From NCBI GenBank assembly GCA_030595715.1, contig JAUVCN010000006.1, forward strand, positions 1 to 48,769: DNA of 48,769 bases, written 5' to 3'. How positions within the stretch are numbered: position 1 is the stretch's first letter; each line of letters starts with the position of its first letter. Below the pieces are notes generated by a model. The model was not told where the DNA came from. It saw only the letters and a program-made list of their open reading frames with translations, and did no database searches. The position numbers and the translations under genes were made by a program. Source of the DNA: Thermoplasmatales archaeon (GTDB taxonomy: Archaea > Thermoplasmatota > Penumbrarchaeia > Penumbrarchaeales > Penumbrarchaeaceae). Below, one piece after another: positions 1 to 48,769 of the stretch.

Positions 1-270
1 CTCGCCTTCTTTACCGAAATCAACCTTGTCAGACGCAGTCCCTATTCCGAAGTAAGCTGATGAAAGCCGGTCCTCGCCGGATGGAAACTCCAGTTTTGAC
101 CAGGCTGATGCCCCCCCATCATCATCAATTTCAATCGTAAAATTCCCTGCATCGTGGATCCCGGAGGAGCTTCTGACCGGAACACTTCCTCCATCCGTGA
201 TCAATATCGATCCGCTCAACCCGCCGGTCATCAATATGATGGCAACAAGCGCCATGCTTAATCCTCTCAT
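1..270 (-). CDS. Exported protein, N-terminal part only (runs off window edge)
   Basis: Ninety codons are open from the start at 270 to the window edge, so the C-terminal part is missing. The first residues (MRGLSMALVAIILMTGGL) have the hydrophobic stretch of a signal peptide, followed by a polar region rich in D, G and S that resembles the start of the other envelope proteins here. I chose the ATG at 268-270 because a GGAGGGAGTGA ribosome-site match lies just upstream; an in-frame ATG at 298-300 is also possible. It lies about 110 nt downstream of the stop of the giant surface gene on the same strand, so it may be cotranscribed with it. No domain can be recognised from this fragment; function is unknown. 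Confidence 0.75.
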   Translation of the reverse strand, partial: MRGLSMALVAIILMTGGLSGSILITDGGSVPVRSSSGIHDAGNFTIEIDDDGGASAWSKLEFPSGEDRLSSAYFGIGTASDKVDFGKEGE

Positions 271-378
271 TTCACTCCCTCCATTTTCCTTGCCCTTCAT
301 CTTCTCACTGAATGTCCTTGCATCCGAAACGGACCAAACGTAATGAAGGTTCATGTTACATCTTGTCTTTCATCCTTT

Positions 379-3300
379 TCAATCGTCCGTTCTTATCATT
401 ATTTCCCGACCGCATTCGGGGCATTCACCCTCTTTTGCGGCACAGGCTCGATGGAAGTTTGCTCCGCATCTGCATTTGACCTTTCTCGAAGAGGACCTGA
501 GCGGCCTCAGACAGATATCGCATTTTATCCCGCTTCCACCTTCTCTGGACGAATCTTTACCAATAAGAACATTGTCATCATACGATTCTTCATCGTCCCA
601 ATCCATCTCATCATCGTCATCTTCAACATTTCCTTCCTTCCTCTTCCAGATGAAAACGAACGCTCCTATCCCAACGGCTATCAGAACAAGGATGATGAAT
701 ATGATGAACGGTATCAAAGACCCTTTGTTATCTTCTTCTTTGTCTTCAGGTTCCTCGGCAAGTATGACCATCTGATCCTCGAAGAACAGGTCCCCATCGG
801 TGCAGTTCAATGTGATCTGATGAGACCCCTTTTCCAATACGAGATCGATGCTGTCTCCCGTCCCGGCGGCGACCCCATCCAGAAACCATCCGAAAGTGAT
901 GTTGTCCCCGTCCGGGTCCTCCCCGGATGCAGATAACCGGAAGCTCTCCCCCGCAATAACGGAGCCGTTGTTTCCCCCCGATATCGAAGCCGTAGGGGAC
1001 CTTGTCGCTCTTGTGATGCCCTCCACCTGGGATCGATGACCTGCAAGATCGGTAACCCCGACCTTGATGAGAGTGACGGGCCCATATGTCATATTAATGG
1101 AAAGGAGCGGATCCTTGTCGGGCATTTTCGTCAGGAATGGGGATCCCGGCGTACCGATCAATGAAAATGGTCCTCCATCGATCGAAACCTCGACTGAAAG
1201 GATACCTGAATGTTCATCATGATATCTTAGAGGTATCCTGACCGGAACCTCGGAATAGAACGGTTCAAGGTCCATACTGATAATTGGTGGAAGCGGATCG
1301 ATGATGACCTCTCTACTCTCGGAGGTCCTGTCTGCAGGATAGGGGAACGGGTCCTTGAAAAGGACCTTGATATCGAGGATCCCTTCCGATAAGGGGATGG
1401 TAAAAACTGCTCTCACCATCGATGGAACATACAGGTCCGATCCTTCGATAGGGGTGACGTTCATGAGGACCTCCCTGTAGGAAGGCCCCATTGTTACGGG
1501 GGATCCGGTTCCTCTGATCATCTCGAGCTTCAATGTATCCGGATCGATCCCACGGGGATCCGTTATTATCATTTCAAGGGGATCTTCAGGTTTCAATGCT
1601 ATCGGGGTTTCAACGTTCACTCGTGGGTCATCGTTCTCCAGGTCCACTCTCAGCCTCTTTGACCACGGTCCAGCATTCCCTGCCAGATCGGTCGCTCTTG
1701 CAGAAACATATGAAACTGCAGAGTTGATATGATCAGGCAGGGCAACCATCAATGAGCTTGAAGGTCCACCACTCATCCCATCAACGGATCCTGACCAGGA
1801 ATGTTCAAACCCGTCCTCTACCGGTATCTCGCATCGGATATCGAGTTCATCCGGACCTGTTACAGTATCAAGGTAAGATATCAAGACGCTGTTATTTTCA
1901 ATATCGACATCCACGATGGTACATTCGGGGGATGCCAGATCTACAATGAACGTGTAAGGGCCCAGGTATATGGTGTTTCCAGCCACATCCATTCCCGTGA
2001 TCCACCAGGTATAGGTCCCTTCCGATAGCTCCTGACCTATATCAATGTCAACCGCATCTTCAACTTCACCATATCTCATGTTGAATATCCCCGATGGACC
2101 TTCAAGATGGTAATCCATCTCCTTTGGTCCGCTCAGATCATCGGAAATCCTGATGAAAGGAATGGGCAGCGGATCTGCAATTATCGCTCCATCGGCAGGA
2201 TAGAAGGAGGAGATGTAAGGTGAGGTCCCATCCACATTGATCGTGATGGGATCGGATGATCCGATGTTCCCTACCCTGTCCTCGGCAAATATCCTGATGG
2301 TGTGATCCCCCTCGAAAAGGATCAATGGATCGACAGATCGATACAGGTTCGACCCCAACATTTCAACTCCCATTGAGATGTTGTTCGATGAATGGTCGTT
2401 GACAATGCTTAGGAATAGATCATTGGAAAAACCGCTTCCATGATCCACACATCTCAGGGAGATATTGACCGATGTTGTGGTCCAGCCCTCCGGTGTGATC
2501 TCGGAGACGGTCGGGGGAGTCCCATCGATCCCGACCTTGAAGGACCCAGCATGAACGGGTCCGTTCCCAGCTCTGTCGGATGCTCTGACCCAGAAGGTCT
2601 GATTTCCCTCCTGTGCAGGGAGTTCTGCGGTAACATTGAACATACCATTGCCGGAATCCTCCACTCTGGCCGGATACCATTCGGAATACGGCCCGCCAAC
2701 AGGACCTGTTCTACATTCGACCGATCCCGGATCCAATCCTGATGTGTTGTCCCTGTAAACGACGGTAATATTCGGATCGGATAATGGGTACCATGCCTTT
2801 TCAGGTCCTGAAATGAATACCGGAGATGTTCGATCCAGCATGAAGCTCTGTGGAAGCATCCAGGTGGAAAATAATTGTCCTTGATGGGTCTGTATCGTCC
2901 AGTGGTATCTTCCATCGGATATGCTTTCGATCAGGTTGGTCGATGATCCTGTGCATTCGAACTCCTGAACGATATCGTTGATGTCGGATGAGTTCAGAAG
3001 TCTGAATGAATATGACAATCCCACGGGGGAGAAGAAACCGACATCGATACCGGACCAGGAGAACGGCTCCGACAGGTCGGTGATGGTCGTCCCATCTATC
3101 GGGTGCAAGGGAAAAGGACCTGGACGTGGTGAAAGGAACGACCTTGTACTCTCCCTGAAACCGTAGGCGACCCCTCTACCACCCTCTCCTCCTGCGTATT
3201 CAATGGTCCCTCCGACCTCGCCATGTTTCCCGTTCGTGAGGCCACTCGTGATAGATGAACCTGTATTCTCTATTTTTGTCGTGTATGCCGATGACATGAA

Positions 3301-4809
3301 GAAAGGTGCATGGATCATCACTTTGGTATGTCCGGGAGATGCGACCGTATTGACCATTGTTCCATTTGTTCCGGACGACATGTCATTGAACATGGATACA
3401 GCAGGGGCGCCCCCTCCTCCGGAGTATCCTGCTCCCCCTCCACCACCGCCGTCAATACCGAGGTCAAATGATCCTCCCCCGTTTCCGCCAACTCCCATTC
3501 CATAGACCCATCCGCCCCCTCCGCCGATCTTCATTCCTTTGGACCAGATCGATCTTGAAACATTGATGGATACATGATTATTGCCTCCGGATGCGATACG
3601 GTCCTTGATATCTCCACCATCTCCGCCATCGGTCCTGATAAGAGGTGCATATCCTCCATACCCTCCCGCATATCCAGCACCTCCGCCACCTCCCCTGGTA
3701 TTCGTTGCGGAAGATGGCGACCCCTGAGTGACCGAGATGCATGACCCTCCATTTCCGGATATTCCACCGTCGCCACCCACTCCGGCCATATCCCCTCTTT
3801 CGATATGGAGGTCCATGCAGAGCAGTTCGAAAGATGAATCTCCACCGCATCCGACATTTTCACTTACGGTGCCCGGATCATAAGGTGATCCGTTCTTCCA
3901 TCCACCGGATGTGTATCCTCCTGATGTCGTCGGATGGGTGTAGGATATATCACCATTCCATTGGACCCCGCCTCCATTCCCTGCGTCTCCTCCTATTCCC
4001 CCTATCCCGAAGATCGAGGAATCGGTAATATCCAGCAGGGTGCCCGGTAGATGCAGATCGATGGAGGTACCACCACCTGTTCCTACCCGCCCGGAGACAT
4101 TGGCTCCGGTTGTATATCCTCCTGATCTGAAAAAATCATCCAGCGTCATTACCTCGCCATCTGGTGCGTCCCCTCCGTCTCCACCCCATAGTTCGATATG
4201 ACTTTCCATTATATCGACGTCGGGTACCTCTGTCGAGTTCAATTCGAAAGTGCAGTATCCTCCGGAGAACTGGTATCCTCCAATATCCATATCCAATTCA
4301 GCTCCGGCTGATGGTGGTTCCCATCCATTTCCTCCGTCCAGTATAATTGTGCTGTTGATCATCCGGAACTCTGATCCCACATTCAAAGTAAATGTAACAT
4401 TGGCTCCCTGATTCCTTAAGAGAGAGGAACCATCCCATCCGATCAAATTAAGGGAAGAATTGATCATAACGAATCGATCCGGTGTTCCATGAACGGATGG
4501 TATCAGGTTCCCATCGCCTGTGAGGTTCATATCACAATCCTCAAGGTATAAACTTGAACCATCTCCAAGAAAAGCTGTTCGGTACTCAATGGAACCTGAA
4601 AGATGAAGTTCCTCATCCGAGATGAGGATCAGGTCCCCTTTTGTATTCCCTTTAAGCACAGGCCCCGAGAAGGTTGGGTTCCCGAGGATCTCGAGCGTAT
4701 CATCGGGACCTGTGCTCGTTCCGCCCACGCACAGGGTATAGAACAACCCTGAAATAAGCAGGGTTATTGCTACTCCCATACGCGGCAAATCAGTTTTCAA
4801 CGCACTCAT
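379..4809 (-). CDS. Giant surface protein: Gly-rich region, Ig-like modules, one TM span, cytosolic RING-like zinc domain
   Basis: The protein is about 1,476 residues from this start. Seen in order: a signal peptide; a beta-rich, N-x-S/T-rich segment; a very Gly-rich segment (about 345 residues) with GGDGGD-type runs; several Ig-like modules with TPP and DRAGN signatures (for example SDRAGNG and TDLAGNAGP); a PKD-like module with a SGEDPDGDNITFGW core; a single membrane helix (LIPFIIFIILVLIAVGIGAF); an acidic linker; and a C-terminal CxxC-x12-CxC-x4-HxxxC-x6-CxxC zinc-ligand pattern. Topology therefore puts the zinc domain in the cytoplasm. A longer ORF begins at 4824, but TTTATAAA at 4830-4837 is only about 25 nt from the ATG at 4809, which fits a leaderless transcript starting there. 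Likely an adhesin or S-layer-associated protein; the role of the zinc domain is unknown. Confidence 0.9.
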   Translation of the reverse strand: MSALKTDLPRMGVAITLLISGLFYTLCVGGTSTGPDDTLEILGNPTFSGPVLKGNTKGDLILISDEELHLSGSIEYRTAFLGDGSSLYLEDCDMNLTGDGNLIPSVHGTPDRFVMINSSLNLIGWDGSSLLRNQGANVTFTLNVGSEFRMINSTIILDGGNGWEPPSAGAELDMDIGGYQFSGGYCTFELNSTEVPDVDIMESHIELWGGDGGDAPDGEVMTLDDFFRSGGYTTGANVSGRVGTGGGTSIDLHLPGTLLDITDSSIFGIGGIGGDAGNGGGVQWNGDISYTHPTTSGGYTSGGWKNGSPYDPGTVSENVGCGGDSSFELLCMDLHIERGDMAGVGGDGGISGNGGSCISVTQGSPSSATNTRGGGGGAGYAGGYGGYAPLIRTDGGDGGDIKDRIASGGNNHVSINVSRSIWSKGMKIGGGGGWVYGMGVGGNGGGSFDLGIDGGGGGGAGYSGGGGAPAVSMFNDMSSGTNGTMVNTVASPGHTKVMIHAPFFMSSAYTTKIENTGSSITSGLTNGKHGEVGGTIEYAGGEGGRGVAYGFRESTRSFLSPRPGPFPLHPIDGTTITDLSEPFSWSGIDVGFFSPVGLSYSFRLLNSSDINDIVQEFECTGSSTNLIESISDGRYHWTIQTHQGQLFSTWMLPQSFMLDRTSPVFISGPEKAWYPLSDPNITVVYRDNTSGLDPGSVECRTGPVGGPYSEWYPARVEDSGNGMFNVTAELPAQEGNQTFWVRASDRAGNGPVHAGSFKVGIDGTPPTVSEITPEGWTTTSVNISLRCVDHGSGFSNDLFLSIVNDHSSNNISMGVEMLGSNLYRSVDPLILFEGDHTIRIFAEDRVGNIGSSDPITINVDGTSPYISSFYPADGAIIADPLPIPFIRISDDLSGPKEMDYHLEGPSGIFNMRYGEVEDAVDIDIGQELSEGTYTWWITGMDVAGNTIYLGPYTFIVDLASPECTIVDVDIENNSVLISYLDTVTGPDELDIRCEIPVEDGFEHSWSGSVDGMSGGPSSSLMVALPDHINSAVSYVSARATDLAGNAGPWSKRLRVDLENDDPRVNVETPIALKPEDPLEMIITDPRGIDPDTLKLEMIRGTGSPVTMGPSYREVLMNVTPIEGSDLYVPSMVRAVFTIPLSEGILDIKVLFKDPFPYPADRTSESREVIIDPLPPIISMDLEPFYSEVPVRIPLRYHDEHSGILSVEVSIDGGPFSLIGTPGSPFLTKMPDKDPLLSINMTYGPVTLIKVGVTDLAGHRSQVEGITRATRSPTASISGGNNGSVIAGESFRLSASGEDPDGDNITFGWFLDGVAAGTGDSIDLVLEKGSHQITLNCTDGDLFFEDQMVILAEEPEDKEEDNKGSLIPFIIFIILVLIAVGIGAFVFIWKRKEGNVEDDDDEMDWDDEESYDDNVLIGKDSSREGGSGIKCDICLRPLRSSSRKVKCRCGANFHRACAAKEGECPECGREIMIRTDD

Positions 4810-4829
4810 ATCAATGAAATACATTGGAT

Positions 4830-4837
4830 TTTATAAA
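4830..4837 (-). promoter_or_regulatory. TATA box of the giant surface gene (leaderless)
   Basis: TTTATAAA is centred about 25 nt upstream of the ATG at 4809. That is the archaeal TATA-to-start distance, so transcription and translation would begin together and no ribosome site is needed. Confidence 0.55.
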
Positions 4838-4996
4838 CGTTTTCGAGACCTTTCTTGCAATCGAAGAAAATGAAACCTTTCTTCATGAATAATGAGCATA
4901 TCATTGATTTTTCTCCTGGAAGGACCCCCCGATATTCGATCATGTCTCTCCATTTCTACACGTATGCAAACCTGCAGCGTTTGGGGTTTGGGAGAG

Positions 4997-5005
4997 TATA
5001 TAAAA
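4997..5005 (+). promoter_or_regulatory. TATA box of acetyl-CoA synthetase gene
   Basis: TATATAAAA sits about 46 nt before the start codon. Transcription about 25 nt downstream would give a leader of roughly 20 nt carrying the AGGAGGGA ribosome site at 5031-5038. Confidence 0.6.
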
Positions 5006-5046
5006 CACCTCTCCATTGCCCGCCCATGGAAGGAGGGACCTGTTAA

Positions 5047-7107
5047 ATGTCGGACCTTGAACGCTTCTTCAAACCCAGGAACGTGGCAGTGATCGGAGCT
5101 TCCCCGACGAAGGGGAAGATCGGATACAAGACATTCAATAATATGGTGATCGGAGGATTCAAAGGAGGAATGTTCCCGATCAACCTCAAAGGCGAAGATG
5201 TTTGCGGGCAGAAGGGATACAAGAACATCGGCGAGGTCCCTGTGGATGTGGATCTGGCCCTTATCTGCATTCCGGCAAAGTTCGTCAAACAGGAGCTTAT
5301 CGAATGCGGTGAGAAGGGCATTCCCTTTGTAGTGATCATCACATCCGGTTTCAAGGAGATCGGCAATTACGAATTGGAAGAGGAGCTTGTCGAGGTTGCA
5401 AATAAATATAACATCAGGATCCTGGGCCCGAACGTTTTCGGAATGATATATACTCCTGAAAGTCTCAACGCTCAGTTCGGTCCTGAAAAGGTCCTTGCCG
5501 GAAATGTTGCAATAATCACTCAGTCCGGTTCGCTTGGTATAGCTCTGATGGACCGTGTATTCCAGGAAGGGATCGGTGTATCCGCCCTGACATCCGTGGG
5601 AAACAAGGCTGACCTATCTGATGAGGAGATCCTCGATTTCCTCTGTGATGATGAGAATACGAAGATCATTCTGATGTATATCGAGGGCTTGAAAGAAGGA
5701 AGGGACTTCATCCGGAAGGTGAAGAAGATCTCCAAGATCAAACCGGTGATCATACTGAAATCCGGAAGATCGAAGGCTGGTGCGAAGGCCGCCGCCTCCC
5801 ACACAGCTTCCCTGGCTGGTGCCGACAGTCTCTTCGATGCCGCTTTCAAACAGGCTGGCGCCATCAGAGCGCCTACGCTCAGAGAGGCCATCGATTGGAC
5901 AAGGGCCCTGAACGATCTTCCCCTACCCGATAACAACGGACCTGTCCTCGTCATAACGAATGGCGGTGGTTTCGGCATCCTTGCCATCGATGAGGTCGGT
6001 CTGGCGAACCTGCCGATCTATTACAATATCGAATGGATCACCGAGAAACTGGGGCCTCTATTACCACCGTTCGCGTCCCTTTCGAATCCGGTGGATATCA
6101 CGGCTCAGACCTCTCCGGAGAATTATATCAAGTGTCTTGAGAGAGCAATGGAGGAGGACTTGATCGGGTCCGTTATTGGTATTTACGGTGCAACAGCAGG
6201 TGTCGATGTCGAGAAGTTCACGAAAGACCTCATCAAATCAATGAAGGATCCGAAGAAACCCATTGTTCTGTGTTATATCGGAGGCAGGGATGCGGATCAC
6301 CAGATCCGCGAGTTCAACGAGGCAGGATTGCCAGCTTTCTATTTCCCCGAGGAATCCGTTTCAGCTCTCGAGGTCCTGTATCGATACAGGAGGTACAGGG
6401 ATTCCATGGAACTGGAACTCCCCCCACAGGAGAAATGGGATCTGGATATGATCAAGGAACTTGTGGATAAGACAAAGAGGTCCGGATTCCAGTTCATGGA
6501 CCTTGAGACTTCCCTGGAATTTCTCAAGGCAGGTCCGATAGAGCTGTGCAGATATGAAGCTGTCACATCGATCGATGGAGCGGTGAAAGCAGCGAGATCC
6601 ATCGGATTCCCCGTTGTTCTGAAAGGATCTTCCCCGGACCTGATCCACAAGACGGATCGGGGTGGTGTGATCATCGATATCGACAACATCGAGGAACTTG
6701 TTGAAGCCTACGAGAAGCTCGAACTCATGTCGGACAAGGTGATCGTCATGCAGCAGATCTCCGGCCGTGAGATCATCGCAAGTTCCATCAGGGATCCGGT
6801 CTTCGGACCTGCCGTGATGTTCGGAGTTGGTGGTGTGATGGTGGAAGCCATGAACGATGTGACCTTCAGGGTGGCACCGATCTCCAAAAAGGATGCATAC
6901 GAGATGATGGAAGAGATCAGGGGCAAGGCGATCCTCGGAGCATTCAGGGGAAAGAATGAGGCGGACCGCGAAAAGATCGCAAAGGTCCTGAAGGCACTTG
7001 GAGACGTGATGTTGCAGGTTGATGAGATAACCGACATCGAGATCAATCCACTTTTCATATCTGAGAATGGAGCGGTCGCTGTTGACTGCAGAGTAAGGGT
7101 GGAATGA
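5047..7107 (+). CDS. acd: Acetyl-CoA synthetase (ADP-forming), fused alpha-beta subunits
   Basis: The enzyme converts acetyl-CoA (or another acyl-CoA), ADP and phosphate to the acid, CoA and ATP, the usual archaeal route of substrate-level ATP formation in peptide or sugar fermentation; it is cytosolic. The 686-residue length matches the single-chain form. Visible parts are an N-terminal CoA-binding Rossmann domain (VAVIGASPTKGKIGYKTF), two CoA-ligase domains, the conserved SHTASLAG loop with the phosphorylated histidine at about residue 252, and a C-terminal ATP-grasp domain (from about 460) with GFPVVLKGSSPDLIHKTDRG. The start is set by the AGGAGGG site 8-9 nt upstream. It is monocistronic: the next gene belongs to an unrelated toxin-antitoxin module. 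Acyl substrate specificity cannot be read from sequence. Confidence 0.95.
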   Translation: MSDLERFFKPRNVAVIGASPTKGKIGYKTFNNMVIGGFKGGMFPINLKGEDVCGQKGYKNIGEVPVDVDLALICIPAKFVKQELIECGEKGIPFVVIITSGFKEIGNYELEEELVEVANKYNIRILGPNVFGMIYTPESLNAQFGPEKVLAGNVAIITQSGSLGIALMDRVFQEGIGVSALTSVGNKADLSDEEILDFLCDDENTKIILMYIEGLKEGRDFIRKVKKISKIKPVIILKSGRSKAGAKAAASHTASLAGADSLFDAAFKQAGAIRAPTLREAIDWTRALNDLPLPDNNGPVLVITNGGGFGILAIDEVGLANLPIYYNIEWITEKLGPLLPPFASLSNPVDITAQTSPENYIKCLERAMEEDLIGSVIGIYGATAGVDVEKFTKDLIKSMKDPKKPIVLCYIGGRDADHQIREFNEAGLPAFYFPEESVSALEVLYRYRRYRDSMELELPPQEKWDLDMIKELVDKTKRSGFQFMDLETSLEFLKAGPIELCRYEAVTSIDGAVKAARSIGFPVVLKGSSPDLIHKTDRGGVIIDIDNIEELVEAYEKLELMSDKVIVMQQISGREIIASSIRDPVFGPAVMFGVGGVMVEAMNDVTFRVAPISKKDAYEMMEEIRGKAILGAFRGKNEADREKIAKVLKALGDVMLQVDEITDIEINPLFISENGAVAVDCRVRVE

Positions 7108-7118
7108 CACTTAAGACA

Positions 7119-7136
7119 TGTATCATTTACGATACA
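7119..7136. promoter_or_regulatory. Operator candidate, copy 1 (TGTATC-N6-GATACA)
   Basis: TGTATCATTTACGATACA has perfect 6-bp inverted arms. A second copy with identical arms lies 44 bp downstream (centre to centre), about four helical turns, flanking the expected start region of the HTH-MNT gene. Binding by the gene's own HTH domain is an inference. Confidence 0.6.
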
Positions 7137-7150
7137 ATCATGCATGAGAT

Positions 7151-7735
7151 ATGATATATGTTTGTATCATGTACGATACAAGATTATCATCCCTTTTCGG
7201 CCTGGAGCTAAGGGCATTGTACCATTTTCTATACCATGAAGACGAGTGGATATGCCTAAGTGATATCTCAACGGACCTTAAAGCCAACAAGATGACGATG
7301 ACAAGATCCCTGGAGAAATTAAGGAAAAATGGGATCATAAATGAGAGAGATGACGGATACCGCAGGTTTTTCAAATTGAAGGACCACTATTCGATCCCAA
7401 CAATAAAGACCTTGATGAATGTTGATTCTGAGATCATCAAAGGTCTTATCAGATCATTTAAAGGATCTGCAAACGTAATCCTTCTTTTCGGAAGCAGGGC
7501 CGAAGGATCCAATCGATCCGATTCTGATTGGGATATATTGGTAGTCTCTGATAGTATGGACCCGATCGAAATGAACAAGACATCAAATAGACTCGAGAAA
7601 AGATTCGGCCAGGATTTGAACCTCCATTTATATACCGAGGCACAGATCGATCATATGAGGAATGAGTGCACTCCATTCTACATGGAGGTTATCAGAAAGA
7701 AGGTCCCTCTGGTCGGCAACATCGATGACATATGA
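7151..7735 (+). CDS. HTH-MNT protein: winged-helix DNA-binding domain fused to minimal nucleotidyltransferase (antitoxin type)
   Basis: The protein has 194 residues. Residues about 10-75 form a MarR/ArsR-like winged helix (LSDISTDLKANKMTMTRSL as the helix-turn-helix and a basic wing ERDDGYRRFFK). Residues about 100-185 are a MNT nucleotidyltransferase with the core GSRAEGSNRSDSDWD, which keeps the GS and paired Asp metal ligands of the pol-beta superfamily. MNT proteins of this type usually neutralise a neighbouring HEPN RNase, in known cases by AMPylating it. The next gene is a HEPN gene overlapping by 11 nt, which fits that pairing. The ATG at 7151 could be replaced by the one at 7169 (MYDTRLSS). 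Two matched palindromes at the promoter suggest autoregulation. Confidence 0.85.
   Translation: MIYVCIMYDTRLSSLFGLELRALYHFLYHEDEWICLSDISTDLKANKMTMTRSLEKLRKNGIINERDDGYRRFFKLKDHYSIPTIKTLMNVDSEIIKGLIRSFKGSANVILLFGSRAEGSNRSDSDWDILVVSDSMDPIEMNKTSNRLEKRFGQDLNLHLYTEAQIDHMRNECTPFYMEVIRKKVPLVGNIDDI
7163..7180. promoter_or_regulatory. Operator candidate, copy 2 (TGTATC-N6-GATACA)
   Basis: TGTATCATGTACGATACA differs from copy 1 at one central base. It overlaps the first codons of the HTH-MNT gene, so occupancy would block transcription start or elongation. Confidence 0.6.
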
Positions 7736-8147
7736 AAAATGCATGAAAAGTGGGAAGTTGAAGAAAAGGAAGATCGAGGGTGATGTTGTTTCAAGGACCC
7801 TGAAAATGGCCGAGGAGGATATGGATTCGGCTAAAGGATCCCTTATTCAATCCAACTGGGCCTGGTCAATGGTGCAATCGTATTCCTGTATGCTCAATTG
7901 TGCCAGGTCGATCCTATTCTCGGATGGTTATATTGAGAGAAGTCATTAATGTGTTGTGGAATATCTCAGATATCACTACTATGATGGTCTGGAAGACCAT
8001 ATAGGGAGATTCGATCTGATGAGGAAGGAGAGACATCGGATCCTTTATGATCCCAGGGAATCTGTGAACAAGGGATCTGCTGAACAGAGGTCAATATGGG
8101 CGGAGGAATTCTTGCAAAAGACCTTCCTTCTTCTGGATGAACAGTGA
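7725..8147 (+). pseudogene. HEPN-domain (UPF0332-like) toxin gene interrupted by an in-frame TAA
   Basis: The reading frame starts at an ATG overlapping the MNT stop and encodes a helical HEPN-type protein (AEEDMDSAKGSLIQSNWAWS, then MVQSYSCMLNCARSILFSDG). It is cut by TAA at 7947-7949 directly after the residues YIERSH, and continues in the same frame with CVVEYLRYHYYDGLEDHIGRF and the C-terminal conserved part (RKERHRILYDPRES). In intact relatives of this family, as I recall them, the segment reads approximately ER-S-H-x-C-L-x-E without a break, so one codon has become a stop. The total of 140 sense-plus-stop codons matches a full-length HEPN protein. A GTG at 7956 could allow a separate C-terminal fragment. 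Either the toxin is dead, the two halves associate, or the base is a sequencing error. Confidence 0.7.
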
Positions 8148-8230
8148 GGCCTTATTACATAAATGGAGGTAAGTCACCCTACCGGTTCAAGTAAGAATGG
8201 TATCCTATCAATGTCTCCATCGATATCTTT

Positions 8231-8386
8231 TCAATTATGGCTCTTGATCACCAATCTATCCATTGTGCCATCAAGGTCATATTCAATATTCGACCCATCG
8301 GGCCATGTGAACGATTCAGCAAGTAGGTTCTTATCACTATTCGAGCTTATGATATCCAGATCGGTTGTGGAACCCTCATCCTCCAT
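8231..8386 (-). CDS. Short ORF or decayed gene remnant between the two toxin-antitoxin modules
   Basis: On the minus strand an ATG at 8386 opens 51 codons (MEDEGSTTDLDIISSNSDKN...) ending at TGA 8231-8233. Coding-like composition continues in frame both before the ATG (KSFQQDLSFHI) and after the stop (KDIDGDIDRIPFLLEPVG). The D- and S-rich, beta-like composition resembles the local surface proteins. No ribosome site is evident. It may be a remnant of a longer gene; it is reported with low confidence because its length is easily reached by chance. Confidence 0.25.
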   Translation of the reverse strand: MEDEGSTTDLDIISSNSDKNLLAESFTWPDGSNIEYDLDGTMDRLVIKSHN

Positions 8387-8417
8387 GATATGGAATGACA
8401 GGTCCTGTTGAAAAGAT

Positions 8418-8933
8418 TTACCAAGGTCCTTCGATCATCTTCAATGCTCTTGAAAACAATCTGGTCGAGCAGTACCAACCTCCGGCGATCATCTGATCCA
8501 ATGCATCTCTTGCTTCTTCCTTTGAGATCGAACCGCATAAGAGGAGTTCCTTGATCACCCAGAGACTTCCTCTATGCTTCACCCCCTCCATGTTGCAAAC
8601 TGCTCTGCCATAGGTCTCATCCATTATTGCGATACCATTCACATCGCAGGCCAACTGGATCACATCGAGATCTCCCCTTGATAGGGACCTGTTTTCCTTC
8701 AATTTCATATGAATTATCCCTTCTTCCACGTCAGAGATCAAAATGATCCCATTTCGAATGAGCTTGTCCACTTGAATGGCATCCAAAGCACCTTTGATAT
8801 TACCTTTGATCACCACTTCCTCGTAGATACTATCGGGAATCGTGAATTTGAAGTCCAGATCACCAATATGTTTCAGTAGATCCCCTCTTGAAAGATATAT
8901 CAGAGGACTTGAATCGAAGATACATTCGATCAT
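8418..8933 (-). CDS. PIN-domain (DUF3368) toxin-type RNase
   Basis: This 171-residue protein shows the PIN N-terminus (IFDSSPLIYLSRGDLL, with the first metal-binding Asp), the VPDS-like segment IPDSIYEEVV, a central acidic motif (RGDLDVIQLA) and the third acidic motif (IAIMDETYGR). PIN proteins are Mg-dependent endoribonucleases; the DUF3368 group is usually paired with a UPF0175 antitoxin, as here. A longer ORF begins at 9011, but the ATG at 8933 lies just after the antitoxin stop and is preceded by GGAGGACC, so translational coupling supports this start. The central motif has Asp where many relatives have Glu, which is conservative. The cellular RNA target cannot be deduced. Confidence 0.8.
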   Translation of the reverse strand: MIECIFDSSPLIYLSRGDLLKHIGDLDFKFTIPDSIYEEVVIKGNIKGALDAIQVDKLIRNGIILISDVEEGIIHMKLKENRSLSRGDLDVIQLACDVNGIAIMDETYGRAVCNMEGVKHRGSLWVIKELLLCGSISKEEARDALDQMIAGGWYCSTRLFSRALKMIEGPW

Positions 8934-8935
8934 TT

Positions 8936-9217
8936 TCAAAGGTCCTCCTCTGCCCAGTCTTCGGAGACCCATATGACATTGGATCTCCGGACCAGATCGG
9001 AGAATTCCCAAATATCCATGCCCGCTATCTCGGCAGCTCTATTGAATGATATCTTCCCCTCTGATAGAAACTCTATTGCTTTTTTTCTCTTCCATTCTTC
9101 CAGTCCTGAAATAAGGAGTTTTCTTAAAGCTCCGGACCTTTCGATGTTCTCTTCTTCGATGAACATCTTCAATTCCTCTTCAAGATCATCAGGGATCCTC
9201 GTGGAGATCACAGACAT
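8936..9217 (-). CDS. UPF0175 / ribbon-helix-helix antitoxin
   Basis: The 93-residue protein starts with a ribbon-helix-helix-like segment (MSVISTRIPDDLEEELKMFI) and ends with the UPF0175 core (KAIEFLSEGKISFNRAAEIA followed by GMDIWEFSDLVRRSNV), which folds as a helix-turn-helix. It is the upstream partner of the PIN gene, as expected for an antitoxin that binds the toxin and represses the promoter. The ORF could extend to 9289, but that extension would run across the palindromic operator and has no ribosome site, so the ATG at 9217 is preferred. A perfect 19-bp palindrome lies 10 bp upstream. Confidence 0.82.
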   Translation of the reverse strand: MSVISTRIPDDLEEELKMFIEEENIERSGALRKLLISGLEEWKRKKAIEFLSEGKISFNRAAEIAGMDIWEFSDLVRRSNVIWVSEDWAEEDL

Positions 9218-9227
9218 GGGAATGATA

Positions 9228-9246
9228 ATGTATACAATGTATACAT
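9228..9246. promoter_or_regulatory. Perfect 19-bp palindromic operator of the UPF0175-PIN module
   Basis: ATGTATACAATGTATACAT has two perfect 9-bp arms around one central base and contains TGTATACA twice. It lies 10 bp upstream of the antitoxin start, where an autorepressor would be expected. It also contains TATA-like sequence, so promoter and operator probably coincide. Confidence 0.65.
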
Positions 9247-9296
9247 AGTTTACGTTCTTAAAGGGCCTGATGAGTTGAAATACATACATTTACGTT
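9241..9296. repeat. Pair of direct repeats, ATACATA..TTTACGTT
   Basis: ATACATAGTTTACGTT at 9241-9256 recurs as ATACATACATTTACGTT at 9280-9296, one base longer. The repeats fill the gap between the divergent antitoxin and surface-protein genes and may be regulatory sites. The spacing is about 40 bp. Confidence 0.4.
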
Positions 9297-9358
9297 TCAA
9301 TTATTATAGAAAAGGGTTTAATTCTTGAATTCACTAGGTGTCAGGGAGCTGAGAGGGA

Positions 9359-12300
9359 ATGAAAAGACCGATGGCAAATTGGTGGGTCCTGATACCCTTT
9401 CTTCTGATGGTAGCGCCAGTCTTGGGGATCTGGACCGGAGGGGTGAGCCCAAAAGAAGAAGATATCAAAGAATTGGTTGACCTGTCACATGGAGTGTATG
9501 ATATCGATCTTCCCTCGTCTTATTGCTTCATAGAGAACGATGGTCAATGGGACCCGGAGATCAGGTTCGTCACAGAAACATCCTTCGGCAGGGCTGCGAT
9601 AACAGATGATGGGATCATTTACGATATTCAACGTGTCTCGCATCACGAAGAAGATCGGTCCGAACCTCTGTTCCCAGGGTTTGAACCGAAAACGGATCTT
9701 GAAATTGAAAGAGATGTGATCAAGGTGTCATTTGAAGGTTCTATCGAACCTGATATCAAAGGATCGGGCCCACTACCTCAAAGATACAACTACTTCATTG
9801 GGAACGATCCGGATAAATGGGTGTCCGGAGCGGTAGCATATGAAAAGGTCATGATGCAGGACATCTACGATGGAATCGATGCAAGATACTACTTCAATGG
9901 AGGGGACCTGAAATACGATCTGATCCTGGACCCATACACCGATCCAGATCAGATAATATTGAAAGTTGAAGGGGCGGATCACTTGGAAGTTGATGACATG
10001 TCTGTTTCATTCGTGAGATCCAATGGTCCACTTCTGCATGATTCATCTTTGAAAGTATTCCACACTGATGATGAAAGCACGATCGAAGCGAATTTTAGAT
10101 TATTGAATGACCATTCATACGGTTTCGACCTTGAAGAATATGATAATTCCAAGAAAATTGTAATTGATCCAGTGATCAGATCTGCATTCCATGGAGGAAA
10201 CGACAGGGATACAATATACGGGATCGATTCGACTTTGGACGGAAGATATATTGTCACGGGATATACGGGATCAACCGATTTTCCAACAACCCCCGGGTCG
10301 TATCAAGAGGAATACCCCAACAAGACTGGATATGACTATCACATATCGATGATCATGGGTTTTGGCAAGGATATGGATTCACTTCAATTTGCAACCTATT
10401 TCGGTGGGAACGGAACGGATTATGGGACTGAAATAAGGTTGGATGATGATGGATCGATATTTGTCTCCGGTTCAACGACATCACCCGATTTCCCATTGAC
10501 ATCAGGGGTATATGATAATGAAACAAATGGCGGATCTGACTGCTATCTGTCCAAGTTTGCAAGTTCGGGATCATCCCTGGAGTTCTCAACATTGCTCGGA
10601 GGAAATCACAATGACAGGCCCTATTCAATGGAGCTCGGACCGGGTGGATGGATCTATCTGATCGGAACAACACGATCAGACGACTTTCCGCAAACCGCTC
10701 TTTACAAAAATCTTTCATATCCCGCAACTTATCAGGCATTTTTCATCTGTCAAATCGATGATCAGGGGAAAATACTGCGGAGATCTCTCGTTTTTAATAG
10801 CACTTTATGGATAGGTGCGAACGATCTGCTCATTCTCGAGAACGGGAATCTATTGATCTCTGCAAATGCAGGCGCTTATGATATTCAGACAACATCTGGA
10901 TGTTTGAATATCACCGGAAATACAACCAATAGATGGAATACCGCAATTTTCATTATGGAAGTCGATCTGGAAAATCATTCGGTAGAGAAATGCGCCCGGA
11001 TCGCAGGAGATGGAAGGGAATTGGGTTACAGCATATCGATGGATGATGAAGGAGATATATGGGTGGGAGGCGTGACGAACTCTCCGGATTTTCCCCTTAC
11101 CGAGGATTGTTTCCAATCCGGTCCCTGTAATGAATATGATCTCTGCATCTTTGAATTGGATGGAAACCTGACCGAACTGAAATATTCCACATATATATCA
11201 GGTGATGGGGATGAACACAGCATAACCATAGATATTGATCCAAAAACAAACAGGATCTATGCCGCGGGGAAATCATACTCGGGCAACCTGTATACAACGG
11301 ACGATGCATTCCAGAAAAGGTCAGCTGGAAGCAGTAACGGCTACCTCTATGTGTTTAATACTACAGATCATTCTCTTGTTCACTCCACATATCTGACCTC
11401 TTCAGGCGGAGAATTCCTGTGGGATATGATCAGTGTTGGAAATTATACGATTGCCGCAGGCGGATGTTCATTCGGGGGGGAATTCCCTCAAGGTTCTTCT
11501 CATATAGAAAACAGAACCGATGAATTCTATTATTCCATTCTTTTCGAATATCAACTTCCCATTCCTCCGGAACCCCCGATCAATTTATCCATTGATCATT
11601 TTGCATCGGAGGATAACTGGCATGTGAACTTGAGCTGGTCTCCTCCCGATGATCCAGGCAATGGGGAGTTGATCGAATACGAAGTGTATTACAAGGAATA
11701 TCTAACAGAAACTGGATCGATCCTTAATGGGTATGATGGAACAACTATCAATAATTGGTATCAATTCGAATTTTCCACACCGGTCTATGCCTGGTCATTT
11801 GCTGTAAAGATGATCACAACATCTGGCACATCGAACTTGAGTGAGATTGCAAGTGTCAGTGATGATATCCTCCCGATTTTCGGAGAGGACCTCTCGTACA
11901 CGAACTTCACCGAAGATGGATATGTGTATTTCGCGATCAATGTGACCGATAATTACAGGGTGAACAATGTTATTCTCTCATATTTCCTGGATGATGGGAT
12001 ATTGTACAATTCATCTCTTACAAGAAGTCAAAACGATCATTATATCGGATCATTGTTCCTTCTGATCAAGAACGGGGATGTCCATTACAGATTCACAGCA
12101 ATGGACAGAGGAGGCAACACAAACTCAACCGAGAACAGGACGATCAAGGCGATCGATGTCATACCTCCCGAGTTAAGAGAAGACCTCACTCCCGCACAGG
12201 TTGAAGTTGGGAATGTTATTCATTTCAAGGTGAACGTGACAGACAATGTCAGGGTAACAGGTGTCGATCTCGAAGTGGTATTCTTCAATACCACATTGAA

Positions 12301-13765
12301 GTTAAATATGACCAATGATGAAGGAGAGAACTGGACCTATGATTATCTTCCACCTGGAAACATCACATCGCTCAACTACATTATCACCATCTTTGACGGG
12401 TACAACAATTCCATTCTCGTTACCGGTATCATTTCCTTGCAGGATAATTTTCCTCCCGAATTCATTGAAGACCTTTCCGATCAGAATATCGTCCTTTACA
12501 ATAAATTCAACGTGGGTGCGGTATTCCAGGACCCGTCGGGAGTTCAAATTGCAAGGGTGGAATACAGACTGTCCACGGAGAGTGCCAACCTGATCCAGGA
12601 CATGACCCTTGTTGATGAGGTTTACAGATACAGTATATACCTGCCATGGTGGGACCAGGATCCCATGGATTGGGATCCGGACATGTCCTTGACCTATCGG
12701 TTCATGGCATGGGACCTCCACGATCGAAGGACAACAACGAATTGGACAACCGTATTTATTGGCGAAAGATCTGATATTGGACCACTCACGTTCCATCATC
12801 TCTCGTTTTGCACCACTGGTGACGTGTTCAGGTTCAGCGTGTGGATCGCCCCCAATAATACCTACGAACGGGTCATCATACATGTATGGACGAATTCCTC
12901 CTCAATTGATGAAGCGGAACAGATGTGGATGGATCCCGACAATCCCTATGATCTACTGACCGACATGGTTGTTCCCATCGATTCGATCGAGACGATCTGG
13001 TACGAGATCATCGTTCAGACCGGATCGAACGAGAATATCACATATGGCCCGTTCTCGCTCCAGGTCCTCGATAACAAACCTCCAACGATCGCTCAGATCA
13101 CCAATACCAGAATAAGGGTTGGAACGAACCTGAAGGTATCCACGGAGATCAATGATAACATCGGGGTATCGGATATCATCTGGGAGATGAACGGATACAC
13201 CTACTCGGGCGACGAATTGAACTGGTATGCGGAGAGGGTGGGAAATTACTGGGTGACGGTGACGGCATATGATGGAGCCGGGAATTCTGGCATCAGACAT
13301 TTCAATATTGAAGTTTATGACACCGATAGTCATCAAGATCCGAACCAGGTAGAAGGCGAAAAAACCGATTATTCTTTATGCATCGTACCTGGAATAATAA
13401 TCATGATATTGATTATTGTTATTGCAAGAGCGATCATGAAAGAAAAGATGAATGGAACACCTGGTAAGCAGAGTATACCATCTCTAAGAGTGGGGCCAGA
13501 GAAAATTCCCAACCCGGACGATGAGTTGATGATCCCTTTCAAAATGGACGAGGGAACCGGGATCAGGATCGATGTGGAAGATGAAGGTCCACCTCCATGG
13601 AAGGATGAGAAAGATGATATCGAAGATGAAGAAGATCTGGAAATTGAAGAGGACGGAGAGGAATTGAAGATCAAGGTCACCGGTGAGGAAGTGATGAAGA
13701 TCAGGTCACCGGCGGAAGGCGACCCCGGACCCCGATTGGCCCCCCCACCCCCGATGGAGGAATGA
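9359..13765 (+). CDS. Giant surface protein: FIENxGQ-type domain, SBBP propeller repeats, FN3, Ig-like modules, TM span, acidic tail
   Basis: The protein has 1,468 residues. It has a signal peptide (MKRPMANWWVLIPFLLMVA), an N-terminal domain beginning YCFIENDGQWDPEIRF that is shared with the protein at 30868, SBBP-like propeller repeats (about 280-720; GYTGSTDFPTT, GTTRSDDFPQT, GVTNSPDFPLT), an FN3 module (about 735-840), four Ig-like modules with VTDNxRV signatures, one membrane helix (about 1338-1359; VPGIIIMILIIVIARAI) and a 109-residue cytosolic tail rich in D, E and P ending LAPPPPMEE. The GAGAGGGA before the ATG is a weak ribosome site. It stands alone, convergent with tmk with only 5 bp between stops. 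Probably an adhesin or envelope scaffold; ligand unknown. Confidence 0.9.
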   Translation: MKRPMANWWVLIPFLLMVAPVLGIWTGGVSPKEEDIKELVDLSHGVYDIDLPSSYCFIENDGQWDPEIRFVTETSFGRAAITDDGIIYDIQRVSHHEEDRSEPLFPGFEPKTDLEIERDVIKVSFEGSIEPDIKGSGPLPQRYNYFIGNDPDKWVSGAVAYEKVMMQDIYDGIDARYYFNGGDLKYDLILDPYTDPDQIILKVEGADHLEVDDMSVSFVRSNGPLLHDSSLKVFHTDDESTIEANFRLLNDHSYGFDLEEYDNSKKIVIDPVIRSAFHGGNDRDTIYGIDSTLDGRYIVTGYTGSTDFPTTPGSYQEEYPNKTGYDYHISMIMGFGKDMDSLQFATYFGGNGTDYGTEIRLDDDGSIFVSGSTTSPDFPLTSGVYDNETNGGSDCYLSKFASSGSSLEFSTLLGGNHNDRPYSMELGPGGWIYLIGTTRSDDFPQTALYKNLSYPATYQAFFICQIDDQGKILRRSLVFNSTLWIGANDLLILENGNLLISANAGAYDIQTTSGCLNITGNTTNRWNTAIFIMEVDLENHSVEKCARIAGDGRELGYSISMDDEGDIWVGGVTNSPDFPLTEDCFQSGPCNEYDLCIFELDGNLTELKYSTYISGDGDEHSITIDIDPKTNRIYAAGKSYSGNLYTTDDAFQKRSAGSSNGYLYVFNTTDHSLVHSTYLTSSGGEFLWDMISVGNYTIAAGGCSFGGEFPQGSSHIENRTDEFYYSILFEYQLPIPPEPPINLSIDHFASEDNWHVNLSWSPPDDPGNGELIEYEVYYKEYLTETGSILNGYDGTTINNWYQFEFSTPVYAWSFAVKMITTSGTSNLSEIASVSDDILPIFGEDLSYTNFTEDGYVYFAINVTDNYRVNNVILSYFLDDGILYNSSLTRSQNDHYIGSLFLLIKNGDVHYRFTAMDRGGNTNSTENRTIKAIDVIPPELREDLTPAQVEVGNVIHFKVNVTDNVRVTGVDLEVVFFNTTLKLNMTNDEGENWTYDYLPPGNITSLNYIITIFDGYNNSILVTGIISLQDNFPPEFIEDLSDQNIVLYNKFNVGAVFQDPSGVQIARVEYRLSTESANLIQDMTLVDEVYRYSIYLPWWDQDPMDWDPDMSLTYRFMAWDLHDRRTTTNWTTVFIGERSDIGPLTFHHLSFCTTGDVFRFSVWIAPNNTYERVIIHVWTNSSSIDEAEQMWMDPDNPYDLLTDMVVPIDSIETIWYEIIVQTGSNENITYGPFSLQVLDNKPPTIAQITNTRIRVGTNLKVSTEINDNIGVSDIIWEMNGYTYSGDELNWYAERVGNYWVTVTAYDGAGNSGIRHFNIEVYDTDSHQDPNQVEGEKTDYSLCIVPGIIIMILIIVIARAIMKEKMNGTPGKQSIPSLRVGPEKIPNPDDELMIPFKMDEGTGIRIDVEDEGPPPWKDEKDDIEDEEDLEIEEDGEELKIKVTGEEVMKIRSPAEGDPGPRLAPPPPMEE

Positions 13766-13770
13766 TAGGT

Positions 13771-14379
13771 TCATAACAGGGATGATATTCGGTCCCAGAT
13801 CCGATCCCGGACCTCGCTGACCCCCAATGATGCGTCTACAACCAGCCATTCTGTTTTCAAATGGTCGGGCTGGTTCAGACCTCTGGATATCTTCTGAAAG
13901 GACCTTCTCACATCTTCCTGGAAACTACGGTCCTCCTCGAAGTATTCAAGGTCCTCACCTCTATCGTTCACCCTCCTTTCCGATATCTTCGGATCAAGGT
14001 CAAGTAATATGGCGAGGTCCGGCCTATCTGCATACTTGTTGATATCCCCGACCCATTCCATATCCACCTTCTGGCCCTGGTATGCTATCGAAGAATAGAC
14101 ATACCTGTCAGAGATCACGAACTTGCCGGACCCAATGGCAGGTCTGACCTCCTTTTCAAGGTGTTCGATCCTGTCTGCGGCAAATAGAAGTGCAAGGGCC
14201 TCATCGTCCAGGAAAGGATCCTTCAGATGCTCACGGATGATCCTTCCTGTCGGGCCCTTGGTAGGTTCCCTTGTCAGGAGAACATCCTTTCCCAGGTCGA
14301 TGAGCTTCTCTTCGAGTAACCTCGCCTGGGTTCCTTTCCCGCTTCCATCAATGCCTTCAATCACGACGAAGGGACACAT
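13771..14379 (-). CDS. tmk: Thymidylate kinase
   Basis: The enzyme phosphorylates dTMP to dTDP with ATP in the cytosol, for dTTP supply. The 202-residue length is standard. The P-loop (IEGIDGSGKGTQ, residues about 7-18), the DR(Y/H) motif (ISDRYVYSSIAYQG) and the LID-region Arg residues (ERRVNDRGEDLEYFE) are all present. The start ATG at 14379 is about 25 nt from TATAAAA on the minus strand, suggesting a leaderless or almost leaderless mRNA. The gene runs in the same direction as pepD but has its own promoter, which overlaps the pepD terminator. Confidence 0.95.
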   Translation of the reverse strand: MCPFVVIEGIDGSGKGTQARLLEEKLIDLGKDVLLTREPTKGPTGRIIREHLKDPFLDDEALALLFAADRIEHLEKEVRPAIGSGKFVISDRYVYSSIAYQGQKVDMEWVGDINKYADRPDLAILLDLDPKISERRVNDRGEDLEYFEEDRSFQEDVRRSFQKISRGLNQPDHLKTEWLVVDASLGVSEVRDRIWDRISSLL

Positions 14380-14402
14380 TCATCCATTAAATCAAAAAAA
14401 GG

Positions 14403-14409
14403 TATAAAA
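14403..14409 (-). promoter_or_regulatory. TATA box of tmk
   Basis: TATAAAA (read on the plus strand; TTTTATA on the minus) is centred about 26 nt from the tmk ATG, giving a near-leaderless transcript. It lies in the T-rich tail of the pepD terminator hairpin. Confidence 0.5.
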
Positions 14410-14431
14410 GGATGCTCCAAAAGGAGCATCC
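14410..14431 (-). terminator. Hairpin terminator of the dipeptidase gene
   Basis: GGATGCTCC and GGAGCATCC form a perfect 9-bp stem around a 4-base loop, followed on the minus strand by TTTTATACCTTTTTTT. It begins 17 nt after the pepD stop. Archaeal termination relies mainly on the T-tracts; the stem is a bonus. Confidence 0.65.
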
Positions 14432-14448
14432 CGGTTTATATAATCCGA

Positions 14449-15891
14449 TCAGGCTAGTTTCTTCAGTGTCAATGCAAGAAGGTCCCAGAAATCTTTGACG
14501 GATGGCACGCGAACCCTCTCATCCGGCGAATGTGGATTCTCGATCTGGGGTCCGAAGGAAGCCATATCCATTCCACCGAACTTCTCACCGATGATGCCGC
14601 ATTCAAGGCCGGCATGGATCGCCTTCATCTCCGGCTCCTTCTCCCATAGTTCGATAGCTGCTTCCTTCATTAACGCAAGGACCTTGGAATCAAGGTTGGG
14701 GAGCCATCCCGGATATGCGATACCTCTTTCCACCTCGGCACCAGCGAGGACGGCGATGGACTCTATCTTGTCCCTTAGCGCCTCCAACTGTGTAGAGGAT
14801 GACGACCTTGATGCCAGCTGGATGTAGACATCCTCATCGGTCCTGATCTTTGCCATTGATGTAGAGGTCTCCACAAGGTCCGGGATATCCGGACTCATCC
14901 GGTATACACCATGCGGCAAGGAAACGACCAGTTGTAAGGTCCTTCTGGAATCCTCCGGTGTCATTGCCCTCCCCGGGAGTTCTACATCCGAGAACTCGAT
15001 CTCCATTCCCGGCTCAAGCGTCCTGTATTCGAACTTGATCTCTTCAAAGGCTTCCTGGACCTTGTCTTTGATAGGTCCCATCTCCTCTGATGTAACGATA
15101 ATGGTCTCTGCCTCTCTCGGGATGGCATTGTGCTTGTCGCCACCCGTGAGAACACCAAAACCGAAATCAAGTTCCTTTGCTGCTTTCCAGAGCATTCTTG
15201 CAAGGAGCTTGATCGCATTGGCCTTGCCAATGTGGATGTCCACACCCGAGTGTCCACCCTTCATTCCCTTGAACACTATCTTCATTGCAGATCCCTGAGG
15301 TTCCTCCCAGAGTATTGGCATCCTGATATCTGATTCTCCACCACCGGCACAACCGACATAGAGCGCTTTTTCTTCCTCGGTGTCGAGGTTGATCATCATC
15401 CTTCCTTCGACCATATCCTCTCCAAGAGCAAAGGCCCCCGTCAGACCGGTCTCTTCATCTATTGTGAACAGACATTCCAGTGGGCCGTGGACCAGTTCTT
15501 TATCGTCCATAAGGGCAAGTGCAGCGGCAACTCCGATCCCGTTGTCCGCGCCAAGTGTTGTTCCGGTCGCATAGAGGTAATCCTCCACCATCCTCAGCTT
15601 GAGGGCATCGGTGGAAAAATCGAACTCCGTGTCGTTGTTCTTCTCGCAGACCATATCAACATGCCCCTGGAGGACCACTATCGGAGCATTCTCGTGCCCA
15701 GAGGTTGCCGGGATCTTGACGACACAGTTTCCGGCATCGTCCTTCTTCCATTCAAGTCCATTCCTTTTCGCTACCTCGACAACATAGTCTATGGCCTTTT
15801 CCTCATGCTTGGAGCAGCGTGGGGTCTGGGTCAGCATGTAAAAATGCTTCCAAAGTAGTTCCGGTTCGAATCCTTCAAGAATATCTGTCAT
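14449..15891 (-). CDS. pepD: Aminoacyl-histidine dipeptidase (cytosol non-specific dipeptidase), M20 family
   Basis: This metallo-dipeptidase hydrolyses Xaa-His and other dipeptides in the cytosol, providing amino acids for growth. The 480-residue length is typical. Metal and catalytic motifs visible are QGHVDMV (His at about 77 and Asp two residues on), LGADNGIGVA, the general-base pair in IDEETGLTGA, LDTEE, and the C-terminal HAGLECG that supplies the last ligand region. An ORF start exists at a GTG at 15900, but AGGTGATCC lies at the right distance from the ATG at 15891, so the protein should start MTDILEGFEP. It is monocistronic, with a hairpin terminator. Together with the acetyl-CoA synthetase it fits a peptide-fermenting lifestyle, which is inference. 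Confidence 0.94.
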   Translation of the reverse strand: MTDILEGFEPELLWKHFYMLTQTPRCSKHEEKAIDYVVEVAKRNGLEWKKDDAGNCVVKIPATSGHENAPIVVLQGHVDMVCEKNNDTEFDFSTDALKLRMVEDYLYATGTTLGADNGIGVAAALALMDDKELVHGPLECLFTIDEETGLTGAFALGEDMVEGRMMINLDTEEEKALYVGCAGGGESDIRMPILWEEPQGSAMKIVFKGMKGGHSGVDIHIGKANAIKLLARMLWKAAKELDFGFGVLTGGDKHNAIPREAETIIVTSEEMGPIKDKVQEAFEEIKFEYRTLEPGMEIEFSDVELPGRAMTPEDSRRTLQLVVSLPHGVYRMSPDIPDLVETSTSMAKIRTDEDVYIQLASRSSSSTQLEALRDKIESIAVLAGAEVERGIAYPGWLPNLDSKVLALMKEAAIELWEKEPEMKAIHAGLECGIIGEKFGGMDMASFGPQIENPHSPDERVRVPSVKDFWDLLALTLKKLA

Positions 15892-15960
15892 TTGGATCAC
15901 CTGAATATCAAGTGAGCGGGTACCTTTGAGGTGGATAATAACTGTTTTCCAAGAAGACGG

Positions 15961-15967
15961 AAAAAAA
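15961..15967 (-). terminator. T7 tract after the unknown helical gene
   Basis: Seven T residues on the minus strand begin 7 nt after the stop of the upstream gene. T-tracts of this kind are sufficient for archaeal RNA polymerase termination. Confidence 0.5.
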
Positions 15968-15973
15968 CATCCC

Positions 15974-16594
15974 CTACAGGTGATCTTTCAATTCTTTGTA
16001 TGATATCACCGAGATCATGGACCATATGATGAATGGAACGATAGGTTTCTCCCTGGGTGCCATCTGAATATCCCTTACCTCATCAAGGAACTCCTCTATG
16101 ATGGCGATCTTCTCGAGGTGATCATCCTCTGTTCCCCGGGCAAGTTGGACCAGCCTTTCCTCGATCTCCACCAGGGACCTTTCATTGTGGGCATTGGCCT
16201 GAAGTCGAGTGGACTCAAGGTACTGGGTGGCAGTGGCGATCTCCGCCAGGACGCCAATGCTGTTGATGACGACATCCCATACTGCCCTGTCTTCGAAGGT
16301 CCTGAACTCCTCGACGGCGTTCAGAACCGGAAAAATGCCCGATATCGCCCGGGCCACCAGGTTCCTCTTCACGATCTCGGGATCCGATTCAAGCGTGAGG
16401 ACGGCATCATGGAGCTTCAGGCAGTCCTCATGATTTCTTCTACAGAGTTCAGCCACCAGTTCATTCCCATCCGATCCAGCTTCCACCATTATCGTCCTGA
16501 CCTCTCTGGCCAGTCTCAGGGCGGCTCTCGAATCTGGCTTCATCATGTAGCTGGCGACCGCTCGATCGAGATTCTCCGAATTTATGGTGCCCAT
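15974..16594 (-). CDS. Unknown helical protein with C-terminal hydrophobic segment
   Basis: About 206 residues from the ATG at 16594 (MGTINSENLDRAV); a start six bases upstream at 16600 is equally possible, and the open frame further up to 16699 runs through the flotillin terminator and is rejected. The predicted structure is almost entirely helical, with a repeated pattern of charged helices (for example LQANAHNERSLVEIEERLVQ) and a C-terminal hydrophobic stretch (PIVPFIIWSMISVISYKELK) that may be a membrane anchor. No family is recognised. It follows the flotillin gene but is separated by a strong terminator and a TTTATTTA promoter-like sequence, so it may be expressed alone. Confidence 0.75.
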   Translation of the reverse strand: MGTINSENLDRAVASYMMKPDSRAALRLAREVRTIMVEAGSDGNELVAELCRRNHEDCLKLHDAVLTLESDPEIVKRNLVARAISGIFPVLNAVEEFRTFEDRAVWDVVINSIGVLAEIATATQYLESTRLQANAHNERSLVEIEERLVQLARGTEDDHLEKIAIIEEFLDEVRDIQMAPREKPIVPFIIWSMISVISYKELKDHL

Positions 16595-16627
16595 TCTCAT
16601 TCCTCTGTGATCATAAATAAAGAAAAA

Positions 16628-16647
16628 GGGGGAGGTCTCCCTCCCCC
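16628..16647 (-). terminator. Strong hairpin terminator of the flotillin operon
   Basis: GGGGGAGG and CCTCCCCC pair perfectly around a GAGA tetraloop (GNRA type) on the minus strand, directly followed by TTTTTCTTTATTT. It begins 11 nt after the flotillin stop. It is the most canonical intrinsic-type terminator in the window. Confidence 0.8.
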
Positions 16648-16658
16648 TGGAACACGGA

Positions 16659-18209
16659 TCAGTCCGCGTCCTTTGCCTCGACATCCATCCCTTTTCCATC
16701 TCTGGTCGTCACCACGTTCCTGATCAATTTGGTGACGTCCACTCCCGTGAGGGATTCAACAAGGGCAGGCATCTGTGCAGCAATATCAACGGTCTTGCTG
16801 ACAAATCCGTTGGGGCCCTGGTCACCCATGACGATGACCTTGTCAACACCCTCCAGCGAGGATGCAGCAGACTTGACGATCTCGGGCAGCTTGTCGACGA
16901 TGAGCTGTGTGATGGCTGCGTCGCCATACTTTCTCCATGCGGCTGCTTTCTTCTCCATTGCCTCTGCTTCTGCAAGACCTTTGGCTTTTATCGCATCTGC
17001 CTCGGCGTTACCCTTGAGCCTAATGATCTCGGCCTCGGCAGTTCCTTCCTGCCTGATCTTGGCCGCCTGTCCCTCGGCTAGTTTCTCCAGCTTCTCCTTC
17101 TCACCGTCGGCTGTGAGTTTGAGCTGGCTCTGGGTTGCCTCTGCGTTCAGGATGGTCCTGATCTTCTCGGCCTCTGCGATCTTTTCGATCTTGCCTTTTT
17201 CTCCATTGGCCTCCGCGATCTTGGCGTCAGCAGCAGCTTTTGCCGGGACGACCTGGATAGCTTCTTGCTCCTTGGCCTTCCTTATTATCTCCCTCTCCTG
17301 GAGTTCGATACGCTTCTGCTTTTCCTCGATCTCGATCTGGATCTGTTCCTTCACGAGCTCCTGCCTTCTCTTCTTGTCCTGCAGGTCAAAGGCGATAGAC
17401 CTGTTGGCCTTGGAGATCTCGACCTCTGCCTCGGCATTCTCCCTGGTGATGTCCCTCTCCTTGTGGAAGATGGCCACCTGTCCTTCTGCCTCCGCATTTG
17501 CCCTTTCAGCTTCTCTGGCCGCTCCAGCCTCCTTGACGGTGGCTTCCTTGTTGGCAATAGCTTCGCCTATCCTTGCATCTCTTTTGACCTCTGCTGTCCT
17601 TCTCTTACCAAGGGCCGTGATGTAACCGAATTGGTCCTCGATATCCCTTATAACGAAGGATCTGATCTCGATACCCATGTTCCTCAGGTCCTTTGCCGCC
17701 TGCGACTGGATCGCTGTTGCCACGGCATCCCTGTCGGAGTTGATGGCCTCGATGGTCATCGTGGCACATATCCCTCTGACGTGGCCCTCGAGGGTCTTCT
17801 GGGCAATATCATTGATCTCTCTATCCGTCTTGTGGAGCAGCTGCTCCGCAGCGGTATAAAGCGATGCCTCGTCGGATGCGATCTTCACCTGGGTCACGGC
17901 CTTGGTGTTCATCTGGGCACCGGAGGTCTTGACATCGGTGACGATGTCGGTAACAGTTATCTCCAGGGTCCTTACATCAAGAGGGAGGTAGTCATATCCC
18001 TGAAGGACAGGGACAATGAACTTCCCACCTCCTGATACGACCGAGTAACCTCTCGATCCCCTTTTCACACCTTTACCGTATACGACCATTGCTTTGTCCG
18101 GTGGTACTCTCTTGTACCTGCTCGCATAGATCAGAACTACGAAGAGACCAATTGCAAATAGCCCCCCTATTATCAGGCCAACGATCGTCAACCCACTCAA
18201 TAGATCCAT
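16659..18209 (-). CDS. Flotillin-like SPFH-domain membrane scaffold
   Basis: The protein has 516 residues. An N-terminal membrane segment (IVGLIIGGLFAIGLFVVLIY, about 9-28) is followed by an SPFH/PHB domain (VPPDKAMVVYGKGVKRG up to about residue 215), then a long coiled-coil rich in EA/AE dipeptides (about 215-430, with GEAIANKEATVKEAG and repeated AEAE runs), and a C-terminal region (YGDAAITQLIVDKLPEIVKS). This is the flotillin/FloT architecture: oligomers anchored in the membrane that organise protein-rich microdomains. The start is supported by GAGGTGAG upstream. The NfeD-like gene precedes it by 26 nt, the classical partner arrangement. No frameshift or missing segment is seen. Confidence 0.92.
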   Translation of the reverse strand: MDLLSGLTIVGLIIGGLFAIGLFVVLIYASRYKRVPPDKAMVVYGKGVKRGSRGYSVVSGGGKFIVPVLQGYDYLPLDVRTLEITVTDIVTDVKTSGAQMNTKAVTQVKIASDEASLYTAAEQLLHKTDREINDIAQKTLEGHVRGICATMTIEAINSDRDAVATAIQSQAAKDLRNMGIEIRSFVIRDIEDQFGYITALGKRRTAEVKRDARIGEAIANKEATVKEAGAAREAERANAEAEGQVAIFHKERDITRENAEAEVEISKANRSIAFDLQDKKRRQELVKEQIQIEIEEKQKRIELQEREIIRKAKEQEAIQVVPAKAAADAKIAEANGEKGKIEKIAEAEKIRTILNAEATQSQLKLTADGEKEKLEKLAEGQAAKIRQEGTAEAEIIRLKGNAEADAIKAKGLAEAEAMEKKAAAWRKYGDAAITQLIVDKLPEIVKSAASSLEGVDKVIVMGDQGPNGFVSKTVDIAAQMPALVESLTGVDVTKLIRNVVTTRDGKGMDVEAKDAD

Positions 18210-18235
18210 TTTTTCTCACCTCTGTTTTGTTTCAT

Positions 18236-18823
18236 TTATTTCCCCTTCTTCCCTTGCTCTTTGGTCTTGGACCTCTTGGTCCTCCTCCATTTATCTATCG
18301 TAACGACTTTGACCTTATCTCCGAGGCTCTCGGATATCATTACCTCTGTATTTGTCTTGACAAGGTTGGACGACACAGCAGGAACCAATGTCCTGCCTCT
18401 CTGTTCGGTGAACAGGGTGACCTGCCCCTCCTGTCCCGGTTTGATCGTGATGGTGACCGTGGCCTTTTTACCTACCAGTTTTTTGTATTTGACCGTGGAA
18501 TCAGCTGAGAATAATTTTAGGAAATATCTCACAGCCAGAAATAGGAGGAATGCCATAGCAATTGCTGAAACACCTCCGATCACCGGTGCCAATATATCAT
18601 GCACACCGAAAAATGTTAAGATCGCCGAGACACCTCCGAATACCGCCAGAAAAGCAAGGACCACAGGTAGACCCAAACTCCCTCCTCCATCTATATCAAG
18701 GTCTGCATCACCAATGTCCAGGTCAAAGTCAAGGTCAAGTCCTCCGAAGATCCCCAGCAAAATAAGTATCAATAGGGCCGCTGCTCCGATCCCGGCATAA
18801 ACAAAGAACATAACTGCGACCAT
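18236..18823 (-). CDS. NfeD-like membrane protein, flotillin partner
   Basis: The protein has 195 residues. It shows an N-terminal hydrophobic helix (MVAVMFFVYAGIGAAALLIL), a short loop of repeated D-L-D residues (GLDLDFDLDIGDADLDIDGG), two further membrane helices (about 55-110) and a C-terminal OB-fold-like domain (LVGKKATVTITIKPGQEGQV...). This matches the NfeD1b/YqiJ type found next to flotillins, thought to modulate flotillin assemblies. The start at 18823 follows the TPR gene's stop by one base and uses GAGGTGGAT as a ribosome site; a GTG at 18832 is less likely. The tail is very basic (RRTKRSKTKEQGKKGK). Confidence 0.85.
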   Translation of the reverse strand: MVAVMFFVYAGIGAAALLILILLGIFGGLDLDFDLDIGDADLDIDGGGSLGLPVVLAFLAVFGGVSAILTFFGVHDILAPVIGGVSAIAMAFLLFLAVRYFLKLFSADSTVKYKKLVGKKATVTITIKPGQEGQVTLFTEQRGRTLVPAVSSNLVKTNTEVMISESLGDKVKVVTIDKWRRTKRSKTKEQGKKGK

Positions 18824-18824
18824 T

Positions 18825-19793
18825 CTATCCACCTCTCCTGGATTTGTAATCGAGCCATTGTTGACATCTGTTCATATTCGTTGTATAGGTCCCCTCGTGG
18901 GGGTCCAGGTTCTTTGCCTTGAGGAAGAAGTTCATTGCCCGTTTGTACTGGCCGCTTTCCATAAGGGCCAGTGCATATTCGTTGTATGCGAAGGCCTTCT
19001 TCTTGGTCTTTGTGGATATTGAACTCAGGGACCTGGAGATGTCTTGATATTGAGGTGCCGGTGAATATATCTCCTTCTGTCTTGGAGGCGGCGTTATGAT
19101 CGGCCCATTATCCGTTCCGATCACCTCATGGACAGGCCGATCGGGCTGGTAATGTTTCCTCGACGATCTTGCGACAGGTTCGTTTATCGGCACTGTCCTC
19201 TTCTTCTTCGGTCCCCGGATCATGAACTCGTTGCTTGCCGGTTCGATCCTCCTCTGATCGTGATATGATAGCTGGGGTTCGACCCTCTCGGTTGGCATCA
19301 ATACCTGATCCGATGTAGTATTCCTCGGCTCCCCCCATTTCGCCTCATATGTCTGGTCCCTTCCCCAGTCCGTTTCGTAATCACTGTCACGACTAACGAT
19401 CAATGAGTCAGGGCCTTTTGCCGGATCGATCTTGGGCCAATCCTCCGGATTCGAGGTCTCTTCGATGTTCGAGATACCCATGTTCCTGAAACCAATTGCG
19501 AAATGGTCCCTGAAAACTACTCCCTGTAATCTTGCCTGGATCATGCGATTGTGATCGAAGAACAGCTCACGGTCATGATCGAAAAAACGATTTCTATGGA
19601 CATCGACCCTCGGATTGCGAAATTTGACATGGCAAACAGAGGTATCATAGATTACTTCTGTACTCCTGATTTTCCTCTTTCTCTTCCCAACGGACAATTT
19701 TTTCCGCTCCTCGGAGATATCATATCCCCCATTGACCAAACGGGGATATGAATATAAATTAGTTTTCGAACAGAACCCATCATATTTGATCAT
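18825..19793 (-). CDS. Protein of unknown function with C-terminal TPR motif
   Basis: The reading frame holds 322 codons. The only recognisable part is at the C-terminus (about residues 262-310): AFAYNEYALALMESGQYKRA followed by MNFFLKAKNLDPHEGTY, a TPR-type helical pair. The middle is polar and probably disordered (many D, R and P). The start is uncertain: the first ATG is at 19793, but ATGs at 19544 and 19481 or a TTG at 19697 preceded by GAGGAG are possible; a TATA-like TTTATATT near 19757 would place transcription near 19732 and favour the TTG. It immediately precedes the NfeD-like and flotillin genes and is probably translated with them. Confidence 0.7.
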   Translation of the reverse strand: MIKYDGFCSKTNLYSYPRLVNGGYDISEERKKLSVGKRKRKIRSTEVIYDTSVCHVKFRNPRVDVHRNRFFDHDRELFFDHNRMIQARLQGVVFRDHFAIGFRNMGISNIEETSNPEDWPKIDPAKGPDSLIVSRDSDYETDWGRDQTYEAKWGEPRNTTSDQVLMPTERVEPQLSYHDQRRIEPASNEFMIRGPKKKRTVPINEPVARSSRKHYQPDRPVHEVIGTDNGPIITPPPRQKEIYSPAPQYQDISRSLSSISTKTKKKAFAYNEYALALMESGQYKRAMNFFLKAKNLDPHEGTYTTNMNRCQQWLDYKSRRGG

Positions 19794-19811
19794 AAGTTCA
19801 TAATATGAATT

Positions 19812-20510
19812 CTATTCATTTTCCTTTACTTTTCTCTTGCCCGTGATAAAGAAACCGGATCTCGGAGATAGGTAATACAATTTCATTATATACGGTTTCA
19901 ATTTCTTGGAGAAAGTATCCTCCAATTCATTCTTGGTAAAGAGGCCGTGATCATCGACAAGTAATAATATCGACTTGTTCCAGGATCCGAGATTTCCGAT
20001 CTCTTTCATGATCTCACGTTCAAGGTCCTTCATTCCATACGTCTTCGAGAACCTTCCGGTAAGGTTATTCTTTCTTTTTGCATACTGGACCTCCGAGTTC
20101 TTGATCACGCTGATGGCTGCTCCCGATGTGAATCTCCAAGAAGAGATGGATGTTGATCTCTTCTTTGAAAAACGTGAGGTAACAGCAAATTGCATGGAAG
20201 ATAGGTCGATATAGCTGATATCCGCCCTTGCCTTGTCACCTTTTTCAAGACCCAGATTCGTATGGATCGGAGTTGTGGATATCTGTTCGGACTTGAACCT
20301 CTTCTCTCTCCATCTTCCATCTTTTCCTATGGTGTATCTACCAGTTTCAACTTCATGGATCTCAAAAAGGTCCTTCATTCTTGAATAGAGGTCCGCTACG
20401 ATATCCCATTTATTGAGATAGATGAACGGTGTTTTCTGATAATCCACTTTGACCCTGGAGAATGCCTTCTCAAATGATTCTACAAATGGAGTGGACCATG
20501 ATCTATGCAT
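19812..20510 (-). CDS. Unknown 232-residue protein, alpha/beta with nuclease-like pattern
   Basis: No family is recognised. The protein is basic (many K and R). Visible segments include ADISYIDLSSMQFAVTSRFS, a beta-hairpin-like IDLSS-x-FAVTSRF run, and AAISVIKNSEVQYAKRKNNL, then SWNKSILLLVDDHGLFTKNE, which resembles a core strand ending in an acidic pair, and a C-terminal LYYLSPRSGFFITG. A nuclease or nucleotide-binding role is only a guess. TTAAATAA near 20532-20539 is about 25 nt from the ATG, so the mRNA is probably leaderless. It lies 18 nt before the TPR gene reading frame on the same strand but could be an independent unit. Confidence 0.75.
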   Translation of the reverse strand: MHRSWSTPFVESFEKAFSRVKVDYQKTPFIYLNKWDIVADLYSRMKDLFEIHEVETGRYTIGKDGRWREKRFKSEQISTTPIHTNLGLEKGDKARADISYIDLSSMQFAVTSRFSKKRSTSISSWRFTSGAAISVIKNSEVQYAKRKNNLTGRFSKTYGMKDLEREIMKEIGNLGSWNKSILLLVDDHGLFTKNELEDTFSKKLKPYIMKLYYLSPRSGFFITGKRKVKENE

Positions 20511-20586
20511 ATTATTGCATGATATCTGATTTATTTAACAATTTCTTAAAAAACCAAAATATTGGTTGTTGATATCCTGTAAAGGT

Positions 20587-20724
20587 ATGATCGTTCAGGG
20601 TCACTTCACAGGATATTACCGGGATCAAAGGACATTGGCCCGTGATCTGGAAGGATCTACCGAAAAATTGGATGAGAATGGGCAGGAGGTCCTGCTTTTC
20701 GGATGCGATAAATTATATATGTAA
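20587..20724 (+). CDS. Possible 45-residue small ORF upstream of SRP54
   Basis: ATG at 20587 opens 45 codons (MIVQGHFTGYYRDQRTLARD...) ending in TAA at 20722. Codon choice is in keeping with neighbouring genes, but there is only a weak ribosome site (AAAGGT) and the end overlaps the SRP54 TATA region. No homologue is recognised. Low confidence. Confidence 0.25.
   Translation: MIVQGHFTGYYRDQRTLARDLEGSTEKLDENGQEVLLFGCDKLYM
20713..20720 (+). promoter_or_regulatory. TATA box of the SRP54 gene
   Basis: TTATATAT is centred about 25 nt before position 20742, giving a leader of about 12 nt with the ribosome-site match GGTGATC at 20743-20749. That geometry supports a start near 20751-20757 rather than the downstream GTG at 20889. 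Confidence 0.55.
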
Positions 20725-20753
20725 AAGAGCTGATGGCGCGACGGTGATCTATT

Positions 20754-22112
20754 ACGGTACTGGATTCCCTTGGTGATTCCCTCAGAGGAACCCTCAAGAA
20801 GATCGCAAATGCGTCTTACATTGACAAGGACATCATTAAGGAAGTTGTCCGTGACATTCAGAGAGCACTCCTTCAGGCAGATATCAACGTGAAACTGGTG
20901 CTTTCGATCACCAAGGAAGTGGAAAGAAGGAGCCTGGAGGAAAAGCCCCCTGCCGGGATGTCATCCCGGGAGCATGTCATCAGGATCATATATGACGAAC
21001 TTGTGAAGATCCTGGGTGAGGGAAGGGACGTCACCCTGAAAAGACATGTAATAATGATGATCGGTCTTTATGGCCAGGGCAAGACCACCACCACGGCGAA
21101 GCTTGCCAAGTACTTCCAGAAAAGGGGCCTCAAGGTCGGTTTGATCGCAGCTGATATCCATCGACCGGCGGCCTATGACCAATTGAGACAACTGGCAGAG
21201 AAGATCAATATCCCGATCTATGGCAATCCAAAGGCCAATAGAGCTGTTGCCGTGGTCAAGAACGGAATGAAGCAGCACGTTGATGCAGACGTTATCATCA
21301 TCGATACGGCTGGCAGGCATTCCCTCGAAGAAGATCTGATCGATGAGATGAAGAGGATCTCAAAGGTGGCAAAACCGGATGAGAAATTCCTGGTCCTTGA
21401 CGCTGCTGTTGGCCAGCAGGCAGGACCCCAGGCGCAGGCATTCCATGATGCGGTCCAGGTCACGGGTGTGATAATCACCAAGCTTGATGGAACAGCAAAG
21501 GGTGGAGGGGCATTATCAGCGGTATCTGTCACAAATGCCCCCGTCACGTTCATCGGTGTCGGCGAGCATATTGATGACCTCGAGAAGTTCGACCCTCCCC
21601 GGTTCATATCAAGGATGCTCGGTATGGGAGACCTCCAGACCCTGCTCGAAAAAGCCCAGGAATCCATGGAAGATGGAGATGCAGAAGTGGTTGCCAGGAA
21701 GATGATGTCCGGCAAGTTCACTCTTCTGGATATGAGGGACCAGATGGAGATGCTCAACAAGATGGGACCTCTTGACAAGGTCATGGGGATGCTTCCCCAG
21801 GGTTTCGGAGGTTTCAAGGCGCCGGGTATGGATAAACAGTCTGCTCACGAGACACAGGAGCGCCTGAAGAGGTTCAAGGTGATCATGTCATCCATGACCC
21901 ACTATGAACTGGAGAATCCAAAGGAGATCAAATCTTCCAGGATCAAGAGGATCTCAAGAGGCGCCGGGGTCGATCAGAAGGAGGTCAGGTCCCTCCTGAA
22001 ATACTACAACATGTCTCAAAAGGCCGTCAAGGGCCTTACATCCAATCGCAGGATGAGAAAGAAGTTGATGAAACAGCTTCAGATGCCCGAGATGGACGGA
22101 TTGGACATGTAA
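20754..22112 (+). CDS. srp54: Signal recognition particle GTPase SRP54 (apparent ACG start)
   Basis: SRP54 binds signal sequences and SRP RNA and delivers ribosomes to the membrane receptor. The N domain begins VLDSLGDSLRGTLKKIANAS, the G domain has GLYGQGKTTTTAKLAKYF (P-loop), DTAGRHSLEEDL (G3) and TKLDGTAKGGGA (G4), and the M domain contains Met-rich helices and SSRIKRISRGAGV for RNA binding. Length from 20754 is 452 residues, standard for archaea. The first ATG/GTG/TTG in frame is a GTG at 20889, which would delete about 45 conserved residues. In frame upstream there is a TGA at 20745-20747. The position of the usual initiator Met (M-V-L-D) is an ACG at 20754; an ATT at 20751 is the other option. 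A GGTGATC ribosome site precedes both. Coordinates therefore assume ACG. Confidence 0.9.
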   Translation, partial: TVLDSLGDSLRGTLKKIANASYIDKDIIKEVVRDIQRALLQADINVKLVLSITKEVERRSLEEKPPAGMSSREHVIRIIYDELVKILGEGRDVTLKRHVIMMIGLYGQGKTTTTAKLAKYFQKRGLKVGLIAADIHRPAAYDQLRQLAEKINIPIYGNPKANRAVAVVKNGMKQHVDADVIIIDTAGRHSLEEDLIDEMKRISKVAKPDEKFLVLDAAVGQQAGPQAQAFHDAVQVTGVIITKLDGTAKGGGALSAVSVTNAPVTFIGVGEHIDDLEKFDPPRFISRMLGMGDLQTLLEKAQESMEDGDAEVVARKMMSGKFTLLDMRDQMEMLNKMGPLDKVMGMLPQGFGGFKAPGMDKQSAHETQERLKRFKVIMSSMTHYELENPKEIKSSRIKRISRGAGVDQKEVRSLLKYYNMSQKAVKGLTSNRRMRKKLMKQLQMPEMDGLDM

Positions 22113-22196
22113 GTTCGTTCATATGACCGCAGGGGGCATAATTCTTAAAATCTAAGGATGACTACCCCTTGATGTGCCTCACGGTACACTTATTTG

Positions 22197-23588
22197 ATGA
22201 TCATCCGATACGGATGGACCTTGTTGGGTATGGGGGTGTTTATAGGCATGTTCGATCTTCCGCTTGGTAGCTGGATCATCCTCGGGATAACTGTACTTTT
22301 TGGTCTCTACATGGCCTGGACCATCGGTGCAAACGATGTTGCGAACTCCATGGGTACGGTTTTTGGTTCAAAGACACTTTCACTGAAGAAGATCATCTTG
22401 ATAGCTGTCGTTTTTGAGTTCCTTGGAGCATTCCTGGTTGGTGCACACGTTACAAAAACACTGAAGTCGGGGATCGTTGACCCAACTCCTTTTCAGGAAT
22501 CCTCTATGTTCAGTGGTCAGGGGGAATACCTGTTCATAGCTGGAATGCTGGCGGTCCTTCTGGCTGCATCGTTATGGGTGACATTGGCCACATACAGGTC
22601 CCTGCCGATCTCCACAAGTCAATCCATCGTCGGAGCGGTGGCCGGATTCGGGGTCGTATCGATCATGATGGGTGATATAGATCCGAAGTTCCTCGATGTT
22701 GGAGCCCTGGCAGGTATCTCGATCGGTTGGGTCATTTCCCCGATATTTGGAGGGATCGTTTCATTTCTTCTATTCTTCCTCATCAAGCGGACCATATTCG
22801 AATCCAAGAATATTGAAAAAAGAGCGAACTGGTCGATCTACTTCTTCATTTTCACAGTGATCTTCATTCTGCTTCTTGCAGGCCTTTCTGGAGGTTTGAA
22901 GAACCTCCGGAATGTGGTTGAAAGCGTTCTTCCAGGCACCACTCTTGATCTCCTGTTCAACGATCATCTGGTCAAGATACTGCTGATCACATTGATCTCA
23001 TTGATCTTTACCACGATCTACGGCATCTCATTCTCAAGAAAGAAGAAGGACATGGGATTGAGTCCGATGAAAAGGGTAGAATCGATGTTTGGTGGACTGT
23101 TACTGCTCACCGCATGTTATGTTGCCTTTGCCCATGGCGCAAATGACGTGGCCAACGCGGTAGGACCGGTTGCAGCCATTGCCCAGATCCTAGTAGATGG
23201 GAGTATCTCGGACACTGTCACAATACCCATATGGATCCTTGGACTTGGGGGGTTGGGCATAATCCTTGGTGTTGCCACCTGGGGATACAAGGTCATGGAG
23301 ACCATTGGCAGGAGGATTACCAAGATCACCCCTACAAGGGGTTTCTCTGCTTCATTCGGAGCCGCTTCTTCGGTTCTGGTCTGTTCAATTATCGGGATAC
23401 CCGTCTCCACATCACAGATCATCGTTGGAGCGGTGATCGGGGTTGGTTTGGCAGGTGGTATCAATGCGATCGATCTAAGGGTTATCCGTAACATCGTTGT
23501 GTCATGGCTCTTTACGATACCGGTCTCTGCAATTACCACCGGTTTGATCTATATAGCATTCAGGGCAATAGCAATACAATTCATTTAA
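22197..23588 (+). CDS. pit: Low-affinity inorganic phosphate transporter, PiT family
   Basis: An integral membrane symporter for phosphate (H+ or Na+ coupled). The 463 residues include about ten hydrophobic segments and the duplicated family signature: WTIGANDVANSMGTVFGSK in the first half and AFAHGANDVANAVGPVAAIA in the second. The start is uncertain: ATG at 22197 follows a TTG at 22194, and ATGs further in (LLGMGVFIGMFDLPLG) could also serve; no strong ribosome site marks one. The gene is followed after 12 nt by a DUF47 PhoU-like gene with GGAGGTCATCAC, so the two form an operon, the standard PiT plus regulator pair. Confidence 0.94.
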   Translation: MIIRYGWTLLGMGVFIGMFDLPLGSWIILGITVLFGLYMAWTIGANDVANSMGTVFGSKTLSLKKIILIAVVFEFLGAFLVGAHVTKTLKSGIVDPTPFQESSMFSGQGEYLFIAGMLAVLLAASLWVTLATYRSLPISTSQSIVGAVAGFGVVSIMMGDIDPKFLDVGALAGISIGWVISPIFGGIVSFLLFFLIKRTIFESKNIEKRANWSIYFFIFTVIFILLLAGLSGGLKNLRNVVESVLPGTTLDLLFNDHLVKILLITLISLIFTTIYGISFSRKKKDMGLSPMKRVESMFGGLLLLTACYVAFAHGANDVANAVGPVAAIAQILVDGSISDTVTIPIWILGLGGLGIILGVATWGYKVMETIGRRITKITPTRGFSASFGAASSVLVCSIIGIPVSTSQIIVGAVIGVGLAGGINAIDLRVIRNIVVSWLFTIPVSAITTGLIYIAFRAIAIQFI

Positions 23589-23600
23589 GGAGGTCATCAC

Positions 23601-24305
23601 ATGGAAAAAGAATCCATATTTGGAAATATCCGCGCTCCGATCCTGAATGCCATCTACAAGAATCCTTTTGACGGATTGAACCATCATTCAAAGAAGCTCG
23701 AAGAATGCGTTGTTCATATGGGGAAATGTCTAAGGTCATACCTGGAAGGTGATTTCGAGAAGGCCGAGGGATACAGAGAATTGGTGAGCAAGACCGAACA
23801 TGAGGCCGACCTGATCAAAGCAAATATCAGAGCCCATATCCCGAGGTCCATCTTCATGCCAACGGCAAAGGATCAATTCCATATGCTTCTCCATGATGCT
23901 GATTCGATATTGGATTACGCAGAGGACGTTGCAGTCCTACTCACAATGAAGAGGACCAATGTCCCAGATGGTGTGGCGAAGGGTCTCAAGGAACTATCCT
24001 TTAAGGTTCTGGAATGCGTTGATGAATTCCAGAAGATAATGGGCTCACTGGAAGAGTTGACGGAATACAGTTTCAGAGGGAATGAGAGAGATAGGGTCAA
24101 GGAATTGATCAAGAACGTACATCAATTGGAACATGAATCGGACCTGATCGAGTTCAAGATCTCGAAGGACCTGTTCAATATGGATCAAAACACCCTTGAT
24201 CCTATCTCGATAATGCATCTCTTGAAGGTGATAGATCGTTTGGGCCAGGTTGCAGACAAGTCCGAAAATGCAGCAGATAGGGTCAGAGCTATGATGGCAA
24301 AATAG
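23601..24305 (+). CDS. DUF47 PhoU-like regulator of the PiT transporter
   Basis: The 234-residue helical protein has two PhoU-like three-helix bundles with the metal-binding type motifs VSKTEHEADLIKANIRAHI and VHQLEHESDLIEFKISKDLF (E-x-E/H-x-x-x-D patterns typical of the family). Members are encoded next to PiT genes and are believed to control phosphate uptake. GGAGGTCATCAC just before the ATG is one of the strongest ribosome sites here. It is the second gene of the PiT operon. Confidence 0.9.
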   Translation: MEKESIFGNIRAPILNAIYKNPFDGLNHHSKKLEECVVHMGKCLRSYLEGDFEKAEGYRELVSKTEHEADLIKANIRAHIPRSIFMPTAKDQFHMLLHDADSILDYAEDVAVLLTMKRTNVPDGVAKGLKELSFKVLECVDEFQKIMGSLEELTEYSFRGNERDRVKELIKNVHQLEHESDLIEFKISKDLFNMDQNTLDPISIMHLLKVIDRLGQVADKSENAADRVRAMMAK

Positions 24306-24340
24306 AATTGAACCTGACCATCTTCAAAAATAAATAGAAT

Positions 24341-24350
24341 ATATATAATC
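24341..24350 (+). promoter_or_regulatory. TATA box of the Na/Pi cotransporter operon
   Basis: AATATATATAATCC-type sequence in the 110-bp gap after the DUF47 gene. Transcription about 25 nt downstream leaves a leader of some 45 nt before the ATG at 24416, so the second phosphate module has its own promoter. Confidence 0.5.
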
Positions 24351-24415
24351 CATAGTTCTCGGTATTTTATAGTGATTACAGTAAAATCATCGAGTTATAT
24401 CAAAACCTGAGGCAC

Positions 24416-25651
24416 ATGCGATCGACATCGGCCGAGCAAGGAAGGGCACAAGGTCCCATCGAGCATTTAAGGGAGCTCTGGAGTAACATTGCTCGGAACC
24501 AGTGGTTCAACCTTCTGATCTTCTTCATTGCACTTTACTTCTTCATCATCGGCATCAAATTGATGGGGTCCGGATTCAAAGGGCTCAATACGGTCTTTGG
24601 AAGCGGAGAGGATTCATTTGCGGAGATACTGATAGAAGCGGTCTCCAATCCCCTGGTGGGACTCTGTATCGGTATTTTTGTCACTGCGGTGATACAAAGC
24701 TCTTCTGCCACGACCGCCACCGTGGTCGCGATAGTTGCGGTCAACCCATCCTTCTTTCCTTATGCCATACCGATCATCATCGGTTCGAACATAGGAACTT
24801 CTGTCACGAACATCATAGTCTCATTGGGACATATCAGGCATCCACCCTCCTTCAGAAGGGCTTTTGCCGGTGCCATGGTCCATGATTTCTTCAATGTTCT
24901 GGCTGCAGCATTGATATTCCCAGCTGAATGGTTGACCCGGATCATTACCGGTAAAGGATTCCTCGAGAGGTTGGGAGAGTGGACAGCGAGTGCATTGGTG
25001 GGAAGCGAAGGAGCAGAATTCGATCTGATCCACATGATACTTGACCCCGCCCTTGAACCCATAAAGGAGATCATCGAGCATATAGGTGGATGGATACACC
25101 CCAACGCACCAACCTTCATGCTGATGATAGTCGGGATAATCATCCTCTTTGCCGCTCTCATGTTCATCACAAGGTCGGCAAGGAGGGCGATCGACGGGAA
25201 GGTACAGAAGGTCGTTGATCGTGTTCTATTCAGGAATGCACCAACCTCGTTCCTGTTCGGGATGGGCTTGACCGCATTTGTCCAGAGCTCATCCGTGACC
25301 ACATCCATCGCCGTTCCACTGGTGGGGGGTGGGATCCTCACCATCCAACAGATCTTCCCCTACACACTTGGGGCGAATGTGGGGACGACCGTTACTGCCC
25401 TCATGGCAGCTCTCGCAGCTGATTTTACTGGAGAAGGTGGCAAGTTCGCTCTCGCGATATCATTTGTTCATCTGTATTTCAATATACTGGGTATAACGCT
25501 CCTCTACCCTCTGAGAAAGGTACCAATTTACTTTGCAAAGAAGGTTGCCAGCTACATGTCCATCAATAGAAAAATGGCAATTATCTTCCTGATAGTTGTC
25601 TTCTTCGTCATTCCGGGGTCAGTAATACTGATCGATTGGTATCTATTATAA
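24416..25651 (+). CDS. Na+/phosphate cotransporter (Na/Pi cotrans II family)
   Basis: A 411-residue membrane protein with the duplicated QSSS signature of Na/Pi-IIb-type transporters: AVIQSSSATTATVVAIVAVN and FVQSSSVTTSIAVPLVGGGI, each followed by a GxN(I/V)GTxVT motif (IGSNIGTSVTNIIV and LGANVGTTVTALMA). It has about nine hydrophobic segments with a large loop between the halves. No C-terminal PhoU domain is fused; instead a separate PhoU-type gene follows with a 39-nt or larger overlap of ORFs, real start 39 nt after the stop. Expected function: sodium-coupled phosphate import. Start supported by GAGGCAC; moderate. Confidence 0.93.
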   Translation: MRSTSAEQGRAQGPIEHLRELWSNIARNQWFNLLIFFIALYFFIIGIKLMGSGFKGLNTVFGSGEDSFAEILIEAVSNPLVGLCIGIFVTAVIQSSSATTATVVAIVAVNPSFFPYAIPIIIGSNIGTSVTNIIVSLGHIRHPPSFRRAFAGAMVHDFFNVLAAALIFPAEWLTRIITGKGFLERLGEWTASALVGSEGAEFDLIHMILDPALEPIKEIIEHIGGWIHPNAPTFMLMIVGIIILFAALMFITRSARRAIDGKVQKVVDRVLFRNAPTSFLFGMGLTAFVQSSSVTTSIAVPLVGGGILTIQQIFPYTLGANVGTTVTALMAALAADFTGEGGKFALAISFVHLYFNILGITLLYPLRKVPIYFAKKVASYMSINRKMAIIFLIVVFFVIPGSVILIDWYLL

Positions 25652-25689
25652 ATAATCACGAATATATCGAAAAACAAGGAGATAAGGAG

Positions 25690-26361
25690 ATGTTCAAGAG
25701 TATCCTTAACGCATTGAGGAACAATCCTCTGATCGATGATTCATACGATATCATGGATGAATTGCACCATCAGACACAGGAAATGTTCCTACTTTCCATG
25801 AAGAACCTGATAGACCAGGATGTGGACGCCGAGAAGATAATAAAGATGGATAAAGATGTGAACAAGGGTGTCCAGAGGGTGAGGAGAAAGGTATTCGAGT
25901 ACTTCTCCATGACCTCCACACCCAATATCCATGGAGGACTCACGTTCATCTCACTGGTCATAGATTACGAAAGGATAGGGGATTATGCAAAGGACCTGGT
26001 CATGGTGAGGGAAGAATACGACCTCAGGGAAGGTCTCAGTGACGAAGCGGGGAAGGTCCTGAACAGGATGAAGGACCAGATCAACCTCATGTTCCTTGAA
26101 GCTCATGATTCGTTCGTGAGGGAAGACCAGCATTATCCCACCAAAGTAACAAAGATGGAGGCGGAGCTGAAAGAGCTCTATGACGAGCTCCGCGAGATCA
26201 CCCTGATGAAGAACCTGAACCGGGAAGAAGCGTTGGTCGTCATCATTTCCGCAAGACTGTTGAAGAGGATCGCCGGACATCTGGACAATATCGCATCTTC
26301 GGCCGCAAGACCGTTCCCGAAACTGGGATTCAAGCCAGGTGCTTCAAGCTGGGAAGATTAA
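25690..26361 (+). CDS. PhoU-domain protein partnered with the Na/Pi cotransporter
   Basis: The protein has 223 residues from the ATG at 25690, chosen because AAGGAGATAAGGAG lies directly upstream; the open frame extends to 25636 inside the preceding gene. It is helical with the PhoU-type pattern (MDKDVNKGVQRVRRKVFEYF and ISLVIDYERIGDYAKDLVMV, E-R-x-x-D metal motif) repeated in the second half (ARLLKRIAGHLDNIASSAAR). It would regulate the transporter upstream, as the DUF47 gene does for PiT. It ends overlapping the convergent gene by 4 bp. Confidence 0.88.
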   Translation: MFKSILNALRNNPLIDDSYDIMDELHHQTQEMFLLSMKNLIDQDVDAEKIIKMDKDVNKGVQRVRRKVFEYFSMTSTPNIHGGLTFISLVIDYERIGDYAKDLVMVREEYDLREGLSDEAGKVLNRMKDQINLMFLEAHDSFVREDQHYPTKVTKMEAELKELYDELREITLMKNLNREEALVVIISARLLKRIAGHLDNIASSAARPFPKLGFKPGASSWED

Positions 26362-26891
26362 ACCCCCCATCTTGACCATTCTCTCTTTGACCTGACATGG
26401 TCCTTGTTCAGGAAACCTGCCCTGAATCTCTCCTTCCAGAAGAATTCATACGGCTTCTTTGGAAGCTTCGATGCGAACTCCTGTAGAAACCTTCTGACCT
26501 TTGGAGCATTCTTTCCACTCAGTCCATCAACCTCGATGAAGTGAATATCCCCTGTGTGGGTGGGTCTTTCATCGTATACGTCTATGACCACCTCCAGAGG
26601 TTCATTCACAATGAACCTGAAAACATATGTATTGGATGGGATGGCCAGTATGACAATGAGCCTTGAGAAATGATGGAGGCCCCTGTCCCGGTCATATTTC
26701 CATCCAAGATCATCGAGTGTTTCTCTAACGATCCTTGTGATGGAGGGCGAGTCGTAGCATACTGCTGCTCTCCATTTCTCGGGCGGGGTGGCCAATTGGT
26801 ATCTCCTGATCGACAATATTGGACCGCCTAAAATATTTTCCTGATGGATGACCTTCAAACAGAATAATGCCATTTGGGGCTGGCATTTCAT
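26358..26891 (-). CDS. Unknown conserved-looking protein
   Basis: A 177-residue ORF with a compact alpha/beta profile; no family recognised. Segments include ITRIVRETLDDLGWKYDRDR, LIVILAIPSNTYVFRFIVNE and LEVVIDVYDERPTHTGDIHF, then a helical C-terminus rich in F, K and R (KLPKKPYEFFWKERFRAG). Met at 26891 or 26873 could be the start. It is convergent with the PhoU gene, the stops overlapping by 4 bp. Presumed cytosolic; codon use resembles its neighbours. Confidence 0.7.
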   Translation of the reverse strand: MKCQPQMALFCLKVIHQENILGGPILSIRRYQLATPPEKWRAAVCYDSPSITRIVRETLDDLGWKYDRDRGLHHFSRLIVILAIPSNTYVFRFIVNEPLEVVIDVYDERPTHTGDIHFIEVDGLSGKNAPKVRRFLQEFASKLPKKPYEFFWKERFRAGFLNKDHVRSKREWSRWGV

Positions 26892-26965
26892 GAGATGTGA
26901 TCGGTTAGTGGGTGATCGATGACGCTATCAGACATGTTTTGTTTTATTTTTAACATGGGGGATGA

Positions 26966-26980
26966 ATCGCGATTCGCGAT
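26966..26980. promoter_or_regulatory. 15-bp perfect palindrome upstream of the surface-protein operon promoter
   Basis: ATCGCGATTCGCGAT has 7-bp arms around one central T. It is 19 bp upstream of the TATA box at 26999-27006, the position of an activator site. CG-rich palindromes are rare in this AT-rich spacer. Confidence 0.45.
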
Positions 26981-26998
26981 ATATCAAAAGACAATTAA

Positions 26999-27006
26999 TA
27001 TATAAT
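26999..27006 (+). promoter_or_regulatory. TATA box of the two-gene surface-protein operon
   Basis: TATATAAT; transcription near 27028 would leave a short leader with the GGAGTGAT ribosome site at 27036-27043. Confidence 0.5.
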
Positions 27007-27047
27007 AGCAATCTAGGGTAGAACATCTGTCACTTGGAGTGATTCCC

Positions 27048-30000
27048 TTGCCTTTAATGAGTAGATTGTACTCCCTGCCAATTCTATTATTGTTAGTATT
27101 GTCGATATTTTCGATCCAGATAGATGGTGTCGAATTCCTCGACAGCACCGTGGTCCCATCTTCCACTAGGTCCGGATCCGGAGATCCCGAAACACATCTT
27201 TTCCTGGATGGTTCGAATGAAGGTTCATTTTCCCATCTGGAAAACATCTCTTCCGGAGATGGTAATACCTTCTCGATGGAGAAGAATGGTTATGAGAACC
27301 TGCTATCGATACCCTCTTCACCCCTGTCAACCCGGGACGTACAGGGAAGGAGGACCATTGTTACCTACGAGAATGTAACATATTTCACATACATGACAGT
27401 GGACCTGGAAAACCAGACCTTTTCATTCTTCTTTATCGCCTACAGGGAGCTCGAGGACACATTCGAGGATCCCATGCTCATTCATACGTTCAATGGGTCC
27501 ACCGAAGGATACATTACCATGGCAGCTGGAAACGATGAATTGTATTTCCTGATGTCCCCGGTCAGATCGTTGAGTTCTGACAGTGGTGCCTACGTGAAGG
27601 TCGTTCCGATCGATCAATGGTACCTGGCTCACCTGTTCGACATCTCCAGATTAGATGAAAATGGAGATGTATCGACAGGTATAGCGATCGTGGCCACTTC
27701 AACCGGTGCCTGCGCATTCTGGAGAATGGATTCCGCAGAGAATTCACAACGATCCGTTTATGATAACGGAGCATGGTCCGCTGGCGCAAATGTAAGGACC
27801 AATGTCGGGGTTATGGATGTTGTGGTGGGAGAGATCGATGGCAAGGAGAATGTGATCTTTGTTTTTGCCAAGGAGGGGCATGATCACGTGAATGTAACGA
27901 TGTCTCAAAACGGCGGCCTATCATTTGGGATCAACCAATATGCAGGATTCACCGATAAAGGCATCACATCTGTCTCCGCTGCCTGCAAAGCCGGTATGGT
28001 CCATATTTCTGCGGTCAGGTCCAGCACCAATGAGATCTTTCATTTCAGGTCCGTAAATGGAGGGCATTTCATAACATCCGGTGTGATCGCAACCTATTCG
28101 TCACCCGCGCCAGGAAAAATAGAGATGTCACATCTTGCCATTGAAAGGGACAATGTCCTGATCGTGTACCAGGATGGAAACGGGATCAGCGGGGTGATAT
28201 CCTTTGATGGGGGTTCTACTTTCAACAGAGGATATGATCATTCGTCATCTGTTGTATTCTCACCTTCCATACAGATAGACAAGGATTATCTGGGTTATCA
28301 TGATGGAACCGATCTGATCATTTTGAGATATGTTCTGGAAGATAACGCCTTGATGGTCTCGGACCCTATTACCCCTATGGGTATCTGGTCCTGGGAGTCC
28401 ATGGGTTTTGATGTTCAGGGTATAGACCATGGAACGACCATTTCCTTCAGGATACTGGACCGACCTGGTGTACAGCTGTTCCCTTCATCAGGATGGGAAC
28501 AAATTACGTCCCATGGAATGGGCCAGATCGCGGGTTATGACCTGGATCATCTGATCCAGGTGGAGGGGGTTTGGTCAGAACCCGGAACCGCGATCGATTC
28601 GATATATTTCGAGATAATGATAGACCGTAATATCGATGACGATCCTGTGATCTCGATGATCGGTGTGGACCATACGACCATCTTCCCGGTGGTCGAATCC
28701 ACTGCCCGAGGTTTCCATGTTCATTCTATCGATAACATGACACTGACATCAAAGGGGATCGAATTGGACACCCATAGACCCCTTGGATCGATCATCCTCG
28801 GCCCATTGAGCAGGGAAACTATCTGGGCGGATGTGATGACAGTAAGGCTTCATTCGTTCAGTAACAAGATATTGCTGAAAGTATCGATCCTTGACATGAA
28901 TATGGATCCAATTCCGTCTTACGGGATCGATGATTGCGACCCGTTCAATCAGATATCTGACCCTGAACAGGTAAGATGGAACGGTAGACATTTCGGCAGC
29001 ATTCCGGAGACCATCGCTTCTGTTTACATCGAATTCAAGCTGTCAAAGACAGAACCAACAGCTGATCCTTATATTGGATCGGTATCTTTGACGTATTCGA
29101 ATCCCCCGGCCATATCACAGGTCATACCTCCTTCAAATATTGTAATCAGGGGGGATCATGTTGGCTTCTCCCTTCTGTTGAACGATGCAGAGGATGGGCA
29201 GGAGGAGCTGTTCTTGATAGTTCAGAGCAGCCTTGCAGACAGTGATGACTGGATCCTGTATGATCACATCAATGGCGTTCTCTGGAATGGATCCGGATGG
29301 GATGTCTTCTTCTCCCCTCCTGCAGATACAGAGGTGGGAACCTACATCTTCAGAGCCTGGATCACTGACCTCTCCGGAAATCTTTCAGGCCCCCTTGACC
29401 TTCCTTTCAATGTGGAAGTGCTGAATGCAAGACCGGTTCCTCCACATGCACATATAGATCCCGAGGTCGTTCGGACCGATTCCAGGGTCTCCGTTAAGAT
29501 CGATACGATAGGAACCGATCTGGAATTGGATGACATTTCACTTGAGCATCATTTCTCGGTTTTCAGGAACGGGGAGCCTTTCACAGATGAGCAGATGATC
29601 ATCGAGTCTTTGAATCTCACGATCCCAGAAGGGATAGTGAAAAAGGGTGATATCTGGAGGATCGAGATAATGGCCTTCGACGGCATGGATGAGAGTGACC
29701 CCTGCACCCTGGAATTCACCGTAGTGAACACCGCACCCATGGTCGATGACCCTCCTTCCGTCATCAGTATCGATGAGGACCTTCCTCTGATTGTCCTCCC
29801 CGGACCCCTTTCGTGGTTCAAGGATATCGATGGAGATACCCTGGACCTATCCTTCGAGGTCCTCCAGGGGGTGGATGTGGAACTTGCAGGAGATACATTC
29901 ACCATCACTCCCTGGGATGACCATACAGGGAACTCGATCCTCCGGGTCACTGCATATGACGGATCGGTCAACACTACACTGCAGGTCGATCTGGAAGTAT

Positions 30001-30875
30001 TGCCAGTTAATGATGCACCATTGCTCAAGCTGCCGGGTAACCTTTCGGTAAAACAGGGAGAGGGGCTTTTGATAAACATCATATCTTCCGATCCGGCCGA
30101 TGGAGATGAACTATCCATCTCCTCCAATATCTTAGATGTGATCCCGGGAACGGTCATAGGAGAAAATGTCCTGCAGTATCCAAATGGCTCCGTTTTCCTG
30201 AAGACGGACAATCGGATGATAGGATCCCATGAGATCGTTTTCAATGTATCGGATGGAACAGTTAGCGTGGAAGGAAGGATAACGATCATGATCGAGAATG
30301 TGAACGATCCCCCCACCAGGCCCCAGGTCATGACCGATCCGTCAGAGTTGATCAACATCGGTCCTTTGTCCTATGTTCTCAAGGGCAACTCCACCGATCC
30401 CGATATCCGGTGGGGAGACATCCTGACCTATACCTGGACATCTTCTATCATGGGTGAATTGGGTGAGGGAGATGAGATCGAAGTGGTCCTTTCTCCTGGT
30501 ATTCACCTTATCACGTTAGAGGTCATGGACCTGGAAGGACTTGTCAATTATACAACGATCGAGATAGTTATCACCGAGGATGTGGACAATAAGAAAGAGG
30601 TTATGAGAACCAACATCTTGTTGATCATACTGGGGATAACCGGTTTACTGATCGGAATACTGATCGGTGGATCGATCCTTTTCCTTTCAAAAAGGAGGAA
30701 GGACGAAGGTGAAAAAGAGCCTGATACCCCGCAGAATGATGGAGAGGAGAAGAAGGTGGAAAGAACAACTCCTCAAAAGGAGAATAGCGGAGTAGTGGAG
30801 GAGAAGGTGGAAGGAACAGTTCCCGGAAAGGAAAGTGGAGGGGTGGAAAACAGAGGAGGTGAAAAGCATGAATAA
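27048..30875 (+). CDS. Giant surface protein: BNR/sialidase-like N-terminal region, cadherin/PKD-like modules, TM span, repetitive acidic tail
   Basis: About 1,275 residues. A signal peptide (PILLLLVLSIFSIQIDGVEF) leads into a beta-rich region with Asp-box-like turns (MSQNGGLSFG, ISFDGGSTFNRGY, RSVNGGHF), suggesting a BNR/sialidase-type propeller but without identified catalytic residues. Ig/PKD and cadherin-like modules follow (VLPVNDAPLLKL, IENVNDPPTRP), then one membrane helix (NILLIILGITGLLIGILIGG) and a 60-residue charged tail containing a 17-residue tandem duplication. The start may be TTG 27048 (right distance from GGAGTGAT at 27036), ATG 27057 or GTG 27039; I prefer TTG. The next gene starts inside its last codons. 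Confidence 0.88.
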   Translation: MPLMSRLYSLPILLLLVLSIFSIQIDGVEFLDSTVVPSSTRSGSGDPETHLFLDGSNEGSFSHLENISSGDGNTFSMEKNGYENLLSIPSSPLSTRDVQGRRTIVTYENVTYFTYMTVDLENQTFSFFFIAYRELEDTFEDPMLIHTFNGSTEGYITMAAGNDELYFLMSPVRSLSSDSGAYVKVVPIDQWYLAHLFDISRLDENGDVSTGIAIVATSTGACAFWRMDSAENSQRSVYDNGAWSAGANVRTNVGVMDVVVGEIDGKENVIFVFAKEGHDHVNVTMSQNGGLSFGINQYAGFTDKGITSVSAACKAGMVHISAVRSSTNEIFHFRSVNGGHFITSGVIATYSSPAPGKIEMSHLAIERDNVLIVYQDGNGISGVISFDGGSTFNRGYDHSSSVVFSPSIQIDKDYLGYHDGTDLIILRYVLEDNALMVSDPITPMGIWSWESMGFDVQGIDHGTTISFRILDRPGVQLFPSSGWEQITSHGMGQIAGYDLDHLIQVEGVWSEPGTAIDSIYFEIMIDRNIDDDPVISMIGVDHTTIFPVVESTARGFHVHSIDNMTLTSKGIELDTHRPLGSIILGPLSRETIWADVMTVRLHSFSNKILLKVSILDMNMDPIPSYGIDDCDPFNQISDPEQVRWNGRHFGSIPETIASVYIEFKLSKTEPTADPYIGSVSLTYSNPPAISQVIPPSNIVIRGDHVGFSLLLNDAEDGQEELFLIVQSSLADSDDWILYDHINGVLWNGSGWDVFFSPPADTEVGTYIFRAWITDLSGNLSGPLDLPFNVEVLNARPVPPHAHIDPEVVRTDSRVSVKIDTIGTDLELDDISLEHHFSVFRNGEPFTDEQMIIESLNLTIPEGIVKKGDIWRIEIMAFDGMDESDPCTLEFTVVNTAPMVDDPPSVISIDEDLPLIVLPGPLSWFKDIDGDTLDLSFEVLQGVDVELAGDTFTITPWDDHTGNSILRVTAYDGSVNTTLQVDLEVLPVNDAPLLKLPGNLSVKQGEGLLINIISSDPADGDELSISSNILDVIPGTVIGENVLQYPNGSVFLKTDNRMIGSHEIVFNVSDGTVSVEGRITIMIENVNDPPTRPQVMTDPSELINIGPLSYVLKGNSTDPDIRWGDILTYTWTSSIMGELGEGDEIEVVLSPGIHLITLEVMDLEGLVNYTTIEIVITEDVDNKKEVMRTNILLIILGITGLLIGILIGGSILFLSKRRKDEGEKEPDTPQNDGEEKKVERTTPQKENSGVVEEKVEGTVPGKESGGVENRGGEKHE
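30753..30854 (+). repeat. 51-bp tandem duplication in the cytosolic tail
   Basis: Two copies of a 51-bp unit starting at AAGGTGG (30753 and 30804) encode KVERTTPQKENSGVVEE and KVEGTVPGKESGGVENR. The period is a multiple of three, so the frame is kept. Confidence 0.6.
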
Positions 30876-33800
30876 GAAGAACATTCCATTTTCGGTCTTC
30901 CTGATCGTTGGAATATTATTCCCGCTATCAGCATTCCCGGTATCTGAAAACGTGAACGAGCACATTGAGATGACCAATAGCCCGGTACTATCTACGGAAA
31001 GCGCTGGCCAGGACCTTGAAGGATACACAGAGTTCTTCATCTCCAACAACGGACAGATCGGAAATGATGACATATCATTCTATACCACAGACGGACCTGT
31101 CAAAACAGGGTTCAGAGAGAACGGCATCACAATCGCTGTTGAAACGGAAGAAAAGGGTTTCTCATATGAGGTCGAGTTCATGGATGGTGGATCATCCGGC
31201 CCATCGGGTATGGAAGAACTCGATCATCATACGAATTATTTCATTGGTTCTGACCCGGACGGGTGGCATACGGACATTGTGAACTTCGAGAGCATCATCT
31301 ATCACGATGTTTGGGACAGGATAGATATCGTGTACAGGATCGTTCAGGGCAGACTGAAATATGACATCTTGGTCCATCCGGGGGGAGACGTAGGTGATGT
31401 GATGTTCAGGTTCGTGGATATCCATCCTGAGCTGATCGATGGTGAGCTTCTGGTCCCAACACCTGTTGGCGATGTATTGGATGATGCACCCTTCACCTAT
31501 CAGTCGGTAAATGAGATCCCTTCAGAATGGCATCAGATATCGGATAGCATTTTTGGCTTCAATGTTGACCAGTATGATCCCGACATGGAACTTGTGATAG
31601 ATCCTGGCCTCAGCTTCTCCTCATTTGCCGGTGGGTCCAGCCTTGATAAGGGAAGGGGGATCGTGGTCGATTCCAGTGGTTATTCCTATGTCACAGGATA
31701 TACTGCCTCCAGTACATTTCCAACAACAACGGGAGCTTACGATACGGTTTACGGTGGTGGCAACAATGGTGATGTATTCGCCATGAAGGTCAACGTATCC
31801 GGTGATCGTTTGATCTATTCCACCTATCTCGGTGGAGGTGGAAACGATTACGGAATGAGCATTGATCTGGACTCATCCGGGAATGCATATATCGGCGGTC
31901 AGACCTACTCAAATAACTTTCCGACTATGAATGCTTACGATGGCTCCTATTTCAGAAATGGAGATGCTTTTGTTACCAAACTTTCACCTGCCGGCAATTC
32001 CCTCGTATATTCCACATACATCGGGGGGTGGACATCGGATGCTATCAACGGGATCAAGGTGAATTCCGGAGGAAACGCTTTTGTGACCGGAACCACCGGT
32101 TATGTCGGTTGGTCGCAGTACAGATACCCCACCACATCCGGTGCTTATGACAGAGGCCATAACGGCAATGATGATGTGTTCGTAACAAAATTATCAACAA
32201 ACGGTCGAAGCCTTGATTATTCAACATTCATAGGAGGAGGAAATGATGATGTTGGATACGGGATCGAATTGGATAGCAACGGGAATGCCTACATTGTGGG
32301 TCGAACGGTGTCCTCCGATTTCCCGACAACATCGGGTGCATATGATCAAACATATGGAGGAAGCGGCGATGGCTTCATGGTGAAGCTTGATTCATCGGGA
32401 GGGTCACTTTCCTATTCCACTTTCATCGGAGGAGGTGGATCCGACGCAGGACTCGGTATTGTTCTCGACTCATCGGATCGGGCATATATCACAGGATATA
32501 CCGGTTCCAACAACTTCCCCACAACATCCGGTGCATATGACACCACCTACAATGGGAACACAGATTCATTCATCACGATGCTTTCATCGGACGGTTCTAC
32601 ATTGATGAACTCGACCTATGTGGGAGGTTCAGGATACGACAGTGGAAAAGCTATCGCATTGGGTGCGGATGGCATGGTCCACATCACTGGCTACACGACC
32701 TCATCCAACTATCCGACCACATCCGATGCATTTTCCACATCAAGGACATGGGGCAATGAGGTTTTTGTTTCGAAGATGGACATTGGCGGAGCAGTGATGA
32801 AATATTCTACTTATATTGGTGGGTCCAACAACGAGGAGGCCAGTGGAATTCAAGTCGATAGTGACGGATTCATCTACATTACCGGGGAGACGGATTCGAG
32901 AGATTTCCCAACATCCTTTTCCGGATTCGACATATCGTATAATTCAAATGACGATGTCTTCATCACAAAGTTCTATCCTGCGGATTTCTCACCGTCCACA
33001 CTGACATCGGAATCGGGATATTTCTTTGTGAACCTTTCCTGGCAGGGATCGGCTCAGGAGTTCTTCGATGATTTCGGCATCATAGGTTACCGCATATACA
33101 GGAGATCGGGATCAAGTGCACTTGTTCCAATTGCGGAAGTAGGGAATGTAACGGAGTACCAAGATATCATTGATATTTTTATCAGCAGTGAATATCACTA
33201 CCGCGTCACAGCGCTGTTCAATACGATCGGGGAATCGAAATTCTCAAATATGGTTTCTGAAACTCCCGACGTTACGCCAAGGCCCTTCGATCCCGTTGCC
33301 GATGCAGGAGATATGTTTGTCAACCTCACCTGGCAGACGATCCCATCTCAGTATTTTTCTATGTTCGACATCACATATTCGATTTTCCGGGGTCTGGACC
33401 CGAACTACCTTTTAAGGATCGCTGACGTTGGACCGGTCGATTGGTATAATGACACGGATATTGCCGGAGAACCAAGGACCTACTATTATGGTGTGACCTA
33501 TGTGATCAGAGGTATCGGTGAATCCAATATGACCAACCTGGTGCAGGCGAAGCCGAACACTCCTCCTTCCGCTCCTTCCAATGTCTCCACGACTGCCGGG
33601 GACCTGCAGACCGAGATCAGGTGGAATGCCCCCGATGATAACGGCGGATATCCACTCGATTCCTATCTTGTATATCGTGGAATATCCCCCGGGACCATGG
33701 ATCCCTTCATGACCATCCCATCCACAAATACGAACCTTATAGATAATGGGGTTGAAGCGGGGATCACATATCATTACCAGATCACGGCAATGAATGATAT

Positions 33801-36603
33801 CGGTCATTCCTTCAGGTCCCGTACCGCATCCATGAATGGTCAGACCGTCCCATCGGAACCTCAGGACCTGACACTCATCGAAGGTGATGGAAAGGTCGAT
33901 ATCCGGTGGAACGAACCCGCAGATATGTGGTCGATCCCGATCATGGGATATTCATTGAAGATAGATCCCGGGACCGGCTCCAGGGCCGAAGAGATCTCTC
34001 TGGGCCCTGAGATCCATTCCTATACCCATGATGTTCCAAATGGCGAGGTCTTCTTCTATTCCGTAAGCGCGTCGAATGTTCACGGTGAGGGGGATGACTC
34101 CGGACCTCTCGAAGGGAGGGGAAGAGGAGTTCCCGGTGAACCTATAGATCCTTCTATCTCGATAGGTGATAGGAACGTGATCCTCGATTGGGATGGATTT
34201 ACGTCAGATGGCGGAGAACCCTTGACATATGTGAAGGTCTACAGGGGCAATGATATTCAAAATAGACAACACATCGCATCATTGCCTCCGAATACAACAT
34301 CATTTACACTATCTGGTCTTACCAACGGTGAGACCTATTACTTCTGGATCTCGGGTGTCAACCCGATAGGCGAGGGGATCGCTTCTCTACCACTACCGGC
34401 CACTCCCGGTCGAGCTCCGGGAATGATAACTGGCCTGACATTGCTTCCCGGACTTGGTAATGTGGTGGTCGAATGGTCCCCCCCTGCCGACACCGGAGGC
34501 AGGGACCTGCTTGAATATGTGGTATACAGAGGTTCGAGCATATGGACCCTGAAGGAGGTGTTCAGGAACCTATCCAGTGGAACCTCCTTCATTGATGGTG
34601 ACCGGATACAGGGACAGAATTACGTTTACGCGATATCAGCGATCAATAATTTCGGAGAAGGCCCAAGATCCGAACCGCAGGAAGCTATACCCTATGGTCG
34701 ACCGTCAGCTCCAAGGATGATCTCACATTCCGTTGGTTCTACTTCTGTGGAACTGGAATGGACCGTGCCGGACCATGACGGAGGATCCGAGATCACGGGT
34801 TATCTGGTGGAATACAGGTCCGAATTGGATACCGAATGGGACACGATGGAGTTCGCTGGAACCTCTGGCATTGTCACGGACCTCAGAAAGGGCGATGAAT
34901 ACACTTTCAGGGTCAAAGCCAGGAATTTCATTGCGGATGGGCTTCCCTCGGACGATCTTGTAACCCATGTGGGTCTAATCCCGGAACCGCCAACATCGGT
35001 CAGCCTTACATCCGGCGTGGGCCAGATCAGGGTAGAATGGAGCCATAGGCCACCGGGCAGTCTTCCGATAATCGGTTACAGATTGTTCATTGCGGTCAAT
35101 GGCGGCCAATGGAACTACGTTGATGAGGTTGGAAAGGATCGTGATACATATGTATTTGAAAACCTGGTCACTGATTCTACATATACGGTCTCTATATCCA
35201 GTATAAATGAGATCGGAGAGGGTGAAAGATCTGCGAACAGGACACTTACACTCAAGGGGATCCCCTCTCCACCGGAGATCATATGGATCGAGGACCAGGG
35301 GCCGGAGGGTGTAATTTTACGGTGGCTACCCCCTGTGGACCAGGGAGGGGATGAGGTCATAGAATATCGGATCTTCCGCGGAGCTTCAATGGCATCTCTA
35401 ACTGTATTGAAGACCGTCACATCACCTGCTTTGGACGATACGAACCTTGGTATCGGGAAGAGCTACTTCTACTCGATCGCCTCGATCAACGAACAAGGAT
35501 CGAGCGCACAAAGCCGGATCATCGAAGCCTCCACACGTTCTGTCCCATCACCTCCGAACGACCTTCGTGCGGAAGCGACCTCTGACGAGGTTCTGTTGAA
35601 ATGGGATGCTCCTTCATCTGATGGAGGTTTTGAACTTACGGGATATCTTGTTTATCGATCTCTTGATGGAGGCGTTCCAGAACTCATCTCGGAGCTTGGA
35701 TCGGATTCCAGGGGATTCAAGGACAGATCGGTCTCATCAGGATCATATACGTATGATATTGTCCCTGTGAACTCCCTTGGGAAAGGTGAATCATCCAGCA
35801 TAGATGCTGATGTGCCAGGAAGGACATTGTGGTCCATCATGTCACTTGGTATCTCCCTTCTGTTGCCATTGCTGATATTCCTTGCGATAGCCTTCCTCCC
35901 CGGATATCTCAAAAAGAGAAAGGAGAGAAAAGAGAAGGAGGAAGAGATGAGAAGGGTGAAAGAAGCGGAGATCCGGGAACAGCAGATGCTCGAATTGGAT
36001 GCCAGAAGACGATCCACTCTTCCACCGGGGAGAGGCCATGTTCCGGGTCTTGCACCGGCTCATGGGGGGGTTGCACATGGATTGAACCAGCTGCCTCCGG
36101 TTTCATCCAGGGTCGATGAGACCAAAACAGGTGAAGGATACATCAGACCTGCAGACATGAAGAAGAAGAAGACGGACAGGATGAAGGTCCTGAGGGCCGA
36201 TGGCAAGTCAGTTGAGCAGCGTGAGGCTGAGAAGCATCTTTCCGAGATCAAATCCAATGGGAATGCTACAAATGATAAATATCATAAGGAGAGGCATGAG
36301 GCCCTGAAGAAGGAAGCTGCGTCCACGTTCACAGGACAACAAACCGTCGGACCGGAGCCTCAAAAGGCAGAAGAAGGAAGCATGGAAGGCTTCATGGCAG
36401 CTCCGACCTCAGCTACCCCCGTTGAACCTATCAATGAAGGACATGTTGAAAATGAAGAAGGGCCTGACAGGATCAAGGGAACCGAACCTCCCGAAGAGGA
36501 TATCCCCAATTGGGCCGGTGACGAGATCCCTATTCAGGAACCACCAACAGAAGAGGTCGAGGAGATGGAAGAGATCGAGGAATTGGACGAACTTGAGGGA
36601 TGA
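30868..36603 (+). CDS. Giant surface protein: N-terminal FIxNxGQ domain, seven SBBP repeats, ten FN3 modules, TM span, long K/E-rich cytosolic tail
   Basis: About 1,911 residues, the largest gene here. A signal peptide (FSVFLIVGILFPLSAFPVSE) is followed by the N-terminal domain shared with the protein at 9359 (FFISNNGQIGNDDISFYTTD), seven SBBP blades with GYTxSxxFPTT signatures (31610-32990), ten FN3 modules (33000-35800) each recognisable by W-x-x-P-x-D-x-G-G, a membrane helix (LGISLLLPLLIFLAIAFLPG) and a tail of about 240 residues, first K/E-rich (KKRKERKEKEEEMRRVKEAE) and then acidic. The ATG at 30868 is preceded by GGAGGTGAAAAGC and overlaps the upstream stop by 8 nt: translational coupling. 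Probable adhesin with a cytosolic coupling segment. Confidence 0.92.
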   Translation: MNKKNIPFSVFLIVGILFPLSAFPVSENVNEHIEMTNSPVLSTESAGQDLEGYTEFFISNNGQIGNDDISFYTTDGPVKTGFRENGITIAVETEEKGFSYEVEFMDGGSSGPSGMEELDHHTNYFIGSDPDGWHTDIVNFESIIYHDVWDRIDIVYRIVQGRLKYDILVHPGGDVGDVMFRFVDIHPELIDGELLVPTPVGDVLDDAPFTYQSVNEIPSEWHQISDSIFGFNVDQYDPDMELVIDPGLSFSSFAGGSSLDKGRGIVVDSSGYSYVTGYTASSTFPTTTGAYDTVYGGGNNGDVFAMKVNVSGDRLIYSTYLGGGGNDYGMSIDLDSSGNAYIGGQTYSNNFPTMNAYDGSYFRNGDAFVTKLSPAGNSLVYSTYIGGWTSDAINGIKVNSGGNAFVTGTTGYVGWSQYRYPTTSGAYDRGHNGNDDVFVTKLSTNGRSLDYSTFIGGGNDDVGYGIELDSNGNAYIVGRTVSSDFPTTSGAYDQTYGGSGDGFMVKLDSSGGSLSYSTFIGGGGSDAGLGIVLDSSDRAYITGYTGSNNFPTTSGAYDTTYNGNTDSFITMLSSDGSTLMNSTYVGGSGYDSGKAIALGADGMVHITGYTTSSNYPTTSDAFSTSRTWGNEVFVSKMDIGGAVMKYSTYIGGSNNEEASGIQVDSDGFIYITGETDSRDFPTSFSGFDISYNSNDDVFITKFYPADFSPSTLTSESGYFFVNLSWQGSAQEFFDDFGIIGYRIYRRSGSSALVPIAEVGNVTEYQDIIDIFISSEYHYRVTALFNTIGESKFSNMVSETPDVTPRPFDPVADAGDMFVNLTWQTIPSQYFSMFDITYSIFRGLDPNYLLRIADVGPVDWYNDTDIAGEPRTYYYGVTYVIRGIGESNMTNLVQAKPNTPPSAPSNVSTTAGDLQTEIRWNAPDDNGGYPLDSYLVYRGISPGTMDPFMTIPSTNTNLIDNGVEAGITYHYQITAMNDIGHSFRSRTASMNGQTVPSEPQDLTLIEGDGKVDIRWNEPADMWSIPIMGYSLKIDPGTGSRAEEISLGPEIHSYTHDVPNGEVFFYSVSASNVHGEGDDSGPLEGRGRGVPGEPIDPSISIGDRNVILDWDGFTSDGGEPLTYVKVYRGNDIQNRQHIASLPPNTTSFTLSGLTNGETYYFWISGVNPIGEGIASLPLPATPGRAPGMITGLTLLPGLGNVVVEWSPPADTGGRDLLEYVVYRGSSIWTLKEVFRNLSSGTSFIDGDRIQGQNYVYAISAINNFGEGPRSEPQEAIPYGRPSAPRMISHSVGSTSVELEWTVPDHDGGSEITGYLVEYRSELDTEWDTMEFAGTSGIVTDLRKGDEYTFRVKARNFIADGLPSDDLVTHVGLIPEPPTSVSLTSGVGQIRVEWSHRPPGSLPIIGYRLFIAVNGGQWNYVDEVGKDRDTYVFENLVTDSTYTVSISSINEIGEGERSANRTLTLKGIPSPPEIIWIEDQGPEGVILRWLPPVDQGGDEVIEYRIFRGASMASLTVLKTVTSPALDDTNLGIGKSYFYSIASINEQGSSAQSRIIEASTRSVPSPPNDLRAEATSDEVLLKWDAPSSDGGFELTGYLVYRSLDGGVPELISELGSDSRGFKDRSVSSGSYTYDIVPVNSLGKGESSSIDADVPGRTLWSIMSLGISLLLPLLIFLAIAFLPGYLKKRKERKEKEEEMRRVKEAEIREQQMLELDARRRSTLPPGRGHVPGLAPAHGGVAHGLNQLPPVSSRVDETKTGEGYIRPADMKKKKTDRMKVLRADGKSVEQREAEKHLSEIKSNGNATNDKYHKERHEALKKEAASTFTGQQTVGPEPQKAEEGSMEGFMAAPTSATPVEPINEGHVENEEGPDRIKGTEPPEEDIPNWAGDEIPIQEPPTEEVEEMEEIEELDELEG
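31610..32990 (+). repeat. Seven SBBP (propeller blade) repeats
   Basis: Seven copies of a 60-70-residue unit, each with YSTYIGG, D-S-x-G-N-A-Y-I-x-G and FPTT-x-x-A-Y-D landmarks. Seven blades equals a complete propeller, so the copy number is probably structural. Confidence 0.75.
33000..35800 (+). repeat. Ten tandem fibronectin type III modules
   Basis: Ten units of about 90 residues, starting with P-x-x-P-x-x-(V/L) and holding a conserved W (VNLTWQTIP, EIRWNAPDDNGG, VVEWSPPADTGG, LLKWDAPSSDGG and others). The DNA copies have diverged. Confidence 0.75.
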
Positions 36604-36607
36604 TCCT

Positions 36608-37441
36608 TCAGAATATCGGGATCTCCTCTTCCCTGCTCCTGTATCTCTCTATCTTTCGAAGATGGTCCTTGGCAGTATTGATCAAGTACTTTCGATGGAG
36701 CTGCAATTCCCTGTCAAGGAGGAAGGTTCTTGCAGCATCGCCGATCGCCTTATGCGGTTTGAGCAGGGGCTGGAACTTGCCAGGTATATGATATTTGAAA
36801 TGTTTTGACATTATTACCCGGCCCTCGGTCCCATATCTGATGATAAGCGATGCCTTGTCAAGGGATAGATCCACACCCAGATAGGGGCGGATCTCCTTCT
36901 GGAGGTCCATCTTGGAAACATCTGTCAGATCCACCCCTGCACGGGAAAGCAGGTTAAGGTCCTCCTGTCCTCCGAAGAATACGAGCTCTTCCATGTCATG
37001 GTCCTTCCTGATCCGGTTGATGAAGGACCGAAGGGAATCAAAGATGTCATAAGCTCTCTTTTCAATGTTCCCTCTGACCGCCCTGCCGATCCTGAATTTT
37101 GGGTCGAATGGTTTGATGAGGTTCTTTAAAGGGTGATAGACCCTTTCCTCAAGCCCAACGGGGTTGCCAAGAGAATCGATGGAGTTCTTTCTCATTACCA
37201 GGTCCCCATCAAAATCAAATTTCTCTCCTCTGACAATGATATTATCATTGCTACGATCGTGTAGGAGAACGCCTACTTCCACTGGAACGAAATCCCTTCT
37301 ATAGGAGCCATATATCTGACCAAATTCAAGGTCGATATAGCACCTTCTACCCACGGCTATAATAACACCCCTATTGGACCACAGTGTATGGCCATCAATG
37401 GACTTGAACTTTTTCTCGATCTTCTCGGCGATATCTGCCAT
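36608..37441 (-). CDS. Probable DEDDh 3'-5' exonuclease (RNase H fold)
   Basis: The 277-residue protein carries the three exonuclease motifs at suitable spacing: Exo I as CYIDLEFGQIYG (D37 and E39), Exo II around FFGGQEDLNLLSRAG (D161), and Exo III as PHKAIGDAARTFLLDR (H230 with D235, the H-x4-D of DEDDh enzymes). An insert of about 60 residues between motifs I and II is larger than usual, and a basic C-terminus (RKYLINTAKDHLRKIERYRS) could bind nucleic acid. RNA or DNA substrate cannot be decided. Its stop lies 4 bp from that of the convergent surface gene. Known family: DnaQ/ERI-type exonucleases; the call rests on motifs only. Confidence 0.65.
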   Translation of the reverse strand: MADIAEKIEKKFKSIDGHTLWSNRGVIIAVGRRCYIDLEFGQIYGSYRRDFVPVEVGVLLHDRSNDNIIVRGEKFDFDGDLVMRKNSIDSLGNPVGLEERVYHPLKNLIKPFDPKFRIGRAVRGNIEKRAYDIFDSLRSFINRIRKDHDMEELVFFGGQEDLNLLSRAGVDLTDVSKMDLQKEIRPYLGVDLSLDKASLIIRYGTEGRVIMSKHFKYHIPGKFQPLLKPHKAIGDAARTFLLDRELQLHRKYLINTAKDHLRKIERYRSREEEIPIF

Positions 37442-37501
37442 TCTTTTGACCCTTACGGCCCGTATCCATGAATAACGGCCTGTGTAGAAGTTATTAACTT
37501 T

Positions 37502-37512
37502 GACTATATAAT
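37502..37512 (+). promoter_or_regulatory. TATA box of the CoA-disulfide-reductase-like gene
   Basis: ACTATATAATT in the divergent spacer, about 50 nt before the ATG at 37558. The surrounding AT-rich block (37493-37522) is the only strong promoter-like stretch in the gap. Confidence 0.5.
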
Positions 37513-37557
37513 TATAATAAATGAGTCCATTCCAGTGACGAATCGAGAGTGGGGATC

Positions 37558-39255
37558 ATGTCACAACAAAGAAAGATAGTAGTGATCGGTGGATCGGCAG
37601 CTGGACCGAAAGCTGCATCCAGGGCAAGGAGAATGGACCTGAGAGCGGACATCACGATAATTCAGATGGAGAATGACCTCTCAATGGCATCATGTGGATT
37701 TCCATACTATGTTGGGGGAGTGTTCGACGAGAGGGAAAAGTTGATCTGTACACCTACCGGCGTGATAAGGGATCCAAACTTCTTCAAGAATGCCAAGGAT
37801 ATCAAGGCTCTGACAAATACCGAAGCGCTCTCCATTGACAGGAGTGGAAAGACCGTAATATACAAGGACCTGAAAACCGGAGTGGAGGGTACGATATCAT
37901 ATGATAAACTGATCATAGCGACGGGCGCGACACCCCGGATGCCTCCGGTGAAAGGCCTCGATCTCGATGGGATCACCACCCTGCAATCCCTGAAGGATGC
38001 AGATTATCTCAGAAAGGTCAGGGATGAGGGCAAGATAAAGAAGGCCGTTGTTGTTGGTGGCGGATTGATAGGCCTTGAAACATGTGAGGCCTTGCAGTTG
38101 GCCGGGATCGAGATAACCGTTATCGAGATGATGCCGCAGATCCTGATGTTCCTGGATTGGCAGCTCGCAAAGATACTGGAGAACAACATCAGGAACTGGG
38201 CAACCAATGTAGTGACCAACAACGCTGTTACCGAGTTCCTTGGTACTGATGGCAAATTAACCGGTGTGAAGCTTGCGAATGGAACCGAACTTCCATGTGA
38301 ATTGGCAGTTGTTGCAATAGGTGTAAAGCCCCTTGTGGAACTCGCTGAAAAAGCAGACATCAGGATAGGTTCCACCGGAGGGATAGATGTGGATGAGTTC
38401 ATGCAGACATCGGATCCCGATATCTATGCAATTGGTGATTGCATCGAGATACCAAATCTGATCTCTGGAAAGAAAGTGCTCGCTCCGTATGGGGACCTTG
38501 CAAATCTGGAGGGTAGGGTTGCCGGCGAGAATGCAGCGACCAAGAATGTGGCAAGATTTCCCGGCACCCTTCAGACAGGTGTATGCAAAGTATTCAATTA
38601 TCAGGCTGGAACGACCGGCCTTTCCGAAGCAAAGGCGAAGGAAGCCGGTTTCGATCCCATCGGTGTTGTGACCGCAAGTCCGGACAAACCCGGTTTCATG
38701 GGAGGTCTGCTGGTGATCAGCAAGATGATAGCCGATAGGAAGACGGGCAAGATCATTGGATTCCAGTGCCTTGGGCCCGGAGATGTTTCCAAGCAGGTTG
38801 CCCAGGCGGCAGTGGCTGTGAAGGGCGGGATGACCGTCGATGACATGGTCAATGCCGATCTTCCCTATGCTCCTCCGTTTACACTTGCGATCGATCCCCT
38901 GATAGCAATATCACACGCCCTTCAGAACAAGATGAGAGGGCTTTTCACCGGTATCTCGACCGTTGATGTGAAAAAGAAACTGGACAATGGGGAAGAACCG
39001 TTCATCCTTGATATGAGGGGTCCCGGGGAGTATGACACAATGAGGCTCGGTATCGGCGAGGTCCTGATGCCCCTTGGAGCTCTCAGAAAGAGGGAAAATG
39101 AGCTGCCGGAGGATAAGGATACGGAGATCATCTGTTATTGCAAGATATCACTCAGAGGGTACGAGGCCGCCAGGTATCTACAATCCATCGGTTACACCGA
39201 TGTGAAGGTCATGGAAGGTGGAATAATGGCCTGGCCGTATCCAAGAGAGAAGTGA
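37558..39255 (+). CDS. CoA-disulfide reductase-like FAD/NAD(P)H oxidoreductase fused to rhodanese domain
   Basis: The 565-residue flavoprotein has FAD binding at IVVIGGSAAGPKAASRARRM, the single redox cysteine of CoADR/NADH-oxidase enzymes (SMASCGFPYYVGG, C46), NAD(P)H binding at AVVVGGGLIGLETCEALQLA, and the second FAD motif DPDIYAIGDCIEI. The C-terminal 85 residues are a rhodanese domain with active-site loop CKISLRG (C528, C-x4-R). The fusion is known for enzymes reducing CoA-disulfide, CoA-persulfide or sulfur with NAD(P)H. It may thus serve redox defence or sulfur reduction; substrate not decidable. The ATG at 37558 is preferred to the GTG at 37549. It is followed 42 nt later by endonuclease III. 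Confidence 0.9.
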   Translation: MSQQRKIVVIGGSAAGPKAASRARRMDLRADITIIQMENDLSMASCGFPYYVGGVFDEREKLICTPTGVIRDPNFFKNAKDIKALTNTEALSIDRSGKTVIYKDLKTGVEGTISYDKLIIATGATPRMPPVKGLDLDGITTLQSLKDADYLRKVRDEGKIKKAVVVGGGLIGLETCEALQLAGIEITVIEMMPQILMFLDWQLAKILENNIRNWATNVVTNNAVTEFLGTDGKLTGVKLANGTELPCELAVVAIGVKPLVELAEKADIRIGSTGGIDVDEFMQTSDPDIYAIGDCIEIPNLISGKKVLAPYGDLANLEGRVAGENAATKNVARFPGTLQTGVCKVFNYQAGTTGLSEAKAKEAGFDPIGVVTASPDKPGFMGGLLVISKMIADRKTGKIIGFQCLGPGDVSKQVAQAAVAVKGGMTVDDMVNADLPYAPPFTLAIDPLIAISHALQNKMRGLFTGISTVDVKKKLDNGEEPFILDMRGPGEYDTMRLGIGEVLMPLGALRKRENELPEDKDTEIICYCKISLRGYEAARYLQSIGYTDVKVMEGGIMAWPYPREK

Positions 39256-39270
39256 TCCCTGCAATATCGA

Positions 39271-39277
39271 TTTATTC
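39271..39277 (+). promoter_or_regulatory. TATA-like element of endonuclease III gene
   Basis: TTTATTC is centred about 25 nt upstream of the ATG at 39298, so the transcript is probably leaderless. Confidence 0.4.
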
Positions 39278-39297
39278 CATGTTGACCTTCACCTTCC

Positions 39298-39954
39298 ATG
39301 GACGATGATGGCATCAAAGAGGTGCTTCGCCTTATCAAGGAAGAGCAACAAAAGTATCGGATGCCGTTGATTGCGGACATGATACAGTCCGGAAAGGACC
39401 CGTTCAGGATACTGATAGGCACCATTCTATCTCTCAGAACAAAGGATGAGGTCACGGGTCCCGCGACTGACAGGCTCTTTGAACATGCGAATACTCCTGA
39501 AGGGATGCTGGCACTTGATACCGATAAGATAGAGAAGCTCATCTACCCTGTTGGTTTCTACAAGAGAAAGGCCGGGACCATTCACACCATCTGCAGGGAC
39601 CTGATAAACAGGTTCGATGACAAGGTACCAGATGATCTCGATGAGCTGCTTTCGATGAAAGGTGTTGGAAGGAAGACAGCGAATCTGGTCATCACAATGG
39701 GTTATGATATACCGGGGATATGCGTGGATACCCATGTTCACAGAATTAGCAATCGGTTCGGTTACGTGAAGACAAGGACCCCTGATGATACCGAGATGGC
39801 CCTCAGGAAGAAATTGCCTCCGGAACATTGGATCGAGATCAACGATCTCCTTGTCGTATGGGGTCAGAACGTCTGCAAGCCGATATCTCCGATCTGCTCA
39901 CAATGTGTTGTCAACGGAATATGCGAGAGAGTGGATGTGGGTAAGAGCAGATGA
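39298..39954 (+). CDS. nth: Endonuclease III (DNA glycosylase/AP lyase)
   Basis: Removes oxidised pyrimidines and cleaves abasic sites in base-excision repair. The 218 residues contain the helix-hairpin-helix with catalytic Lys (SMKGVGRKTANLV, K126), the catalytic Asp (ICVDTHVHRISNR, D144) and the [4Fe-4S] cluster ligands C193, C200, C203 and C209 in the C-x6-C-x2-C-x5-C spacing. All key residues are intact. No ribosome site precedes the ATG. Confidence 0.96.
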   Translation: MDDDGIKEVLRLIKEEQQKYRMPLIADMIQSGKDPFRILIGTILSLRTKDEVTGPATDRLFEHANTPEGMLALDTDKIEKLIYPVGFYKRKAGTIHTICRDLINRFDDKVPDDLDELLSMKGVGRKTANLVITMGYDIPGICVDTHVHRISNRFGYVKTRTPDDTEMALRKKLPPEHWIEINDLLVVWGQNVCKPISPICSQCVVNGICERVDVGKSR

Positions 39955-40161
39955 AATTGCGGGAACAAGATCGACAATGCGAACAGGATGGATATTTTCA
40001 TACTCCTTCCCCCTTCCTGGAAAAGGACCCATCAATTTACTATGTATATTTCCATTCTCAAGGTTATATCAATTCATGGCCAAAAATACCCCTTTGTGAC
40101 AGTAAAAGATAATATCCTTCATCTCCATGGATGAGCGTCGAGATCGGCATGGGGAAGGAAG

Positions 40162-41379
40162 ATGAGAAAGGGAACCTGTATTTGCATATCGATCCTGCTT
40201 ATGGCCGTTCCATTGATCCTGTCAGTTTCAGCGGAAGAGCTTTCCGATCTTCCCATTGATGAGGACGACATCATCTCCTACTGGACATTCGATGAGGATG
40301 AGGGGGATACCGCGATCGATACGGCATCCGGAAAGGACATCCGGATGGGGGACGCCTCTTCCGAAGATGACAGGGATCCATCATGGATGGACGGGATCAA
40401 AGGATCTGCCTTCCACTTCGATGGTGTGGATGATGTGGCAATATCTTCCGATATCGAGTTCTCATCACCCGAGTTCACGCTTTCTTTCTGGATATTGACC
40501 GATACGGCAAACCGAAAAAGTGTGATCCTCTCCTATGCCAATATCTACGAGGTCAATGAGTTCATCCTGGAAGACCCCGGTGATCTCAAGGTCCATATAA
40601 GGGGTATCTCCAGGGATACGGGGGTCGCATTGAACGATGGTGATTGGCACCATGTGGTGATCACCTGCGATGCAACCTCGGGTGATCTTCGGATCTACAA
40701 GGATATGAAGGAAGAGTTCAGGGGAATTCTCTCTGCAGGAGCACCTGTCAGAACCGGGGGGACGCTTGTTCTCGGAAATGATCAAGATGAGATCGGGGGC
40801 GGGTTCGAGACCGATCAAGCCTTCAATGGCACCCTGGATGAGATGATCCTCATCGACCATGTGATCGATATCGAGGATGTCCGTGACATCTATGAATATG
40901 TTCTTCCTCCGCCCCGTATATTGGAAAGGACCCCGAACGGGGGAACATGGCCAGTCGGTGTGTCGGTGAACATAACCTTCAACATCGAGATGGACATGGG
41001 AAGCGTAGAGGAGGCTTTCTCGATCGAGCCCACGGTCAATGGAACCTTTGCAGGTAATGGAATGCTGATATCCTTCATTCCTGACCAGGACCTTGAAAGT
41101 GATACGGGGTACGAGGTGACACTTTCGAAGGATGCTTTTGACATCTACGGCAGGTCCCTTGACAAGGGAACCGAGTTCAAGTTCAAAACGGAGAAGGAGG
41201 AGGACCCATCAATTGACGATGACACTTCTGTTGATGATGATACAACTGATGATGATGTAAAGAATGGTGAGAATGACGACACCTGGATCGTTCTCGCAGT
41301 ATTGTTCGGGTTATTTCTCGGAGCAGTTATCTTGATCCTTGTGCTGGCCTTCATTGGTCGAAACAGAGAGGACATGTAG
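40162..41379 (+). CDS. Surface protein with LamG/concanavalin-like domain, Big_5 Ig-like module and C-terminal TM anchor
   Basis: The 405-residue protein has a signal peptide (CICISILLMAVPLILSVSAE), a LamG/ConA-like lectin domain (about 38-245) with IISYWTFDEDEGDTAIDTAS, GSAFHFDGVDDVAIS and DGDWHHVVITCDATSGDLRI, a Big_5-type Ig module (about 253-345), a Thr/Asp-rich stalk with repeated D-D-D-T units, and a membrane helix (VLAVLFGLFLGAVILILVLA) ending in a very short basic tail. LamG domains usually bind glycans or proteins. GGGAAGGAAG lies before the ATG. The GIDE gene follows after 8 nt in the same operon. Unlike its larger relatives here it has no extended cytosolic tail. Confidence 0.85.
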   Translation: MRKGTCICISILLMAVPLILSVSAEELSDLPIDEDDIISYWTFDEDEGDTAIDTASGKDIRMGDASSEDDRDPSWMDGIKGSAFHFDGVDDVAISSDIEFSSPEFTLSFWILTDTANRKSVILSYANIYEVNEFILEDPGDLKVHIRGISRDTGVALNDGDWHHVVITCDATSGDLRIYKDMKEEFRGILSAGAPVRTGGTLVLGNDQDEIGGGFETDQAFNGTLDEMILIDHVIDIEDVRDIYEYVLPPPRILERTPNGGTWPVGVSVNITFNIEMDMGSVEEAFSIEPTVNGTFAGNGMLISFIPDQDLESDTGYEVTLSKDAFDIYGRSLDKGTEFKFKTEKEEDPSIDDDTSVDDDTTDDDVKNGENDDTWIVLAVLFGLFLGAVILILVLAFIGRNREDM

Positions 41380-41387
41380 GTGATGAT

Positions 41388-42146
41388 ATGTCCGATCCAT
41401 TCCTCCTTGTTATTGTGGCGCTTGTGGGTTTCATTGGCGGAGGCATCCTAATCGGAATGGGCATATCCAGGCTAAGGAAATGGAAATTGATCGAGAAAAC
41501 CCCAACGAGCAAGGTTGCGGATATCCAGAATGGCCTTGTGGAGCTGGATGGTGTGATAAGGCCCATCACCGGGAAGATGATGACATCCCCTGTCACGGGC
41601 ACTCCATGTATCAGTTATACTGTCAAGGTCCAGGAATATGATAGTGGAGGCAGGAATCGATCCGGAAAGTGGAGAACGATACACAAAGAGAACCGGGGGG
41701 GACCTTTCCTCCTGCAAGATGAGACCGGCCTCGTCAAGGTGGACCCCGCAAGAGCGAAGATGGACCAGTTGAACACAATGGAGAGCACACAGGGTCTATT
41801 CTCCGACCTGGGTCCCGGTGCATGTAATTTCATTGAATCCAGGGGGATCAAGGATAAGGGGTTCTTCGGTCTGATGAAGAGGAATTTGAAGGTGAAGGAG
41901 TCTGTTGTACCCGTGAATCTCCATATCTATGCTCTGGGAACAGCAGGGATAATCGTTCTGGAAGAGGAACTTGAAAAAGACCCGAGAGTGAGTGTGTTCA
42001 CCGTGAGAAATGAGGGGAAGATGATTCTTTCTTACAAGAGTGAGAAGGAAACCTCCTCGCACTTGAAGAACTATGGGTTTGTATTGATCATACTCGGGAG
42101 TATCTTTCTTCTCGGAGGGTTCTCGTTAATGATCGTTATTCTATGA
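41388..42146 (+). CDS. GIDE-domain (MULAN/BAM-type) membrane protein
   Basis: The 252-residue protein has an N-terminal membrane helix (FLLVIVALVGFIGGGILIGM), a domain resembling GIDE (about 45-190: VELDGVIRPITGKMMTSPVT then TPCISYTVKVQEYDSGG, and LLQDETGLVKVDPA), and a C-terminal hydrophobic hairpin (GFVLIILGSIFLLGGFSLMI). The P-V-T-G-x-x-C-x-x-Y segment is the family signature. In eukaryotes this domain occurs in the mitochondrial E3 ligase MULAN; no RING follows it here. Its biochemical role in prokaryotes is not known. AGGTGATGAT gives a good ribosome site. It ends 1 bp from the convergent beta-helix gene. Confidence 0.75.
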   Translation: MSDPFLLVIVALVGFIGGGILIGMGISRLRKWKLIEKTPTSKVADIQNGLVELDGVIRPITGKMMTSPVTGTPCISYTVKVQEYDSGGRNRSGKWRTIHKENRGGPFLLQDETGLVKVDPARAKMDQLNTMESTQGLFSDLGPGACNFIESRGIKDKGFFGLMKRNLKVKESVVPVNLHIYALGTAGIIVLEEELEKDPRVSVFTVRNEGKMILSYKSEKETSSHLKNYGFVLIILGSIFLLGGFSLMIVIL

Positions 42147-42147
42147 T

Positions 42148-45100
42148 CTATCGATCGCCGAAGTGGTTCAACATCCTGTCATGGACCTCTTTTTTCTCCG
42201 GATCAAGAAGGATCGATTTGGCTGCATTTATCTCCCTCATCTTCTCTTCATGGTCCAGGACCTTATTCGAATGAAGGTTCCTGTCCGGATGATATCTTGA
42301 TGCTAGGGACCTGTAAGCTTTCTTGATCTCGGGTTCCCTGGCATTCTTCTTCACTTCAAGGATATCATAGCAGTTGATCCCTTTCGGTGAGCGGGAGATC
42401 CCGAATCCTGACATTATCTCCTTCATGGTATTGTAATCACTATGATCGAGGCCTTTCTTCTTCCTGATCGTGATAACACCAATTATTGATGCTATTATCA
42501 AGATCACTGTTGCAATGACCATGATCATTATGATGGATAGCCGAACTTCAACATCTTCCTTGGCCAATGTAATATTTCCAATATCGTTTTTCTCTCCGTT
42601 GGTAAGTATAAATTGCTTTTCTATCCTTTCATAACCTTTTTTTGATACGACAAGTGTTGCCAAACCTTCTTCACCCGTTATCGAGAACCTTCCATCAAGA
42701 TCACTTCGAGTTGAATGGGTATCAATGAAAACATCAGCATTTTCTATGGGCTTTCCTTTATTATCTATCAACCGGCCCATAATAATTCCTTGTCCTATCG
42801 TACTGAATGAAAAATCAGGTTTAAGAAGAAAATTTCCTGCCAGGTCCGTGGCAAGAACTTCTACTTTATAGGTCGTGGACCGCTCCCAGTCAACATTTGA
42901 CCTTATAAACAGTCTGTTTCCATCCATGTCAAATGAAATGGGAATATTATTCACTGTGATATCGTCAACCAATACTTCCTCCGAAAAAATGATCTCGATG
43001 TCGGCATCAAGTTCAACATCAGAACCGTTGGGATCGATATATTGCATGAAAGGTTTTGTCGTGTCCACCATGATATTTATCTTTTCTTCAACAAGGTTTC
43101 CTGCCATGTCCATTCCACGAAAATGTAGAAGATGAGGTCCCTCTTCCAGGTGCTTGACATATGGTGAAGATAGGATAAATGATAGTTCCCCCTCATCAAT
43201 TCTGATATCCATAAAATCCATCGGACTACCTGTTCCATCTGCATACCAGTTGGTTTCCATCATATTCCGATTGAAGTAGATCCCATCCTCTATGTCGATC
43301 TCCAGGATAGGGATCTTGGAATCCTTGATCAAGGTGATGGGTCTTGTACCTTCATTTCCAGCAAGATCTATTACCGATACTATGAATGAATATTCGCCAT
43401 CGATGGCTAATTCGCATCTGAAATTCGTGTCAGTAATAACATCAGTTCTACCTGAGTATTCGATATGGAACTCATTTACCAGGCCGGATAATGAATCCTC
43501 TGCCATCCAGGATATGTCAAATATGCCTGAAGAAGAATATATGATCCCAGTTTGATCAAATTCAATGATCGGAGCTGTCCTATCAATGGTGAAACGAACT
43601 TCTTCGGTTGAGGTCATCCCAAGAGAGTTTACAGCTGTCAATTTGATCATATGATGGCCTTCATCTAGATACTCAAGTGATATCATCGTATCATTCAGGT
43701 TCAGATCGATCGGTTCTGAACCATCGATGGATATTGTGGTCGAGACAATATCAGACTCCATTTCCTTTATTTTCCAGGAGAGGTAGGGATCGATTCGTTT
43801 GATATACTCTCGATCTTCCGGTTTAAAAATGGTAATAATGGGGGCAGTTGAATCAGGGACCCCTTTTACCGGAAGTGATAACAGACCCTCTCCCAGATCA
43901 TTATATGCCGAGACAATGAAACTGTACATCGCCCCATCTTCAAGATCCGGGACGATCGTTCCATTCATGTCATCCAGTGTATATGCCAACAAATGTGCCC
44001 CTCTGTTCGCGCTGATATAGAGCTTGTATCCTTTGATGGCTCCCCCATATATCATCTCAGGTTCGTTCCAGTATAAGGTTACTTTTTGAGGTCCAGGTTC
44101 GATGGAAGTGATCTCTGGAGTTTTAAAAGTTGGAATGGGGGTTCTGACAAGAGGATACTTGTCAGAGATCCCAATTCCATGGAAAAGATATCTGTGATCT
44201 ACAATCCCATCAAAATCCCTGTCGGGAGTTGTGTATTCACCGTAATGATTTCCCTTTTGACCGGTGACATATACATTGAGATTGGAATCTTCCTTTATCT
44301 GGGCAGTTTCCGGATCGTAGGATCCTCCCTTCGCTCCATTGTTATTGATGAACGCATTCCAGAAGATGTTGAGGTTCCTGTTTGTCGATGAACTCTCGAT
44401 CGCATGACCTTCACATTTGGTTACTATGTTGTTGGTGATCACTCCATTGGAACATCTTGAAAAGGATAAACCGATTGAGCATTCTGTGAAATTATTTCCA
44501 TAAAGGTTGAGATCGGAGGAATCGTCAACATAGATCCCGATTCCACATTCGATCATTGCCGAGTCCTTGATGGTCAAGTTATCATCACGATACGAGTAGA
44601 TCCCGTAACTCAGATCTTCAAAGATCTGATCCTCCACTGTTAGATCCGATGAAGATCTGGTGTATACTCCTGATTCAGTGTTATGTATTGTATTCTCTCT
44701 GATCATTACATCGGAACAATAGCGTAAATAAAAGGCCCAATCCCCTTCAAATATCTCGTTGCCTTCAATGACAATATTATCACAATGATACACATCAAAG
44801 GGTCGAACAAAACGTGTTACTCCAATTTTATTATCAAGTATCTGCAGACCTTGGCAATAATCCAACTCAATATTACGAGAAAATTTATTATTTTCTATCG
44901 TCGTGTTAACATTATGATATAAAAAGAGATCATCATATTCATTATTTTTGAATTCACAATCTCGTATGGTTACGTTTCTTGATCTAATGATATAATGTCC
45001 ATTTTCCGAGTTGTTGTGGGCTGAAGATCCAGTAATTGTTAGATCGTCACAATCCCATGCATGGAGGCCGTTATTCCCATCACCAGAACCGGCGATCTCA

Positions 45101-46671
45101 ACATTTTTTAATATAATATTTTTACATTTGATCATTGGAAGACCCGATTCATTATTGAAGAACCAATCCTCAAGCGTGATATTCGTACAATTTACAAAGA
45201 AATATTGAGACCCTTCAGGGATCGGGCCGTGTTCGAGGTCCTTTCCGTTGAAGTATTGGATGGGTTTGCCGTTGAGTGTGTTATTCGTAGGTATGGTCTG
45301 TTCGATAATACCCAGATAATCCCGATAATCCGCGTAGTAACTGCCAATTTCCAAATGGAATCCATCACCTATCAGCCTGTTATTGTAATATGAGTTGAAA
45401 TAGGACCTCTTATCTGAATTGATCGTCCAGATGGATGGTAATGATCTGAACTCAGAATCAATAAATATATTCTGAATAGATTGATAAAGTGACATGGCTT
45501 CTGAACTCTCACTTTCAAAACTACAGTTGACAAATCTCAATTCATTACTATTTTCAATTGATACAGCTATCTCTTTTTCGGAATGTATCTTGCTTGAGAA
45601 AAAATCGCATTCTTCTGTCCTATCTATGTAGACAGTGGGCTGATCATAACTGGATGATATATTGACATTCCAGAATTGGAGATGTGATGATAACCGAAGG
45701 CGAAGGCCTCGGTTGGCTCCGGGCATTTCAATTAGTCTGAAAAAACCATTTTTCACTTCATTGCAATATATACCCCCATCAGAATATCCATTCTTCCCAG
45801 AAGTTACATTCTCGATGATCAGACCATCAATATCATCAAGATAAATATCATCATATTCAGTCCCGGAAAATGAAGCATTCTTAATGATCAGATCATCTGT
45901 GTCACTTATGGTGATACTGTGATATTCATTATCAATGAAAGTCACACCATTGATCGTGAGATCATCATTCCCATCTACACGAATGGATCTGTAGCATTTA
46001 TTGAAAACACAGTTGGATACTTCCACGTACTGGCTGTCATATATTATCAATCCATCGTGTGATAAAAAAGTACAGTTGTTGATATCAAATCTTTTCACAT
46101 TGTCCATATATATTCCATCATCTTCATTTTCAAAGAAACAACCATCTATGCTTATGTCATGATTTGAAAATGTAAGTGCAGATATTCCATCCACAGTGGA
46201 GAAATTGCATTCAAGGACCTCGATATCTTTGACATTGTTCATATAGATGCCAAAATCCCCTTCTTCAAATGAAATATTCCTGATAGTAATATTCGAAGAA
46301 TTAAGGAGGTAAAGACAATAATCCGTATAATATAATCTTGAGGTGTTGTATAGATGACCATTGCGAAAAATGATGTGTGAGCTCACATTTCCTATGAAAA
46401 GTCCGAAAGTTGATCCTTCCGCATCTATCTCAATATCTTTGATCATGTATGGATTTAATACTGTTCCATTTCCATCCCATCCCTCATCATCGATCAGATC
46501 TTCAAGGTCTGTCTCGTTGTTCAGGATTATTGGATCATAAGAGGTCAAGGTCCCACCGGGTGAATGGTCATTTGACCCATTCACCTCACTGGCATCAAGG
46601 TCAAAAGATTGAAACTGGAGAACGGCCATTGAAAAAATGATCATCGTTGCGATGGCGATATTTTTCCTCAT
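42148..46671 (-). CDS. Giant surface protein: parallel beta-helix, FN3/Ig modules, TM span and cytosolic J-domain
   Basis: About 1,507 residues. After a signal peptide (MRKNIAIATMIIFSMAVLQF) comes a long right-handed beta-helix of NosD/PbH1 type (about 70-830; units such as NNSNITIRNISFEEGDFGIY), an FN3 module, three Ig-like modules (WMAEDSLSG, DLAGN), a Big_5 module, a carboxypeptidase-regulatory-like module (GRLIDNKGKPIENADVFIDT), one membrane helix (IIMIMVIATVILIIASIIGV) and, in the cytosol, a 77-residue J-domain (NCYDILEVKKNAREPEIKKA, then ASRYHPDRN with intact HPD). J-domains stimulate Hsp70 ATPase. The frame stays open to 46776, but the signal peptide begins at ATG 46671. An extracellular beta-helix joined to a J-domain is very unusual. 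Confidence 0.9.
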   Translation of the reverse strand: MRKNIAIATMIIFSMAVLQFQSFDLDASEVNGSNDHSPGGTLTSYDPIILNNETDLEDLIDDEGWDGNGTVLNPYMIKDIEIDAEGSTFGLFIGNVSSHIIFRNGHLYNTSRLYYTDYCLYLLNSSNITIRNISFEEGDFGIYMNNVKDIEVLECNFSTVDGISALTFSNHDISIDGCFFENEDDGIYMDNVKRFDINNCTFLSHDGLIIYDSQYVEVSNCVFNKCYRSIRVDGNDDLTINGVTFIDNEYHSITISDTDDLIIKNASFSGTEYDDIYLDDIDGLIIENVTSGKNGYSDGGIYCNEVKNGFFRLIEMPGANRGLRLRLSSHLQFWNVNISSSYDQPTVYIDRTEECDFFSSKIHSEKEIAVSIENSNELRFVNCSFESESSEAMSLYQSIQNIFIDSEFRSLPSIWTINSDKRSYFNSYYNNRLIGDGFHLEIGSYYADYRDYLGIIEQTIPTNNTLNGKPIQYFNGKDLEHGPIPEGSQYFFVNCTNITLEDWFFNNESGLPMIKCKNIILKNVEIAGSGDGNNGLHAWDCDDLTITGSSAHNNSENGHYIIRSRNVTIRDCEFKNNEYDDLFLYHNVNTTIENNKFSRNIELDYCQGLQILDNKIGVTRFVRPFDVYHCDNIVIEGNEIFEGDWAFYLRYCSDVMIRENTIHNTESGVYTRSSSDLTVEDQIFEDLSYGIYSYRDDNLTIKDSAMIECGIGIYVDDSSDLNLYGNNFTECSIGLSFSRCSNGVITNNIVTKCEGHAIESSSTNRNLNIFWNAFINNNGAKGGSYDPETAQIKEDSNLNVYVTGQKGNHYGEYTTPDRDFDGIVDHRYLFHGIGISDKYPLVRTPIPTFKTPEITSIEPGPQKVTLYWNEPEMIYGGAIKGYKLYISANRGAHLLAYTLDDMNGTIVPDLEDGAMYSFIVSAYNDLGEGLLSLPVKGVPDSTAPIITIFKPEDREYIKRIDPYLSWKIKEMESDIVSTTISIDGSEPIDLNLNDTMISLEYLDEGHHMIKLTAVNSLGMTSTEEVRFTIDRTAPIIEFDQTGIIYSSSGIFDISWMAEDSLSGLVNEFHIEYSGRTDVITDTNFRCELAIDGEYSFIVSVIDLAGNEGTRPITLIKDSKIPILEIDIEDGIYFNRNMMETNWYADGTGSPMDFMDIRIDEGELSFILSSPYVKHLEEGPHLLHFRGMDMAGNLVEEKINIMVDTTKPFMQYIDPNGSDVELDADIEIIFSEEVLVDDITVNNIPISFDMDGNRLFIRSNVDWERSTTYKVEVLATDLAGNFLLKPDFSFSTIGQGIIMGRLIDNKGKPIENADVFIDTHSTRSDLDGRFSITGEEGLATLVVSKKGYERIEKQFILTNGEKNDIGNITLAKEDVEVRLSIIMIMVIATVILIIASIIGVITIRKKKGLDHSDYNTMKEIMSGFGISRSPKGINCYDILEVKKNAREPEIKKAYRSLASRYHPDRNLHSNKVLDHEEKMREINAAKSILLDPEKKEVHDRMLNHFGDR

Positions 46672-46756
46672 CTTACCCCTGAAGGTATTCTTGCACAGGT
46701 ATTTGACCCTATCTCCATGATATCCTTGATAGTAATGTATAGATTTACAGAACAAC

Positions 46757-46766
46757 CTTTTAAAAG
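46757..46766. promoter_or_regulatory. Palindromic TATA candidate shared by two divergent surface genes
   Basis: CTTTTAAAAG is a perfect palindrome in the 138-bp divergent spacer. Read to the right it puts transcription near 46786, 24 nt before the ATG at 46810; read to the left, near 46736, about 65 nt before the beta-helix gene. One element might drive both genes. Confidence 0.4.
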
Positions 46767-46809
46767 ACAAGTTCATTGCATTTCAAGGACCTGAAAATGG
46801 GGTGTAATC

Positions 46810-48769
46810 ATGGGATTGCAGAAGAAGATAATTATCGCATCTATTTTTGTATTGATGATCATAACATCGGCACTGCCGGTATTTGCACCGACAGATGCCG
46901 AAGGGATCGTTGAAGAGGAGGCCGAGATATTCGAGACGTTCGACCTTCCCACTAGGACCGACTACAATGGAGTTACAAGATCCGCCGGAACATTCGGAGA
47001 TTTCCTTACGATCCAGGAAGCCGTTGATGCTTCGGATGACGGTGATATTGTGAGCGTCCTTGTTGGGAACTACCAAGAAGAGGTTGTCGTGAAAAAAGAG
47101 ATCTGGATCCGGGGTATCGACGGGGCAAGGATCCTGCCTCTCTCTTTCCCTCTCAGCAATGTTGCATTCACCTTAGAGGCCAACAATGTGACCATCACGG
47201 ATATGAATGTCTCAGATTTCAACATCGGAGTGAACACAAACTTTGCTGGACACAACCTGACGGGTAATGAATTCTTTCTCAACACTAATGATGTCAGGGT
47301 CACTGTTGTCAAAGCTGACCTGCACTCCTCATACATTGTGGGAGACTTCGTTTTTGCTGAAAATGATGTGATCCGTTCTTCAGCTTTGAACTCGGTGGAT
47401 GTCTTTATCGAGCTGAACCACGACAACGAAAATTCAAGCTATACCGATATCGGGAGTTACTATTTCCTGAACAATGATTTCAGATCTTCTGCAACAGCAG
47501 GCGACTTCATAGAGTTCGAGGTCGACATCAAGGATATGCTAGGAGGTTCCCTGACCATCGGTGATTTCGTCATGATCGGCAATGACATGAAAGGCGGTGG
47601 AATTGGCCTGGACATCAATGGTGACGAGATCAGGGATCTTGAGGATGTCTCGGTGAGCATTGGAGATATGATCATTCGTAACAACCGGATCATCGATCAC
47701 GATGACGGCGGTATCAATGTCAATTACTATGATCTGAAATATCTCTCCGGAACGACCCGGGTTATTATGGGGGACCTGAACATTCTGGATAACGAGGTAA
47801 GGACCACCGGATCATCTGAATCCATCTACATCAGCAATTATGCCAACTGGATATACATGTATGATGAAGCCTTTCTCCTGACAGGAAATGTATCGGTCGA
47901 AAGGAACACCGTGGAAGGTGGGAGTTACGGTGTCTTTCTCTCTTATTCAAACCTTGCCTATGATCTACATGATAATGCTCAAGCGATCACACAGAACGCA
48001 TATATCAGAGATAATACGATCCTGAGGTCCGGATACGGCATTTATCTCCAGATCCAGAATTCATATACCATGTTCAACAGTTCCTATGCTGAGCTTGGAA
48101 ATATTATCATAACAGGTAACTATGCAAACTCCACGTATAATGCAATCTATCTCTATGTTTACTATCTTGGATGTGATATGCATGATGATTCGCAGTTTTC
48201 GATGGGAGATATTATTGTCAGGAACAATGAGTTGCATGGAGCATTTGGAGGTTCCAGCTATGCAGGTATCCACCTCTACTACGAGTATATCGGATATGAC
48301 ATGTATGATAATTCCAGGGTGGAGACTGGAGAGGTTACGATCATAGATAACGATATTTGGGGATATTATGGTGTTTTGTGGGATTATTTCTACGAGATCG
48401 GTTATTATATGAAAGGTTCTTCATCTTTGACCATGGGAAATGTCAACATCTCCTCGAACAGGGTCAGAGGGGCGGATGTTGGAGTATATCTCTATTATTT
48501 CGGATATATCGGGTATAATATGCTTGACGATGCCACCATGGACCTTGGTGAATTCAAGATCTGGGACAATACCATCTGGTCAGGAAGTGATGGCCTTTAT
48601 TGGGAATATTTTGAATATTTAGGATATGAAATGTACAATGCTTCATCTTTCACCATGGAAGGTGTGATCATCGCTGAAAATACCATTAATTCGGATGGCG
48701 ATGGAATATATCTGGAAAATTTTGAATACTGGGGATATTACATGGAAGGAGAGTCATCTTTTTCGATGG
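46810..48769 (+). CDS. Exported beta-helix-like repeat protein, C-terminal part beyond window
   Basis: The frame is open from ATG 46810 to the window edge, 653 codons. A signal peptide (IIIASIFVLMIITSALPVFA) is followed by a NosD-like start (GTFGDFLTIQEAVDASDDGD, VGNYQEEVVVKKEIWIRG), then beta-helix coils with N-N-x-I/V motifs, and from about 47840 onward a regular array of 35-41-residue repeats with a conserved G-Y-x-M core (GYDMYDNS, GYYMKGSS, GYNMLDDA, GYEMYNAS, GYYMEGES) and unusually many Tyr residues. GGGGTG lies before the ATG. No membrane span or tail is seen because the end is missing; by analogy with its neighbour it may have both. Confidence 0.85.
   Translation, partial: MGLQKKIIIASIFVLMIITSALPVFAPTDAEGIVEEEAEIFETFDLPTRTDYNGVTRSAGTFGDFLTIQEAVDASDDGDIVSVLVGNYQEEVVVKKEIWIRGIDGARILPLSFPLSNVAFTLEANNVTITDMNVSDFNIGVNTNFAGHNLTGNEFFLNTNDVRVTVVKADLHSSYIVGDFVFAENDVIRSSALNSVDVFIELNHDNENSSYTDIGSYYFLNNDFRSSATAGDFIEFEVDIKDMLGGSLTIGDFVMIGNDMKGGGIGLDINGDEIRDLEDVSVSIGDMIIRNNRIIDHDDGGINVNYYDLKYLSGTTRVIMGDLNILDNEVRTTGSSESIYISNYANWIYMYDEAFLLTGNVSVERNTVEGGSYGVFLSYSNLAYDLHDNAQAITQNAYIRDNTILRSGYGIYLQIQNSYTMFNSSYAELGNIIITGNYANSTYNAIYLYVYYLGCDMHDDSQFSMGDIIVRNNELHGAFGGSSYAGIHLYYEYIGYDMYDNSRVETGEVTIIDNDIWGYYGVLWDYFYEIGYYMKGSSSLTMGNVNISSNRVRGADVGVYLYYFGYIGYNMLDDATMDLGEFKIWDNTIWSGSDGLYWEYFEYLGYEMYNASSFTMEGVIIAENTINSDGDGIYLENFEYWGYYMEGESSFSM
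47848..48769 (+). repeat. Tandem Tyr-rich repeats, 105-123 bp period
   Basis: The (Y/F)-x-G-Y-x-M landmark or its weaker forms recur near 47848, 47956, 48061, 48169, 48292, 48400, 48511, 48622 and 48733. The last three intervals are exactly 111 bp (37 residues). Each unit carries a stretch like M-G-x-(V/I)-x-I-x-x-N-x-(I/V) and G-(I/V)-Y-L-x-Y. Confidence 0.75.

Follow-up and report, generated by a model that had tools for sequence, protein, structure and literature searches.

A predicted RING-type tail on a giant archaeal surface protein and its relatives in ubiquitin-like gene clusters of Thermoplasmatota

Introduction

Is the cluster of zinc ligands that ends a giant archaeal surface protein a RING finger, and does it act in a ubiquitin-like system in its own organism? 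RING-type domains in our own cells hand ubiquitin to target proteins. The gene that raises the question lies on a stretch of 48,769 nucleotides from a Thermoplasmatales archaeon (assembly GCA_030595715.1, contig JAUVCN010000006.1), hereafter the window. A first-pass annotation of the window had proposed a domain of the prokaryotic RING type in the tail of this protein, and a protein-control theme shared with J-domain and GIDE proteins encoded in the same window.

Complete RING-bearing archaeal ubiquitin systems are described mainly from Caldiarchaeum/Aigarchaeota and Asgard (PMC5654768, PMC6043591). Ub-E1-E2 operons are also mentioned for other prokaryotic JAMM groups, in a work that names RINGs only for Caldiarchaeum/Aigarchaeota and Asgard (PMC6043591), and one marine group II euryarchaeote was noted with RINGs (PMC4327156). 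In the open-licence literature on RING/ubiquitin systems in Thermoplasmat(ot)a, Methanomassiliicoccales and Euryarchaeota, from which the 2011 survey of prokaryotic RINGs is missing, no description of a phylum-wide membrane-anchored RING family was found.

Results

The surface protein carried an ectodomain with Ig-like repeats (Pfam Big_13, E 1.5e-10, in three stretches, with weaker matches to Big_3_3, DUF7743 and SpaA_4), a single membrane span and a short tail (Table 1). Apart from the signal-like stretch at the N-terminus, the hydropathy scan revealed no other span in the protein. As the single span is followed by WKRK and the protein starts with a signal-like stretch, the positive-inside rule would place the tail on the cytosolic side. 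The family to which the window belongs (f1) comprised eight genomes, all fragmented drafts (69 to 96% complete). The RING gene was found in five of them, the other three being 69 to 79% complete; four further family members thus held an orthologue of the surface protein, three of them at full length (1,441 to 1,470 aa).

Table 1. Features of the RING-tailed surface protein gene and other genes of the window
Feature	Position	Strand	Basis
RING-tailed surface protein gene, 1,481 aa	379..4824	(-)	ORF list
N-terminal signal-peptide-like hydrophobic stretch, residues 16-34	4723..4779	(-)	hydropathy scan
Gly-rich ectodomain region, about residues 212-600 (limits approximate)	3025..4191	(-)	translation
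Ig-like repeat region, about residues 640-1340 (limits approximate)	805..2907	(-)	Pfam
Single C-terminal membrane span, residues 1374-1392, then WKRK	649..705	(-)	mean hydropathy 3.31 over 19 residues
Acidic cytosolic linker (predicted side), about residues 1397-1430, poorly conserved	535..636	(-)	sequence
RING-type C4HC3 zinc domain (predicted), residues 1432-1477	394..531	(-)	Pfam, PDB profile, AF2/Foldseek, alignments
Flotillin/SPFH protein	16659-18209	(-)	
GIDE-domain protein, 252 aa	41388-42146	(+)	Pfam E 7e-10
J-domain surface protein, 1,542 aa, beta-helix/fn3/Ig	42148-46776	(-)	DnaJ E 4.9e-18

Translation of the open reading frame confirmed the eight potential zinc ligands that had been placed at positions 409-522, past the span (C1435, C1438, C1451, C1453, H1458, C1461, C1468 and C1471, from nucleotide 522 down to 412), but corrected the third pair, given as HxxxC, to HxxC. 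Within the last 50 residues the ligands followed the C4HC3 pattern CxxC-x12-CxC-x4-HxxC-x6-CxxC. They were the only Cys and His residues beyond residue 1400, and residues 1-1400 held just 12 Cys. The motif is, on this evidence, more than a chance arrangement, since the DNA pattern for its second half had 0.00 expected matches in shuffled windows against one in the window, and since every ligand was invariant in homologues. The eight ligands, together with the Gly that follows the fourth, did not vary in 16 relatives or in an alignment of 58. Six ligands were already fixed in the pattern that gathered the 58, so the 16, which came from plain similarity, test the conservation more fairly. Judged by identical columns among the four full-length orthologues, the RING tail is the best conserved segment of the surface protein within the family (44%, compared with 20% for the ectodomain and 9% for span plus linker). 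Its nearest RINGs were those of the sister family f2 (two genomes), with 51 to 54% identity over the tail.

The best Pfam match of the tail was Prok-RING_1 (PF14446), with an E-value of 2.6e-6 over nearly the whole domain; its score of 27.7 bits for the tail and 21.6 for the whole protein fell below the cut-off of 29.1, and the domain is not a Pfam member. zf-RING_2 also matched the tail (5e-5). A profile of 16 relatives searched against the PDB, ignoring multi-zinc-finger proteins that scored through short repeated pieces, was led by RNF24 (1e-5), Arkadia, AMFR and RNF165, with ZNRF3 among the matches, while PHD (Pygo, MTF2) and C1 (RAF) chains ranked lower. The tail was modelled with AF2 without metal (mean pLDDT 79.2, pTM 0.58). 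With few exceptions, the Foldseek neighbours of this model in the PDB were RING E3s (probability 0.97-1.00, best E 2.4e-3), with TRAF6, RNF125, Arkadia and TRIM21 on top, RNF13 among the others and one PHD at rank 40. The C4HC3 order is also the one given for prokaryotic RINGs in a review (PMC11354881, section 3.8). Together with the conserved ligands, these matches bear out the proposed RING/treble-clef domain of prokaryotic type; neither of the outcomes that the first-pass annotation had named as speaking against it, unconserved ligands or a best match to an unrelated zinc ribbon or LIM fold, was seen. We conclude with moderate structural confidence that the tail is a RING finger, which would bind two zincs in a cross-brace.

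To map the domain among prokaryotes, the degenerate pattern CxCGxx[FY]HxxCx6CxxCG was scanned at the DNA level over 84,980 genomes, where 107 stretches matched. Going by record titles, all but four came from Thermoplasmat(ot)a, from Methanomassiliicoccales and their kin, or from euryarchaeotes not further specified; L118, labelled only 'archaeon', is counted with these. The four others came from an Acidobacteria bin (L060), Calditenuis, Caldarchaeum and one thaumarchaeote. L060 encoded a multi-span RING protein much like that of a euryarchaeote (L069) and is possibly mis-binned. The other three encoded CBS-domain proteins whose zinc tail looks related; these CBS-pair proteins of Caldarchaeum-type archaea (L034, L131, L136), whose C-terminal zinc domain resembles the RING half-motif, lay outside any ubiquitin operon and were set aside as support. 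Weak tail matches at L002 and L026-L028 were false positives from adenylate-kinase lid zinc sites.

Several RING-type domains stood in other arrangements. One 1,987-aa frame held three in tandem (L014, G010:C136:57972-58514), in a genome with about 17 such domains (G010), and another domain was joined to what by eye appeared to be a DnaA-like ATPase (L016, G011:C6). At L033, L043, L074, L084, L100, L105, L108 and L128, a common RING lay about 243 residues before the C-terminus.

Membrane anchoring was frequent among the relatives. Among the E2-bearing genomes, 28 had just one RING match, and in 23 of these a span lay at most 130 residues before the RING. Anchored types encompassed RING-ended surface proteins (f2, f6, f30), three-span proteins (f10, f20) and short TM-RING-ribbon proteins (the Methanomassiliicoccales type f19, and f31); exceptions included giant RING proteins adjoining E2 in G043 and G048, in which no span was detected. 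Proteins of f6 and f30 shared the architecture of the window protein, and its sequence similarity to some anchored relatives reached back from the RING across the span into the last ectodomain region. As judged from the pattern scan and predicted spans, the domain represents a Thermoplasmatota-wide family of mostly membrane-anchored RINGs.

Of 145 Thermoplasmatota genomes, 39 encoded UBC-type E2 proteins that passed the Pfam cut-off, against none of 14 controls. These E2s were confirmed by a lineage E2 profile and kept the HPN motif and the Cys. Small ORFs upstream of the E2s ended at or near an invariant Gly-Gly, one of them with weak YukD/ubiquitin similarity. RING and E2 occurred together in 34 of the 145 genomes, RING only in 11, E2 only in five and neither in 95 (Fisher p 2e-18, a value inflated by the relatedness of the genomes); the RING-only genomes probably include some non-RINGs, the matches in G111, G112 and G115 being weak or without RING hallmarks. 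Collapsed to families, the counts were 13 with both, five with RING only and one with E2 only.

Gene order displayed the same association. At L152, an Ig/PKD surface protein with a RING at its end was followed on the same strand by a ThiF-type E1, a 3,155-aa RING-ended protein, a Ubl, an E2 and a JAB carrying the JAMM motif. The RING also adjoined E2 in G027, G043, G048 and G031, and a single ORF (L161:5941-11031) combined a NosD/beta-helix surface protein with span, a RING and a JAMM-type JAB, ligase-like and deubiquitinase-like domains thereby sharing one membrane tail. Ubl, E2 and E1 were clustered in the sister family f2. In the two f2 genomes the E2-E1 cluster and the RING gene were on different contigs, hence the closest relatives display co-presence, not adjacency. 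In G012, a genome without RING match, an apparent Ubl (ending ...PKGG) was fused before E2 (L159:6172-6858). On the grounds of RING-E2 co-occurrence, E1-RING-Ubl-E2-JAB operons and the RING-JAB fusion, the domain family is tied by genomic context to E2-dependent conjugation, and its RINGs are very probably the E3 component of a Ubl-E1-E2-JAB system in the majority of lineages.

The family of the window differed from these relatives. E2 was absent from all eight of its genomes with both Pfam PF00179 and the lineage E2 profile, which scored down to 1e-82 elsewhere in the phylum, and the cognate Ubl was absent from all eight with the Ubl profile. In five of the eight genomes, tblastn for an f2-like E2 gave nothing beyond noise, and no Prok-E2_B was found in the same five. 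No Caldiarchaeum-type ubiquitin operon was found in the genome of the window. A search of this genome for Ubl, E1 and E2 genes, suggested as a check by the first-pass annotation, thus turned up no E2 or cognate Ubl. Its only ThiF, with ThiS, was rejected as an E1/Ubl pair, as it adjoins an aldehyde ferredoxin oxidoreductase in the manner expected for cofactor sulphur transfer. Its JAB was likewise rejected as a Ubl-operon member: it lies at the end of a protein of 544 aa that weakly resembles TPR (L163:4471-6105, C117; C-terminal Prok-JAB). Long JAB ORFs of this kind occurred in most genomes of the family and in G008. The ubiquitin-like context initially envisaged holds for the domain family in related genomes and fails for the genome of the window.

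In known RINGs, Ile, Val or Leu before the second Cys and Pro after the seventh ligand are E2 contact points. Among 102 relatives, the former was found in 88 and the latter in 72, and all five f1 RINGs kept Ile and Pro at these positions. Another E2-less branch (G042, G071) was without the Pro. In f1 and f2 the last Cys is followed by Gly and then Arg (CGR), not immediately by a basic linchpin residue.

The J-domain and GIDE proteins of the window are both genuine by Pfam. The J-domain, with intact HPD, formed the cytosolic tail after a membrane span, making this protein the second giant surface protein in the window with a functional cytosolic tail. The GIDE protein was hydrophobic at both ends, without a RING, and its gene lay tail-to-tail with the J-domain gene. 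About 40 kb separate these genes from the RING gene, and no evidence beyond presence in the same window links them to it; the proposed common theme was not retained.

Discussion

E3 function of the RING tail is unsupported in this organism. In relatives, as genomic context and RING hallmarks suggest, a membrane-tethered RING would bring E2~Ubl to the inner membrane face and steer tagging to that site, and the JAB would undo it. The family of the window appears to have lost E2 and the cognate Ubl and kept the RING tail, and since the tail is retained where these partners are absent, it most likely works without E2 here. Our preferred reading, held with a little more confidence than doubt, is that of an orphaned RING, E3-linked in relatives and serving in this organism as a zinc-stabilised docking tail that would couple the large ectodomain to a cytosolic partner independently of E2. 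That each of the five f1 sequences retains the E2-contact Ile and Pro counts against it, being odd if no E2 is bound; the two residues may be structural.

An active E3 in this organism, whose E2 and Ubl were missed as too divergent or lie in assembly gaps, is the best of the alternatives and still fairly unlikely. It would account for the contact residues and for the Arg two places after the last Cys, it fits the Ubl-E2-E1 cluster in f2, whose RINGs are nearest, and all genomes of the family are drafts. Against it stand the negative profile searches for E2 and Ubl in all eight genomes, the tblastn and Prok-E2_B results in five, and the setting of the sole ThiF/ThiS pair.

Slightly less likely again, in our view, is a binuclear treble clef of another kind (PHD-, C1- or FYVE-like) that never belonged to a ubiquitin system and would bind peptide, lipid or zinc at the membrane. 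The C4HC3 order with C-x4-H-x2-C spacing is common to PHD fingers such as those of Pygopus and MTF2, PHD and C1 chains do appear in the structural comparisons, and the tails of the Caldarchaeum-type CBS proteins look related away from ubiquitin operons. These chains were nevertheless weaker than RING E3s in both searches, the window domain has CPxC and not the Trp found before the seventh ligand in the PHD C-terminus, and the context of its relatives, which co-occur with E2 and sit in E1-E2-JAB operons, points to E2. A plain zinc-ribbon pair merely stabilising the tail is highly improbable: a zinc-ribbon tail (CSLCGSEF...CPLCGE) does end another large protein of the family (L031), but a ribbon would show neither the fixed CxC-x4-HxxC spacing nor the FH signature nor a predicted fold of RING type.

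An orphaned RING of this kind can be set beside known systems. With Prok-RING_1 it shares the ligand order and a match over nearly the whole domain, and it differs by a score under the gathering threshold and by its place at the extreme C-terminus of a giant single-pass surface protein. Like srfp of Caldiarchaeum subterraneum (PMC5654768), it is an archaeal RING with an E1/E2/JAMM context, in relatives only for the window protein. Mutations of srfp I30, W58 and linchpin R69 harmed ubiquitylation, I30Q abolishing the Caldiarchaeum reaction (PMC5654768), and we take I30 as the counterpart of the Ile in the first ligand pair of the window domain. However, srfp is a small RING-H2 (C3H2C3) protein of a Ub-E1-E2 operon, whereas the window domain is C4HC3 and tethered to the membrane in a 1,481-aa protein; Gly, then Arg, follows its last Cys, W58 lacks an evident counterpart in it, and its genome yielded no E2. 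Eukaryotic single-pass RING E3s (RNF13/PA-TM-RING, ZNRF3) display the same succession of ectodomain, one span and cytosolic RING, but they are RING-H2 and not C4HC3, the window ectodomain is Ig-like/Gly-rich, and no homology was seen outside the RING.

Prokaryotic RINGs and archaeal ubiquitin operons were already known; what appears to be new, not having been found in the open-licence literature, is a phylum-wide and mostly membrane-anchored RING family in Thermoplasmatota. We tentatively suggest, giving the idea somewhat less than even credence, that the E3s of a Thermoplasmatota ubiquitin-like cascade are mainly the cytosolic tails of surface proteins, anchored in the membrane and often single-pass, which in a receptor-like manner would couple events outside the cell to tagging inside, the family of the window having lost Ubl and E2 and kept the RING for another use. 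The window protein would then be a natural experiment, a RING kept where E2 and Ubl were not found. More widely, the data point to a second large archaeal phylum, including the gut-dwelling Methanomassiliicoccales, with Ubl, E1, E2, JAB and lineage-specific RINGs placed at the membrane. Should the RINGs act together with these E2s, E3 ligases of the membrane-receptor kind would not be confined to eukaryotes.

Follow-up and report, generated by a model that had tools for sequence, protein, structure and literature searches.

A J-domain tail on giant archaeal surface proteins: a candidate membrane-tethered Hsp70 co-chaperone

Introduction

Why should a giant archaeal surface protein end in a J-domain, the module that docks on the interdomain linker of DnaK (PMC8215388)? 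A preliminary description of a 48,769-nt stretch of DNA from a Thermoplasmatales archaeon (hereafter, the window) had placed such a domain at the cytosolic end of a minus-strand beta-helix protein, and proposed that it brings DnaK to the translocon-exit side during export of the ectodomain or couples an outside signal to chaperone activity. Membrane J-proteins are already known, as small anchored co-chaperones. In the case described here, by contrast, the surface proteins appear to carry Hsp70 recruitment as part of their own structure, on several ectodomains and in one lineage within the sample tested.

Results

The window J-protein gene maps to 42148..46671 (-) and encodes 1,507 aa from a likely ATG start at 46671 to the stop codon at 42148-42150; an alternative in-frame ATG upstream, at 46776, would yield 1,542 aa. 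The product begins MRKNIAIATMIIFSM..., which is signal-peptide-like, and its probable N-terminal signal peptide (residues ~1-27, MRKNIAIATMIIFSMAVLQFQSFDLDA; 46591..46671 (-)) was recognised from the sequence and a Kyte-Doolittle hydrophobic stretch, with an inferred cleavage site. Pfam delineates a right-handed beta-helix of Beta_helix/NosD repeats (residues ~133-814; 44230..46275 (-); PF13229, E 2.8e-51; PF05048, E 5.6e-42), a fibronectin type III domain (residues ~856-936; 43864..44106 (-); PF00041, E 1e-7), bacterial Ig-like domains of the Big_13 and Big_5 types (residues ~967-1291; 42799..43773 (-)) and a membrane-proximal CarboxypepD_reg (transthyretin-like) beta-sandwich (residues ~1297-1369; 42565..42783 (-); PF13620, E 4e-10), whose strands also appear in the structural model described below. 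Rfam and tRNA scans of the 48,769-nt window were empty; the archaeal origin of the genome is supported by an SRP RNA of archaeal type that scored over threshold.

The J-domain itself spans residues 1433-1498 (42178..42375 (-)), as delimited by Pfam, a profile search, an AlphaFold model and structure matching. Positions 42151-42381 (-) translate to GINCYDILEVKKNAREPEIKKAYRSLASRYHPDRN...HDRMLNHFGDR, and the HPD motif (residues 1461-1463) falls at exactly 42283..42291 (-), intact as first described. Pfam DnaJ (PF00226) matched over its full model (1-63/63) with E=4.9e-18 and 65.4 bits against a cut-off of 27.8, and a genome-wide J-domain search scored 42178-42375 (-) at 71.9 bits. In an AlphaFold model of the final 238 residues (mean pLDDT 82.8; pTM 0.41, which makes the relative placement of domains unreliable), a beta-sandwich leads into a long helix, after which come a short juxtamembrane helix and the helices of the J-domain. 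These last occupy model residues 177-191 and 202-220, with block pLDDT of 87-93, and the modelled J part superimposes on the solved J-domain 6rzy_A with a TMt of 0.91 and an rmsd of 0.9 A; 4j7z matches as well, and the CarboxypepD_reg part matches the folds of 3mn8 and 5aq0. The tail is a full J-domain, and the DnaJ score together with independent copies elsewhere excludes a chance match. Beyond the J-domain only 9 residues remain, and Pfam found none of the features of a class A/B DnaJ there, be it a G/F region, zinc fingers or client-binding beta-sandwich domains; by exclusion, the sequence assigns the protein to the predicted class C J-proteins.

Topology signals place this domain inside the cell. 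A strongly hydrophobic segment at residues 1380-1398 (42478..42534 (-)), also a predicted helix in the model, forms the single candidate transmembrane helix and is followed by RKKK; basic residues directly after the helix likewise occur in the other single-pass copies described below. N-glycosylation sequons number 27 in the ectodomain and none in the tail, with 16 expected by shuffling and a maximum of 27 in 500 shuffles. Since basic residues follow the helix and the sequons are confined to the ectodomain, the window J-protein is read as a type I membrane protein with a signal peptide, an outside ectodomain, one helix and a predicted cytosolic J-domain, which upholds the orientation originally proposed. 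The J-domain does lie behind the membrane helix as had been stated, but not just behind it: a juxtamembrane segment of ~35 residues with a predicted short helix intervenes (residues 1399-1432; 42376..42477 (-)), and Pfam recognised no domain between helix and J-domain.

We then considered whether the tail serves export. Three proteins of the window genome, L100 (1,467 aa), L101 (1,518 aa) and L103 (1,162 aa), resemble the window J-protein in their beta-helix, Ig-like and CarboxypepD domains and in their one C-terminal membrane helix, but differ in having cytosolic tails of 13-20 residues devoid of a J-domain. Short tails are also found on most CarboxypepD-type surface proteins retrieved by the search. 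Because these same-genome proteins lack it, the J-tail is optional and is not needed for export of such ectodomains in general, contrary to what had been suggested. The notion that it brings DnaK to the translocon-exit side is not supported by the geometry either: that side faces the exterior, where neither DnaK nor the J-domain is located, and the ribosome reaches the J-domain last. The export idea is thus disfavoured.

The arrangement, which had appeared singular, is one of several. Whole-genome search of the window genome revealed ten J-domain loci: two DnaJs beside two DnaKs, two small soluble proteins, one multipass protein and five large one-helix proteins with a C-terminal J-domain (surface-J proteins: the window copy, L014, L015, L018 and L019; contig ends cut the 5' ends of L014 and L018, so that their signal peptides are not visible). 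Across 12 genomes of the class (G000-G011), 24 loci combine a large ectodomain, one membrane helix and a C-terminal J-domain, a count that includes three truncated fragments from class genomes other than the window genome (L040, L041 and L047), the last of which is a J part only, placed in the set because the tree shows it to be nearly identical to L050 and L052. Every one of the 24 keeps its HPD. By Pfam, L050, from another genus, repeats the complete window-like order of beta-helix, Ig-like, CarboxypepD, TM and J. Over ~1,000 residues the window J-protein can be aligned with L014 and with one protein of L030 at ~27% identity, and its group A relatives share just 23-30% identity with it overall. 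Elsewhere the J-tail is joined to an ectodomain of Ig/PKD type or to one that has no clear match, and also to ordinary proteins of 625-800 aa; in a 2,502-aa protein of G010 the J-domain lies near the C-terminus, with ~176 residues beyond HPD. In L030, two surface-J genes stand in tandem (3674-5596(-) and 5556-10166(-)), their open frames overlapping by ~40 bases.

Class genomes at least 90% complete carry 5-12 J-domain loci each, versus mostly 0-3 elsewhere in the sampled phylum. Among the profile matches listed, to about E=7e-20, for 390 phylum genomes (12 of the class, ~378 others), no clear surface-J case came from the non-class genomes; their listed matches were of about ordinary DnaJ length, save one 688-aa open frame (G247). 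Similarly, a Pfam DnaJ search of a second sample of 45 non-class phylum genomes found no J-domain in a frame >515 aa. The window J-protein is one member of a group of membrane J-proteins that has expanded within a single archaeal class. The preliminary description knew of no archaeal surface adhesin with this layout, and the searched literature, which left most subscription journals out of reach, likewise yielded no description of such a fusion.

We next compared the J-domains residue by residue, with positions numbered after an E. coli DnaJ reference typed in manually. Those helix II positions that make basic and aromatic contacts in E. coli DnaJ are conserved among the 23 aligned surface copies: Tyr25 in 22/23, Lys26 as Arg/Lys in 22/23 and Arg22 as Arg/Lys in 19/23. 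In helix III, on the other hand, three positions set the copies apart from E. coli DnaJ, namely 51 (Asn) and 54 (Lys/Arg) in 23/23 copies and 47 (Met) in 19/23, so that the interaction with the partner could be altered. The window J-protein (helix III REINAAKSILL) fits both the Asn51 plus Lys/Arg54 signature and the placement of J C-terminal to one membrane helix; Asn and Lys at 51/54 also occur in the multipass and one soluble J-protein of its genome. With a profile of the set, trained on 28 of the scored sequences, members reached 79-113 bits and most canonical class DnaJs 55-71 bits. A clean score gap between surface-J proteins and DnaJs was considered and dropped, as the DnaJ-like locus G009:C106 reached 84 bits and DnaJs outside the class up to 86; given this overlap and the self-training of the profile, the signature is the better marker. 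As to the origin of surface-anchored J-domains, the best tree (60 rows, only 70 columns) shows 8 label changes, a pattern that fits one origin or several. In the pairs that allowed an estimate, J-domain dN/dS was 0.04-0.23, comparable to or below that of the ectodomain; the J-domain is under purifying selection in orthologue pairs, the window J-protein being too distant from its nearest relatives for such an estimate.

The candidate partner is present in duplicate: the window genome encodes two complete DnaKs, each adjoining its own DnaJ, and the second carries the interdomain linker VLLLDVTPLSLG, the docking site for J-domains. On contig C73, DnaK gives a two-piece match; a frame split was rejected, because many genomes show such a match in two pieces inside a single open frame, and it marks a deletion relative to the Pfam model instead of an error. 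We also dropped the idea that surface-J proteins need a second DnaK, since G002 shows one DnaK place and yet has surface-J proteins. Most genomes of the phylum sample have either both J-domain and DnaK or neither; four family f6 genomes (G013, G032, G040 and G045) have neither, and G020 and G036 have one without the other, which may reflect incompleteness.

Gene neighbourhoods differ among surface-J sets, which does not indicate one common client. The window J gene has no operon partner, as it is flanked by a convergent GIDE-like gene on one side and a divergent surface-protein gene on the other; the former (41388-42146 (+); GIDE, PF12483) encodes a membrane protein and ends 1 base from the J gene. 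An orthologous set (L015, L031, L037, L054 and L025) lies directly upstream of a giant type-IV-pilin-like protein, with gaps of 47-149 bp, and this pair recurs in five genomes of two families. The giant has an archaeal pilin-type N-terminus, SEAxGTxLL, with Pilin_N at E=8e-4 in L015, below the curated cut-off. The L015 cluster (L015:2-15344) comprises genes for an FG-GAP surface protein, a coiled-coil zinc-ribbon protein, the surface-J protein and the pilin-like giant (up to 2,191 aa); it is kept in part in L031, L037, L054, L058 and L025, and its last two members also in another family. In a third set, Fic/DOC genes lie near surface-J genes on the same strand at L014:6382-7527(-), L030:2215-3381(-) and L027:1-651(-); as L030 and L027 come from one genus, the adjacency covers two genera. 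HPFxDGNGR is found in both complete Fic copies and a FICD-like inhibitory TTAIEG in 3/3. With six Fic loci in G000 and two in G003, chance adjacency is unlikely, although the sample is small. In animals, the Hsp70 BiP is modified by FICD (PMC6826200), and by analogy a Fic-DnaK link at surface-J loci may be conjectured. An FKBP-type isomerase lipoprotein gene (FKBP_C match; L033:1914-2789(-)) stands beside a multipass membrane J-protein gene, and such neighbours of multipass J-proteins recur in L028, L035, L036 and L044.

Discussion

Together, these data lead us to favour, by a modest measure, the view that the window J-protein is a membrane-tethered class C J-protein that would recruit and activate DnaK on the cytosolic side of one specific surface protein. 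The signal peptide and the one helix would place the beta-helix/Ig-like ectodomain outside and the juxtamembrane helix and J-domain inside; the J-domain would bind and activate the cell's DnaK directly under the membrane; and DnaK would act there on whatever borders the cytosolic face of the surface protein, be it proteins in complex with it, an assembly of cytoskeletal or pilus type, or a signalling complex. In this scheme the J-domain would supply location and not general folding, with the ectodomain deciding where the module sits. From its sequence we infer that the protein may indeed stimulate DnaK on a cytosolic client; regulation of the J-domain by extracellular binding is likewise putative. 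A tentative extension, which we deem possible, is that the J-domain is an interchangeable cytosolic tail on many surface proteins, addressing Hsp70 to particular surface structures (the type-IV-pilin-like giant included), and in one branch is perhaps controlled by a nearby Fic enzyme, much as BiP is by FICD in the ER.

The nearest functional parallel is DjlA of E. coli, which requires both its J-domain and DnaK to alter how membrane signalling proteins interact, its J-domain activity weakening such an interaction (PMC11709261). DjlA and the window J-protein both have a single membrane helix and a cytosolic C-terminal J-domain, and DnaK delivery to membrane complexes has been proposed for DjlA (PMC11709261). 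However, DjlA extends only a short N-terminus into the periplasm and has a TerB-like domain ahead of its J-domain, whereas the window J-protein has a signal peptide, a ~1,350-residue ectodomain and a ~35-residue linker without Pfam match, no TerB-like domain being recognised by Pfam between helix and J-domain. It is thus best read, by analogy, as a protein that may work like DjlA without being a DjlA member. The E. coli J-proteins DjlB and DjlC, which act with HscC, are anchored in the membrane too, and their supposed role is to position an Hsp70 there (PMC8215388), but they are tail-anchored and lack an ectodomain, whereas the window J-domain is the C-terminal tail of an exported protein. Eukaryotic ER Sec63 is a membrane J-protein too, and solved Sec63 chains appeared among the profile-search matches. 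Its J-domain stands on the far (lumenal) side and helps to pull precursors through the translocon. The window J-domain is predicted on the near side, in the cytosol according to the topology signals, and the protein itself is the cargo; Pfam found no Sec63-type domain in it.

Other explanations were weighed against DnaK recruitment to a surface protein. The nearest defensible form of the export idea is that the J-tail recruits DnaK to its own unexported or stalled precursor, for unfolded export or degradation. J-domains can be late additions that give existing processes chaperone power (PMC8215388), the ectodomains are huge, and multipass J-proteins of the class adjoin the FKBP-type isomerase gene; even so, beta-helix proteins of the same size dispense with the tail in the same genome, synthesis of the J-domain comes last, and the tails occur on ordinary 625-800 aa proteins too, which renders this reading unlikely. 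Alternatively, ligand binding or clustering of the ectodomain might expose or cluster J-domains and so turn DnaK on locally, with the juxtamembrane helix as a switch. The type I receptor-like layout and the predicted juxtamembrane helix would suit this second idea of the preliminary description, as does the linker, which in three out of four pairs of close surface proteins is better conserved (86-95% identity) than the ectodomain; a single helix, however, need not pass on a signal, and the linker is just 34% identical in the fourth pair, and we regard such signalling as rather improbable.

The subfamily-specific helix III changes at 47, 51 and 54 could instead mean that the J-domain has become an adaptor for another cytosolic protein and no longer works with DnaK. 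To this we give little credence, for HPD persists in all copies and a basic helix II in nearly all despite strong divergence, and the four f6 genomes lack both J-domain and DnaK, as expected if the two are partners. Finally, an assembly artefact or chance fusion can be practically discarded: the genome is in 197 contigs and no positive sign of one was found, whereas L050 repeats the domain order and copies that can be aligned occur in other genera and on other contigs, all independent of this assembly point, which disposes of the misassembly that the preliminary description had named as its own refutation.

That some two dozen such proteins with differing ectodomains occur in this genome and its close relatives suggests that the lineage has its own means of stationing Hsp70 at particular surface proteins. 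It also raises a testable question about the role of Hsp70 at the prokaryotic cell surface, for which sister proteins that share an ectodomain type, some bearing the J-tail and others lacking it, form a natural control set. Other surface proteins of the window genome end in other ways. One (L098/L105; L105:440-3496(-)) has a cytosolic tail of repeated zinc ribbons. Within the window, a giant surface protein of 1,481 aa (379-4824 (-)) has a cytosolic tail that closes with a RING-like zinc motif (Prok-RING_1 at E=2e-4, which is below cut-off), so that a protein of this kind bears another module on its cytosolic side. Two further giant single-pass surface proteins are encoded at 9359-13765 (+), with matches to DUF7948 and beta-propeller repeats, and at 30835-36603 (+), with a long charged cytosolic tail at its end.
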